Positions 1 through 48,976 of a DNA stretch of 48,976 bases are shown here, one piece after another. How positions within the stretch are numbered: the stretch's first letter is position 1; the number at the start of each line of letters is the position of its first letter. The notes beneath the pieces are model-generated. The model was not told the origin of the DNA and ran no database searches. It saw nothing but the letters and a program-made list of their open reading frames with translations. Source of the DNA: an uncultured Alistipes sp. (GTDB lineage Bacteria > Bacteroidota > Bacteroidia > Bacteroidales > Rikenellaceae); assembly GCA_944326855.1 (NCBI GenBank), contig CALVFO010000034.1:1-48976 (forward strand), read 5' to 3'. Made by a program: the position numbers and the translations under genes.

Positions 1-177
1 AGGACAACATCCGTCCCTTGAGCGGACGGGTTCTCAGTGTTACGGTTTTACATTCGTGCATCACATTATAATTTTATGGTTGTTATTGATTCGACGGCAA
101 ATGTTGAGAATGAAAACATGCAGACCAACGTCAGCGGCAAATCATTTTGCATCATTTCCCGCGGACTGGAATTAGGG
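1..177. other. Left edge, no recognised gene; one hairpin
   Basis: No coding region here resembles a known family. A perfect 6-bp inverted repeat (CCGTCC at 11-16, GGACGG at 24-29, 7-nt loop) is visible. It lacks an adjacent T-run, so it is not a convincing terminator. The stretch lies downstream of the minus-strand HTH gene and probably continues a mobile element leftward beyond the window. Confidence 0.4.
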
Positions 178-1056
178 CTACTTTTTGACTCCCATCACGC
201 GGTCGAACTCCACTTTCAGGAAGCGGACGAAGCGCCCGTTCTTCTCTCGGGGGATCTGGTGGAACTGCAACACGCCGTACACCGCGTCGCGTGAGAGGTG
301 GAACCGCTCCATCGCCTCCTTGACGGTGTAGTATTCGGCCTTGCTCTCCTCCGCGCTGCTCTTCGATAGGTCGAAGTGCAGCTTCGAGTAGTAGATCTGC
401 CCGTGTTCTTTTTTCGATGGGATATTGTTGCGGTAGACGTGCGAACGGATGGCGATGCGGGTCATGCCGTATCGCTCCTGAATCTCTTCGGGCGTGTACC
501 ACTCCGTCAGGTCGGAATCGACCTCGTATTTGGCAAAGGCGGCGTCGATATGTTTCTTGCTGTAATAGTTGAACTGGCGGATACGCACCTTCGGCACCTT
601 GTGCTGCCGTGTGTAGGTCCATACCCATTTGGCGTTGACCTTGTACTTTTGGGCAATCTCCTCTGCGGTATAGTATTCCGTTATCTTGAAGTTCTCCTTC
701 GGGACCATCCGCTCATAAGGCTTGCTTTTGAGCATGAGCTCGATGTCGGCCCGCCGTATCAACGACATCTTCCCGCTGAGCCGCGATGCACGGAGCTTCT
801 CCTCCTTGACCAGTTTATAGATGTACTGGCGGCTTACGCCCATCAAACGTGCAGCCTGCGAAAAGGTGAAATATTCCTGCTTCTCCAGCGACGAGCGCAG
901 TTCCAGCATCTCCTGCATGTGGCGTAGCTCCATCTTCCGCTCCATCATGCGGTGTTTGTAGCCCCGTTTCGAACATTGCGGGCTGCAATAACAGGTCGTC
1001 GTTTTCTTGGCGATGAAGGGCTTTCCGCACCATTGACAAATCCTTTTTACTTCCAT
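178..1056 (-). CDS. Zinc-ribbon protein with four tandem excisionase-like HTH modules
   Basis: This 292-residue protein has an N-terminal zinc-ribbon-like cysteine set (C7, C10, C24, C28). It is followed by four related winged-helix/excisionase-type modules at about 62-109, 128-174, 185-233 and 242-288. Each begins with an aromatic-Y/F-T-x-x-E/Q-A/I pattern and a YxxS/KxxF-like wing. The first module (SRQYIYKLVKEEKL) is the most canonical HTH_17. DNA-binding proteins of this kind are commonly carried beside tyrosine integrases on Bacteroidales conjugative or mobilizable elements. A role in excision or transfer control is inferred from that. The start at 1056 has AGAGGG a few bases upstream. 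No integrase is visible; it would lie outside the window. The gene sits immediately beyond the 3' end of mnmE, a known type of integration site. Confidence 0.75.
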   Translation of the reverse strand: MEVKRICQWCGKPFIAKKTTTCYCSPQCSKRGYKHRMMERKMELRHMQEMLELRSSLEKQEYFTFSQAARLMGVSRQYIYKLVKEEKLRASRLSGKMSLIRRADIELMLKSKPYERMVPKENFKITEYYTAEEIAQKYKVNAKWVWTYTRQHKVPKVRIRQFNYYSKKHIDAAFAKYEVDSDLTEWYTPEEIQERYGMTRIAIRSHVYRNNIPSKKEHGQIYYSKLHFDLSKSSAEESKAEYYTVKEAMERFHLSRDAVYGVLQFHQIPREKNGRFVRFLKVEFDRVMGVKK

Positions 1057-1103
1057 ATTTTCCCTCTATTTTCCGTCGTTTTTCATCAATACTAATTTCC
1101 CCA

Positions 1104-1143
1104 ACTGTCCACACATGTAAACCACTGTCAACACACGTCAACT
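1104..1143. repeat. Two tandem imperfect 20-bp repeats
   Basis: Copy 1 (1104-1123) and copy 2 (1124-1143) start with ACTGTC and match at 16 of 20 positions. A further ACTG begins at 1144. They lie between the start of the HTH gene and the 3' end of mnmE. This is the position expected for arm-type sites bound by an integrase or excisionase, or for an autoregulatory operator. The function is inferred. Confidence 0.6.
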
Positions 1144-1249
1144 ACTGCGTCAGTGTGATATTTCGGCTTGCGTGGAATTTGCTCCGTGGTAGAAATATGG
1201 TAGGAAAATATGGAGAAAATCCGTGATCTCCAAACGGCAACTGGAAAGC

Positions 1250-1285
1250 ACATAAAAACAAAAGTCGCTGATATACAGCGACTTT
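1250..1285 (-). terminator. Rho-independent terminator downstream of mnmE
   Basis: A perfect 10-bp stem (AAAGTCGCTG at 1261-1270, CAGCGACTTT at 1276-1285) has a 5-nt loop. Read on the minus strand it is followed by a TTTTGTTTTT run. It would end the parA-to-mnmE transcript. If a mobile element is integrated at the mnmE 3' end, this hairpin is element DNA. Confidence 0.75.
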
Positions 1286-1293
1286 ATTCTAAA

Positions 1294-1312
1294 TGGTTAT
1301 GGTTGGTTATGG
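1294..1312. repeat. 9-bp direct repeat beside the mnmE 3' end
   Basis: TGGTTATGG occurs at 1294-1302 and again at 1304-1312, a 10-bp (one helical turn) period. It lies between the terminator hairpin and the mnmE stop codon. It may be an accessory recombination site, but this is only positional inference. Confidence 0.45.
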
Positions 1313-1326
1313 CTGTTTACAAGCCG

Positions 1327-1344
1327 TTACTTGCCGATACAGAA
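1327..1344 (-). other. Putative attachment site: last 18 bp of mnmE
   Basis: On the minus strand this is TTCTGTATCGGCAAGTAA, encoding the conserved C-terminal FCIGK and stop. The 3' end of mnmE (also called thdF or trmE) is an established integration target, for example for Salmonella genomic island 1, whose site is nearly the same sequence. The adjacent HTH gene and tandem repeats support its use here as an att core. The matching second copy would be to the left, outside the window. Confidence 0.5.
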
Positions 1345-2727
1345 AGAGGAGAAAATGTTTTTCAGAATATCGTCAGAGGTAATTTCTTCCGTGCCGGTAA
1401 TGCTGTTCAAATGATACAAAATTTCGCGGATATCTTGAGCCAGAAGATCTCCCGGAAGCCGATCGGCCAAAGATTGACGGGCCCGAAGAAGTGCGCTTTC
1501 TGCCTCTTGTAGAATCTGATGATGTCGTGCATTGAACACAATTACCTCTTCCTCCCGTAAGGATTCCCAATGGATACTGTCCTTCAGAAAATCGAGTAAT
1601 GCATTCATGTTCGTGCGGTGTTTCGCCGACAAACCGATAACGGTATAACGGGTCTTTTCGTGCAAAAGTTGCTGTTTGTGTGCCAGCTCTTCAGAGTCGA
1701 TGCGATCGGCTTTGTTGAGTACGACGGCAATCCGCTGGTCTGCCCGGATATCTACCGTATCGAGTTGCGGCATCATCGCTTCCACCGATTCCTGGGCGTC
1801 AATAAGCAATAAAACGATCGCGGCCTGATCCAGGCGTTGAAAGGTGCGCTCGATACCCAGATTTTCCAATGGATCGTCCGTTTCACGAATGCCTGCCGTA
1901 TCAATAAACCGATATAAAACACCATCGATATTGACCGTGTCTTCAATGACGTCACGGGTCGTTCCGGCGATGTCGGAAACCAACGCCTTTTCTTCATTGA
2001 CCAGTGCATTCAGTAAGGTGGATTTTCCGACATTCGGGCTTCCTACAATCGCTACGGGAGCTCCGTTTTTGAGAATATTCCCTAACTTAAAGGAACTCTT
2101 GAGGTGATATATCTTATTATATATGGTTTTCATTAAGTTGTCGATCTGATTTCGATCGGCAAATTCGACATCTTCCTCGGAAAAGTCGAGTTCGAGTTCC
2201 AGCAACGAAACCAATTCGAGCAGTTGAGCCCGAAGCCGGGAAAATTCTTCGGAATATCCGCCCCGGATCTGACGTGTTGCCAATTCATGGGCAGCCCGAC
2301 TGTTTGCCGCGATGATATCGGCTACGGCTTCAGCCTGAGCCAAATCCATTTTCCCGTTCAGAAAGGCCCGGAGGGTAAATTCTCCCGGACGAGCGGCTCG
2401 GGCGCCTTGATGTTGACACAACCGTAAGATCTCTTGTTGGATGTAGGGGGAGGCATGACAGGAAATCTCGAGCATATCTTCGCCGGTGTACGAATACGGT
2501 GCGTGAAAGACCGAAATCAGCACATCGTCGACGGAGTGGTGGTTCTGATCCTGAATCGAACCGTAATGGAGGGTATACCCCTTTTGTGAGGCCAACTTTT
2601 CTCCGGATTTACTCTGGAAAATAGCGTCACCCACTTCGAAAACTTGAGGTCCGCTCAGTCGGATAACGGCGATGGCTCCGCCTTGTCCGGTGGCGATGGC
2701 TACAATGGTATCTTGGTCGGTAATCAT
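1327..2727 (-). CDS. mnmE: tRNA uridine-5-carboxymethylaminomethyl(34) synthesis GTPase MnmE
   Basis: MnmE acts with MnmG to install the carboxymethylaminomethyl group on wobble U34 of several tRNAs, using tetrahydrofolate and GTP hydrolysis. The 466-residue length is normal. The N-terminal folate-binding domain (about 1-120) and helical domain flank an inserted G domain. G-domain motifs are the P-loop GSPNVGKS (229-236), the switch DIAGTTRD (252-259), DTAG (276-279) and NKAD. The essential C-terminal CxGK is present, with the Cys at 463. The gene is last in the parA-parB-DUF5683-transglycosylase operon and overlaps the previous gene by 4 bp. Its extreme 3' end doubles as a putative integration site. 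Confidence 0.97.
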   Translation of the reverse strand: MITDQDTIVAIATGQGGAIAVIRLSGPQVFEVGDAIFQSKSGEKLASQKGYTLHYGSIQDQNHHSVDDVLISVFHAPYSYTGEDMLEISCHASPYIQQEILRLCQHQGARAARPGEFTLRAFLNGKMDLAQAEAVADIIAANSRAAHELATRQIRGGYSEEFSRLRAQLLELVSLLELELDFSEEDVEFADRNQIDNLMKTIYNKIYHLKSSFKLGNILKNGAPVAIVGSPNVGKSTLLNALVNEEKALVSDIAGTTRDVIEDTVNIDGVLYRFIDTAGIRETDDPLENLGIERTFQRLDQAAIVLLLIDAQESVEAMMPQLDTVDIRADQRIAVVLNKADRIDSEELAHKQQLLHEKTRYTVIGLSAKHRTNMNALLDFLKDSIHWESLREEEVIVFNARHHQILQEAESALLRARQSLADRLPGDLLAQDIREILYHLNSITGTEEITSDDILKNIFSSFCIGK

Positions 2728-4100
2728 GGAGCCGAAACTTTAAGTTGTTGACCGATGCGTAACCGATTGGCACTGGCCAGTTTGTTCCATTTGAGCAACT
2801 GACTGACACTGACTCCGTATTTTCTGCCGATGGCCCCTAAGGTGTCACCTTTCTTTACTTTATAGTATTTGGGCTCCGGCAGGGGCGTGTGGGCCCAGTC
2901 GGTGGTATCGTTCAGCATGCCGTCTTTGCGCAGGTGATTGTTCATGTACACCGAATCTTTGGCGTAAATTTCTTTTTCCTGGGCGATAAAACGGCATACA
3001 TCCTGCTGGGGTAGAGTCAGCGGATAGGGCTTGACCGCGGCCGGGATAATATCCAGTTTGTATTGGGGATTGAGCATCCGTAACAGTTCCATCGGAATGT
3101 TCAGGGTCGAAGCGACCTGTTCCAGATGCATGTTTTGTTTGATCTCGATCGTATCCGTCACTAGCGGAACCGTTGGGGCATTGGCCTGGATGTTGTGTTC
3201 GGAAGCGTAGGTATATGCGTAATTCAACGCCACGAAGGCCGGCACATAATTGCGGGTTTCGCGGGGCAGGAAATTGTAAATATCCCAATAGGTTTTGGCC
3301 CCGGAACCGGCCCGTTGCAGGGCTTTGTTGACGGTTCCCGGTCCGCAGTTATAGGAGGCAATGGCCAGCGTCCAGTCTCCGTAAATGTTGTATAACTCTT
3401 TGAGATAGGCGCAGGCTGCCCGTGTGGCGGCTTCCGGATCGCGGCGCTGATCGATCATGGAGGAGACCTCCAGACCGTAGTGGCGCCCTGTATTGAGCAT
3501 GAATTGCCACAATCCCGTAGCTCCCATGCGAGAAACGGCCGTAGGATTCAGGGCCGATTCCACCACACTGAGAAATTTCAGTTCCAGCGGCAAACCCTGA
3601 CGTTCCAATTCCCGTTCGATCATCGGGAAATAATATTTCGATTCGCCCAACATGCGACGGGTGATGCCCCGGTGGGTGGTGGTATATGCCAGGATATATT
3701 TGCGAACCACCTCGTTATAGGGAAGGTGGATCGGAGAGACCAGATTGTTCAGCCTGCGACGGTATTCGGCATCGGTGACCGTTCCGATGGCTTCGAGGTA
3801 GCGGGCCGTATCCAGGTTGATGTACTCTTCGATAAAGTTATCTTGAGCCTCGTCCATGTATTTGAATTTCCAGTCGGCTACCAACGAGTCATAGGCAATG
3901 GGGGTATATCGTAATTCAAACGTGGTTTTGACCGAAGTGTCGCGGGTATCTTCTTCCGGATCGGTTGCCGTGTGCCGTTCCAGTGAGAGCCATTCGGTCA
4001 GCTCTTCTTCGTTGACCCGGGCCATCATTTGGGCTGAGAGCGTATGGATGCCCAGCATGCTGACGACTCCTAAAACGAAGGTATGCTTTAATGCGCTCAT
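2724..4100 (-). CDS. Membrane-bound/periplasmic lytic transglycosylase with LysM (MltD-like)
   Basis: This is a 458-residue GH23-type lytic transglycosylase that would cleave peptidoglycan glycan strands in the periplasm. A cleavable signal peptide ends near LSAQ (21-24). The SLT domain spans about 160-290, with the catalytic Glu at E181 in ESALNP followed by the diagnostic MGATGLWQFM. A single LysM domain closes the protein (about 412-458; YYKVKKGDTLGAIGRKYGVS). The gene has 5 bp between its start and the end of the DUF5683 gene, and its 3' end overlaps mnmE by 4 bp, so translation is probably coupled. Neighbourhood with parAB is common in Bacteroidetes. Confidence 0.93.
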   Translation of the reverse strand: MSALKHTFVLGVVSMLGIHTLSAQMMARVNEEELTEWLSLERHTATDPEEDTRDTSVKTTFELRYTPIAYDSLVADWKFKYMDEAQDNFIEEYINLDTARYLEAIGTVTDAEYRRRLNNLVSPIHLPYNEVVRKYILAYTTTHRGITRRMLGESKYYFPMIERELERQGLPLELKFLSVVESALNPTAVSRMGATGLWQFMLNTGRHYGLEVSSMIDQRRDPEAATRAACAYLKELYNIYGDWTLAIASYNCGPGTVNKALQRAGSGAKTYWDIYNFLPRETRNYVPAFVALNYAYTYASEHNIQANAPTVPLVTDTIEIKQNMHLEQVASTLNIPMELLRMLNPQYKLDIIPAAVKPYPLTLPQQDVCRFIAQEKEIYAKDSVYMNNHLRKDGMLNDTTDWAHTPLPEPKYYKVKKGDTLGAIGRKYGVSVSQLLKWNKLASANRLRIGQQLKVSAP

Positions 4101-4105
4101 GATCG

Positions 4106-5242
4106 TTAAAATCTAAGTTTGAAAGATAGTCCCAAACCGTTGGCGGGAGTGTTGTTTCGGGTGTAGTATTGCATCAGGGTAGGCTCTACGGAAAAAGCCA
4201 GGTCGTCGCTGATGTCGTAATCCTTCAAGTTGGCGTCCACATGGGCGTCGATGACATTGAGGATGTACAATCCGGCCGTAATGATGATACACAAGTCGCG
4301 ATTACGGCGAAAATTGTTTTTCAGCGTTTTCAGGTAGTCATCGGTCACCCAGCTTTGGTTGGCAAATTCGTCCTGGGTGTTGTCGTCTCCGTCGGTCCGC
4401 AGTTGATAGGCCCGACGGTAGCGGTTATATCCCCGCGAGTTGTAGTCGATGACATAGGCCATGGTGGCGAATGCTCCGACGATAATAGGTGTTTTCCAAA
4501 AACTTCGGTTGTATATCTGACCGGCTCCCGGACAGATCATCGATAGGGTAGTGGCCTTTTTGACATCGGTCGAGGTGCCGTTGTAATTCATGACGCCATC
4601 CCCCAGAAAATACATATAGGAGGCGATGGCTCCCACAAACAGCAACGAGCGGGTCGTGTTTTTAACGATCATTTCCCGCTGAACGGGGTTGAGTGTCGTA
4701 CGATCGACTCCGGTCGCCCGCATGCTCTCGAAATCGTCTCTCAGGCGGATGTATTGTTTGTTCTGTTGAAAGCCGAAATAGGCCAGGGTTCCGGTGACGC
4801 CATACAGAATGGGCAGTTTCCAGGCCTGTTTGTTGTATGCCTGAGAAAATCCGGGAATGGGCAGCGATAATGCCATCACCCGGGAGATCGGGATGGTGTC
4901 CCGGAAGAGTTTGCTGTATCGTACACGGGAGGTGTCGGCGTCGTCCCGTTTGCGTTTTTGCTTCTTGGAGAGGGTTGTCGAGTCGATTTCAACGGGCATT
5001 TCTTGCAAGTCGGTGACCGTAGAATCGGGTTTGGCCAACGAATCGACCGGTGCCGGTGTCTCGACTTTGATCTCTTTCAAGACACCCCCTTCGACTTTGT
5101 AGCGGGTTTGGGCGCTGGGAGGCGGGGGAGCGGTAGGAGGTTCGGCATTCTTCGACTGGGCGGACAGATGGCAGACCGTTCCCAGGCAGAAGAAAACGGC
5201 CAGCATGAATATCCGATATGAATCCGGTCGGGTTTGTCGCAT
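4106..5242 (-). CDS. DUF5683 domain protein, exported or membrane
   Basis: A 378-residue protein with an N-terminal signal sequence (about 11-29, ending LSAQ) and a proline/serine-rich linker before the conserved domain. The DUF5683 part contains two copies of a PGxxQxYNxxxWK-P-I/L motif, at about residues 129 and 238. Each is followed by a hydrophobic segment, so the domain looks internally duplicated with several membrane-associated helices. The biochemical role is unknown. It is reproducibly placed between parB and a lytic transglycosylase in Bacteroidales, which suggests an envelope function tied to growth or division (inference). It starts 26 bp after parB. Confidence 0.85.
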   Translation of the reverse strand: MRQTRPDSYRIFMLAVFFCLGTVCHLSAQSKNAEPPTAPPPPSAQTRYKVEGGVLKEIKVETPAPVDSLAKPDSTVTDLQEMPVEIDSTTLSKKQKRKRDDADTSRVRYSKLFRDTIPISRVMALSLPIPGFSQAYNKQAWKLPILYGVTGTLAYFGFQQNKQYIRLRDDFESMRATGVDRTTLNPVQREMIVKNTTRSLLFVGAIASYMYFLGDGVMNYNGTSTDVKKATTLSMICPGAGQIYNRSFWKTPIIVGAFATMAYVIDYNSRGYNRYRRAYQLRTDGDDNTQDEFANQSWVTDDYLKTLKNNFRRNRDLCIIITAGLYILNVIDAHVDANLKDYDISDDLAFSVEPTLMQYYTRNNTPANGLGLSFKLRF

Positions 5243-5268
5243 ATATCACTAAAAATGGAACGTAAGGT

Positions 5269-6150
5269 TTACCGCATGGACGAGTCCAGTTGGGCCAGAA
5301 TGCGGCGGATATCTTCATCGCTATTGAAGCCGATAACGATTTTACCTCCGCCCTTATTGTTTTTCCGTATACTGATTTCCTGGGTAAATACTTTTTCGAG
5401 CTGTTCTACCAACCGGGAGTATTCTTCGGGAAATTCTTCGTCATTTTCTTCCCGTGTGGGCTTGGGTGTCGAAAGGGCTTTAACCATCTCTTCGGTCTGA
5501 CGAACGGAGAGACCTTTCTTGACGATCTTTTTGACCAGGGCGATCTGTTGCTGGGGGTCTTCCACGGCGATCAGAGCCCGGGCATGTCCCATGCTGATCA
5601 ACTCTTCGCGCAGAGCGAGCTGAACCTCGGCCGGAAGTTTAAGTAACCGCATGTAATTAGCTACTGTCGATCGTCTTTTACCGATCCTTTCACCCAGTTT
5701 ATCTTGGGTGAGATTGCACTCTTCGACCAGACGGCGCAGGCTCAGAGCCACTTCAATGGCATTGAGATCCTGCCGCTGTACGTTTTCCACGATGGCCATC
5801 TCCAGCAGCGCCTGATCGTCTACTTCGGGACGGATATAGGCGGGAATGGTGGTGGCCTGCGCCAGCTGAGAAGCTCGCCAGCGGCGTTCCCCGCTGATGA
5901 TCATATATTTCCCGTCGGCTTCTTTCTTGACGGTGATGGGTTGGATGACGCCCAGGGTGCGGATGGAATCGGCCAATTCCTGCAAGGCGTCTTCATCGAA
6001 AATCGTACGGGGTTGTTTGGGGTTGGGAACGATCAAACTGATGTCGATCAGCTCGAACGTGCTGCCGCTTTTGCTTTCCGGAAGCTCTTTGTTCTCAATT
6101 TCGAAAATGGCTCCTAATCCGCGGCCCAGACCTTTGGGTTTCGTGCTCAT
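5269..6150 (-). CDS. parB: Chromosome-partitioning protein ParB (Spo0J)
   Basis: ParB is the CTP-dependent clamp that loads at parS sites near the replication origin and works with ParA to segregate the chromosome. The 293-residue protein has the usual order: ParA-interacting N-terminus (KGLGRGLGAIF), ParB/sulfiredoxin CTPase domain with the GERRWRAS box, central HTH (about 150-190; LTQDKLGERIGKRRSTVANYMRLL), a charged linker, and a C-terminal dimerization segment. It overlaps parA by 4 bp. I did not find a convincing parS (TGTTTCACGTGAAACA-like) in this window. Confidence 0.96.
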   Translation of the reverse strand: MSTKPKGLGRGLGAIFEIENKELPESKSGSTFELIDISLIVPNPKQPRTIFDEDALQELADSIRTLGVIQPITVKKEADGKYMIISGERRWRASQLAQATTIPAYIRPEVDDQALLEMAIVENVQRQDLNAIEVALSLRRLVEECNLTQDKLGERIGKRRSTVANYMRLLKLPAEVQLALREELISMGHARALIAVEDPQQQIALVKKIVKKGLSVRQTEEMVKALSTPKPTREENDEEFPEEYSRLVEQLEKVFTQEISIRKNNKGGGKIVIGFNSDEDIRRILAQLDSSMR

Positions 6151-6926
6151 GCGTTCGGTTTCTTGTTTTTCTTGATAAATTCTTTGGCCAGGTTCAGGTA
6201 GTTGACGCTGCCGGTCGACGAAGCGTCGTACAATACGGCCGGTTTGCCGTAACTGGGAGCTTCGCTCAAACGGGTATTGCGTTGAATGATGGTGTCGAAC
6301 ACCAGGTCGCCGAAGTGTTCTTTTACCTCGCCGGCCACCTGGTTGGCCAGTCTCAGCCGCGAGTCGTACATCGTCAACAGGAAGCCTTCGATTTCCAGCT
6401 GCGGATTGAGCTTCGTTTTGGTCATTTTAATCGTATTGAATAACTTGCTCAACCCCTCCAGCGCAAAATATTCGCATTGTACGGGAATGAGAACTCCATC
6501 GGCAGCCACCAGGGCGTTGAGCGTGGTCATGCCCAGCGAAGGCGAACAGTCGATCAAAATGAAATCGTAATTCGCTTTGAGGGGTTCCAACATGTTTTTC
6601 ATGCGCCGTTGTCCGTCTTCCAGGTCGGCCAGTTCGGTCTCGGCACCGACCAGGTTGATGTTCGAGGGCAGTACGCTGAGTTTTTTGATCCCTGCAACCG
6701 GCCGGATACAAGTCTCGGGGCGAGCTTCTCCGATCAGGCAGGTGTACGTATTATGATCGTCGTCGGTGATTTCCAGTCCCAGACCGGAGGTGGCGTTGGC
6801 TTGGGGATCGGCATCCACCAATAGAATCTTTTTACCCAGAACAGCCAGACTGGCAGCCAGATTGATGGCCGTAGTCGTTTTGCCTACGCCGCCTTTCTGG
6901 TTGGCCAATGCGATGATTTTTCCCAT
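6147..6926 (-). CDS. parA: Chromosome-partitioning ATPase ParA (Soj)
   Basis: A 259-residue deviant-Walker-A ATPase (KGGVGKTT at 11-18). It carries the Walker A' region (VDADPQANATSGLG) and the Walker B-like DCSPSLG. It forms the dynamic nucleoid-bound partner of ParB in chromosome segregation. It heads the minus-strand operon running to mnmE and is divergent from argF. A weak -7-like box is visible upstream on the minus strand (TAATATTG near 6945-6952). The start at 6926 gives the canonical N-terminus MGKIIALANQKGG. Confidence 0.96.
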   Translation of the reverse strand: MGKIIALANQKGGVGKTTTAINLAASLAVLGKKILLVDADPQANATSGLGLEITDDDHNTYTCLIGEARPETCIRPVAGIKKLSVLPSNINLVGAETELADLEDGQRRMKNMLEPLKANYDFILIDCSPSLGMTTLNALVAADGVLIPVQCEYFALEGLSKLFNTIKMTKTKLNPQLEIEGFLLTMYDSRLRLANQVAGEVKEHFGDLVFDTIIQRNTRLSEAPSYGKPAVLYDASSTGSVNYLNLAKEFIKKNKKPNA

Positions 6927-7053
6927 AAATTCGCTTCGATTAAGTATGCAATATTACACAAAATTTTGCAGATATCGGCAATCCTCCCAAGGAGGCTTTT
7001 CGAAGGCAGAGACGGAACTCCCTGACGGGTGCGGATTTTTCATTTATATTCCG

Positions 7054-7061
7054 TATCTTTG
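7054..7061 (+). promoter_or_regulatory. -7 promoter box for argF
   Basis: TATCTTTG matches the Bacteroidetes -7 consensus TAnnTTTG exactly. It lies about 108 bp upstream of the argF start in the divergent parA/argF intergenic region. The implied leader is roughly 100 nt, and I see no recognised riboswitch in it. Confidence 0.6.
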
Positions 7062-7168
7062 AAGCTGATTTTGGGCTGACGCCGGAATGTCGTCTCCGGG
7101 CTTTTGTCCGAGATCGGATCGTAAATGGAAGGCTCGGCCCGTCGGGGTCGCGCCCCAAAAACTGAAAG

Positions 7169-8170
7169 ATGATGATCGATTTAAAGAAAAGAAGTTTTCT
7201 GACACTGCTGGATTTTTCGGCTCAGGAAATTGCCTATCTGTTGGATTTGGCTGCCCAGTTGAAGGCCGATAAATATTTAAAAAGAGAAAAGAAAACCCTG
7301 GTCGGTAAAAATATCGCCCTGATTTTTGAAAAGGATTCGACCCGCACCCGCTGTTCGTTCGAGGTGGCGGCTTACGATCAGGGAGCCCGGGTGACTTATC
7401 TGGGACCTTCCGGGTCGCAGATCGGAAAGAAGGAGTCCATCAAAGATACGGCTCGGGTATTGGGACGTATGTACGATGCGATCGAGTATCGGGGATATGC
7501 TCAAAAAGTGGTGAAAATGTTGTCCGAATTTTCGGGCGTTCCGGTTTGGAACGGGCTGACCACCGAATTTCATCCCACGCAGGCGCTGGCCGATATGCTC
7601 ACGATGCGGGAACATTCTTCCAAACCGTTGAATGAGATTAAATTTTGTTTCTTGGGCGATGCCCATAATAATGTGGCGAACTCTCTGATGATCGCCGCCG
7701 CCAAAATGGGCATGGATTACCGGGCGATTTCTCCGGCGGAATGTGCTCCCGATGCAGCCTTGGTGCAGCAATGTAACCGGCTCGCACAGGAAAGCGGAGC
7801 CAAAATTACGGTGACCGATGATGTGACCCAAGGCGTAGCCGGTTGCGATTTCGTGTATACGGATGTGTGGGTGTCGATGGGCGAGCCTGACGAGTTGTGG
7901 AAACAGCGGATCGAATTGCTGTCGCCCTATCAGGTGAATCGGGCGGTGATGGAGGCTACGGGAAATCCTGAATGCCAGTTCCTGCATTGTCTGCCGGCTT
8001 TCCATAACCTGGAAACCCGGGTGGGACAGGATATCTACGACAAATTCGGGATCTCCGAAATGGAAGTCACCGAAGAGGTATTCGAATCGTCGGCTTCGGT
8101 TGTTTTCGATCAGGCCGAAAATCGCTTGCATACCATCAAGGCGGTGATGGTAGCTACGTTGGGAGAGTAG
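7169..8170 (+). CDS. argF: Ornithine carbamoyltransferase
   Basis: The enzyme makes citrulline from ornithine and carbamoyl phosphate in arginine synthesis, or runs in reverse in arginine catabolism. The 333-residue protein has the carbamoyl-phosphate loop STRTR (57-61), HPTQ (135-138), the ornithine-binding SMG loop (DVWVSMGE, 232-239) and the catalytic HCLP (273-276). Many Bacteroidetes instead use the N-succinyl/N-acetylornithine transcarbamylase; the SMG and HCLP motifs argue that this one acts on free ornithine. Length is closer to catabolic/ArgF-ArcB types. ATG codons at 7169 and 7172 are both possible starts. The CPBP gene follows after 27 bp. Confidence 0.92.
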
Positions 8171-8197
8171 AACGAAGAAAATTTCAGTACGCGAAAG

Positions 8198-9118
8198 ATG
8201 GCAAACGATCGCTCGGTAAAATCTTGGTTGACTTCTGGGGCCGCTTATCCCTCGTGGGTGGATATACTGGCTTTGCTGGGAGTCTTCTTTGTGTCGGCGG
8301 CTCTCTCTTCGCTGATTGTCGGAATCCTGCAAAAGGCCGGATGGATCTCGATGGGGTTAGGGACCTTCCTGGCCTATACGATGCAATTCGTTCTGACGAT
8401 TGTTTTTGCCGGGGTACAGCGCATGCGGAGAATGCCCCGTGGGGAAGCCGGGTTGAAATTCGGACTCGCCCGGGTGGATTTTACGGTGATTCTTTGGGGT
8501 GTGATCGTCGTTATGGCGATCGGGATCGTGATCGAACCCCTGTTGAGCTTGTTGCCCGACGCTTTCATGGAGATGCTCAGCTCCCTGATGGGTCGAGGCG
8601 GATGGATGATGCTGACATCCATTCTGCTGGCTCCGGTGTTGGAGGAAATCCTGTTCCGGGGAATCATTCAGGATTCGCTGACGTATAAATACGGCCCGTG
8701 GAAGGGGATTCTGTGGGGCGCAGCCGTGTTCGGGGTCGTACACATCATCCCGCAACAGGTGGTCAACGCCTTCCTGATCGGATTGGTGTTGGGGTACATT
8801 TATTATCGGACCCGTTCGTTGATTCCGGTCATGGTTATCCATTGCGTAAATAATGCCATCGCCTATTTCGGATGGGTGATCGGCGGAGAAAAATTGGTCT
8901 CGACTCGACAACAGTTGGGCGACGATACAACCTATTATATCGTTTATGCATTGGCTTGCGTCGTATTTGTCGTGGCTTTTGGATGTATGGTCTGGAGTAT
9001 ACGGCGGACCGAATCGCTCAAAACCGCATCCGAAACGGATGAACAAACCTCGGACCCGCACGTTCTTCCTTCGAAGAATACTAAGATAGACGATTCGGAC
9101 GTTCACATAAACATATAA
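8198..9118 (+). CDS. CPBP-family intramembrane glutamic/metallo-protease
   Basis: A 306-residue polytopic membrane protein with about eight hydrophobic segments. It bears the three CPBP (Abi/Rce1) motifs: EEILFRG (about 149-155), a histidine in GVVHIIPQ, and HCVNNAIAYF. Family members are membrane-embedded proteases; the target here is unknown. The C-terminal 40 residues are hydrophilic and probably cytoplasmic. It follows argF closely and precedes the envelope-biogenesis trio by 21 bp, so it may be co-transcribed with both. Confidence 0.88.
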   Translation: MANDRSVKSWLTSGAAYPSWVDILALLGVFFVSAALSSLIVGILQKAGWISMGLGTFLAYTMQFVLTIVFAGVQRMRRMPRGEAGLKFGLARVDFTVILWGVIVVMAIGIVIEPLLSLLPDAFMEMLSSLMGRGGWMMLTSILLAPVLEEILFRGIIQDSLTYKYGPWKGILWGAAVFGVVHIIPQQVVNAFLIGLVLGYIYYRTRSLIPVMVIHCVNNAIAYFGWVIGGEKLVSTRQQLGDDTTYYIVYALACVVFVVAFGCMVWSIRRTESLKTASETDEQTSDPHVLPSKNTKIDDSDVHINI

Positions 9119-9139
9119 TCAAGTTTATCGACACGAATT

Positions 9140-10000
9140 ATGAATCGGAAAGTTAGTTTGGTGATTTGTGGCTTGCTGTTGGCTCTGGTGTCGTGTCGGC
9201 AATTTTCGAATCCTTTTGCCGGAGAAAAAGTGTTGGCCGAAGCGGGGAATGCCACCTTGTACGAACGGGATGTGGTTTCGATCTATACTCCGGAAATGAG
9301 TTCGGAAGACAGTGCGAAAATCTTGAAAAGCTATGTGGATCAATGGGTCAAAATGCAACTGAAGATTCAGGAAGCCGAACAGATGTTTCACAGCAGTCAG
9401 GACGATATCGACAAAATGGTCGAAGAGTATCGCAATTCGCTGTTGATCCACAAGCTCGATCAATATTGTGTCGATCGTCAGCTCGATACGCTGTTTACGG
9501 ACGAACAGGTGAAGGATTATTATGAAAAGAACAAGAAAACCTTCATCCTGGATAAGACCGTTCTGAAGGCGCGTATGGTACGTGTTCCGAAAACCTATCG
9601 GCAAAGTGCCAAACTCAAGGAATTGATGCTCTCGTCCCGGGATCAGGATTATCAGGATTTCGTGGAATTGTGTGCCAAAAACGGGTTTGAACTGGTGGAA
9701 CTGAATCAGTGGACCGAAATGCCGGCCCTGCTGGCGCTGTTGCCGGTAAGCCGCAATACGAACTACGATTATGTCCTGACCGAGGGAAAAATTCATGAAT
9801 TTTCCAATCAGGATTCCAAATTTTTCGTCCGTACGTTGGGCAGTCGTCAGGCCGGCGATTATGCTCCGTTGGAAAGCGTAACGGATGTGATTCGACGCAT
9901 GGTCTTCAATGCGCGCCGTCAGGAAATCATTCGCCGTCACGAAGACAGCCTCTATCGGGAAGCCTCGGCGGATAAAGATATTGTTGTAAATATTAATTAA
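9140..10000 (+). CDS. SurA/PpiC-like lipoprotein chaperone, degenerate rotamase
   Basis: A 286-residue protein with a lipoprotein signal (LLALVSC, Cys at about 19) and a helical SurA-like N-terminal region (ERDVV...LKSYVDQWVKMQLKIQEAE). The later part is the right size for a parvulin domain but lacks a clear PpiC signature, so catalytic activity is doubtful. It is the first of three adjacent genes with a two-domain SurA-like PPIase and an OstA-like protein. This suggests a periplasmic role in outer-membrane protein folding (inference). Spacing to the next gene is 8 bp. Confidence 0.75.
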   Translation: MNRKVSLVICGLLLALVSCRQFSNPFAGEKVLAEAGNATLYERDVVSIYTPEMSSEDSAKILKSYVDQWVKMQLKIQEAEQMFHSSQDDIDKMVEEYRNSLLIHKLDQYCVDRQLDTLFTDEQVKDYYEKNKKTFILDKTVLKARMVRVPKTYRQSAKLKELMLSSRDQDYQDFVELCAKNGFELVELNQWTEMPALLALLPVSRNTNYDYVLTEGKIHEFSNQDSKFFVRTLGSRQAGDYAPLESVTDVIRRMVFNARRQEIIRRHEDSLYREASADKDIVVNIN

Positions 10001-10008
10001 ATCGGATC

Positions 10009-11415
10009 ATGTTGAAAACCAAAACTTTGTTGTGTTTGATGGGTTGTCTTTCGGCCTTGTTCTCCGTGTCGCAGGGTATGGCTCAGCAGCCGGTAACGGT
10101 CGATAAGGTAGTGGCGGTAGTCGGGAATTCGATGATTTTGTATTCGGATCTGGTACAAACCAGCAATGCTTTGGCCGAACAACGTCGTCAACAAGGATAC
10201 ACCTCGGACCGGGATCCGTTGTGTGAAGCCCTGGAACACATGATCATCCAGAAGATCCTGTACAACCAGGCCCAGATCGACTCCATACCGATCGCCACGG
10301 AAAATATCGCTAAAGCCGTTGAAGATGCCCTTCAACGGGAAATTGCGGATAAAGGGTCCCAGCGTGCTCTGGAACAGTTTTATCATAAACCCATCTTCGA
10401 AATCCGAACGGACCTGACGAGTCGTTACGAAGAGATGCAATATGCCACCCAGATGGAACAAACCATCAAGGGAAAGACGACCATCGTGCCCGGGGAGGTG
10501 GAACGCTACTACAAAAAACTGCCCAAAGATTCTCTGCCGTTGATCCCCGAACAGTATGTTTATTCGCAAATTGTTCGTTATCCGCCCTCGATCGAGGATG
10601 CCAAATTGCGTACCCGGACTCGATTGCTCGAAATGCGTGAACGTATATTGAAAGGGACCTCTTTCGAATCCTTGGCACGCATGTATTCCGAAGATCCGGG
10701 GTCGGCCATCCGGGGCGGGGAGATGGATCCGATGCCCAAAGAAAGTTTCGTACAGCCTTTTGCGGACGCTATGGTGAAGCTGAAACCCGGTCAGGTGTCC
10801 GAAGTGGTGGAAACCGAATATGGGTTTCACCTGATTCAACTGCTCGATGTCGTGAAAGGCTCGTTGTATCATGTGCGTCATATCCTGATGAAACCGCAGT
10901 TCACGGTGGAAGAACTGGAAACCTCCTTTATCTTGTTCGACAGTTTGCGCAATGAGATTCAACAACAGAAAATGACTTTCGAAGAGGCGGTGACACGTTA
11001 TTCCGACGACCGTTATTCCAAAAATAACGGAGGGGTGGTTTCCAATCTGGAAATCATGGAAGCGATGAACAATTCGGATGCCCGTTCGGCCTCGACACGC
11101 TTTTTGCGGGAAGAATTGGCTCCCGAAGTCTTCAAGGTGCTCAAGGATATGAAGGAAGGTGATATTTCGGAACCTTTCGCCTCGCAGGATATCCGCGGGA
11201 ATTTACTCTGTCGCATGATCCGCTTGGATCAGATTATACCGGCTCATCCGGCCACGCTATCGGGAGATTTCCTGCGGGTGGAAGAACTGGCTTTGCAGAG
11301 CAAACAGAATGAAGAGTACAATGCGTGGTTGGACAAGATCATCGACGGGATGTTCATCCGGGTGATCGACGAGTTCAAAGGTTGCGAGTTCGAAAATAAA
11401 TCGTTAATCAAATAA
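10009..11415 (+). CDS. SurA-like periplasmic peptidylprolyl isomerase, two PpiC domains
   Basis: A 468-residue exported protein with a signal peptide (1-26, ending GMAQQ). A SurA N-terminal helical chaperone domain runs to about 170. A first parvulin domain lies at about 180-285 (SFESLARMYSEDPGSAIRGG...GFHLIQL). A second begins near 288 (VRHILMKPQFT...EEAVTRYSDDRYSKNNGG). Such proteins escort unfolded outer-membrane proteins through the periplasm. Adjacent genes encode a related lipoprotein and the OstA-like LPS-transport protein. The 3' gap to the OstA-like gene is 13 bp. Confidence 0.9.
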   Translation: MLKTKTLLCLMGCLSALFSVSQGMAQQPVTVDKVVAVVGNSMILYSDLVQTSNALAEQRRQQGYTSDRDPLCEALEHMIIQKILYNQAQIDSIPIATENIAKAVEDALQREIADKGSQRALEQFYHKPIFEIRTDLTSRYEEMQYATQMEQTIKGKTTIVPGEVERYYKKLPKDSLPLIPEQYVYSQIVRYPPSIEDAKLRTRTRLLEMRERILKGTSFESLARMYSEDPGSAIRGGEMDPMPKESFVQPFADAMVKLKPGQVSEVVETEYGFHLIQLLDVVKGSLYHVRHILMKPQFTVEELETSFILFDSLRNEIQQQKMTFEEAVTRYSDDRYSKNNGGVVSNLEIMEAMNNSDARSASTRFLREELAPEVFKVLKDMKEGDISEPFASQDIRGNLLCRMIRLDQIIPAHPATLSGDFLRVEELALQSKQNEEYNAWLDKIIDGMFIRVIDEFKGCEFENKSLIK

Positions 11416-11428
11416 GAACTGTTCTGTC

Positions 11429-13903
11429 GTGATCCGGAAGCCTTTTTTGTTGCTGGCTTGTATAGTAGGGTGGTGTGGAGTTTCCTGGTTGTGGGCTCAG
11501 CCGCCGATCCCTGAGACATCCGAACCGACCGAGATATCGACGGGTGGGGAGCCTTCCTCTGCCCCCAAACCGACCACGGGCGGGAAGAAACCGGCTGCGC
11601 CCCAAGTGCCGATTCCCGATACGAGTTCGAAGAAACAGCCGTCTCGTGTTCCGGCCGTGGCTTCGCCATCGGGTGGACGTTCTTCCGCCCATGCGCAGGC
11701 CGGGGCTTCCGGCACAACGACCCAGGAACCGAAAGTCGTTGATTTTACTGCGGATCTGATGCGTCCGGTCAAAGTGGGCGATTCATCGGCCTTGAATTTG
11801 GTGGGGCATGTGGTCTTCCATCATAATGGGGCCGTGATCACCTGCGACAGCGCCGTCCGGTACAACGACCGCCAAATGGACTGTTTTCAGAATGTAATCA
11901 TCAATCAGGACAGTATCTTCATATACGGCGACCGGGCCGAATACAACGGGTTTATCAATACGGCTCGGGTATATGCCCCCCTGATCAAGGTGGTGGATAA
12001 CGATGCCGTCTTTTATACCTATAATTTTTCGTTCAACACCCTCGATAACATCGGGCATTATACCGGGGGTGGAACCATGTTGCAGGGCGAAAATCGTCTG
12101 GAATCCCAGGAAGGGTTTTATTATGTGGACGACCGGGTGTTGGTGGGGGTCCGGGATGTGGAGATGGAAAATCCCGATTACCGCATGCGTTCCGATTCGG
12201 TCAGCTACGATCTGAATAACGAAATCGCGTCGTTTTATACCCGCTCCTACCTCTGGAACCGGGAGGATGAGTTTTTAACGGCCGTGCGGGGCGATTATGA
12301 CCGTCATGCGGAAACCTATACGTTTACCGACAGTTCTTATATCTTGACAGCCTCTCAGGAGGTCTGGGCCGATACGCTGATCTATACCCAAAGTACCGGG
12401 GATGCTTTGTTGTTGAACAACGTACAGGTGGTCGACGAGGAACAAAAGGCGATGGCTTTCGGCGATTATGTACGTTATTGGGGCCAGGAACGCAAAGCCT
12501 TGTTGACCCGCAATCCGGTGGTCGCCAGCTATGAAATGCAATCGAATCCGGACTCTCTGTCCACCTCTTCGGAACAGGTCGACTCGATCGGGCAGACCCC
12601 TCGGATCGATACGCTTTTCATGCGGGCTGATTCCATGTTCCTGTATACGGTCAATCGTTTCGATTCGCTGGCCGTCGATTCATTGTCTGTCGATTCGTTG
12701 AAAACGAAGCCGGCCGAAGAGCTGCCTGCCGAAGGGGAGAAGTCGGTATCGGGCCAAGAAATGCCGGCGGCCGGAGCATCTGTCCCTTCCCAAGAGCCTG
12801 CCGGAGATGAAGAACAGACCCGTTCGGAGCAGACCGCGTTGGAAACCGGGGATGAGCCCAAGGCTGAGACTGAGACTGAGACAATGACCCCCAAGGAACG
12901 TCGGAAAGCCGACAAGCAACGGAAGAAGGAAGCTCAACGCCAGGCCCGGGAAGAGGCTCGCCGGTTGAAACGGGAAAAACGGCGTGCGGCACTCCGACAG
13001 GAGCTTGAACAACGTGCTGTATCCGATTCTCTGGCCAGGGTCGATTCTTTGTCTCGTTTGGCCGCATCGGTCGATTCATCGGCACAGCGGGCCGATTCTT
13101 TGGCCGGGACCGGCGATGCGGATTCGATCGTTCAATCGCAGGATTCGTTACAGCGACAAATGTTCGCGTATCGGAATGTCCGGGTATATCGCCGCGATTT
13201 TCAGGCCGTATGCGATTCGTTGACCGGTTTTACGTTGGACTCCACCCTGCACATGTATATCAATCCGGTGCTCTGGAACGACAACAATCAGGTCACCGCC
13301 TCGTCGGTCGATATTTTTACCCGTCACCAGAAGATTCAAAAAGCTGTTTTTGTCGGCGACCCGATCATGAGTTCCGAGGTGGACGGACTGCATTATAACC
13401 AGATCAAAGGCCGGGAAATCCAAACGTTTTTCCGGGAAGGACAGGTCTTTCGCACCGACGTGAACGGAAACGGGCAAACCTATTACTATTTGGAAGACCA
13501 GGATAGTCTGGGACGTTATATTACCGGTTTCATGACGGTGGAATGTGCCGATATCAGTTTCTATTTTCAGGATCAACAGATCGTGAGGATCGTTTGGCGG
13601 GATAAACCGGCTTATCAGATCTATCCGATGGAAAAAATTCCGGAGGAAATTTCTCAATTGTTGCCGGGATTCAAATGGGAGGGAAGTCGCCGTCCTTCGC
13701 TCGAGGATGTTTTCGACCGAACGATTCGTCCTTCCCAGCGGGAGTATTATCGTTCCGTCGATAAACCGACCTATCCGATTACGGAGAAAATCGATCGATA
13801 CCGGGAGGAACTGATCCGGGGAGGGACCTGGCGGGATCGGAACGATCCGTTGAGCGAAGAAGCCCTCGAGTTTCTGCAAAGCCTTCAGTCCGTTACGATG
13901 TAA
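11429..13903 (+). CDS. OstA-like protein (LptA/LptD N-domain family)
   Basis: An 824-residue exported protein starting with GTG. The start is supported by the hydrophobic signal sequence and the lack of another suitable codon. The conserved part is the OstA beta-jellyroll repeat characteristic of LPS-transport proteins (VDFTADLMRPVKVGDSSALN, then repeated VVFHHNGAVITCDSA-like turns). It resumes after about residue 565. Between them lies a long linker (about 411-560) of Asp-Ser repeats (VDSL/ADSL) and a Lys/Arg-Glu-rich predicted coiled coil (about 489-527). A Pro/Thr/Ser-rich segment (28-95) follows the signal. It probably helps move lipopolysaccharide across the periplasm. It is last in the PPIase trio and ends at a strong terminator. 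Confidence 0.85.
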   Translation: MIRKPFLLLACIVGWCGVSWLWAQPPIPETSEPTEISTGGEPSSAPKPTTGGKKPAAPQVPIPDTSSKKQPSRVPAVASPSGGRSSAHAQAGASGTTTQEPKVVDFTADLMRPVKVGDSSALNLVGHVVFHHNGAVITCDSAVRYNDRQMDCFQNVIINQDSIFIYGDRAEYNGFINTARVYAPLIKVVDNDAVFYTYNFSFNTLDNIGHYTGGGTMLQGENRLESQEGFYYVDDRVLVGVRDVEMENPDYRMRSDSVSYDLNNEIASFYTRSYLWNREDEFLTAVRGDYDRHAETYTFTDSSYILTASQEVWADTLIYTQSTGDALLLNNVQVVDEEQKAMAFGDYVRYWGQERKALLTRNPVVASYEMQSNPDSLSTSSEQVDSIGQTPRIDTLFMRADSMFLYTVNRFDSLAVDSLSVDSLKTKPAEELPAEGEKSVSGQEMPAAGASVPSQEPAGDEEQTRSEQTALETGDEPKAETETETMTPKERRKADKQRKKEAQRQAREEARRLKREKRRAALRQELEQRAVSDSLARVDSLSRLAASVDSSAQRADSLAGTGDADSIVQSQDSLQRQMFAYRNVRVYRRDFQAVCDSLTGFTLDSTLHMYINPVLWNDNNQVTASSVDIFTRHQKIQKAVFVGDPIMSSEVDGLHYNQIKGREIQTFFREGQVFRTDVNGNGQTYYYLEDQDSLGRYITGFMTVECADISFYFQDQQIVRIVWRDKPAYQIYPMEKIPEEISQLLPGFKWEGSRRPSLEDVFDRTIRPSQREYYRSVDKPTYPITEKIDRYREELIRGGTWRDRNDPLSEEALEFLQSLQSVTM

Positions 13904-13911
13904 GAAAACAG

Positions 13912-13945
13912 GACGAGCGACTTTCGAGTCGCTCGTCTTGTTTTC
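13912..13945 (+). terminator. Strong bidirectional terminator after OstA-like gene
   Basis: A perfect 11-bp stem (GACGAGCGACT at 13912-13922, AGTCGCTCGTC at 13927-13937) is capped by a TTCG tetraloop. It is followed by TTGTTTT and preceded by AAAACAG, so it could work on both strands between convergent genes. The remaining bases to 14154 hold nothing I recognise. Confidence 0.9.
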
Positions 13946-14154
13946 GTTTCGGAGAATTGGCATGCTTGGGAACCTGAAAATCATATATTGCCGAGGGGTC
14001 TTCTTCGTCCGGGCTCCGCTACAGGCCGGGAGAAAGGCTGTTCGAATATGATGAGCCAGGAACGATCGGAGCAGATGTGAGAGGGCGGCAGCGAGACATT
14101 TCCCGGGAAGGTGTGGAACCGTATGTCGTCGGTTGGAACGTCCCGGGCCTCGCG

Positions 14155-14733
14155 TCAGATTTCTCCGGCTTCGTACAGTAGAATCAACATTTCGATTTGT
14201 CGGTCTTCGCCGTAGCGATCGTAGGTGTCTTTCAGGTTGGCGCCGAAAATCCGGGCAACCCCCTGCCAAAGAAAGGCACTGAAACTGCCTCGCAGATCCT
14301 TGACCAACTGATAGGACGTGCGGCTGGTTTCACGATCGATCAGTTTGATGAGAATTTTTCCCTGGGCGAAGGTCATATTCCGTAAAACGGGGGTGTATTT
14401 TTCTTTGAGCTTTTTCTCCATGGCCTTGACGAAAGCCTGCTGCTCCCGCTTGGTGCGGAGAGTGAGCAGGTGATTCTCCATGGCTTTCAGGGTGGCGTTG
14501 GCCTCTTTGGCAATGGGATATACCTTTTTGAGGTTGTAGATCAGACGGGCGTAACGACGGGTGTCGATGCGCTTGGGAAAGATATAGATGGGGGAAACAT
14601 CCACGACGATTACGGTATCTTTCCCTTCGAGTCGGCGATACATACGCGTAAAGCCCGCGTTCTGGGCCCTGAGTTCCACCAGAGGAAGGCTCAATAACGC
14701 TAACGATAAGGTGATAAGTAATTGTCTTCTCAT
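14155..14733 (-). CDS. DUF4294 domain exported protein
   Basis: A 192-residue protein when started at the ATG at 14733. This start gives a clean signal peptide (MRRQLLITLSLALLSLPLVELRAQ) and sits just downstream of a consensus -7 box. Upstream in-frame codons run through the promoter and are rejected. The mature part matches the DUF4294 family, with conserved stretches PKRIDTRRYARLIYNLKKVYPIAKEA and FAQGKILIKLIDRETSRTSYQLVKDLRGSFSAFLWQGVA. The function is unknown; it is widespread in Bacteroidetes. It is transcribed convergently with the OstA-like gene and divergently from the flavodiiron gene. Confidence 0.85.
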   Translation of the reverse strand: MRRQLLITLSLALLSLPLVELRAQNAGFTRMYRRLEGKDTVIVVDVSPIYIFPKRIDTRRYARLIYNLKKVYPIAKEANATLKAMENHLLTLRTKREQQAFVKAMEKKLKEKYTPVLRNMTFAQGKILIKLIDRETSRTSYQLVKDLRGSFSAFLWQGVARIFGANLKDTYDRYGEDRQIEMLILLYEAGEI

Positions 14734-14751
14734 GCGAAATCGCAAATATTT

Positions 14752-14771
14752 CCTACCTTTGCAAAGGTAGG
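14752..14771. promoter_or_regulatory. 20-bp perfect palindrome carrying two opposed -7 boxes
   Basis: The sequence CCTACCTTTGCAAAGGTAGG is self-complementary. It presents TACCTTTG (consensus TAnnTTTG) on the plus strand at 14754-14761 and on the minus strand at 14769-14762. The minus box would give a leader of about 20 nt for the DUF4294 gene; the plus box a leader of about 100 nt for the flavodiiron gene. A second plus-strand box, TATCCTTG at 14831-14838, is closer to that gene and may be its main promoter. Confidence 0.6.
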
Positions 14772-14867
14772 CAGAAAACTGAAATCCTTGTTTCGTTATT
14801 ATCAATATAACGGTTTCGATGCCGAAATGTTATCCTTGAAATATTGATGTATAAAAATAGAAAAACG

Positions 14868-16055
14868 ATGCATTGTCAACAACAAGTAACCCCGAGGGTT
14901 TTCTGGACAGGGGTCAACGATCGCCGCAAAGAACTGTTTGAAAATATCTGGCCTCTTCCCAAAGGCGTTTCCTATAACTCTTATCTGATTCGGGACGAGA
15001 AGTGTGTGCTGATGGATACCGTGGAGAACGGCAGCGACGCTTCCTACCTGAACTGGATTACCGATACGTTGGAAGGTCGGACGTTGGATTATCTGGTGAT
15101 TCACCACATGGAACTGGATCATGCGGGAGAGATCGAAAATCTGCTGAACCGCTATCCCGATGTGAAAATTATCGGCAACAGCAAAACCTTTAAAGTCTTG
15201 CAGGCCTATTACGGCGAGCTGCCGAATCTGGTGGAAGTCAAGGATGGCGAAGAACTCAAGATCGGTTACCACACCTTGAAGTTCGTCTTTACGCCCTGGG
15301 TGCACTGGCCCGAAACGATGATGACCTATGAAATGACCGATGGATTGCTCTTTTCGGGCGATGCGTTCGGGATGTTCGGTACGCTGGATGGAGGCGTATT
15401 CGACGATCAGGTCCATTTCGAAGTTCATGAATCGGAAATGCGTCGTTACTACTCCAATATCGTGGGTAAATACAGCTCGATGGTGCAGAAAGCCCTGGCC
15501 AAACTTTCCGGAGTGAAGGTCAATACGATCTGTCCGTTGCACGGATTGGTTTGGCGGAGCGATCCGGCCCGGGTAATCGGACTCTATGACCGTTGGAGTC
15601 GTCAGGAAGGCGAAAACGGCGTGGTGGTGATTTACGCTTCGATGTATGGCAATACGGCTCGTATGGCCGATTATATCGCTTTCAAGATGGCTCAGCAGGG
15701 CGTGAAGAAGATTCAGGTGTTCGATGTTTCGAAAACCCATATCTCTTACCTGATCAACGAAATCTGGAATTACAAGGGGGTAATTCTGGGCAGTTGCGCC
15801 TACAATACCCAGATGTTCCCGTTGATGCACCAACTTACGCACGAACTTTTGTGCATGGGCGTTAAGAATAAGTATCTGGGCATTTTCGGTACCTACAGCT
15901 GGAATGGGGGAGGGGTACGCAACCTCGATCTGTTCGCTCAGGAAATCGGCTGGGAAAAAGTGGCTCCGTCGGCAGAAATTCTGGGCCGTCCTACAGACAG
16001 CAAGTACGCTGCCTGCGATGTATTGGCCGATGCGATGGCTGCCAAACTGTTATAG
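14868..16055 (+). CDS. FprA-family flavodiiron protein
   Basis: Flavodiiron proteins reduce O2 to water or NO to N2O in the cytoplasm of anaerobes, protecting oxygen-sensitive enzymes. The 395-residue product has an N-terminal metallo-beta-lactamase-like domain with iron ligands HxExDH (H80, E82, D84, H85) and GDAFG. A C-terminal flavodoxin domain (VVIYASMYGNTARMADY, about 246-262) binds FMN. There is no C-terminal rubredoxin domain, so an external donor is expected. I chose the ATG at 14868 because it gives the usual short N-terminus before the VFWTGVNDRRK signature. A start at 14847 is possible. The gene is divergent from the DUF4294 gene. Confidence 0.93.
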   Translation: MHCQQQVTPRVFWTGVNDRRKELFENIWPLPKGVSYNSYLIRDEKCVLMDTVENGSDASYLNWITDTLEGRTLDYLVIHHMELDHAGEIENLLNRYPDVKIIGNSKTFKVLQAYYGELPNLVEVKDGEELKIGYHTLKFVFTPWVHWPETMMTYEMTDGLLFSGDAFGMFGTLDGGVFDDQVHFEVHESEMRRYYSNIVGKYSSMVQKALAKLSGVKVNTICPLHGLVWRSDPARVIGLYDRWSRQEGENGVVVIYASMYGNTARMADYIAFKMAQQGVKKIQVFDVSKTHISYLINEIWNYKGVILGSCAYNTQMFPLMHQLTHELLCMGVKNKYLGIFGTYSWNGGGVRNLDLFAQEIGWEKVAPSAEILGRPTDSKYAACDVLADAMAAKLL

Positions 16056-16161
16056 TATGCTTCAGGAATGAGCTTCCTCCGGCGCTCGGGCATGTGAGGT
16101 CGGCTTTTTGCCGAATGCGAGGCCTGAATTTCGTCGCGAGGAGGGTTAAGAGCAGACGAAG

Positions 16162-16662
16162 ATGAATGATAAGCGACAAGCGGTCATCGAAACCTTGGAA
16201 CGTTTGAAGATTCCCTACGAGTTGCAGGAACATCCGGCCGCTTTTACCATGGAGGAACTCGAGCAGTTGGGTCTGCTGCAACAGGGTGAAATCCCGAAAA
16301 ACCTGTTTTTGCGGGACGCTTCGGGGAAACGCCATTTTTTGGTGACGGTCGCTCATACCCGTGCCGTCGATACGAAATGGGTGAGAACCCAAATCGGGTG
16401 CAGTCGCCTGAGTTTCGGATCCGAAGAACGTCTGCAACGATGCCTGGGGCTTACCCCCGGATCGGTGGGGCCTTTCGGCGTGTTGAACGATACACAGTTG
16501 GCTGTGGAGCTCTTTTGGGATCGTTCGCTGATGGACTTGCCCCGTATCGGGGTGCATCCCAACGACAATACCGCTACGGTGTGGATCGATCCCCGCGACC
16601 TGGAACGCATCGTTCGGGAACACGGAAATTCGTTGCGTTTTTTAGATTGGGAGGAATCGTAA
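16162..16662 (+). CDS. Prolyl-tRNA editing protein (YbaK/ProX family)
   Basis: A 166-residue stand-alone trans-editing deacylase. It is expected to hydrolyse mischarged Ala- or Cys-tRNA(Pro). The YbaK fold is indicated by PKNLFLRDASGKRHFLV (with the conserved lysine), the LSFGSEERLQRCLGLTPGSVGPFGVLND segment, and the terminal GVHPNDNTATVWID. The GxxPGSVxPFGLxND signature is typical of ProX/ProXp-ala. It lies between the flavodiiron gene (106 bp upstream) and fba, apparently as its own unit. Confidence 0.88.
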   Translation: MNDKRQAVIETLERLKIPYELQEHPAAFTMEELEQLGLLQQGEIPKNLFLRDASGKRHFLVTVAHTRAVDTKWVRTQIGCSRLSFGSEERLQRCLGLTPGSVGPFGVLNDTQLAVELFWDRSLMDLPRIGVHPNDNTATVWIDPRDLERIVREHGNSLRFLDWEES

Positions 16663-16701
16663 ATTTCACCGATTTTCTTAAAAATATTAAAAATAAATTC
16701 G

Positions 16702-16709
16702 TACATTTG
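16702..16709 (+). promoter_or_regulatory. -7 promoter box for fba
   Basis: TACATTTG is an exact TAnnTTTG match 44 bp upstream of the aldolase start, in an A/T-rich context. The implied leader is roughly 35-40 nt. Confidence 0.65.
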
Positions 16710-16752
16710 AACTCCTGAGAAAGTTTTCAATTATTCGCTAAAATATACGACT

Positions 16753-17820
16753 ATGAGTACAAAATTTCAGCCGGGCGTAATCTCCGGCACTCAGCTTCAG
16801 GAACTGTTCGCTTATGCCAAACAAAAAGGCTTTGCTATTCCTGCCGTCAACGTTACCGGTACCGATACCATGAATGCCGTGATGGAAGCTGCCCGCACCG
16901 TGAATGCTCCGGTGATGATTCAGCTTTCCAATGGGGGGGCTGCTTTTGTAGCCGGTAAAGGCCTTTCCAATGAAGGCAATAAAGCGGCCATTCTGGGGGC
17001 TGTTTCGGCTGCCAAACACGTACATCTGTTGGCCGAAGCCTATGGAATTCCCGTAGTGCTGCATACCGACCACGCTGCCAAAAAACTGTTGCCTTGGATC
17101 GACGGTCTGTTGGATGAAGGCGAAAAATATTATAAGGTGCATGGCAAGCCCCTCTTCAGTTCGCACATGCTCGACCTGTCGGAAGAACCGCTCAAGGAAA
17201 ACATCGAAATCTGCAAGAAGTATCTCGAACGCATGAGCAAAATCGACATGACCCTCGAAATCGAACTGGGTATCACCGGTGGTGAAGAAGATGGTGTCGA
17301 TAACTCTCATGTACATGTATCGAAACTCTATACGCAGCCCGAAGACGTATGCTACGCTTATGAAGAACTGAGCAAAATCAGCCCCAACTTCACCATCGCA
17401 GCTTCGTTCGGAAACGTTCACGGCGTTTACAAACCCGGTAACGTGGTGCTGAGCCCCGAAATTCTGAAAAACTCGCAGGAATACATTCAGAAGAAACTGG
17501 GTACGGCCGAACGTCCGGTGAACTTCGTATTCCATGGCGGTTCGGGTTCGGAACCCGAAAAGATCCAGGAAGCTATCCGCTACGGGGTGGTGAAAATGAA
17601 CCTGGACACCGATACCCAATGGGCTTTCTGGAACGGGATCCGCAAATACTACAACGACAAGAAAGACTATCTGCAGGGTCAGTTGGGTAACCCCGAAGGT
17701 CCCGATAAGCCCAACAAGAAGTTCTACGATCCTCGTGCCTGGTTGCGTAAGGGCGAAGAATCGATCATCGAACGTCTGAAAATTTCCTTCCAGGATCTTA
17801 ATGCCCTCGATGTATTGTAA
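16753..17820 (+). CDS. fba: Class II fructose-bisphosphate aldolase
   Basis: A zinc-dependent aldolase that cleaves fructose 1,6-bisphosphate to dihydroxyacetone phosphate and glyceraldehyde 3-phosphate. The 355-residue length fits the class IIA (FbaA) type. Zinc and substrate motifs are VLHTDHAAKK (His/Asp near 98-102), the ELGITGGEEDGVD loop, NVHGVYKPGNV, FVFHGGSGS and KMNLDTDTQWAF. It is followed after a hairpin by the PPi-dependent phosphofructokinase, so two consecutive glycolytic steps are encoded side by side. Confidence 0.96.
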   Translation: MSTKFQPGVISGTQLQELFAYAKQKGFAIPAVNVTGTDTMNAVMEAARTVNAPVMIQLSNGGAAFVAGKGLSNEGNKAAILGAVSAAKHVHLLAEAYGIPVVLHTDHAAKKLLPWIDGLLDEGEKYYKVHGKPLFSSHMLDLSEEPLKENIEICKKYLERMSKIDMTLEIELGITGGEEDGVDNSHVHVSKLYTQPEDVCYAYEELSKISPNFTIAASFGNVHGVYKPGNVVLSPEILKNSQEYIQKKLGTAERPVNFVFHGGSGSEPEKIQEAIRYGVVKMNLDTDTQWAFWNGIRKYYNDKKDYLQGQLGNPEGPDKPNKKFYDPRAWLRKGEESIIERLKISFQDLNALDVL

Positions 17821-17839
17821 TCGATTATGAGTAATTCGG

Positions 17840-17885
17840 CGATGAACAATGTGCAGAAAGATTTGTACATTGTTCATCGTCTTTA
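17840..17885 (+). terminator. Hairpin between fba and pfp, possible attenuating terminator
   Basis: A 13-bp perfect stem (CGATGAACAATGT at 17840-17852, ACATTGTTCATCG at 17867-17879) can extend by two more pairs into a 10-nt loop. A short T-rich stretch (TCTTTATG) follows. It may be a partial terminator or an mRNA-stability element that sets the aldolase to phosphofructokinase ratio. I see no clear separate -7 box before the downstream gene. Confidence 0.65.
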
Positions 17886-17914
17886 TGAATAACCTACAAA
17901 ATCAAAAATAAATC

Positions 17915-19144
17915 ATGGATGCTATTGCAATCTTGACGGGTGGCGGTCCTGCTCCCGGTATGAATACGGTGGTAGGCAGCGTTGCCAAAACCTTTTTGAA
18001 ACATGGCTATCGGGTTATCGGTCTGCACGGCGGTTATTCGGGGCTGTTCAATCCTTCGCCCAAGACGACGGATATCGATTTCCTGCTGGCCGACGATATT
18101 TTCAACCGCGGGGGCTCGTATCTGACCATGAGCCGTTTCAAACCGACGGATAAAAATTTCGAAGAAGACTTCAATCTCGATTTTTTCGTTAAAAATAACG
18201 TGAAATTGCTGGTGACCGTAGGGGGCGACGATACCGCATCGACCGCCAATCGCATCGCCAAATTCCTGGAAGCCAAAAAATATCCCATCGCCAATATCCA
18301 CGTTCCCAAAACCATCGATAACGACCTGCCGCTGCCGGCCGGATCGCCTACGTTCGGTTATCAGTCGGCTAAGGATATGGGCTCGATCATTGCCCGTACG
18401 GTTTATATGGATGCCCGTACCAGCGGGAACTGGTTCGTGGTTGCTGCCATGGGTCGTTCGGCGGGTCACCTGGCCTTCGGGATCGGTACGGCTTGCCACT
18501 ATCCGATGATCGTTATCCCCGAAATGTTCAACAAGACGACCATTACGGTGGACAAGATTGTCAACCTGGTCGTTTCGGCCATTCTGAAACGTAAAGTGAT
18601 GGGTATCGACTATGGTGTCGCCATGATTTCAGAAGGGGTATTCCACTCGCTCAGCAACGAAGAAATCAAGAAATCGGGTATTCACTTCTCGTACGACGAT
18701 CACGGTCATCCCGAACTGGGTAAGGTTTCCAAAGCGCATATCTTCAACGAAATGCTCGAAAAGAAACTCAAGGAACTGGGCCTGAAAGTAAAATCCCGTC
18801 CGGTGGAAATCGGCTACGAAGTACGTTGCCAGACTCCGGTGGCTTACGACTTGGTTTACTGCTCGTTGCTGGGGATGGGCGTTTACAAGCTCTTCAGCGA
18901 AGGGAAAACCGGTTGCATGGTGTATGCCGATCCGGCCGGTCAGATTTCGCCGTTGTACCTGAAAGATCTGCAGGATCCTGAAACGGGTAAGATTCCGCCT
19001 CGCTTGGTGGACATCAACTCGGACAAGTTCACGCAGGTGATCGACAACCTTCTGAATTACATTACGCCGGAAGATTATGAAGCCGCCAAGAAATACGTGG
19101 CTAATCCGGCCGACTACGATTTCCGTAAGATCCTCAATTGGTAA
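17915..19144 (+). CDS. PPi-dependent 6-phosphofructokinase
   Basis: This enzyme phosphorylates fructose 6-phosphate, reversibly, using pyrophosphate rather than ATP. The 409-residue protein has the two residues that mark PPi-type enzymes: GGDDT (103-107), where ATP enzymes have GGDGS, and PKTIDND (131-137), where ATP enzymes have PGTIDND. GGGPAPGMN (9-17) and the MGRSAGHLA catalytic-site region are also present. The donor assignment follows from these residues and is not proven. The gene follows fba; an inorganic pyrophosphatase that would compete for PPi lies at 41326-41994. A strong terminator ends the unit. Confidence 0.92.
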   Translation: MDAIAILTGGGPAPGMNTVVGSVAKTFLKHGYRVIGLHGGYSGLFNPSPKTTDIDFLLADDIFNRGGSYLTMSRFKPTDKNFEEDFNLDFFVKNNVKLLVTVGGDDTASTANRIAKFLEAKKYPIANIHVPKTIDNDLPLPAGSPTFGYQSAKDMGSIIARTVYMDARTSGNWFVVAAMGRSAGHLAFGIGTACHYPMIVIPEMFNKTTITVDKIVNLVVSAILKRKVMGIDYGVAMISEGVFHSLSNEEIKKSGIHFSYDDHGHPELGKVSKAHIFNEMLEKKLKELGLKVKSRPVEIGYEVRCQTPVAYDLVYCSLLGMGVYKLFSEGKTGCMVYADPAGQISPLYLKDLQDPETGKIPPRLVDINSDKFTQVIDNLLNYITPEDYEAAKKYVANPADYDFRKILNW

Positions 19145-19165
19145 TCTCCTTGCGGAATCTATTAC

Positions 19166-19199
19166 AAAAGAGCGGAGCCCGATGGGGTTCCGCTCTTTT
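19166..19199 (+). terminator. Rho-independent terminator after pfp
   Basis: A 15-bp stem (AAAAGAGCGGAGCCC at 19166-19180 against GGGTTCCGCTCTTTT at 19185-19199) contains one G-U pair and a short loop. A/T runs on both sides allow bidirectional action between the convergent pfp and acidic-protein genes. Confidence 0.9.
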
Positions 19200-19234
19200 A
19201 GGTTTTGGGGTTTGAAAAACAACCACGACGACTG

Positions 19235-19543
19235 TTAATTGTCATCGTCTTCATCGGGGGCGTCAGCCAGATCATCGGCGCCTTTGATATCGTCGTTGTA
19301 ATAATCTTTATCTTCTTCTTCCTCCAAGGTGTCGTCGATTTTGACATCCACCTTAATCAGGTAGTTGGTGTCTGCGGTTTCCAAAACAATGGCATAAAAA
19401 AAATCGCCCGGACCTTTGTCGATCCGTAACATCTGATCGGTGTAACCGTTCGGGTATTTCTTTTTCACCTCTTCCTGCAATTCGGGGCTGAGGTTCTTGT
19501 AGCTGACCACCACGCGCTTCTTTTGGGTCTTTTCTGTAGTCAT
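19235..19543 (-). CDS. Conserved Bacteroidetes hypothetical with acidic tail
   Basis: A 102-residue protein if started at the ATG at 19543 (MTTEKTQKKRVVVSYKNLSPE). I prefer this start because the longer frame begins only a few bases after the promoter box. A conserved globular part (VVSYKNLSPELQEEVKKKYPNGYTDQMLRIDKGPGDFFYAIVLET, about 11-56) is followed by a strongly acidic C-terminus (DDTLEEEEDKDYYNDD...PDEDDDN). No catalytic motif is evident. I recognise it as a conserved family in Bacteroidetes without a known role. A -7-like box TATACTTG is on the minus strand at 19574-19581. Confidence 0.75.
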   Translation of the reverse strand: MTTEKTQKKRVVVSYKNLSPELQEEVKKKYPNGYTDQMLRIDKGPGDFFYAIVLETADTNYLIKVDVKIDDTLEEEEDKDYYNDDIKGADDLADAPDEDDDN

Positions 19544-19573
19544 AGTAAAACGTAAGGGTGTAAAAATTTTCTG

Positions 19574-19581
19574 CAAGTATA
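19574..19581 (-). promoter_or_regulatory. -7-like box for the acidic small protein
   Basis: Read on the minus strand this is TATACTTG, one mismatch from TAnnTTTG, with a TTTTG stretch upstream. It lies about 30 bp before the preferred start at 19543. Confidence 0.45.
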
Positions 19582-19723
19582 ATCAAAATTTGGAAATCGA
19601 AAGGAAATCTGTAAATCTTTTTTCCGCCCGATCGGGAAATTTTTTTTTGCCGGGTTTTGTCGGGTGAAATCTGGGGTTCGGAACCGAAATTTAGAAACAA
19701 AATGTGTATTTTTACTTCTTTAA

Positions 19724-21865
<2,142 letters not shown>

Positions 21866-21905
21866 TGGTTTTTTGTATTTTCGCGAAAAGATTTAACATT
21901 CGATC

Positions 21906-22793
21906 ATGAAAAATAACATAAGTGGAGTAGGCGCAGCCCTGGTTACGCCCTTCGATCCGAAAGGAGCTGTGGATTTCAAAGCGCTGGAAGCCTTGGTGGA
22001 ACGTGTCATTCAAGGCGGTATCGATTATTTGGTGGTGTTGGGAACAACCGCCGAAACCGCGACATTGACCGAGGCTGAAAAAAAAGAGGTCATCGCCTGC
22101 ATCACACAGGTCAACGCCCGACGGGTGCCGATGGTTATCGGAATCGGCGGCAACAACACGGCGGCGGTGGAAGCTCAGATTCGGGCCTTCGATTTTTCGG
22201 CTTTCGAGGCTCTGCTCTCGGTGACCCCTTATTATAATAAACCTTCACAGGAAGGGATGTACCGGCACTATCTGGCTGTGGCGGAGGCCTCGCCCGTTCC
22301 GGTAATACTCTACAACGTACCCGGCCGCACCGGAGTCAATCTGCAACCGCAGACTGTTTTGCGTCTGGCTTCCGCCACCGATCGCATCATCGCCATCAAA
22401 GAGGCTTCGGGTAACTTGTCGCAGGCCGCCTACATTTTGCGCGATCGTCCCGAAGGATTCCGGGTCATCTCGGGAGATGACAATCTGACCCTGCCGATGG
22501 TTGCGCTGGGCGGCGACGGCGTTATTTCGGTAGCGGCCAACGCTTTCCCCCGGATGTTCTGTCGGATGGTTCATGCAGCTCAGCAGGGACGTACGGCCGA
22601 AGCCGCCTCGTTGCATCTGCGCATGATGGAGACGGTGGACGCCCTCTTTGCCGAAGGAAATCCGACCGGCGTCAAGGCTGCACTGGCCCATTACGGTCTG
22701 ATGGGTAATTACCTGCGTTTGCCGTTGGTTCCCGCCAGCGAGGCTTTAAGCCGCCGTCTGGCCGATCTGATCTCGCAGTATGAATTGGAATAA
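21906..22793 (+). CDS. dapA: 4-hydroxy-tetrahydrodipicolinate synthase
   Basis: DapA condenses pyruvate with aspartate semialdehyde, the committed step of the diaminopimelate/lysine pathway. The 295-residue TIM barrel has the GTTAE substrate loop (46-50), the catalytic Tyr Y136 in LYNVPGR, and the Schiff-base lysine K165 in AIKEASG. R141 (PGRT) for substrate carboxylate binding is also present. It lies 40 bp after ligA, with a possible -7 box TATTTTCG in between. The next gene, an aldose epimerase, starts 18 bp later. Confidence 0.95.
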   Translation: MKNNISGVGAALVTPFDPKGAVDFKALEALVERVIQGGIDYLVVLGTTAETATLTEAEKKEVIACITQVNARRVPMVIGIGGNNTAAVEAQIRAFDFSAFEALLSVTPYYNKPSQEGMYRHYLAVAEASPVPVILYNVPGRTGVNLQPQTVLRLASATDRIIAIKEASGNLSQAAYILRDRPEGFRVISGDDNLTLPMVALGGDGVISVAANAFPRMFCRMVHAAQQGRTAEAASLHLRMMETVDALFAEGNPTGVKAALAHYGLMGNYLRLPLVPASEALSRRLADLISQYELE

Positions 22794-22811
22794 CCTCAAA
22801 ACTGCTTCGAT

Positions 22812-23957
22812 ATGAAAAATCTTCGTGGGGCGTTTTGTGCCGCCGTCATAGCTTGTATGGCCGCTTGTACATCACCGACTCCCCAGGCGTTTACAACCCT
22901 TTCCGGTTTGCGTTATGCCGATTTCGATACGGTGGTGGACGGCCGGGAAAATGAATTGTTCGTGTTGACCAATCCATCCGGGATGGAGGTCTGCGTCACC
23001 AATTACGGGGCACGTATCGTATCGATCATGGTGCCGGACCGTACCGGGACGATGCGGGATGTGGTGCTGGGGTTCGACAGCATCGCCGACTATCTGAACT
23101 ATCCGAACAACTTCGGTGCAACCATCGGGCGCTTTGCCAACCGGATCGCCAAAGGACGTTTCCAACTGGACGGACAAACGATTCAGCTTCCGCTGAACGA
23201 TAAGGGCAATACGTTGCATGGAGGTCCCAACGGATGGTATACCCGGATGTTCGAGGGAGAACAGGCCGATTCTTCGACCGTGACGTTGAGCCTGGTTTCG
23301 CTGGACGGAGACGAGAATTTCCCCGGAACGGTCAAGGCGTCGGTGACCTATACGCTGACACCGGATAATGCCTTGCAGATTACCTATGAGGCGACGACGG
23401 ATAAAAAGACCGTCATCAACATGACCAACCACTCGTACTTCAACCTTTCGGGAGATCCCTCCCGTCCGGTGACCGATCAGTTGCTGTATATCAATGCCGA
23501 TCGTTTTACACCGATCGATTCATTGGCGATTCCTACCGGAGATCCCCTTCCGGTAAGCGGGACTCCGTTGGATTTCACCGTAGCCAAACCGATCGATTCG
23601 GCCTTGGTACGAACCGATTGTGAAGCGATTCGCAATGGTATCGGGGTCGACCATAATTTCGTGCTCAATACCGGTGGTGATCTGAAAACCTTGGCCGCTT
23701 CGGTGACTTCACCCTCGTCGGGTATCGTTCTGGAGGTATATACCGATGAACCCGGTTTGCAGGTGTACAGCGGAAACTATCTGGATGGCTCTCAGGTCGG
23801 TAAAAAAGGAGTTGCGTACGGTTATCGTACGGCCATATGTCTCGAATCGCAGCATTTCCCCGATTCGCCCAATCATCCCGAATGGCCTTCGGTGGTGCTT
23901 GAACCGGGGCAGACCTATCGCAGCCAGTGCATTTACCGCTTTTCAGTACAGCCCTGA
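22812..23957 (+). CDS. Aldose 1-epimerase, lipoprotein type
   Basis: A 381-residue galactose mutarotase-family protein that interconverts alpha and beta anomers of hexoses. An N-terminal lipoprotein signal (IACMAAC, Cys at 19) places it in the periplasm or on an outer-membrane face, unlike the cytoplasmic E. coli enzyme. Family motifs are NYGARIVSIMVPDR, GRFANRIAKGRF, LHGG, NMTNHSYFNL (catalytic His) and GVAYGYRTAICLESQHFPDSPNH (catalytic Glu). It sits downstream of dapA with 18 bp spacing and ends at a terminator. No other sugar-uptake genes adjoin it. Confidence 0.93.
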   Translation: MKNLRGAFCAAVIACMAACTSPTPQAFTTLSGLRYADFDTVVDGRENELFVLTNPSGMEVCVTNYGARIVSIMVPDRTGTMRDVVLGFDSIADYLNYPNNFGATIGRFANRIAKGRFQLDGQTIQLPLNDKGNTLHGGPNGWYTRMFEGEQADSSTVTLSLVSLDGDENFPGTVKASVTYTLTPDNALQITYEATTDKKTVINMTNHSYFNLSGDPSRPVTDQLLYINADRFTPIDSLAIPTGDPLPVSGTPLDFTVAKPIDSALVRTDCEAIRNGIGVDHNFVLNTGGDLKTLAASVTSPSSGIVLEVYTDEPGLQVYSGNYLDGSQVGKKGVAYGYRTAICLESQHFPDSPNHPEWPSVVLEPGQTYRSQCIYRFSVQP

Positions 23958-23990
23958 CGGAATGGATTGTCCCCGACGGACAGAACCTGA

Positions 23991-24026
23991 GAATGCCGAA
24001 TCCTGCCGATTCGGCATTCTTGTTTG
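23991..24026 (+). terminator. Terminator after aldose epimerase gene
   Basis: A perfect 12-bp stem (GAATGCCGAATC at 23991-24002, GATTCGGCATTC at 24008-24019) has a 5-nt loop and is followed by TTGTTT. Confidence 0.9.
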
Positions 24027-24094
24027 GCTTACTCTGGCTTATTCTTTGTGGGGCTCCGATCAGCCGGTTATTTCATTTTCGGCAAATAAATTCC

Positions 24095-24102
24095 TACTTT
24101 TA
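24095..24102 (+). promoter_or_regulatory. -7-like box for the DUF4919 gene
   Basis: TACTTTTA is one base from TAnnTTTG, 20 bp upstream of the DUF4919 gene and just past the previous terminator. It would start a DUF4919-lemA-TPM transcript. Confidence 0.45.
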
Positions 24103-24121
24103 CCGTTAGAAAAAGAAAACA

Positions 24122-24889
24122 ATGAAACGAACGATGCGTTATTGGGCAGTGCTAGGGTTGATGATCCTATGGGGGGCAGGTGGTCTGTCGGCTCAGGACC
24201 AGGAAACAGAATATCCTCAGGCTCCAGACAATGAGGCGATTTTGAAGGCGATTCTGGATATCGACTCCCCGCTTTATTATCCGGTGTTGATGACCCGCTA
24301 CCGGGCCGGAGATACCACACTGACACTGAACGATTATCGCCATCTCTATTACGGCTATGCCTGGCAACCCGAATACAAGCCGTTCGAAACCCCGTCGGCC
24401 GATTTCAAACTGCTGGAGGAGTTCGATCACGGACTCGACAGCCTGACGACGGAAGATTGCGAGCGAATCATCAAGTTTGCGAATGAAGTGATGAAAACCG
24501 AACCGTTTCATCCCAGTACGGTCAATTTTCTGGCTTTCGCATACGGCGCCCTGGGCGATACGCTCAACGAACGCATCAACTATCATCGGTTGAACATGCT
24601 GCTGGAAACCATCCGTTCTTCCGGAACCGGGATTCGGGAAAATTCCCCCTGGCACATTCTCTATTATTCGGATGCTACGGATGTGTTGGCTTCGATGAAT
24701 CTACTCTATGGAAAAAATACGGTGGTGAGTCGAACGACGGAATATTTCCCGTTGCATCAGCGCAATGGAAAGATTCGTGGCTATTATTTCAACTTCGAAC
24801 GCATATATTGGTACCGTCCCGACAAATTGCCCGAAAAGAAACCAACAGGGTGGGGGATCAACGGTATTCCGCTGAAAAAACGCAGATAA
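24122..24889 (+). CDS. DUF4919 domain exported protein
   Basis: A 255-residue secreted protein with a signal peptide (about 1-24, ending GLSAQ). The DUF4919 pattern is clear: SPLYYPVLMTRYRAGDTTLTLNDYRHLYYGYAWQPEYKPF, followed by a helical repeat-like region and a C-terminal YFNFERIYW. Its function is unknown. It is 27 bp ahead of lemA and so likely part of a small operon of envelope proteins. Confidence 0.85.
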   Translation: MKRTMRYWAVLGLMILWGAGGLSAQDQETEYPQAPDNEAILKAILDIDSPLYYPVLMTRYRAGDTTLTLNDYRHLYYGYAWQPEYKPFETPSADFKLLEEFDHGLDSLTTEDCERIIKFANEVMKTEPFHPSTVNFLAFAYGALGDTLNERINYHRLNMLLETIRSSGTGIRENSPWHILYYSDATDVLASMNLLYGKNTVVSRTTEYFPLHQRNGKIRGYYFNFERIYWYRPDKLPEKKPTGWGINGIPLKKRR

Positions 24890-24916
24890 AGCTTAATAAC
24901 GAATCGAAAACAAACA

Positions 24917-25504
24917 ATGAAAAGAAAAGGCTTGATCATCCTGATTGTTGTCGTAGCCGTTGTGCTGCTACTCTTCTCGTGGTTCAAAAATACCTATAAT
25001 AATATGGTGGTTCGTCAGGAAACCGTTTCGGCACAATTGGGGAATCTGCAGACCCAGTATCAACGCCGATCGGATCTGATCCCCAACCTGGTGGCTACGG
25101 TCAAAGGGTATGCAACCCATGAACAGACGACCCTGGCCGAAGTGACCGAAGCCCGGGCCAAAGCGACCCAGACCCAACTTAATGTCAACGACGCTGCCGC
25201 CTTATCGCAATATATGCAGGCGCAAGGAGAACTCTCCTCGGCTCTGAGTCGTCTGATGGCCATCAGCGAAAATTATCCCGATCTGAAAGCCAATCAGAAT
25301 TTTCTGGACCTGCAAACCCAGTTGGAAGGGACCGAAAACCGGATTTCCGTGGAACGTCGCAAGTATAACGAGACCGCTCGCGATTTCAACGTATATATCA
25401 AGATGTTCCCACGCAATTTGCTCTCCGGCATGTTCGGCTTTCAAGAGGCTCCTTATTTCGAAGCTCAGGCCGGCGCCGAAAGCGCTCCGACGGTGCAGTT
25501 TTAA
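24917..25504 (+). CDS. LemA family protein
   Basis: A 195-residue LemA-fold protein with a single N-terminal membrane anchor (about 4-22) and a long helical extracytoplasmic domain. Conserved stretches are NNMVVRQETVSAQLGNLQTQYQRRSDLIPNLV and AISENYPDLKANQNFLDLQTQLEGTENRISVERRKYNETARDFN. The role is poorly defined. It is commonly linked to TPM-domain proteins, as here, where the TPM gene begins 12 bp downstream. Confidence 0.93.
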   Translation: MKRKGLIILIVVVAVVLLLFSWFKNTYNNMVVRQETVSAQLGNLQTQYQRRSDLIPNLVATVKGYATHEQTTLAEVTEARAKATQTQLNVNDAAALSQYMQAQGELSSALSRLMAISENYPDLKANQNFLDLQTQLEGTENRISVERRKYNETARDFNVYIKMFPRNLLSGMFGFQEAPYFEAQAGAESAPTVQF

Positions 25505-25516
25505 CGAAACACGGCG

Positions 25517-26311
25517 ATGAAAAAGGTGTTTCGGAAACTTTTCTTGCTTTGTACGTTCGGGCTCTGCGGAACCTTGTCTCTCTGGGGGCAGGATTTCCCG
25601 GAACCGATGTCACCGCCTCGTCTGGTGAATGATTTTGCCGGCGTGATGACCGTGGCGCAACAGGACAATCTGGAACGGAAACTGGTCGATTTCGATCGGA
25701 GGACGTCGACCCAGATTGCCGTGGTGACGCTCGATGACCTGAAAGGTTATGAACCGGCAGACTATGCGCAGCGCCTGCATGAGAAATGGGGCGTGGGCCG
25801 TTCCGGAAAAGATAACGGAATCCTCCTGCTGGTCAAACCGAAAACTCCCGATTCGAAGGGGGAGGTTTTTATCTCGGTAGGTTACGGTCTGGAGGGCGTC
25901 GTGCCGGATATTACGGCCGGACGGATTATCGATACCGAAATGTTGCCCGCTTTCCGGGCCGGGGATTATTACCAGGGGATCGATCGGGCTACTCAGGTAT
26001 TGATGGGATTGACCGCCGGTGAGTTCAAGGCCGATGAATATGGGGGAACGTCATGGCCGCGAGGTATGTTCCCCGGGTTCGTGTTGTTCGGTTTTGTGGT
26101 GCTGTGGCTGCTGCTTTCCCATTCCCGTCGTGGCGGAGGTGACGATTCCGGACACAATGGCGGCAGCGGAGGTGGTCGATGGATTCCTCCGGTGATTATC
26201 GGTCGGGGTTTCGGTGGCTTTGGCGGCGGAACTTCAGGGGGCGGATTCGGAGGCTTCGGAGGTTTTGGCGGTGGAGCTTCGGGCGGCGGCGGAGGCGGTC
26301 GTTCGTGGTAA
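25517..26311 (+). CDS. TPM-domain (YgcG-like) membrane protein
   Basis: A 264-residue protein with a signal sequence and a TPM domain (about 34-160: LVNDFAGVMTVAQQDNLERKLVDFDRRTSTQIAVVTLDDL...KWGVGRSGKDNGILLLV). A transmembrane helix follows (about 190-206). The C-terminal tail is Gly/Ser-rich and ends in GGGGGGRSW. TPM domains resemble PSII-repair Psb32-type folds and may be phosphatase-like or scaffolding; activity here is unknown. It pairs with the preceding lemA gene. Confidence 0.9.
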   Translation: MKKVFRKLFLLCTFGLCGTLSLWGQDFPEPMSPPRLVNDFAGVMTVAQQDNLERKLVDFDRRTSTQIAVVTLDDLKGYEPADYAQRLHEKWGVGRSGKDNGILLLVKPKTPDSKGEVFISVGYGLEGVVPDITAGRIIDTEMLPAFRAGDYYQGIDRATQVLMGLTAGEFKADEYGGTSWPRGMFPGFVLFGFVVLWLLLSHSRRGGGDDSGHNGGSGGGRWIPPVIIGRGFGGFGGGTSGGGFGGFGGFGGGASGGGGGGRSW

Positions 26312-26341
26312 TGATGAATACTAAATGCAGAGAATAGTGGC

Positions 26342-27502
26342 ATGATGAAACATTTTCGATATTTCTGGTTGCTTCTTTTTCCGGTCTTTTTTGTGGCATG
26401 TGCCGATGATCCCGATCCGGACGAACCGATTGCGGCCGATCGAACGGTGCTGGCTTATATGGCCGGCAACAACAACCTTTCTCAATACCTCTCTTCCGAC
26501 ATCGACGCGATGTGTCAGGGCATGCAAGGAATCGGGGGGCATTTGATCATCTATTTTGCCTCGACCGACGGGAATCCCAAACTCTATGAAGTCGGATCCG
26601 ATGGCAGTAGACAACTGATCAAGACCTACGAAGGACAGAACTCGATGGACCCGGCCACTTTACGGGAGGTGGTCAACGAGGTGTTCGAGATGTATCCGGC
26701 CAACTCGTATGGCTTGGTGCTTTCTTCCCACGGGGAAGGATGGCTGCCTGCTCCTTCTACCCTGAAATCGCGCATGCAACTCGAACAACGTCACCCGAAT
26801 GCCCTGTTGACCAAATGGTTCGGACAGGATGGATCGACCTATATGAATATTACCGATCTGGCATCCTCCTTGCCGACGGGACGTAAACTGGATTTTCTGC
26901 TTTTCGACGCCTGCTTCATGTCCAGTATAGAAGCCTTGTATGATTTGCGGAATAACGCCAAAACCATTATCGCCTCACCGACCGAAGTAATGGCCAATGG
27001 ATTCCCGTATGAGGAGATCGTGCCGCTGATGTTCGCCACCACACTCGATGTGACGAAAATAGCCCAGGTTTTTGTGGATTCGTACCGGGGCGTTCAATAT
27101 CCTTCGGCCTCGGTGGCGGTGGTGAATACGGCGGAATTGGAGGCTCTGGCTTCGACCGTCAAGGACTTGATGGCGGCTCATCCGGAACCCCAGAGTCTCG
27201 ATCTGTCCACCCTGCAGGCCTTTGAGTTGAAAACGGCGCACACCTATTTCGATCTGGACAATTACATGGAACGACTCTCCGGCGGAAAGGATCTCTATTA
27301 TCAGGCGTTTCAGGAACAGCTGAATCAGGTGGTCGAATATGTCAATTATACCTCGGAAATTTATAGCGCTTTCGGACCCTCGCCGGGAATGTTCCCGCTG
27401 AATCGTTGTTGTGGCATCAGCGTATTCATTCCTCAATCGGTGCCGGGATATACTTCTCAATATGTGAATACGGCCTGGGCTCAGGCCATAGGTTATCAGT
27501 AA
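26342..27502 (+). CDS. Clostripain-family (C11) cysteine peptidase lipoprotein
   Basis: A 386-residue exported protein with a probable lipoprotein Cys at position 20 (VFFVAC). The C11 caspase-like fold is marked by a conserved start (TVLAYMAGNNNLSQYLSSDIDAM), the catalytic His in SSHGEGW and the catalytic Cys in FDACFMSSIEALYDL. C11 peptidases such as clostripain cleave after basic residues and often self-process; many gut Bacteroidales carry surface forms. The GntR-type regulator starts only 7 bp after its stop, so the two may share a transcript. Confidence 0.9.
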   Translation: MMKHFRYFWLLLFPVFFVACADDPDPDEPIAADRTVLAYMAGNNNLSQYLSSDIDAMCQGMQGIGGHLIIYFASTDGNPKLYEVGSDGSRQLIKTYEGQNSMDPATLREVVNEVFEMYPANSYGLVLSSHGEGWLPAPSTLKSRMQLEQRHPNALLTKWFGQDGSTYMNITDLASSLPTGRKLDFLLFDACFMSSIEALYDLRNNAKTIIASPTEVMANGFPYEEIVPLMFATTLDVTKIAQVFVDSYRGVQYPSASVAVVNTAELEALASTVKDLMAAHPEPQSLDLSTLQAFELKTAHTYFDLDNYMERLSGGKDLYYQAFQEQLNQVVEYVNYTSEIYSAFGPSPGMFPLNRCCGISVFIPQSVPGYTSQYVNTAWAQAIGYQ

Positions 27503-27509
27503 TTGGAAT

Positions 27510-28523
27510 ATGGGCAATACGAATGATACGGCTCTGGGCTCTTCGGTACTGCGATTCAGACAGGTGGAAGAGTTTCTCCTGAAAGGAATCGCCTCCGGGC
27601 GTTTCCCGGTCGGTCAACGTTTGCCTTCGATCGCCTGGACCGCTTCGCATCTGGGATTCGCCCCCAAAACCGTTCATAAGGCTTATTGCATCTTGTTGGA
27701 ACGCGGAGTGATCGAATCGGTGCCCCGCAAAGGCTATTATGTCCGTTCGGCGGCCCCTCTTTCTCCGTTGAACGTTTTTTTGCTGCTCGACAACTACTCC
27801 TTTTATAAGCAATCCCTGTTTCAGACGATCAAACAGGATTTCGGAACCGGAGCCGAACTGTCGGTCTATTTCCACTTTTACGATCCTGAACTCTTTCGTC
27901 GTTGTATTCGGGAAAACGTGCGGAAATTTACGACCTACATTATCTCTTCTTTTTACATGGAAGATCTCGAAGAGGTGCTGAGTTGTCTGCCTCCCGAACG
28001 ATTGTATCTGTTGGGACGTCATCCCCGCAGTCTGCGTCAGGAGTATCATGGCGTTTTCCAGGACTTTCATCAGGACATGATCCGGGGACTGACTTCGACC
28101 GGAGACCGCATGTGGAAATACGATCGGCTGGTGCTCTATTTCCGCGATTCGGTCACCACGCCTCCGATCGAACTGCTGAACGGATTTATGGATTTTTGCC
28201 GGGATATGCGTATGGATCATCGCATCGTGCGGGCGAATGAACGGCCTCGGATTCATCAGGGAGAGGCCTATATCGTGATCGACGACGAAGATCTGATCGC
28301 TTTGGTACAAATGGCTCATCAGAAACATTATATTCTCGGGCAGGATCTCGGATTGATCTCCTATAACGATACCCCCATCAAAAGTGTGATCTCTACGTCC
28401 GGGGTTTCGGTCATCTCGACCGATTTCGAGCAGATGGGACACTCCATCGTGCAAATGGTCAAACAACGACGATTCGATCATTTGGTCAATCCGAGCTGTT
28501 TTATCGACCGCGGCTCTTTTTGA
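27510..28523 (+). CDS. GntR-family transcriptional regulator with periplasmic-binding-like effector domain
   Basis: A 337-residue regulator. The N-terminal winged HTH (about 14-76: FRQVEEFLLKGIASGRFPVGQRLPSIAWTASHLGFAPKTVHKAYCILLERGVIESVPRKGYYV) is typical GntR. The rest resembles a LacI/periplasmic-binding fold that would sense a small-molecule ligand (LNVFLLLDN..., ending GLISYNDTPIKSVISTSGVSVISTDFEQMG). In Bacteroidetes such proteins usually control adjacent sugar-catabolism genes. It lies immediately upstream of the aldo/keto reductase, UroD and corrinoid cluster. A 28-bp inverted repeat over that cluster's first promoter is a plausible operator. Confidence 0.9.
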   Translation: MGNTNDTALGSSVLRFRQVEEFLLKGIASGRFPVGQRLPSIAWTASHLGFAPKTVHKAYCILLERGVIESVPRKGYYVRSAAPLSPLNVFLLLDNYSFYKQSLFQTIKQDFGTGAELSVYFHFYDPELFRRCIRENVRKFTTYIISSFYMEDLEEVLSCLPPERLYLLGRHPRSLRQEYHGVFQDFHQDMIRGLTSTGDRMWKYDRLVLYFRDSVTTPPIELLNGFMDFCRDMRMDHRIVRANERPRIHQGEAYIVIDDEDLIALVQMAHQKHYILGQDLGLISYNDTPIKSVISTSGVSVISTDFEQMGHSIVQMVKQRRFDHLVNPSCFIDRGSF

Positions 28524-28674
28524 GTTGCCTTTATTTGTGATACTCTATACTACTATATTCCGCCCGATTTTCTCGGTTTATCGCGGCTATTTTCCGTTAA
28601 GTCGCCTATTGTTAGGGTAGTATGGAAGATGTGATTCTTTCGATTTTAATTTCTCGATCTCTTGCACACAATTC

Positions 28675-28702
28675 TGTATCTTTGTGTATACCTAAAGATA
28701 CA
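28675..28702. promoter_or_regulatory. Inverted-repeat operator overlapping the aldo/keto reductase promoter
   Basis: TGTATCTTT (28675-28683) and AAAGATACA (28694-28702) form a perfect 9-bp inverted repeat with a 10-bp spacer. The left arm contains most of the exact -7 box TATCTTTG (28677-28684). Occupation by the upstream GntR-family protein would block initiation. A nested GTGTAT/ATACAC repeat (28684-28689/28698-28703) is also present. The regulator assignment is inferred from adjacency. Confidence 0.6.
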
Positions 28703-28704
28703 CC

Positions 28705-29661
28705 ATGAGAACCGTAACATTGCCTGCGCTGGGGATGCCCCTCAGTGATTATTGCTTGGGAACAATGTATTTCGGCAGCAAGGTCGATGTGAAAACCTCG
28801 CTGCGGTTGTTGGATGTATATGCCGCCCATGGCGGTAATTTCCTGGATTCGGCCAATAAATATGCATCCTGGGTTCCCGGCTTTCAGGGCGGAGAAAGCG
28901 AACAGGTTCTGGGCCTCTGGCTCAAGGAACATCCTCGCGATCGTTACGTTCTTACCTCTAAAGTGGGCTTCCCTTATGGGGATATTCCCCGCAGCCTGGC
29001 AGCCAAATATATCATTTCCGAATGCGAAAAAAGCCTGACCCGTCTGGGTACGGATTATATCGATATCTATTTCGCGCATACCCAGGATCTTGATACGCCG
29101 ATTGAAGAAACGCTGAAAGCTTTCGATACACTATTGCAAAGCGGGAAAATCCGGGCAATCGGAGCCAGTAACTTCGATACATGGCCTTTGGCCGAAGCCG
29201 GTTGTGCCGCACGTCAATATGATTTGCCCGCCTTTTCGGTGTTACAACAGAGATATTCCTGTTTGCAACCTGTACTTGGCGCCGATTTCGGTACTCAGAA
29301 AGTGCTGACTCCCGAGCAGGTCGATTATTGTGCACGGAGAGAGTTGTTGGTGATGGCTTATTCTCCGTTGCTGGGCGGTTTGTACGAACATGCCGAGGCA
29401 CCCCTGCCTATACAATATGACTCCAGCTTGAACCGGAACCGACTTCGTCTGTTGCGGGAATCGGCGTCGGAGTACGGTTGTACTCCTTCTCAGTTGGTTT
29501 TGTCCTGGATGGCGTTCTCTTCTCCGGTGATCGTTCCGTTGGTGACCGCCAGCCGTGAGGAGCATCTGCTCGATAACTTGAAACAGGTTCCTGAACATCA
29601 GGTTCGTGAGTTCGCCGAACGTTTGGATGCCCTCGATCGTTTTACCATTAAATACAGCTAA
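28705..29661 (+). CDS. Aldo/keto reductase
   Basis: A 318-residue NAD(P)H-dependent TIM-barrel oxidoreductase. Family features are FLDSANKYASW (Asp and Tyr of the catalytic tetrad), SKVGFPYG (catalytic Lys), IYFAHTQD (catalytic His), the IRAIGASNF strand, and a C-terminal coenzyme loop (IVPLVTASREEHLLDNL). The substrate is unknown. It is the first gene of the UroD-MFS-corrinoid cluster and sits under the inverted-repeat promoter. This suggests it oxidises or reduces the sugar-like or demethylated product. The UroD-fold gene starts 16 bp downstream. Confidence 0.9.
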   Translation: MRTVTLPALGMPLSDYCLGTMYFGSKVDVKTSLRLLDVYAAHGGNFLDSANKYASWVPGFQGGESEQVLGLWLKEHPRDRYVLTSKVGFPYGDIPRSLAAKYIISECEKSLTRLGTDYIDIYFAHTQDLDTPIEETLKAFDTLLQSGKIRAIGASNFDTWPLAEAGCAARQYDLPAFSVLQQRYSCLQPVLGADFGTQKVLTPEQVDYCARRELLVMAYSPLLGGLYEHAEAPLPIQYDSSLNRNRLRLLRESASEYGCTPSQLVLSWMAFSSPVIVPLVTASREEHLLDNLKQVPEHQVREFAERLDALDRFTIKYS

Positions 29662-29677
29662 TAAATCTATAAAGATC

Positions 29678-30844
29678 ATGAACAGCAGAGAACGTGTAAT
29701 CAAAGCCATTAACCATCAGGAAGCCGACCGGGTGCCGTATGACCTTTCGGGAACCACCGTCACCGGGATATGCAAGGGCGCTTTCCTGAATGCGATGAAA
29801 GAACGCGGCCTTTCGACCGACTATGAAAAAGAAGTAGACCCGATTTCACAAATCGTGACACCGGTCGAAGAAACTCTGGTGGCTCTGAAATCCGATACCC
29901 GTCGTTTGGGGGCTCGTCGCGTGATCAACTACGAACAGATCCGTACCAAAGAGGGTAGTGTATGGTCGTTGGTCGATCACTGGGATTGCCTTTGGAAATT
30001 GGACGAAACCAAAGACCTGTATTATAATCAGTTTACCCATCCTCTCGAACAATACGATTCGATCACCGAAGGCTTGAAACATTGGAGCGTGCCCAAATGG
30101 TCGAACTACGTGGAACAGATGCGGGCCGATATCGCCGAACAGGCTCCCGCCCTGGGCGATTATTGCGGGATCGCCGACCGTAACTGTGCCGGTTTGACCG
30201 AAATGTCGCTGCGTATCCGCGGTTATGAAAAATGGTACATGGATATTTTCATGGATCCGGCCGGGGTGGAACAGCTGCTCGAAGATGTAACCCAACATAA
30301 ACTCGATTATTGGGCTTCGTTGTTCGACTGGATCGAAGAACAGGGGCTGCAGGATAAGATCCAGGTGGTTTCCGAATGCGACGACCTGGGTACTCAGAAA
30401 TCGACGCTGATCTCGCCCGATGACCTGCGCAAGATGGTGATCCCGCGTTTCAAACGGATCTGGGAATACACCAAGAAACGGATGCCGCACATCAAAAACT
30501 TCATGCACACCTGCGGCGCCGTACGTCCGATTCTGCCCGATCTGATCGAAGCCGGTCTGGATATCTACAACCCGGTACAGTTTACGGCTCACGACATGGA
30601 TCTCAAGGGCCTGAAACGGGATTTCGGAAAAGACCTCGTCTTCTGGGGCGGCGGTATCGATACGCAGTCGACTCTGTGCAAGGGAACGCCCGAAGAAGTG
30701 AGCGACGAAGTAAAACGTATCCTCGATATTATGGCTCCGGGCGGTGGTTTCGTCTTCGCTCCGGTACATAACGTTCAGGACGACGTCTCCGCAGCCAATT
30801 TCTGGGCTATGTGGGATACCCTGATGGAATACGGTAAATATTAG
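29678..30844 (+). CDS. Uroporphyrinogen decarboxylase-fold methyltransferase-like protein
   Basis: A 388-residue UroD-superfamily protein. I start it at the ATG at 29678 (MNSRERVIKAINHQEADRVP, the canonical opening of this family). It is not heme-pathway HemE: the sequence has a putative zinc-ligand pair H277-x-C279 in FMHTCGAV and WGGGIDTQSTLCKGTPEEV. These are patterns of corrinoid-linked UroD-like methyltransferases such as the methyltransferase I of acetogen O-demethylases. A role as substrate:corrinoid methyltransferase is inferred from the corrinoid protein and second methyltransferase nearby. A transporter gene follows after 22 bp. Confidence 0.8.
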   Translation: MNSRERVIKAINHQEADRVPYDLSGTTVTGICKGAFLNAMKERGLSTDYEKEVDPISQIVTPVEETLVALKSDTRRLGARRVINYEQIRTKEGSVWSLVDHWDCLWKLDETKDLYYNQFTHPLEQYDSITEGLKHWSVPKWSNYVEQMRADIAEQAPALGDYCGIADRNCAGLTEMSLRIRGYEKWYMDIFMDPAGVEQLLEDVTQHKLDYWASLFDWIEEQGLQDKIQVVSECDDLGTQKSTLISPDDLRKMVIPRFKRIWEYTKKRMPHIKNFMHTCGAVRPILPDLIEAGLDIYNPVQFTAHDMDLKGLKRDFGKDLVFWGGGIDTQSTLCKGTPEEVSDEVKRILDIMAPGGGFVFAPVHNVQDDVSAANFWAMWDTLMEYGKY

Positions 30845-30866
30845 ACTACTAACCCAAACTTTTTAT

Positions 30867-32192
30867 ATGAGCAAGTTCAATGAGGTCAACGAAAAGATCG
30901 GGCGGTATCGCTGGGTGATTTGTGCCCTGTTGTTCTTCGCCACGACCATCAACTACCTGGATCGGGCCGTTATCGGTTTGCTCAAGGAGTTGCTTACCGA
31001 AGAGTTTTCCTGGACGGAAAACGATTACGGGAATATCGTGATCTGCTTTCAGGTAGCCTATGCTGTCAGCCTGTTATTCGCGGGACGTGTAATCGATAAG
31101 CTGGGAACCAAGATCGGTTATGCGCTCTCTCTGGTGGTGTGGAGCTTGGCTGCCGTACTGCACGGCGTAGCCCGTGGCACCGGTGGATTTGCCGCCGCCC
31201 GAGCTTTGCTGGGAGTCGGTGAGTCGGGGAACTTCCCGGCTGCCAATAAAACAGTGGCCGAATGGTTTCCTCAGAAAGAAAGAGCCTTTGCAACCGGCTT
31301 GTACAATTCGGGAGCCAATATCGGAGCGATCGTCGCTCCGTTGCTGGTGCCCTGGATCGCCATGCATTGGGGATGGCAATGGGCTTTTATCCTGACCGGG
31401 GGTGTCGGTTTTCTGTGGATCATCTTCTGGGAAATCTTCTACGCCGATCCTTCGAAACACAAACGCCTTTCCAAGGCCGAGTACGATTACATCAACAGTG
31501 ACGCTCCCGCCGCGGAAACTCCGACCGAAACCACGGCCCCTGAAGAACGGGTAACCTGGAAAGAGTTGTTGACGTTACGTCAGACCTGGGCTTTCTTCTT
31601 TGGGAAATTCCTGACCGACCCGATCTGGTGGTTCTTCCTGTTCTGGTTGCCGGCATTCCTGGAAGTGCAATACGGCCTGAGCGGTATGCAGGTTTCCCTG
31701 CCGTTGATTTTCGTCTATACGTTCTCCAGCATCGGTAGTATCTTGGGCGGTTGGCTGCCTAAATATTTTATCGACAAAGGTTGGGGCGCCGGGCGGGCTC
31801 GTAAAGTCGCCATGTTGCTCTATGCGCTGGTACCTTTGCTGGTTCTCTTTGCACAGGGGGCCGGTGATGTCAATATGTGGTATGCCATCGTGATTATCGG
31901 ACTGGCCTGTGCCGCGCACTGTGCCTGGTCGGCCAACATTTTCGCAACGGTATCGGATATGTTCCCTAAAAAAGCCGTCGCTTCGGTGACCGGTATCGGA
32001 GGGATGGCCGGTGCTTTGGGCGGTATCCTGATCGCGAAGGCGGCCGGTCTGCTTTTCGACCACTTCAAGGCCTTGGGTGATATTACGGTGGGCTACGGAA
32101 TAATGTTCGTTATTTGTGCCGTAGCTTATATCCTGGCGTGGGTGATCATGCAGGTGTTGGCTCCCAATTTCCGAAAAGTCGAAAAACTGTAA
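30867..32192 (+). CDS. MFS transporter, ACS/hexuronate type
   Basis: A 441-residue, 12-helix major facilitator of the anion:cation symporter family. It has TTINYLDRAVIGLL in helix 1, the loop motif GRVIDKLGTKIGY, the signature RALLGVGESGNFPAANKTVAEWFP in helices 4-5, and a central hydrophilic loop around residue 210. ExuT-like relatives import hexuronates and other sugar acids with protons. The setting suggests it brings in the methylated or acidic substrate of the corrinoid cluster (inference). A 13-bp hairpin follows the stop codon. Confidence 0.9.
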   Translation: MSKFNEVNEKIGRYRWVICALLFFATTINYLDRAVIGLLKELLTEEFSWTENDYGNIVICFQVAYAVSLLFAGRVIDKLGTKIGYALSLVVWSLAAVLHGVARGTGGFAAARALLGVGESGNFPAANKTVAEWFPQKERAFATGLYNSGANIGAIVAPLLVPWIAMHWGWQWAFILTGGVGFLWIIFWEIFYADPSKHKRLSKAEYDYINSDAPAAETPTETTAPEERVTWKELLTLRQTWAFFFGKFLTDPIWWFFLFWLPAFLEVQYGLSGMQVSLPLIFVYTFSSIGSILGGWLPKYFIDKGWGAGRARKVAMLLYALVPLLVLFAQGAGDVNMWYAIVIIGLACAAHCAWSANIFATVSDMFPKKAVASVTGIGGMAGALGGILIAKAAGLLFDHFKALGDITVGYGIMFVICAVAYILAWVIMQVLAPNFRKVEKL

Positions 32193-32217
32193 ACGGTTTC
32201 GAGCTCCTAATTTTCAC

Positions 32218-32253
32218 GCAGGCGCTCCGGTGCATAAACTCCGGGGCGTTTGC
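32218..32253. other. Hairpin between the transporter and corrinoid genes
   Basis: GCAGGCGCTCCGG (32218-32230) pairs over 13 positions with CCGGGGCGTTTGC (32241-32253), three of them G-U, around a 10-nt loop. No T-run follows, so it is not a standard terminator. It may be an RNA-processing or stability element, or a leaky terminator, between the two halves of the cluster. It does not match a cobalamin riboswitch. Confidence 0.55.
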
Positions 32254-32284
32254 AGTGGAAAGGCACCAACTCCAAAAGAATGAT

Positions 32285-32303
32285 TATATTTACCGAAAAT
32301 ATA
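32285..32303 (+). promoter_or_regulatory. Possible promoter of corrinoid-protein operon, with inverted repeat
   Basis: TATATTTA (32285-32292) is one base from TAnnTTTG. The first seven bases form a perfect inverted repeat with AAATATA at 32297-32303. The AT-richness means the repeat could be chance. It lies about 45 bp before the corrinoid-protein start. Confidence 0.4.
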
Positions 32304-32337
32304 CAAACCTAAACTCTTTTAAAATCATTTTAGCATT

Positions 32338-32973
32338 ATGACGGATTTAAATTTGCTCTATGACGCAATCCTGAACGGCAAACTGGAACAATCGGTGGAA
32401 GTGACCAATCAGGCCGTAGCTGAAGGTATTGAACCTCAGGAGATCATCAACGGTTATATGATCAAGGCTATGGAAGAAATCGGTCTTCGCTTCCAAAATG
32501 GCGAAGCCTTCGTTCCCAATTTGCTGATGGCCGCCCGCGCCATGAAAGGCTCTCTGGATATTCTGCGTCCGTTGATGAAAGGCGCTAACAGCGTATCGAT
32601 GGGGAAAGTGGTGATCGGTACCGTCAAGGGAGACCTGCACGATATTGGTAAAAACCTGGTAGCTTCCATGTTGGAAGGCTGCGGTTTCGAAGTGATCAAC
32701 CTGGGCGTGGATATCTCCAGCGAAAAATTCATCGAAGCAGCCAAGGAACACAAGGCCGACATCATCTGCATGTCCGCTCTGTTGACTACCACGATGAACT
32801 ACATGAAAGAAGTCATCGACGCTCTGGAAGCTGCCGGTGTCCGCAAGGATGTGAAAGTGATGATCGGTGGTGCACCTGTGACCGATGCTTTCGCTCAGCA
32901 GATCGGTGCTGACGGATACAGCGAAAATGCCAACGGTGCCGTAGCTCTGGCCCGTAAACTGGTGGCAGAATAA
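32338..32973 (+). CDS. Methyltransferase cognate corrinoid protein (MtaC/MtbC-like)
   Basis: A 211-residue cobamide-binding protein that would shuttle a methyl group between two methyltransferases. The N-terminal helical cap (1-85: DLNLLYDAILNGKLEQSVEVTNQAV...GEAFVPNLLMAARAMKGSLDIL) precedes a Rossmann-like B12 domain. The lower-ligand motif is D99-x-H101-x-x-G104 in GDLHDIGKN; H101 would coordinate cobalt base-off. The S-x-L/T loop (CMSALLTT) and GGAPV complete the site. It stands alone, not fused to MetH. An activation-domain protein starts 12 bp after it and an MtaA-like methyltransferase follows. Confidence 0.93.
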   Translation: MTDLNLLYDAILNGKLEQSVEVTNQAVAEGIEPQEIINGYMIKAMEEIGLRFQNGEAFVPNLLMAARAMKGSLDILRPLMKGANSVSMGKVVIGTVKGDLHDIGKNLVASMLEGCGFEVINLGVDISSEKFIEAAKEHKADIICMSALLTTTMNYMKEVIDALEAAGVRKDVKVMIGGAPVTDAFAQQIGADGYSENANGAVALARKLVAE

Positions 32974-32985
32974 ACCTGAACGGAA

Positions 32986-33663
32986 ATGCGTGCCTCTGCC
33001 GTTATTTCTTTTTCGGAATTGGGCCTGACCCCCCAGCATGTCTATGCCAGCATGGGCTATCGGGGGGCGGAACCCGATTCGGAGACCTGCTCTCTGGTCG
33101 CCCGGATGTTGGCTGATCTGGAACGGGAAGTAAAACCCGCTTACGCATTGAAAGTACTGCCGGGAAAAGTCGAAGGTCATTCCGTGGTGATTGACGACAT
33201 CGTATTCGACACTCCGGTTTTCTTAGGTAAGATTTTGCAGGAGGCGCACCATTTCGCCCTTTTTGTCGTGACGGCCGGACAGGCTTATGACGATTGGGCG
33301 GCCCGAATCAAAAAACAGGGAGATATCTTGTGTGAGTTCGTAGCGGATGCCATCGGATCGGCAACGGTCGAAAGCATGGGATTATACGCCAAAAAACGTC
33401 TGGAGGAACTGTTGGGGGGAGCAACCCATTCCAGCACGTTTTGTCCGGGTCAGTACCATTGGCATATCTCCGAACAGCGCAAGTTTTTTACGCTGATGGG
33501 CGAAGACAATGTCGGGGTGACGATCAACGACAGTTTCCTGATGCATCCGATTAAATCGGTCAGTGGTCTCATCGGTATCGGTGAAACGCTCGACCCTACG
33601 ATTACCGCCTGCAGTCTGTGCCCGCGATTGGATTGTTTCCGCCGCAATGCAGGGCATGCTTAA
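32986..33663 (+). CDS. MetH activation-domain-like protein with C-terminal Cys motif
   Basis: A 225-residue stand-alone homologue of the methionine-synthase reactivation domain. It carries the SAM-binding-like stretch FCPGQYHWHISEQRKFFTLMG and INDSFLMHPIKSVSGLIGIG. In MetH this domain uses SAM and an electron donor to rescue oxidised Co(II). Here it probably reactivates the adjacent corrinoid protein, in place of a RACE-type ferredoxin activator. Beyond the normal domain it ends in C209-x2-C212-x4-C217 (CSLCPRLDC), a possible metal or Fe-S ligand set. The corrinoid gene lies 12 bp upstream and the methyltransferase gene 31 bp downstream. Confidence 0.82.
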   Translation: MRASAVISFSELGLTPQHVYASMGYRGAEPDSETCSLVARMLADLEREVKPAYALKVLPGKVEGHSVVIDDIVFDTPVFLGKILQEAHHFALFVVTAGQAYDDWAARIKKQGDILCEFVADAIGSATVESMGLYAKKRLEELLGGATHSSTFCPGQYHWHISEQRKFFTLMGEDNVGVTINDSFLMHPIKSVSGLIGIGETLDPTITACSLCPRLDCFRRNAGHA

Positions 33664-33694
33664 CGAATAACCCATACTAAATAAAGCAGAATAT

Positions 33695-34696
33695 ATGAGA
33701 AATATGAAAAAATGGGTGGAAGATTTGATCAACAGTGACAAACGTACCGCACTGCCGATCATGACCCACCCTGGTATCGAGATGATCGGCAAACAGGTGT
33801 ATGATGCCGTAACGGACGGTCGTGTTCATTTCGAAGCGATCAAAGCGGTCAATGAGGCTTATCCGCTGAGTGTGGCTGCTACGGTGATCATGGATTTGAC
33901 AGTGGAAGCCGAGGCTTTCGGTTGTGAAATCTCTTTCCCGAAGGACGAAGTGCCCAGTGTAGTCGGTCGTTTGGTATCGGATTATGCTTCGGTCGAAGCG
34001 CTCCAAGTGCCGGATTTGAATGCGGGTCGTATACAGCAGTATCTGCTGGCCAATAAATTGGCGGTGGAAAATATCGACAAACCCATTCTTTCCGGAGCGA
34101 TCGGTCCGTTTTCGTTGGCCGGCCGTTTGTTCGATATGACGGAAATCATGATGGCCTGCTACGTGGAACCCGACACGATCAACCTGCTGTTGCGCAAATG
34201 TACCGATTTCATTAAGAAGTATATTCTCGAATTGAAAAAAGTGGGTGCCAACGGGGTAGTATTGGCCGAGCCGGCTGCCGGTTTGCTTTCCAATGAAGAT
34301 TGCGAACGCTTCTCTTCGGTATATGTCAAAGAAATTGTAGAGGCCGTTCAGGACGAAAATTTCCTGGTGATTTTGCATAACTGCGGCAATATGGGTCATT
34401 GTACTCCCGCGATGGTGATGACCGGAGCCTGGGCTTTGCATTTCGGCAACAAGATCGATATGGTCAAGGCGCTGGAAGATTCTCCTTCGGATGTGGCTGT
34501 CATGGGGAATCTCGATCCGGTAGCTCTGTTCAAGGTAGCGACGCCCGAAGAAATGCGGGCTGCGACCGCAGAACTGTTGGAACGCACGAAAGGTTACAAG
34601 AATTTCGTGCTGTCGTCGGGCTGCGATACACCTCCCGAAGTGCCTGAAGCCAATATCAAGGCATTCTACGATGCGCTGATAGAGTATAATAAATAA
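33695..34696 (+). CDS. MtaA/MtbA-like corrinoid methyltransferase (UroD superfamily)
   Basis: A 333-residue UroD-fold protein with the zinc-thiolate ligand set of methylcobamide methyltransferases: H228-x-C230 (ILHNCGN) and C310 (SSGCDTPPEVP). MtaA/MtbA carry methyl groups from a corrinoid protein to coenzyme M. Bacteroidales lack coenzyme M, so the acceptor here could be tetrahydrofolate, another thiol, or the enzyme could run as methyltransferase I. Which of this and the 29678 protein faces the substrate cannot be told from sequence. It ends the cluster and is followed by a terminator. Confidence 0.85.
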   Translation: MRNMKKWVEDLINSDKRTALPIMTHPGIEMIGKQVYDAVTDGRVHFEAIKAVNEAYPLSVAATVIMDLTVEAEAFGCEISFPKDEVPSVVGRLVSDYASVEALQVPDLNAGRIQQYLLANKLAVENIDKPILSGAIGPFSLAGRLFDMTEIMMACYVEPDTINLLLRKCTDFIKKYILELKKVGANGVVLAEPAAGLLSNEDCERFSSVYVKEIVEAVQDENFLVILHNCGNMGHCTPAMVMTGAWALHFGNKIDMVKALEDSPSDVAVMGNLDPVALFKVATPEEMRAATAELLERTKGYKNFVLSSGCDTPPEVPEANIKAFYDALIEYNK

Positions 34697-34721
34697 GGGA
34701 CCGGATTTCTTCTGGCAGATG

Positions 34722-34754
34722 AGCGGAGCCGCTATAAGCGGTTCCGCTTTTTTT
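34722..34754 (+). terminator. Terminator of the corrinoid cluster
   Basis: A 12-bp stem (AGCGGAGCCGCT at 34722-34733, AGCGGTTCCGCT at 34737-34748, one G-U pair) has a 3-nt loop and is followed by a run of eight T after the closing C. Confidence 0.92.
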
Positions 34755-34811
34755 GCAGATAAGCAGGGTGTTGATTGGGAAAATATGCTATTTTAATTAT
34801 GTTGTATCGAA

Positions 34812-34867
34812 TTTTATGGGGGTAATTAATGAAAAATGCATATTATTTTGATTATACCCCCATAAAA
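34812..34867. promoter_or_regulatory. 13-bp inverted repeat upstream of glnN
   Basis: TTTTATGGGGGTA (34812-34824) and TACCCCCATAAAA (34855-34867) are a perfect inverted repeat separated by 30 bp. They lie 27-80 bp upstream of the glnN -7 box. The G5/C5 cores stand out in AT-rich DNA. The spacing of the arm centres (about 43 bp, four helical turns) suits looping by a nitrogen regulator. The binding protein is unknown. Confidence 0.55.
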
Positions 34868-34893
34868 ACGAACAATATATTTCAAAAAATACA

Positions 34894-34901
34894 TATATTT
34901 G
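34894..34901 (+). promoter_or_regulatory. -7 promoter box for glnN
   Basis: TATATTTG exactly matches TAnnTTTG, about 140 bp upstream of the glnN start. This implies a leader of roughly 130 nt that includes a strong hairpin. Confidence 0.65.
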
Positions 34902-34952
34902 CATCGTGAACCTTTGAAGAGGATCCGTTAGTTTAAGTTTTGTCGGTTGTGC

Positions 34953-35005
34953 CGGATGGCAGCGGCGAAACCTCTCCGAATCACAAGGCTCGTCGCTGCC
35001 ATCCG
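34953..35005 (+). other. Strong hairpin in the glnN 5' leader
   Basis: CGGATGGCAGCGGCGA (34953-34968) pairs along all 16 positions (one G-U) with TCGTCGCTGCCATCCG (34990-35005) around a 21-nt loop. It begins about 45 nt after the likely transcription start and ends 35 nt before the start codon. No T-run follows, so it is not a simple terminator. It may control mRNA stability or translation of glutamine synthetase. I do not recognise a known riboswitch. Confidence 0.65.
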
Positions 35006-35040
35006 AAACCGCCACTCAACCTACTTTTAAATTTTATCTT

Positions 35041-37233
35041 ATGTCCATGCTCAGGTTTAAAATGGTCGAAGAGGCCATTCAGCGCAAAGCGCTCGAAGTT
35101 CCCGCCCCCAAAGAGAGACCTTCGGAATTTTTCGGGAAGTACGTCTTTGATGACGAGAAAATGCGCAAATATTTACCGAATCAAACCTATCAGGCCCTGC
35201 GTCATACGATGCTCGATGGAACTCCCTTGCAGCGCAGTGTGGCCGACAGCATTGCGGCCGGCATGAAACAATGGGCCATGGACATGGGTGCCACCCATTA
35301 CACGCACTGGTTTCAGCCTTTGACCGGAGGAACGGCCGAAAAACATGATGCCTTTGTGGAAAAAGACGGTCGGGGAGGGGTCCTCGAAGAGTTTTCAGGG
35401 AAACTGCTGATCCAGCAGGAACCCGATGCTTCGAGTTTCCCCAGCGGAGGGATCCGCAATACCTTCGAAGCCCGCGGTTATTCGGCCTGGGATCCTACCT
35501 CACCCGCCTTTATCGTCGATACGACGCTGTGTATTCCGACGATTTTCATCGCCTATACCGGTGAGGCTCTGGACTATAAAGTGCCCCTGTTACGTTCGCT
35601 GGAAGCGGTGGATCGGGCTGCTACCGAGGTGTGTCGTTATTTCGATCCCAAGGTCAGTCGGGTATTTTCCTACCTGGGTTGGGAACAGGAATATTTTCTG
35701 GTGGATGAAAGCCTGTGGGCTGCCCGTCCGGATCTGATGCTGACCGGCCGTACGCTCATGGGGCATGAAAGCGCCAAAAACCAGCAGCTGGAAGATCACT
35801 ATTTCGGGGCTATCCCGACTCGGGTGATGGCCTTCATGAAAGACCTCGAATATGAATGTTGGAAACTGGGCATTCCCGTGAAAACCCGTCACAACGAAGT
35901 GGCTCCAAACCAGTTCGAATTGGCTCCGATTTTCGAAGAGACCAACCTGGCCAACGACCACAACCTGTTGTTGATGTCCATTCTCAAGAAGGTTTCCCGT
36001 CGTCACAGTTTCCGGGTGCTGTTGCACGAAAAGCCCTTTAAGGGCATCAACGGTTCCGGAAAACACAACAACTGGTCATTGGGTACCGACACCGGAGTCA
36101 ACCTGCTGTCGCCGGGGAAAACGCCTAAGGACAACCTTCAGTTCGTCACTTTCCTGGTCAATGTGATGATGGCCGTTTACAAACGCAACGGACTGCTCAA
36201 GGCCAGCATTTCGAGTGCGACCAACGCTCATCGACTGGGCGCCAACGAAGCGCCTCCTGCGATCATTTCGGTCTTTCTGGGCAGTCAGATTTCGGCCGTG
36301 CTGGAAAAAATCGAACACAGTGGCGGCAACGATCCGTTGATCTTCGACGACAAGTGCGGATTGAAAATGGAAGGGCTGACCCATATCCCCGAACTGTTGA
36401 TCGATAATACCGACCGCAACCGGACCTCTCCCTTTGCGTTTACCGGGAATCGTTTCGAATTCCGGGCGGTCGGTTCGTCGGAAAACTGTGCCGGAGCCAT
36501 GACGGTCCTCAATACGGCGGTCGCCGATCAGTTGCGCGATTTCAAGGCGGATTTGGAAGCCCGGCTTGCCGAAGGCGCCGAGTTGGAGACGGCCGTGTTC
36601 GGTTTGCTCGGCGAATACATCCGCACCTGCAAGGCGATCCATTTCGACGGCAATGGATACACCGATCAGTGGAAAGAAGAGGCTCGACGTCGGGGGTTGG
36701 ATTGCGTGAATTCGGTGCCGGAAATTTTCGATCAGTATCTGGAGGCTTCCAATGTCAAGATGTTTGCCCGCATGGGGGTATTGAATGAAAAAGAGCTGCA
36801 TGCCCGTGCCGAGGTGAAATGGGAAACCTACACCAAAAAGATTCAGATCGAAGCCCGGGTGTTGGGCGATCTGGCCTTGAATCATGTGCTGCCTGTGGCC
36901 TCCCGTTATGAAAGCCTGCTGCTGGATAAACTTTTCAAGATCAAAAGTCTCTTCTCCGGAGAGGTGAACGAACGCTTGTCGGCTCAGGATATGGCTCTGG
37001 TGGAAAAACTCTCCGAGCACATGAGCGAAATCCGCACCTTGACCTCCCGCCTGGTAGAGGCCCGCAAACAGGCCAACCGGATCGCGGAGGAACGAAGCAA
37101 GGCCATTGCCTATCATGATACGGTAGCCGCTTTGTTCGAACCGATTCGTTACCATATCGACAAGCTGGAGATGATCGTAGACAACGAAATGTGGCCGTTG
37201 CCGAAATACCGCGAGCTGTTGTTTATCCGATAA
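35041..37233 (+). CDS. glnN: Glutamine synthetase type III
   Basis: GSIII makes glutamine from glutamate, ammonia and ATP as a large dodecamer. The 730-residue length and order are typical. An N-terminal GSIII-specific region (FFGKYVFDDEKMRKYLP, THYTHWFQPLTGGTAEKHDAF) precedes the catalytic core with RHNEVAPNQFELAPIFEE, GINGSGKHNNWSLGT and NRTSPFAFTGNRFEFRAVGSSENCAGAM. A GSIII C-terminal helical region follows. It is a single-gene unit with its own promoter, a far-upstream inverted repeat, a structured leader and a terminator, consistent with nitrogen-responsive control. Confidence 0.96.
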   Translation: MSMLRFKMVEEAIQRKALEVPAPKERPSEFFGKYVFDDEKMRKYLPNQTYQALRHTMLDGTPLQRSVADSIAAGMKQWAMDMGATHYTHWFQPLTGGTAEKHDAFVEKDGRGGVLEEFSGKLLIQQEPDASSFPSGGIRNTFEARGYSAWDPTSPAFIVDTTLCIPTIFIAYTGEALDYKVPLLRSLEAVDRAATEVCRYFDPKVSRVFSYLGWEQEYFLVDESLWAARPDLMLTGRTLMGHESAKNQQLEDHYFGAIPTRVMAFMKDLEYECWKLGIPVKTRHNEVAPNQFELAPIFEETNLANDHNLLLMSILKKVSRRHSFRVLLHEKPFKGINGSGKHNNWSLGTDTGVNLLSPGKTPKDNLQFVTFLVNVMMAVYKRNGLLKASISSATNAHRLGANEAPPAIISVFLGSQISAVLEKIEHSGGNDPLIFDDKCGLKMEGLTHIPELLIDNTDRNRTSPFAFTGNRFEFRAVGSSENCAGAMTVLNTAVADQLRDFKADLEARLAEGAELETAVFGLLGEYIRTCKAIHFDGNGYTDQWKEEARRRGLDCVNSVPEIFDQYLEASNVKMFARMGVLNEKELHARAEVKWETYTKKIQIEARVLGDLALNHVLPVASRYESLLLDKLFKIKSLFSGEVNERLSAQDMALVEKLSEHMSEIRTLTSRLVEARKQANRIAEERSKAIAYHDTVAALFEPIRYHIDKLEMIVDNEMWPLPKYRELLFIR

Positions 37234-37249
37234 AGAGAAATCCGTGTAT

Positions 37250-37289
37250 CGAGGCGGAGCGACTTTTTGAAGACGCTCCGCCTCGTTTA
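37250..37289 (+). terminator. Terminator after glnN
   Basis: A perfect 12-bp stem (CGAGGCGGAGCG at 37250-37261, CGCTCCGCCTCG at 37274-37285) has a 12-nt loop and is followed by TTTAT. Confidence 0.85.
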
Positions 37290-37571
37290 TGTTCCACGCT
37301 ATGCGCATCGTATCGTTTTACAACCGCTTTCCAGCGAGGGGTGGGCCAAAGAACGAATACGGAGTCTGAGAATCGATTCCTCGGAAGCGTTTCTTTCTCA
37401 TGGCGGGTGTGGCCCGATTTTGGCAGGGTTCCGACAAGGCACTCGTGGAACGATGCAGGCTCTCGGGAAAAGGAAGCAGCTCCCAAAACGGTTTCACTTC
37501 GGTTGCCGTCGATTATCCCCGAAAACGTACGGGACAATTCGCCGGACAAAGCAACAATGCCTCAAAAAGTG
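37290..37571. other. Intergenic stretch with no recognised gene
   Basis: About 280 bp between the glnN terminator and the next promoter. Open frames run through it, including one continuous with the following gene, but none has family resemblance. The -7 box at 37572 argues that transcription of the next gene starts after it. I see no RNA gene or repeat here. Confidence 0.5.
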
Positions 37572-37579
37572 TATCTTTG
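37572..37579 (+). promoter_or_regulatory. -7 promoter box for the small membrane protein
   Basis: TATCTTTG exactly matches TAnnTTTG, 41 bp upstream of the ATG at 37620. It fixes the start of the downstream gene, because longer in-frame starts lie upstream of the promoter. Confidence 0.65.
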
Positions 37580-37619
37580 TAAGGGCGGGCATTCCCGCCC
37601 CGTTAATATTCTATCGGTT

Positions 37620-38063
37620 ATGCAAATCGACCCAGCACGCCCGAAACGATCGGGTTGGAAAAAAGTTCGCAACATCGTTTTGTTGGTTTTGTTGTTGATT
37701 TTGGCTGCCTTTGTAGGGATTCGTTACTATTTTCCGTATGGCGAAGGCGTGAAAACCGGACAACTCAATTTTGTGGTTTATAAAGGTTTTATTTTCAAAA
37801 CCTATGAGGGGAAGTTGATTCAGTCCGGATTCTGGTCGAATAAACCCGGCGGTATTCAATCCAATGAATTCGTTTTTTCGGTGACCGACCCGGCTCTGGC
37901 CGAACAATTGATGAGCATCGGCGGACAGGTCGTCGAACTACGCTATAAAGAGTATTTGGGGGCTTTGCCCTGGCGCGGATATTCCAAGTATATTGTGGAT
38001 GAGATCGTGAATATTCAACCCTCAGACACTTTCCAGCCTCTCGAAGAGCCCTCTTCCCATTGA
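37620..38063 (+). CDS. Small single-pass membrane protein, conserved in Bacteroidetes
   Basis: A 147-residue protein when started at the ATG at 37620, downstream of the consensus promoter. A basic N-terminus (PKRSGWKKVR) leads into one transmembrane helix (about 18-36). A compact extracytoplasmic domain follows: GVKTGQLNFVVYKGFIFKTYEGKLIQSGF, then FSVTDPALAEQL and VVELRYKEYLGALPWRGYSKYIV. Members of this family are sometimes labelled 6-phosphogluconate dehydrogenase in databases, but nothing here resembles that enzyme. The function is unknown. Confidence 0.75.
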   Translation: MQIDPARPKRSGWKKVRNIVLLVLLLILAAFVGIRYYFPYGEGVKTGQLNFVVYKGFIFKTYEGKLIQSGFWSNKPGGIQSNEFVFSVTDPALAEQLMSIGGQVVELRYKEYLGALPWRGYSKYIVDEIVNIQPSDTFQPLEEPSSH

Positions 38064-38112
38064 TCGGTTTTCGGTCTTTTTTCGGGGGCGCTTTCCGAAA
38101 TGTGGCACAGAC

Positions 38113-38676
38113 CTATCGCAAAGACCGGTGACAGGGGCAATCGACCAGATGATCGTCGACATAGCCGGTCGCTTGCAGGTAAGCGTAACAAATCGTGCTG
38201 CCGAAAAAACGAAATCCACGTCGTTTCAGATCCCGGCTGATGGCATCCGACAAAGGAGTGTGAGCCGGTATCTCGGCAAGGGTCTTCCATCGGTTGACGA
38301 TCGGTTTCCGATCGGGGAAAAACGACAGCAGGTAATTCCGGAAAGAGCCGTACTCCCTGCCGATTTCTAAAAACAGACGGGCATTTTCAATGGCTGCTTC
38401 CACCTTTTTTCGGTTACGGATAATGCCGGGATTCTGCATCAGGCATTCGACGTCCTGATCGGTATAGTGTGCGACCTGTACGGGATCGAAATTCGAAAAG
38501 GCGGCACGGTAATGTTCACGGCGCCTCAAAATGGTGAGCCAGCTCAGACCGGCCTGAGCACTTTCAAGAATCAGAAATTCGAATAAGGTACGCTCGTCAC
38601 GGACTTCCCGTCCCCATTCTTCGTCGTGATACCGGATATACAGCGGGTCGGTTCCACACCAACCGCATCGTTTCAT
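38113..38676 (-). CDS. tag: DNA-3-methyladenine glycosylase I
   Basis: Tag removes 3-methyladenine from alkylated DNA, the first step of base-excision repair. With the ATG at 38676 (MKRCGWCGTDPLYIRYHDEEWG) the product is 187 residues, the same length as the E. coli enzyme; a start at 38700 is possible. Zinc-snap ligands are the N-terminal Cys in RCGWCG and the C-terminal HLVDCPCH. YHDEEWG and QAGLSWLTILRRREHYRAAF form the base-binding pocket. A near-consensus -7 box, TACCTTAG, is on the minus strand at 38726-38733. The gene is divergent from the GH95 gene. Confidence 0.95.
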   Translation of the reverse strand: MKRCGWCGTDPLYIRYHDEEWGREVRDERTLFEFLILESAQAGLSWLTILRRREHYRAAFSNFDPVQVAHYTDQDVECLMQNPGIIRNRKKVEAAIENARLFLEIGREYGSFRNYLLSFFPDRKPIVNRWKTLAEIPAHTPLSDAISRDLKRRGFRFFGSTICYAYLQATGYVDDHLVDCPCHRSLR

Positions 38677-38810
38677 GCCGGTTTCGGAGTCATGAGTCAT
38701 ACTGTCGATACGGATATTTCGAGATCTAAGGTAGTCAATTCCCGGTGAGAGACCTTGAGCTCCGAGGATTTTTTTGTACTTTAGAGAAAATTTTCGAATA
38801 CAGTATCGGT

Positions 38811-41093
38811 ATGAAACGAGTGGTGATGAAAGGTTTGTGGATGATCTGTCCGTTGTTGATGTTGGGCTTTTCGGCTCAGGGTGCGAAAAACGACAACCCT
38901 CACAAAACATCCTTGAAGTTGTGGTATTCTCGCCCGGCGGAGGATTGGATGACCTCGGCCCTGCCCATCGGGAATGGTCGTATCGGCGCCATGATTTTCG
39001 GTGGAGTGGGGCAGGAACATATCCAGTTCAATGATAAAACCCTGTGGACCGGCAGCCGGAATGAAGGGGGCAATTATCAGAATTTCGGGGACATTTATCT
39101 GGATTTCGATCACCAAGGCTCTCCCAGCGAATATCATCGGGAACTCGATATCGAGCAAGCGATCGCCCGAACCCGTTATCGCATCGGACGCATCACATAT
39201 ACGCGGGAATATCTGGCCAGTTTTCCGGACGACGTAATTGCGGTCCGTTTGACGGCCGATAAACGGGGCAGTATCGGCTTTACATTACGCATGGTCGATG
39301 CGCATGAGGGAACGCAAAGAATCTCCGCGGAAGGTCAGCTCACGATTGCCGGCAAACTGGATGTACTGTCCTACGAAGCGCTGCTGTCGGTTGTCCCCGA
39401 AGGCGGTACGATGACCGCCACGGATACTTCCCTGCGCGTACAGGGAGCGAATGCCGTGACCCTATGGTTGAGCGCCGGTACCGATTACGATCCCAAAACC
39501 GAGGATTACCTGACTCGCCGCGACTGGCGGGCTGCCTTGCGCACGACCGATCAACAGGCACGTCAAAAAGGCTTCGAGGCCATCCGGACGGCGCATGTGG
39601 CAGACTACCGGGCCTTGTTCGATCGGGTCTCTTTATGGTTGGGCGATACGACCCCGCAACGTCCTACCGACGAACTGTTTGCCGCCTACAATGCCGGAGA
39701 ATACGATCCGGCGGCCGACGTACTCTATTTTCAGTACGGACGTTATCTAATGATTGCCTGCTCGCGGGCCGGGCTCGACTTGCCCTCCAATTTGCAGGGC
39801 TTGTGGAATAACAGCAACACCCCTCCCTGGCGTAGCGACATCCATTCGAACATCAATGTCCAGATGAATTATTGGCCGGCGGAGGTTACCAACCTGGCCG
39901 AGTGTCACGAACCGTTCATTCGTTATATTTACAACGAATCGCAGGTGCATGAATCCTGGCGGAAAATGGCTTCCGAACTGGAATGCGGCGGGTGGGCTCT
40001 CAAGACCCAGAACAATGTTTTCGGGTATTCGGATTGGAACTGGAATCGCCCGGCCAATGCCTGGTATTGCATGCATGTATGGGATCACTATCTGTTTAAT
40101 CCCGACAGCGATTATCTGGCTCGGACGGCCTATCCGATTCTGAAATCGGCCTGTGAGTTCTGGCTGGACCGACTGATTGTGGACGATGACGGGACCCTGG
40201 TCGCACCCAACGAATGGTCTCCCGAACACGGACCCTGGGAAAGTGGCATACCTTATGCACAACAATTGATTTGGGAACTGTTCAACAGCACGTTGCAGGC
40301 CGGGAAAATACTGGGCACGGATAACGAATTTATCGCATGGCTGGAGGATCGTTTCAACCGGCTGGACAAGGGGCTTGCCGTCGGTTCCTGGGGACAATTG
40401 CGGGAATGGAAACACCTGGAGGATGATCCCAAGGACCAGCATCGGCATGCTTCCCATTTGATCGGTTTGTATCCCGGTACATCCATTTCGCCGATGGGGA
40501 ACCGTCGGTATGCCGATGCGGCACGGGTTTCGCTCGAAGCTCGCGGCGATTTCGGAACGGGATGGAGCCGGGCCTGGAAAATCGCCTTCTGGGCCCGCTT
40601 GCTCGACGGCGATCATGCCCATCTGATTTTGCAAAACGCCATGACGCTGACCGATGCCCGGGGTGTGGTTTACACGACGGATAAGAACAGTGGAAGCGGT
40701 ATCTACGAAAATTTGTTCGATGCCCATCCTCCTTTCCAGATCGACGGCAACTTCGGAGCGACGGCCGGAATAGCCGAAATGCTCTTGCAAAGCCATAACC
40801 AGGAGTTGCATCTCTTAGCGGCCTTACCGACCGTATGGTCGGAAGGAGAAGTGAGGGGGCTTCGGGCCCGAGGCGGTTTCGAAGTCGACATGCGCTGGAC
40901 GGAGGGAGACCTGACAGAAGCCGAAATACGTTCCACGAAAGGCGGACCCTGTAAAATTCGCTGCCGGAAACCTTTTGGTTTGCAGGATGGATCCGCTCTC
41001 GCGCAACCCGATGAAACCGGCTATTATGTGCTGACGTTCCAAACCCTTCCCGGGGGGTCCTATCTCTTGAAAGCCGATACTCCGGAAAAGTAG
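38811..41093 (+). CDS. Glycoside hydrolase family 95 (alpha-L-fucosidase-type)
   Basis: A 760-residue exported enzyme (start at ATG 38811; signal peptide [24 protein letters not shown]). GH95 members are mainly inverting alpha-1,2-L-fucosidases, with some alpha-galactosidases. Hallmarks are the N-terminal beta-sandwich ([41 protein letters not shown]) and the (alpha/alpha)6 barrel with [17 protein letters not shown] (about 345), NEWSPEHGP (about 468) and [10 protein letters not shown] (about 643). A C-terminal sandwich ends the protein. The -7-like box TACTTTAG is at 38777-38784. No SusC/SusD or other glycosidase genes adjoin it, so it is an orphan enzyme, perhaps for mucin or milk-type fucosylated glycans. 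Confidence 0.93.
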
Positions 41094-41221
41094 TGGCTCG
41101 TATCCGGACAGGTCCGATCGTCGCCAAGGAAAAGGTGTTCTCTCCGATTTATGACGACGTCGGATCGAGGTGGTACAAAGGTTAAAACCCTCTTTATAAG
41201 AGTAAATGAAGTGTAAAACAT

Positions 41222-41269
41222 ATTCCGCATGAGAAGAGAGGAGGATTAATCATGCTGCGGAATGATTTT
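41222..41269 (+). terminator. Weak hairpin after the GH95 gene
   Basis: ATTCCGCA (41222-41229) and TGCGGAAT (41256-41263) pair perfectly with a long 26-nt loop, followed by GATTTTT. It is a plausible but weak terminator. It ends just before the ppa promoter box. Confidence 0.4.
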
Positions 41270-41274
41270 TAGCG

Positions 41275-41282
41275 TATCTTTG
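41275..41282 (+). promoter_or_regulatory. -7 promoter box for ppa
   Basis: TATCTTTG exactly matches TAnnTTTG, 44 bp upstream of the pyrophosphatase start at 41326. Confidence 0.65.
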
Positions 41283-41325
41283 AATCTGTATTATCCATTC
41301 TGTTTCGAAGGAGAAGGTTCGCTCC

Positions 41326-41994
41326 ATGAAACAGTCGTTTATTTTTGCTGATATGAATAAAATACGGACATTCAAGTCTCATCCCTGGCACGGAATCAGT
41401 CTGGGGGATCGCCTGCCCGAAGTCGTCACCTCGTTTATCGAGATGGTTCCGACCGATACGGTCAAATATGAAGTGGACAAACAGACCGGTTATCTCTCCA
41501 TCGATCGGCCTCAGAAATATTCCAACATCGTCCCCGCGTTGTATGGGTTCCTGCCCCGTACGTACAGTGCGGATCGGGTGGCCGAACTGACCAACATGCA
41601 ACTGGGACGCAATGATATTCAGGGAGATAACGACCCGATCGACATCTGTGTGTTGACCGAAAAGGATATCACCCATGGCGATATTATCGTCAAAGCTCGT
41701 CCGATCGGCGGTTTTCGGTTATTGGATCAGGATCGTGCCGACGACAAATTGATTGCCGTGTTGGAAAATGACGCCATATACAGTTCGTATCGGGACATCC
41801 ATGATGTTCCGCTGCAGATCATCGACCGTCTGGTGCATTATTTCACCACGTACAAAGACCTGCCCAGTGACCGCCATCCACGTTGTATTTTGGCTGCTAT
41901 CTACGGTGTGGAGACCGCCTACGATGTGATTGCCCGATCCATCGAAGACTACCAGACCTATGTGCAAAATGCATTACTGGAAGAGATGGAATAA
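41326..41994 (+). CDS. ppa: Inorganic pyrophosphatase, family I
   Basis: A 222-residue soluble pyrophosphatase that hydrolyses PPi released by biosynthesis. The metal-binding signature DNDPIDICVL (about 102-111) is intact, with KYEVDKQTGYLSIDRP upstream and the DRADDKLIAVL segment downstream. The start at 41326 has AAGGAGAAGG a few bases before it, unusual for this window, and is preferred over the internal ATG at 41356. It would compete with the PPi-dependent phosphofructokinase for its substrate. Its terminator overlaps the 3' end of the convergent nitroreductase gene. Confidence 0.94.
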   Translation: MKQSFIFADMNKIRTFKSHPWHGISLGDRLPEVVTSFIEMVPTDTVKYEVDKQTGYLSIDRPQKYSNIVPALYGFLPRTYSADRVAELTNMQLGRNDIQGDNDPIDICVLTEKDITHGDIIVKARPIGGFRLLDQDRADDKLIAVLENDAIYSSYRDIHDVPLQIIDRLVHYFTTYKDLPSDRHPRCILAAIYGVETAYDVIARSIEDYQTYVQNALLEEME

Positions 41995-42018
41995 CCTGCG
42001 GAAATACGAATGTTTGCA

Positions 42019-42062
42019 GATCCGGGTCACGTTCAGAGACGGTTGACCCGGATCGGTTTTTT
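42019..42062 (+). terminator. ppa terminator lying inside the nitroreductase 3' end
   Basis: GATCCGGGTCA (42019-42029) and TGACCCGGATC (42044-42054) are a perfect 11-bp stem followed by GGTTTTTT. The right arm and T-run encode, on the other strand, the last codons of the nitroreductase gene, whose stop is within the loop region at 42033. Confidence 0.85.
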
Positions 42063-42896
42063 ATCGATGTAACGGGGAAAACGGAACAAAGGCATTCCCA
42101 AAGCCATCCCGGCATGAATGCGTTCTTCGATTCCCAGAGCCTTTTCGAGTTGTCGGCTTTTGTCCTGTTGCAGGGCCGAGCATATAAAACCCGTATAAAA
42201 CTGACTGACCCCCAACGCTTCGGCCATTAAAGAGCCATTCTGATAGGCTAAATTGGAATCGGCGCTACCGAAACGATTACCGGCCGGCGTATGAATGAAC
42301 AACAAGGCTGTGGCCCCTCGCAAAATCAGGTCTTTGCCGCGTTCGTGTGCCGTAATCAGGCGATGGAAGGTCGGCAAATAGTGGTATGCGTCCGGGATCA
42401 GTTTTTTAATCAAAGGTTTCAGAAGGGGATTTTCCAGTTTTCTGACCAAACCCGCATAAATAGAGATCGTTATATCGCACACCTGTTTCAACTTTCGGGG
42501 GTCGGTGATCAACGTAAAACTCACTTCCTGTTTGTTGCTGGCCGTGGGAGCCCGATGGGCGGCTTCCAGGATTTGCTGCAAATAGGCTTCCGGAATGGGG
42601 CGAGATCCGAAAGCCCGATTCGATCGCCGTGCCCGACACAACAACGTGAAAGCCTCGGGGGAGGGAAGTTTCTGAGGGTCGATCGGATGAATCGTGTCGG
42701 CCGGAAAATCGGGATGAACCAGGGATTCCGTGGGACAAACGGCCACGCAATGACCACAGACGATGCAGTGAGACACATTCCTCAATTCGACAGGTGCACC
42801 GGGTTCGGACTGGGTGAAAATCTCCGACGGACATACCCGTATGCATCTGCCGCAACGGATACAGGTGCCGTCTTCGATATGAAGCGTGTTATTCAT
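42033..42896 (-). CDS. Nitroreductase with N-terminal 2[4Fe-4S] ferredoxin domain
   Basis: A 287-residue cytoplasmic flavoprotein. Two ferredoxin motifs (C12, C15, C18, C22 and C44, C47, C50, C54) feed electrons to an FMN-binding nitroreductase domain (about 85-270, starting RRSNRAFGSRPIPEAYLQQILEAAHRAPTASNKQ). Such fusions are common in anaerobes and reduce quinones, flavins or nitroaromatics; the substrate here is unknown. It is convergent with ppa and downstream of the MFS transporter gene (about 155 bp), possibly in one transcript. Confidence 0.92.
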   Translation of the reverse strand: MNNTLHIEDGTCIRCGRCIRVCPSEIFTQSEPGAPVELRNVSHCIVCGHCVAVCPTESLVHPDFPADTIHPIDPQKLPSPEAFTLLCRARRSNRAFGSRPIPEAYLQQILEAAHRAPTASNKQEVSFTLITDPRKLKQVCDITISIYAGLVRKLENPLLKPLIKKLIPDAYHYLPTFHRLITAHERGKDLILRGATALLFIHTPAGNRFGSADSNLAYQNGSLMAEALGVSQFYTGFICSALQQDKSRQLEKALGIEERIHAGMALGMPLFRFPRYIDKKPIRVNRL

Positions 42897-43051
42897 GATG
42901 GGAATGATTTAAAAGATTTGCTGGAGAATTGGAACGGATGATTGAATGGCGTTTCCCCTCGGGACGGGATTTCGAAATTCTCGTTGAAGCCCTGATTGAC
43001 CGAAACGATACGGATCGGAAACCTCCCGGACAAATGACGATCTTACAGTGA

Positions 43052-44251
43052 TTATCTGAGTCTGTTTTTCTCGAAATGAGGGCCCACTTTCAAGCGGAAA
43101 AACAGAGCGGAGACCACACAAAGACAGGCTCCGAACAGATAGGCGTGGTTGAACGTACTCACTTGTCCGATATAGCCTCCGATGAGCAGTCCGGCTCCGA
43201 TCCCGACATCCCAGGAAGTCAGGTAAGTCGAGGTGGCGGTTCCGCGCTGGTTGTGCGGAGCCAGGTTGACGAACAACGTATTGAAAGCCGGGAACATCGT
43301 GCCGAAACCGACTCCCAACAAAAAGGCGATACCGAAAAACAGATAACGTCCCAGATGAGGAAAATGATGCATCGCCCATTGACAGGATGCGAGCAGGAAG
43401 AAACATACGCACACCAGGTAAATTCCCAAGGAAATGACGGTGACGATACGACCTTTGTCCACCTGTTTTCCCGAAAAGATTCGGGATACGGCCATGCCGA
43501 CCGCCATCAACGTAAAAAAGAGACCTGTGCCGCTGAGAATGCCGATTTGCTTCGCATACATGGCCACGTAAGTGGTAGTCATGCCGTACGGAATCGAAAG
43601 CATCAAGAGGGCGATTCCGGCAGGAATGCCTTTGAGCAGGATGAAACGGTCCAGCGAGATCGGTTGACGTTTGACGGGGGCTTTGACCGGAGCGTGTACC
43701 AGACTGGCAAAAATCCATCCCAGTGCACAAGAGGCCAATGCAGCCAGAAACAGGGAATTGAAACTTACCCCGGCATCGTGCATGAAGAGTCCGACCATGG
43801 GTCCCACCGACATGGCCGTATTGTTGGCCAGTCCGTAATAACCGAGTCCCTCGCCGCGTCGTGACGAAGGCATGATGTCGATCACGACCGTATTCCCGGA
43901 TACGGTGACCGTTCCGAACGCAAATCCGTGAATGACGCGGAGTACGATAAACAGGGTCAGGGTCCCGGCTATCATGTAACCCGCGAATACGGTGGCGAAG
44001 AGAAAATATGCCAACAAATAGAGTGGTTTGCGGGCAAACGTATCGAGCAGATAGCCCGAAAACGGTCGGATCATCAAAGCAGCGATCGTATAACAGGAGA
44101 GGGCCATCCCCATAACGGCATGTTCGGTGTGCAGAACTTCCGTTAAAAAGAATGGCAGTACGGGCATTAACAGATAAAATCCGAAATACAGCAGGAAGTT
44201 GGCCGTTAGTATATAGCAGTAACTGGGGGTGATCAGGCGGTCTTTGGACAT
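43052..44251 (-). CDS. MFS transporter, drug-efflux-like
   Basis: A 399-residue, 12-helix major facilitator. Motif A-like loops are PFSGYLLDTFARKPLYLL (after helix 2) and FSGKQVDKGRIVTV (after helix 8). The helix-4/5 signature VLRVIHGFAFGTVTVSGNTVVIDIMPSSRRGEGLGYYGLA resembles YwoG/DHA-type exporters. The substrate is unknown. A consensus -7 box at 44369-44376 gives it a leader of about 110 nt. The nitroreductase gene follows on the same strand, so the pair may handle a toxic aromatic or quinone-like compound (inference). Confidence 0.88.
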   Translation of the reverse strand: MSKDRLITPSYCYILTANFLLYFGFYLLMPVLPFFLTEVLHTEHAVMGMALSCYTIAALMIRPFSGYLLDTFARKPLYLLAYFLFATVFAGYMIAGTLTLFIVLRVIHGFAFGTVTVSGNTVVIDIMPSSRRGEGLGYYGLANNTAMSVGPMVGLFMHDAGVSFNSLFLAALASCALGWIFASLVHAPVKAPVKRQPISLDRFILLKGIPAGIALLMLSIPYGMTTTYVAMYAKQIGILSGTGLFFTLMAVGMAVSRIFSGKQVDKGRIVTVISLGIYLVCVCFFLLASCQWAMHHFPHLGRYLFFGIAFLLGVGFGTMFPAFNTLFVNLAPHNQRGTATSTYLTSWDVGIGAGLLIGGYIGQVSTFNHAYLFGACLCVVSALFFRLKVGPHFEKNRLR

Positions 44252-44661
44252 ACGGATTCAATTTTAATTCGGAGCCCCAGTCAGCTCTGGAGACACAATC
44301 GCGGTCCTTGCTGATCGAGGTCATTGCCTTCGGTCGGTTCTTTCCCAACAGGGTCTCCGACCACGCAACAAAGGTAGGGGCTTTCCTCAAAAAAAGAGCG
44401 ATGAGCAGCCTCTAAAAATAAGAAATCGCTGTTGCTTCTGTCAGAACGTTCCCTGAGAGGGGGTATCGTGCCTTCCCGTTTTTTGCATGTGAAATGTCAC
44501 TTACTGAAGAGAGCCTCCCTGTTTTCCTGAAAACATTTTCGTTCGCATGCACACCGCGGTATGCCTCGAGACAACTATTTCTGCATCCGGCAGGATGGTA
44601 AGGTGAAATGGATTATGTCTCTGTGGGATGTACTTTCGGAATCGGCATCCCCCAACGTCAT
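44252..44661. other. Intergenic stretch: MFS leader and promoter, otherwise empty
   Basis: It contains the -7 box for the MFS gene and a leader of about 110 nt with short G/C-rich pairings (GAGC...GGGCTC near the gene) that match no riboswitch I recognise. It also holds a 7-bp-armed inverted repeat, TGTTTTCCTGAAAACA, at 44520-44535. No convincing gene is seen; open frames near 44560-44840 are antisense to the next gene. Confidence 0.5.
44369..44376 (-). promoter_or_regulatory. -7 promoter box for the MFS transporter
   Basis: On the minus strand this reads TACCTTTG, an exact TAnnTTTG match, about 118 bp upstream of the start at 44251. Confidence 0.6.
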
Positions 44662-45054
44662 CTATCTTTCCAGGATCTCCCAAAACCTGCGGGGAAGAGA
44701 TACATTGTCCATGTCTACCGCCTGGAGGAACAACGGGGCTATCTCTTCCGGGGTAAATCCGGCAATTCCGCAACCAATTTCGGTTACCAGAAATGTCAGT
44801 TCTACATGTTGCCGGGCAAAATCGATGAATTCATCCACATAAGGTTTGATCGTCCCGATTCCTCCCTGCATGGTAGGGATGCCATAAGATTGTCCTTGCA
44901 GGCCGGTGCCCTGTCCCCAAATCGCCCCGAAACGTTGATACGCCAGACGGGCGGCCCCTCCACCATGGGCCCCTTGCAGGTTGCTGCCGAACACAAAAAT
45001 TTCTCCGGCATGTAATGTCGTAATCCAGGAAGGAGTGATTCGCGATGCATTCAT
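44662..45054 (-). CDS. Conserved hypothetical protein, weakly macrodomain-like
   Basis: A 130-residue protein from the ATG at 45054, which lies just downstream of an exact -7 box; longer starts fall in the promoter. Conserved-looking stretches are GEIFVFGSNLQGAHGGGAARLAYQRFGAIWGQGTGLQGQSYGIPT and TFLVTEIGCGIAGFTPEEIAPLF. The glycine-rich HGGGAA loop and the late TxIGCGIAGF strand-loop recall the two ADP-ribose-binding loops of macrodomains, but the match is loose. The family is widespread in Bacteroidetes and phages with no assigned role that I know. It stands as its own unit. Confidence 0.7.
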   Translation of the reverse strand: MNASRITPSWITTLHAGEIFVFGSNLQGAHGGGAARLAYQRFGAIWGQGTGLQGQSYGIPTMQGGIGTIKPYVDEFIDFARQHVELTFLVTEIGCGIAGFTPEEIAPLFLQAVDMDNVSLPRRFWEILER

Positions 45055-45078
45055 GATAACGACTTTATGGAATATGCA

Positions 45079-45086
45079 CAAAGATA
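45079..45086 (-). promoter_or_regulatory. -7 promoter box for the 44662-45054 gene
   Basis: On the minus strand this is TATCTTTG, an exact TAnnTTTG match. The implied start of transcription near 45072 supports the ATG at 45054. Confidence 0.65.
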
Positions 45087-45107
45087 GTGATCTGATGTTT
45101 TGTGGGT

Positions 45108-45154
45108 AAAAAAACAGGGAAAAAGCCGGTTTTCCCGAAAGGTATTAACCGGCT
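45108..45154 (-). terminator. Second terminator downstream of tRNA-Phe
   Basis: AGCCGGTT (45124-45131) and AACCGGCT (45147-45154) form a perfect 8-bp stem. Read on the minus strand it is followed by TTTTTCCC and a run of seven T. It backs up the first tRNA terminator. Confidence 0.65.
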
Positions 45155-45214
45155 ATAATCGGGTATCTGCATCCGGATACATACGGACTTTTCAAAAGCA
45201 ATCGCTTCGGATAC

Positions 45215-45248
45215 AAAAAAAAAGCAGCCGCTGCTGCAACTGCTTTTT
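45215..45248 (-). terminator. Terminator of tRNA-Phe
   Basis: On the minus strand a 9-bp stem (AAAAAGCAG/CTGCTTTTT) with a 12-nt loop ends in a run of nine T. It starts four bases after the tRNA 3' end. Confidence 0.85.
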
Positions 45249-45251
45249 CAG

Positions 45252-45324
45252 TGGTGCCACCACGAATCGAACGAGGGACACAAGGATTTTCAGTCCTTTG
45301 CTCTACCAACTGAGCTATGGCACC
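45252..45324 (-). tRNA. tRNA-Phe (GAA anticodon)
   Basis: A 73-nt cloverleaf is readable. The acceptor stem is GGTGCCA/TGGCACC with discriminator A. The D arm is GCTCAGTTGGTAGAGC, the anticodon arm GGACTGAAAATCC with anticodon GAA, and the T arm contains GTTCGATTC. The 3' CCA is not encoded. It is transcribed alone from a consensus promoter at 45345-45352 and ends at a strong terminator. Confidence 0.96.
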
Positions 45325-45344
45325 ATCTTGTCGTTTTGACGGTG

Positions 45345-45374
45345 CAAATATAGCGATTATTTTTATACAAACAA
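45345..45374 (-). promoter_or_regulatory. Promoter of tRNA-Phe, both elements visible
   Basis: On the minus strand the -7 box TATATTTG (45345-45352) is preceded by a TTG element with a 19-bp spacer. This is the best complete match to the Bacteroidetes -33/-7 arrangement in the window. Confidence 0.75.
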
Positions 45375-45487
45375 TACCTGAAGCAAAAAAAGCTGATTCT
45401 TTCATGGAGACCATTTGTTTATAACGGGAATCGTGAAAAAATAGTCTTTTCACAGGGATAAAAGATGCGCGATAAGGACAAAAATTG

Positions 45488-45495
45488 TATCTTTG
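45488..45495 (+). promoter_or_regulatory. -7 promoter box for nadE
   Basis: TATCTTTG exactly matches TAnnTTTG, 37 bp upstream of the ATG at 45532. It probably drives nadE and may read on into rseC-rnfB-rnfC. Confidence 0.65.
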
Positions 45496-45531
45496 CAAAG
45501 TTTCCTATCACTAACCTAAAGTCTATACGTG

Positions 45532-47106
45532 ATGAAAATAGCTCTGGCCCAGCTTAATTACACGATCGGCGATTTTGAGGCCAACAAGGTGAAAATTATT
45601 GACGCGATCAACCGGGCAAAATCGCAGGAAGCCGACTTGGTCGTATTCAGCGAACAGGCCATCAGTGGCGCTCCGGCTTATGATTTATTGAATAAAGTCA
45701 CGTTCCTGGACTTGTGCGAAGAAGCTTTGGTGGAAATTGCTTCCTATTGCGATGGGATCTCCGTGTTGGTGGGCATGCCCGCCCAAAGCACCAATAATAA
45801 AACGATCAGCATCGCCGCCTTGATCGAAGATCGGAAAATCAAACGGTATATCGGGAAAAAAACCGTCGATTCCCGGGATGAACTTTTCCATTTATCCCCC
45901 TCCCAGGGATGTGAATACGTCAAAATCCGGGGGGTCAAAGTGGCGGTCGTCGTCGGGAAAGATATCCGATCCCGTCAGGAATACGGCGATAACGCCGATC
46001 TGATCGTCAGCCTCTGCAACAGCCATTATTCCCGGGGTATTATCGAACGCCGATACAATATGTTTCGACAAGTCTCCTATCAAACGGGAAAACCGGTCGT
46101 CTATGTCAACAGCATAGGTGGACATACCGATGTCATTTACGATGGCTCTTCGGGCGTCTTCAACGGACAGGGTGAAGCATTGGCTTTACTGAAAAGTTTT
46201 GAAGAGGATTTCTGCGTGATCGATATGAACGCTGACAACCAGCCGTTGCAGATTCCCTATCAGGACAAAACCGTGAATGTGTATCGTGCCATTAAATTGG
46301 GATTGGGAGATTTCTTCCGTAAAAACCACTTCGAAACAGCTTGCGTGGCGGCATCGGGTGGGGTAGACTCGTCGGTGGTAGCCGCGTTGGCCACCGAAGT
46401 CTTGGGCCCGGAACACGTGAAATTGCTGAACATGCCCTCGCAATTCTCTTCGAAACATTCGGTGGAAGATACCCGCCAATTGGCCGCCAATCTCGGGGTA
46501 GAGTGTTTCTCGGCTCCCATCAACGATACGTTTATGGAAATGACCCGAACCCTGGGACCTATTTTCGGCGAGCAACCCTTCGACGTGACCGAAGAAAACT
46601 TACAGGCCCGCATACGAGCCACCCTGCTGATGGCGCTGGCGGATAAATTCGGATATATACCGCTGAATACCTGCAATAAAAGTACGAATGCCGTCGGTTA
46701 CGGAACCTTGTATGGCGATAGCGTAGGCGTGATCAGCATCATCGGCGATCTGTATAAAACGGAAGTGTTCGATCTGGCACGCCATATCAATCGTCACGGC
46801 GAAATCATTCCTCACAATATTCTTACGAAAGCACCTTCGGCCGAATTGAAACCCGACCAGAAAGATACCGACATCCTGCCTCCTTACGATGTGTTGGATG
46901 CCATTCTGTACCGCATGTTCGAAGAAGGACAGTCCCGCGAAGAGATTATCAATGCCGGTTTCGAGGCCCGGGATGTCTATACGACCTACGACATGGTGGT
47001 GCGTAGTGAATACAAACGCGATCAGTCGTGCCCGACCCTTCGTTTGTCTACACGTACGCTGGGTATTGACCGGACATTGCCTTTGACCAATCGTTACGGT
47101 TATTGA
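45532..47106 (+). CDS. nadE: NAD+ synthase with a nitrilase-like domain lacking the catalytic Cys
   Basis: NadE amidates deamido-NAD+ to NAD+. The 524-residue protein (ATG at 45532; a GTG lies one codon earlier) has an N-terminal nitrilase-type glutaminase domain (1-240) and a C-terminal synthetase domain. The synthetase part is intact: PP-loop SGGVDSS (275-281), NKSTNAVGYGTLYGDSVGVISIIGDLYKT and the KAPSAELKPDQKD lid. In the glutaminase domain the triad Glu (E41, FSEQAISG) and Lys (K109/K110) are present. Where ICEDIW-like sequence should place the nucleophilic Cys, this protein has VGKDI (G142). It probably cannot hydrolyse glutamine and would use free ammonia. The rseC gene starts 27 bp downstream. 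Confidence 0.93.
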   Translation: MKIALAQLNYTIGDFEANKVKIIDAINRAKSQEADLVVFSEQAISGAPAYDLLNKVTFLDLCEEALVEIASYCDGISVLVGMPAQSTNNKTISIAALIEDRKIKRYIGKKTVDSRDELFHLSPSQGCEYVKIRGVKVAVVVGKDIRSRQEYGDNADLIVSLCNSHYSRGIIERRYNMFRQVSYQTGKPVVYVNSIGGHTDVIYDGSSGVFNGQGEALALLKSFEEDFCVIDMNADNQPLQIPYQDKTVNVYRAIKLGLGDFFRKNHFETACVAASGGVDSSVVAALATEVLGPEHVKLLNMPSQFSSKHSVEDTRQLAANLGVECFSAPINDTFMEMTRTLGPIFGEQPFDVTEENLQARIRATLLMALADKFGYIPLNTCNKSTNAVGYGTLYGDSVGVISIIGDLYKTEVFDLARHINRHGEIIPHNILTKAPSAELKPDQKDTDILPPYDVLDAILYRMFEEGQSREEIINAGFEARDVYTTYDMVVRSEYKRDQSCPTLRLSTRTLGIDRTLPLTNRYGY

Positions 47107-47133
47107 TTCAGAAACTATCGGGAGCAGGAAGAG

Positions 47134-47559
47134 ATGGATACATCGATTAAACATGCAGGCAAAGTCATTCAAGTCACTTCCGGTGAAGTGGTTGTGATGA
47201 TCGAAGCAGAGGGCGCTTGTGCGGCTTGTCGCGCTAAGGTCCTATGTGGGATGTCCGAGAGTCAGGACAAGTTGATCTCGGTGGCCACCCCTGCGGCTAT
47301 GAGTTACCAAGTCGGAGAAACAGTCGAGGTATCGGTACAGCAGCAAATGGGAATCAAGGCGGTCATGATCGCCTATGTATTCCCTTTTTTATTGGTCATG
47401 GCCGTTTTGTTGGGCCTGCTCGAAAGCGGAACGGGAGAACTGACCGCCGGCCTGAGCTCTTTGGGTTTGTTGGCAGTCTATTATGGGGTGCTGATGCTTT
47501 TTCGACATCGTATCGCAAAAGATATCGTCTTTGAAATTCATAAACTACAAGAAAATTAA
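47134..47559 (+). CDS. RseC/SoxR-reducing-system family protein
   Basis: A 141-residue RseC-family membrane protein. The cytoplasmic N-terminal domain has a cysteine cluster (ACAACRAKVLC) expected to bind an Fe-S centre. Two transmembrane helices follow (about 70-92 and 98-117). RseC-type proteins are regularly encoded at the head of rnf operons and are thought to assist Rnf assembly or electron flow. Here it lies 17 bp before rnfB, consistent with that. Confidence 0.9.
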   Translation: MDTSIKHAGKVIQVTSGEVVVMIEAEGACAACRAKVLCGMSESQDKLISVATPAAMSYQVGETVEVSVQQQMGIKAVMIAYVFPFLLVMAVLLGLLESGTGELTAGLSSLGLLAVYYGVLMLFRHRIAKDIVFEIHKLQEN

Positions 47560-47576
47560 TTGCAAGAACCAAAACG

Positions 47577-48698
47577 ATGAGTGACGTTTTATTATTTACC
47601 ATTTTGACAATGTGCATACTGGGGGTTCTGGCCGCCGTAGTCTTGTATTTCGTGGCCCAGAAGTTCAAGGTCTTCGAGGATCCCCGCATCGATACGGTCG
47701 AAAGTATGCTGCCGGGAGCCAATTGTGGCGGATGTGGATTTCCGGGATGCCGTGGGATGGCGGATGCCCTGGTGAAAAACGATGACATTTCGGCCCTGTA
47801 TTGCCCGGTAGGAGGAGCCGCTACCATGAACGGGATCGCTTCTTTTCTGGGTAAGGCCGTAGCGGAAAAAGAACCCCAGGTAGCGGTAGTACGCTGCAAC
47901 GGCTCGTGCGACAAGCGTCCCCGGACCAACCAGTTCGACGGTGCTTCGTCTTGTGCCGTGATCGCTTCGTTGTACGGCGGCGAAACCGCTTGCAATTATG
48001 GCTGTCTGGGTCAGGGAGATTGTGTGGCTGCTTGTAATTTCGGGGCCATTCATATCAATCCCGAAACCGGACTTCCCGAAGTGGATGAAGAAAAATGTAC
48101 GGCCTGCGGGGCTTGCGTGAAAGCCTGCCCGAAGATGATCATCGAATTGCGGAAGAAAGGCATCAAGAATCGCCGCATCTATGTGGCCTGCTCCAACAAA
48201 GATAAGGGCGGTATCGCTCGCAAGGCTTGCCTGTCGGCATGTATCGGTTGCGGTAAATGTGTGAAGACTTGTCAGTTCGGTGCGATCACCTTGGAAAATA
48301 ATTTAGCTTATATCGATCCTTCGAAATGTAAATTGTGCCGGAAGTGTGCTGCGGAATGCCCCACGGGAGCTATCGTGGAAGTCAACTTCCCGCCCCGTCC
48401 TCCCAAGAAGGAAGGCGATACGGCCAAACCGGCTCCGGCCGCACGCATGGTCGTAACAGCACCGGCTGCCGCCAAACCTGCAACGGCGGAATCGGCACCG
48501 AAAACGACTCCGGCCGAAACGGTAAAACCGACCGCCCCTGTCGCTGAAAAGGCTGCGGCTCCGAAAGCCCAGGCCGTTGCAGAAACTGCCCCGAAAAACG
48601 AAACGGCTCCCACGCCGAAAACGGCACCGGCAGCCGATCCGAAACCGGAAGCCCAACCAGAAAACAAACCCGCTTCGTCGGAACAAACGCTTTTTTAA
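47577..48698 (+). CDS. rnfB: Rnf complex subunit RnfB (Fe-S ferredoxin)
   Basis: RnfB is the electron-entry subunit of the membrane Rnf complex, which couples ferredoxin:NAD+ oxidoreduction to Na+ or H+ transport. The 373-residue protein has an N-terminal membrane anchor (about 5-26) and the RnfB-type cluster motif C50-x2-C53-x4-C58-x17-C76 (GANCGGCGFPGC). Several [4Fe-4S] ferredoxin motifs follow (for example CTACGACVKACP, CIGCGKCVKTC, CKLCRKCAAECP). An Ala/Pro/Lys/Glu-rich disordered tail (about 270-373) is unusually long for the subunit. The rnfC gene starts 24 bp downstream. Confidence 0.95.
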   Translation: MSDVLLFTILTMCILGVLAAVVLYFVAQKFKVFEDPRIDTVESMLPGANCGGCGFPGCRGMADALVKNDDISALYCPVGGAATMNGIASFLGKAVAEKEPQVAVVRCNGSCDKRPRTNQFDGASSCAVIASLYGGETACNYGCLGQGDCVAACNFGAIHINPETGLPEVDEEKCTACGACVKACPKMIIELRKKGIKNRRIYVACSNKDKGGIARKACLSACIGCGKCVKTCQFGAITLENNLAYIDPSKCKLCRKCAAECPTGAIVEVNFPPRPPKKEGDTAKPAPAARMVVTAPAAAKPATAESAPKTTPAETVKPTAPVAEKAAAPKAQAVAETAPKNETAPTPKTAPAADPKPEAQPENKPASSEQTLF

Positions 48699-48722
48699 TT
48701 CGAATTAATCCGTAACAGCTAT

Positions 48723-48976
48723 ATGTTGAAAAGTTTCAGAATCGGCGGTATTCATCCGCCCGAAAATAAGCTGAGCCGAAAGGCAGCCATCACACCGATG
48801 CCGCTGCCCGAGGTGGTCGTCATTCCGCTGTCGCAGCATATCGGGGCGCCGGCCCAGGCCATCGTGGCCAAAGGGGATGTCGTTAAAACCGGCCAACTGA
48901 TCGCCCAAAGCGGAGGGTTTGTTTCCGCGAACATTCACTCATCGGTTTCAGGAACGGTTACTTCGCTCGAACCGGT
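48723..48976 (+). CDS. rnfC: Rnf complex subunit RnfC, N-terminal part (cut by window end)
   Basis: The first 84 complete codons are present from the ATG at 48723 and the frame stays open at the window end. The N-terminus FRIGGIHPPENKLSRKAAITPMPLPEVVVIPLSQHIGAPAQAIV is the typical RnfC opening. It is followed by the biotinyl-lipoyl-like VAKGDVVKTGQLIAQSGGFVSANIHSSVSGTV. RnfC carries the NADH/FMN and Fe-S sites that exchange electrons with NAD. It continues the rseC-rnfB operon; further rnf genes are expected to the right. Confidence 0.93.
   Translation, partial: MLKSFRIGGIHPPENKLSRKAAITPMPLPEVVVIPLSQHIGAPAQAIVAKGDVVKTGQLIAQSGGFVSANIHSSVSGTVTSLEP

Follow-up and report, generated by a model that had tools for sequence, protein, structure and literature searches.

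What does a run of seven genes that brings together two UroD-family proteins and a stand-alone corrinoid protein do in a member of the Bacteroidales? The genes lie at positions 27510–34696 of the window, by which we mean the whole 48,976-nucleotide stretch analyzed (contig C34 of an uncultured Alistipes sp. genome with an estimated completeness of 93%). A sequence-only reading had proposed a corrinoid-dependent methyl-transfer system for a methylated sugar acid or other methoxylated compound, with tetrahydrofolate as a possible methyl acceptor. Synteny, co-occurrence and zinc-site motifs bear out the components of such a system, namely a methyltransferase I, a corrinoid protein, a second UroD methyltransferase and an activator. 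A methylated sugar or sugar acid is a plausible substrate, while tetrahydrofolate did not hold up as the acceptor. Judging from its sequence, the block probably encodes a system that uses a corrinoid to remove the O-methyl group from a methylated sugar, with a sugar acid the likeliest substrate.

Gene content and a candidate operator

Profile searches confirmed the positions and families first assigned to the seven genes, all on the + strand. The block is opened, as in congener G295, by a GntR-family regulator with a periplasmic-binding-like effector domain (27510–28523; PF00392, E 1e-8; PF13377, E 4e-9), which probably senses the substrate. It is followed by an aldo/keto reductase (AKR, 28705–29661; PF00248, E 1e-56) and by UroD1 (29678–30844; PF01208), a predicted O-methyl-sugar:corrinoid protein methyltransferase (methyltransferase I). 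The mechanical open reading frame of UroD1 opens at GTG 29606; we chose ATG 29678, which agrees with the start in relatives. An MFS carrier of the anion:cation symporter type (30867–32192) comes next, then a stand-alone corrinoid protein (Corr, the methyl carrier; 32338–32973), Act, a free-standing protein related to the MetH activation domain (32986–33663; PF02965, E 9e-8), and UroD2 (33695–34696; PF01208, E 1e-56), a predicted methyl-corrinoid:thiol methyltransferase (methyltransferase II). The gaps between successive genes are 181, 16, 22, 145, 12 and 31 bp. No isomerase, glycosidase or RACo gene is among the members of the block, and nine PF01208 proteins are encoded in the whole genome.

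Immediately 5′ of the AKR start lies an inverted repeat, GTATCTTT-N10-AAAGATAC (28676–28701, no strand assigned), a candidate operator or promoter. Both of its arms are identical in G295, where the repeat sits in ~45 near-identical bp of an otherwise mostly diverged intergenic region. It is overlapped by a TATCTTTG box (28677–28684). TAnnTTTG boxes, which we take to be the Bacteroidetes −7 element, are mildly enriched in the window (31 vs. 20.5 expected).

Methyltransferases, corrinoid protein and activators

UroD1 has the UroD/MtaA fold and lacks the second zinc cysteine of S-methyltransferases, so that fold and motif together describe a UroD-superfamily methyltransferase I without His-Cys-Cys, as looked for in an O-demethylase. 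It is 17–18% identical to MtaA (4ay7) in structural alignments and matches the solved chloromethane enzyme CdmB weakly (E 0.0065). The zinc site of UroD2 is His228-Cys230-Cys310, kept in 26 of 26 aligned rows (the motif alignments count window proteins twice, and L047 and L111 are one gene entered twice), and the solved structure closest to UroD2 is MtaA 4ay7 (E 3e-15). We read this difference by the zinc-site rule in the available sections of PMC10418091; the argument is not conclusive, because CdmB and one O-demethylase function without zinc according to the accessible part of PMC13222342. Neither protein scores as a HemE: UroD2 scored 80.7 bits against a model cut-off of 302.95, and UroD1 gave no match at E 0.001.

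The thiol-type site of UroD2 and its kinship with MtaA would also suit a system resembling type 1 mlp that handles methyl groups on sulfur or selenium. UroD2 would then add methyl groups to thiols or selenols, or remove them, by way of the corrinoid protein, and UroD1 would be either another enzyme of this sort or a neighbor with no part in it. Type 1 mlp clusters likewise have no folate methyltransferase (PMC10418091), and in congener G300 Corr, Act and UroD2 (the trio) occur without an adjoining UroD1, MFS carrier or AKR. However, the cluster contains no Ram or RACo gene, UroD1 lacks the second cysteine and is remote from MtaA, and the neighborhoods of UroD1 relatives are often sugar-catabolic; we therefore consider this explanation unlikely.

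Corr carries PF02607, PF02310 and the motif DLHDIG, and is thus a small DxHxxG corrinoid protein of the sort found in O-demethylase systems. It is the only PF02607 protein found in the genome, and the DxHxxG pattern recurs in 27 of 30 corrinoid sequences, the window's included; of the three that lack it, one is a shortened sequence. Its closest solved relative is 1y80 (E 5e-61), and its top models are MtgC, then pyl_corrinoid (a general model) and MtbC, all below cut-off. These matches, and a superfamily that takes in aromatic O-demethylases and the chloromethane enzyme (PMC13222342, in its accessible part), could point to a non-sugar donor, such as a methoxyaromatic, a betaine or methylamine, or methanol, taken in by the anion carrier. 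This seems rather improbable to us, given that the ten window proteins scanned include no MttB-type protein, that the match of UroD1 to CdmB is weak, and that isomerases, kinases and carriers of sugar type recur near UroD1.

Act matches 1j6r (E 5e-5) and ends in Cys-x2-Cys-x4-Cys, with all three cysteines invariant in 13 aligned sequences, the window's included; it is a predicted corrinoid reactivation factor. An ATP-dependent reductive activator of the RACo/RamA class is encoded outside the cluster, on contig C1, as a protein with PF14574, PF17651 and Fer2 domains, which is the only PF14574 match in the genome. The RACo family was found in one of 14 control genomes.

Sugar context and occurrence in the order

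The carrier had been read as an ACS-type importer, and the profiles agree: its best NCBIfam model is TIGR00893, the D-galactonate transporter (E 4e-75; 253 bits, below the cut-off of 395), and its best solved relative is DgoT 6e9n (E 2e-54). We predict that it imports a (methylated) sugar acid. Neighborhoods were compared at 91 loci whose UroD1 scored 150 bits or more, using one anchor per locus and a custom gene caller, with L111 dropped as the duplicate of L047 and L042–L046 of the window genome left out. A galactonate-type MFS cluster occurs at 18 of them (window included), a UxaC cluster at eight and a corrinoid protein at 12, where clusters are single-linkage and mostly have one or zero profile-checked members (one UxaC member is Pfam-confirmed). 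In the closest relative, L115 (69–70% identical), UroD1-MFS-AKR stands with rhaM and GH88, and a single locus, L110, combines GH88, AKR, MFS, UroD1, Corr, UroD2, MtaB, RACo and Act. AKR adjoins UroD1 or the MFS carrier at both of these and at L107. Elsewhere UroD1 is adjoined by RhaT and RhaA (L058), UroD1-Corr is flanked by XylA and XylB (L127), and the complete set stands with GH29 and a RhaT-like gene (L055).

These sugar-catabolic neighborhoods make a methylated sugar or sugar acid plausible as the substrate. The GH29, RhaM/RhaT and XylA contexts point toward deoxy or neutral sugars and leave more than one sugar class as a candidate substrate. UxaC is encoded in the window's own genome, on a different contig; UxaC-linked UroD1 relatives are only 36–39% identical and their substrate may therefore differ. 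Glycosidases are frequent in this order, which makes their proximity alone weak evidence.

Gene order is identical in G295, where synteny alone is weak evidence because it runs past the block on both sides. Among 295 genomes from the order, which are phylogenetically non-independent, parts of the block also tend to occur together. UroD2 was present in 12 of 39 UroD1-positive genomes and in 5 of the 256 others, where UroD1-positive means E at most 1e-10 and takes in distant members down to ~28% identity; only four of the 39 have a full-length match of at least 55% identity. At least two PF02965 (Act-domain) matches, which may also arise from a MetH split across contigs, were found in 27/39 UroD1-positive vs. 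21/256 other genomes, and in 14/17 UroD2-positive vs. 34/278 other genomes. Genomes were counted as UroD2-positive from 49% identity upward, with the G006 fragment also admitted and a contig-edge fragment in G164 (71 residues, 59% identical) omitted. The association has its exceptions: 27 of the 39 UroD1-positive genomes are without a close UroD2 ortholog, 12 have fewer than two PF02965 matches, and G208 has a UroD1-like protein, UroD2 and Act, yet no PF02607 match.

From content, order, motifs, fold and context we infer the following scheme for the favored sugar O-demethylase. The MFS protein would import the substrate, whose O-methyl group UroD1 would then transfer to Corr in the Co(I) state. 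The demethylated sugar could then enter ordinary sugar catabolism, with AKR carrying out a redox step on the sugar or the demethylated product. UroD2, through its zinc site, may pass the methyl group on to a thiol, and oxidized corrinoid would be returned to Co(I) by Act and the RACo encoded elsewhere. The regulator would sense the substrate and act at the inverted repeat upstream of the AKR gene.

The methyl acceptor and a decayed MetH

Tetrahydrofolate, the acceptor first suggested, was set aside for this genome, since a whole-genome PF00809 search returned just two matches, one FolP-like gene and one MetH whose folate motifs are gone, neither being a tetrahydrofolate-using (pterin-binding) methyltransferase II. 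In some relatives, of Chloroflexi type and others, a pterin-binding protein is encoded close to UroD1 (identified by Pfam in L154 and by clustering in L129, L171 and L175). The MetH gene, on contig C25, encodes 861 residues in place of an intact four-domain enzyme (homocysteine, folate, B12, activation): the homocysteine-domain motifs are kept, the folate and B12 motifs are lost and the activation domain is absent.

Folate and B12 motifs are lost, and the homocysteine domain kept, in three genomes (G000, G295 and G300), all with the trio, and two of the three have also lost the activation domain. Six genomes combine the trio with a normal or split MetH (G297, G305, G306, G310 and the congeners G296 and G299, both with normal MetH). 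A further nine, several of them incomplete, have MetH without a stand-alone PF02607 protein, and G307 has a corrinoid fragment and no MetH match. This family tally is only suggestive. In a tree of the homocysteine domain, a branch with weak support (74/79) has all three decayed MetH proteins on the same side.

The trio might serve methionine synthesis alone, making up for the B12 and activation roles that the decayed MetH no longer fills, with UroD1, MFS and AKR as unrelated neighbors. That Corr is the sole PF02607 protein found in the genome, that MetH has decayed in three trio carriers and that PF01717 (MetE) gave no match in the genome would all fit. Against this, 10 of the 17 UroD2-positive genomes have a MetH-length frame (>1,200 residues), which leads us to reject the view that the trio generally replaces MetH. 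Among the others, G006 has an 862-residue frame with a strong activation-domain match, G106, G211 and G262 have strong activation-domain matches (in frames outside those counted here), and G000, G108 and G208 have only weak PF02965 matches. Moreover, G296 and G299 keep a normal MetH beside the trio, L110 likewise has AKR-MFS-UroD1 in the vicinity of Corr and UroD2, and a methionine-only role has no obvious methyl donor because the folate site of MetH is lost. We regard it as very improbable, and the possibility that these proteins serve only MetH-like methionine synthesis does not hold in general.

A connection with methionine is plausible all the same within this lineage, and the decayed MetH may now be supplied by the corrinoid set. 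Tentatively, and with more doubt than conviction, we suggest a new methionine route in which UroD1 loads Corr from O-methylated sugars and the homocysteine domain of MetH accepts the methyl group in trans. If true, the methionine/SAM pool would be fed from O-methyl sugars with no folate involved, and MetH would have turned into a trans-acting homocysteine methyltransferase. The decay of MetH makes this folate-free route a specific and cheap prediction.

Relation to known corrinoid systems

O-methylated sugars include 4-O-methyl-glucuronate in xylans and arabinogalactans, 2-O-methyl-fucose and 2-O-methyl-xylose in rhamnogalacturonan II, and many algal sugars, all of which presumably need demethylation before normal sugar catabolism. 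The methyl group can be removed by an oxygen-dependent P450. The open-access literature searched, with subscription journals largely outside its scope, yielded neither a corrinoid O-demethylation of sugars nor any anaerobic route for removing sugar O-methyl groups. A corrinoid route, if true, would give UroD-family genes in sugar operons a testable function and connect the breakdown of glycans with B12 supply and one-carbon metabolism.

The MtvB, OdmB, VdmB and MtoB enzymes (PMC13222342) belong to corrinoid-dependent O-demethylase systems of acetogens and methanogens. The block shares with their systems a UroD-superfamily methyltransferase I, a small DxHxxG corrinoid protein and a RACo-type activator in the genome. 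Unlike them, it has no folate methyltransferase II in the cluster, nor was an intact one found elsewhere in the genome; this role may fall to its second UroD, whose zinc site is of thiol type. It also adds Act with its cysteine tail, and its context is sugar rather than aromatic.

Compared with methanogen MtaABC and MtbA/MtbC, UroD2 resembles MtaA and MtbA, His-Cys-Cys included, and Corr resembles MtbC and MtgC. However, all these matches fall under curated cut-offs and the methyltransferase I of the block is of UroD type; MtaB does occur in the relative L110. Type 1 mlp systems (Kountz and Balskus, PMC10418091, in the sections available) have in common with the block UroD-superfamily methyltransferases, a corrinoid protein, no folate methyltransferase nearby and a proposed thiol acceptor. 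As defined there, such clusters contain two MtaA-like proteins and a Ram gene, whereas the block has one MtaA-like protein, one O-type UroD and no Ram. Two or more proteins with >25% identity to one of the known soluble CoM methyltransferases would be expected, and UroD1 falls below this against the one reference enzyme used (MtaA 4ay7); a Ram/RACE gene would lie within 2 kb, and the only PF14574 match is on C1, the window being C34. The core methionine synthases MesA–MesD, as presented in the available part of PMC7857596, share with our tentative methionine route the idea that homocysteine is methylated from a corrinoid protein without folate. Those enzymes are MetE-related, and the PF01717 domain was not found in this genome, so a synthase of that type was set aside; the candidate here is instead the homocysteine domain of the decayed MetH.

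Gene content and layout of the block

The window (contig C34) belongs to a 2.48 Mb genome in 55 contigs, with an estimated completeness of 93%. ORF calls and domain searches bore out the seven genes that the sequence-only reading had placed at 27510..34696, matching in coordinates, + strand and families. Family searches gave a GntR regulator (HTH and periplasmic-binding-like domains) and an aldo/keto reductase (AKR). These are followed by UroD1, the predicted methyltransferase I (388 aa counted from the ATG at 29678); an MFS carrier most similar to DgoT, a galactonate transporter (6e9n, E 2e-54); a corrinoid protein, Corr, with PF02607 and PF02310 domains and a DLHDIG motif (1y80 as nearest solved relative, E 5e-61); Act, which is related to the MetH activation domain but encoded as a separate protein (PF02965; 1j6r, E 5e-5); and UroD2, the predicted methyltransferase II (nearest solved relative MtaA, 4ay7, E 3e-15). 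From the intergenic gap sizes, AKR-UroD1-MFS and Corr-Act-UroD2 (the trio) appear to be two closely spaced groups. Directly upstream of the AKR start, the inverted repeat GTATCTTT-N10-AAAGATAC is a candidate operator; it is unchanged in the congener G295, inside a ~45 bp near-identical stretch, with the remaining AKR-upstream intergenic region mostly diverged. Some 4 kb past the end of the block, the same strand encodes a GH95-family glycosidase (38811-41093).

Outside the window, the genome encodes UxaC (contig C11) and seven further UroD proteins, four on C17 and one each on C21, C23 and C26. Glycosidase genes lie near UroD genes on C21 (GH2/GH28/GH106), C23 (GH95-like) and C26 (GH38/GH106), though glycosidases are common in genomes of this kind.

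Recurrence and sugar-gene neighbourhoods

Synteny and co-occurrence in relatives, the check suggested by the sequence-only reading, came out in its favor: the order GntR-AKR-UroD1-MFS-Corr-Act-UroD2 is identical in G295, and parts of the block co-occur over 295 genomes of the order. The G295 UroD1 is 95% identical, and shared synteny runs past the block there, so this copy is no independent proof of a unit. Another congener, G300, carries the trio without UroD1, MFS or AKR. The trio, in varying order, accompanies UroD1-like genes in loci L055, L094, L101, L110, L229 and L235. By one-sided Fisher tests, which ignore phylogeny, at least two PF02965 matches were found in 27/39 UroD1-positive vs. 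21/256 other genomes (3e-16) and in 14/17 UroD2-positive vs. 34/278 others (7e-10), and at least two PF02607 matches in 15/17 UroD2-positive vs. 93/278 others (1e-5), some double matches being split MetH genes. UroD2 occurred in 12/39 UroD1-positive genomes, a set that takes in distant family members, vs. 5/256 others (2e-8); a close UroD2 was absent from 27 of those 39. A profile search of G208, which has UroD2 and Act, found no PF02607.

Scanning named genomes retained 80 loci out of 574 relatives. The closest, L115 (69-70% identical), comes from an uncultured Bacteroidales MAG; there, UroD1-MFS-AKR adjoins genes for an L-rhamnose mutarotase and for proteins of the GH88 and alginate-lyase families. 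L107 has the order AKR-MFS-UroD1. Within six genes of 91 UroD1 anchors we found a second UroD protein in 28 loci, the MFS carrier in 18 (16 members at most two genes away), a corrinoid protein in 12, and UxaC and UxaE clusters in 8 and 5, with Pfam confirmation for one member of each. Two further neighbor clusters (22 and 20 loci) we take to be ABC-ATPase-like and Gfo/Idh/MocA-like, respectively. Putative TRAP- and Tct-type carriers, judged by eye, flank UroD1 in L112, L114, L116 and L120.

An isomerase of an unmethylated sugar recurs close to UroD1, as expected if demethylation precedes isomerization. L127 (uncultured Desulfosporosinus, 3767-13516) places UroD1 and Corr between XylA (xylose isomerase) and XylB (xylulokinase), a gene set that suggests O-methyl-xylose use. 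RhaT and RhaA accompany UroD1 in L058, and L055 combines GH29, the complete set and a RhaT-like gene scoring under the RhaT model cut-off. L110 holds GH88, AKR, MFS and UroD1 together with Corr, UroD2, MtaB (methanol methyltransferase), CobW, the reductive corrinoid activator RACo, and Act.

Several loci stand apart. The MtaB-type methanol:corrinoid methyltransferase of L110 (13999-15375; PF12176, E 6e-161) lies near Corr, UroD2, CobW, RACo and Act in a Bacteroidetes MAG, a possible methylotrophy module in Bacteroidetes. UxaC-cluster genes accompany UroD1 in Chloroflexi-type MAGs (L137, L144, L146, L155, L164, L165, L167, L169), most with a second UroD-like gene and 5/8 with a UxaE-cluster gene; from gene content, these are candidate O-methyl-hexuronate operons. 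Corrinoid-protein matches in L171 and L177 lie in 650-aa called frames with DLHDIG, possible fusions to another protein. L097, a locus with Corr and UroD2, shows Act homology (8274-9854) in a 526-aa frame that may be an Act fusion.

Corrinoid activation and a decayed MetH

Contig C1 carries the gene for a RACo-type protein with Fer2, RACo middle and RACo C-terminal domains, ~5 kb away from XylA and XylE; the family was matched in 1/14 control genomes. The C-terminal Cys-x2-Cys-x4-Cys of Act, invariant in 13/13 aligned proteins and present in all 16 of another listing, is perhaps a metal or iron-sulfur site.

Domain searches of the window genome found no MetE-type PF01717, Corr as the sole PF02607, and only two pterin-binding genes, one FolP-like and one 861-aa MetH. 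This MetH (contig C25, L042:3071-5656), like those of two congeners at L192:1495-4077 and L232:500-4234, has intact homocysteine-domain motifs and decayed folate and B12 domains. In it and its G295 ortholog, NCG and GGCCG are kept, but other residues stand in place of GERTNVAGS, SGGVSNLSFSFRG and DVHDIGKN, and no activation domain is present; the G300 MetH is similarly decayed and retains that domain. Identities to the normal G302 MetH over the homocysteine, folate and B12 domains are 70/45/30% for the window genome and 73/41/28% for G300; two normal congener proteins give 79/88/85%. Between the window genome and G295, dN/dS for these three domains is ~0.09, 0.16 and 0.23, rough values as dS exceeds 1. 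With every ratio under 1, constraint still acts on the decayed domains. Identities and dN/dS thus indicate that the homocysteine domain is kept while the other two drift. Interpreted most boldly, the homocysteine domain would now work in trans, with stand-alone Corr as its source of methyl groups; the pattern could also reflect a homocysteine domain using S-methylmethionine, or methionine auxotrophy. All three genomes with decayed MetH carry the trio; the trio-bearing congeners G296 and G299 retain normal MetH.

Comparison with known O-demethylases

Our searches of the open-access literature found no description of corrinoid-dependent sugar demethylation; the closest analyses found there are PMC10418091, PMC7857596 and PMC13222342. 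The sequence-only reading had recognized the module set of O-demethylase or methylamine-type systems. The likeness to O-demethylases holds in how the block is predicted to work, but not for the folate methyltransferase that bacterial O-demethylases usually have. Because this one usual feature fails, we file the block as an O-demethylase variant.
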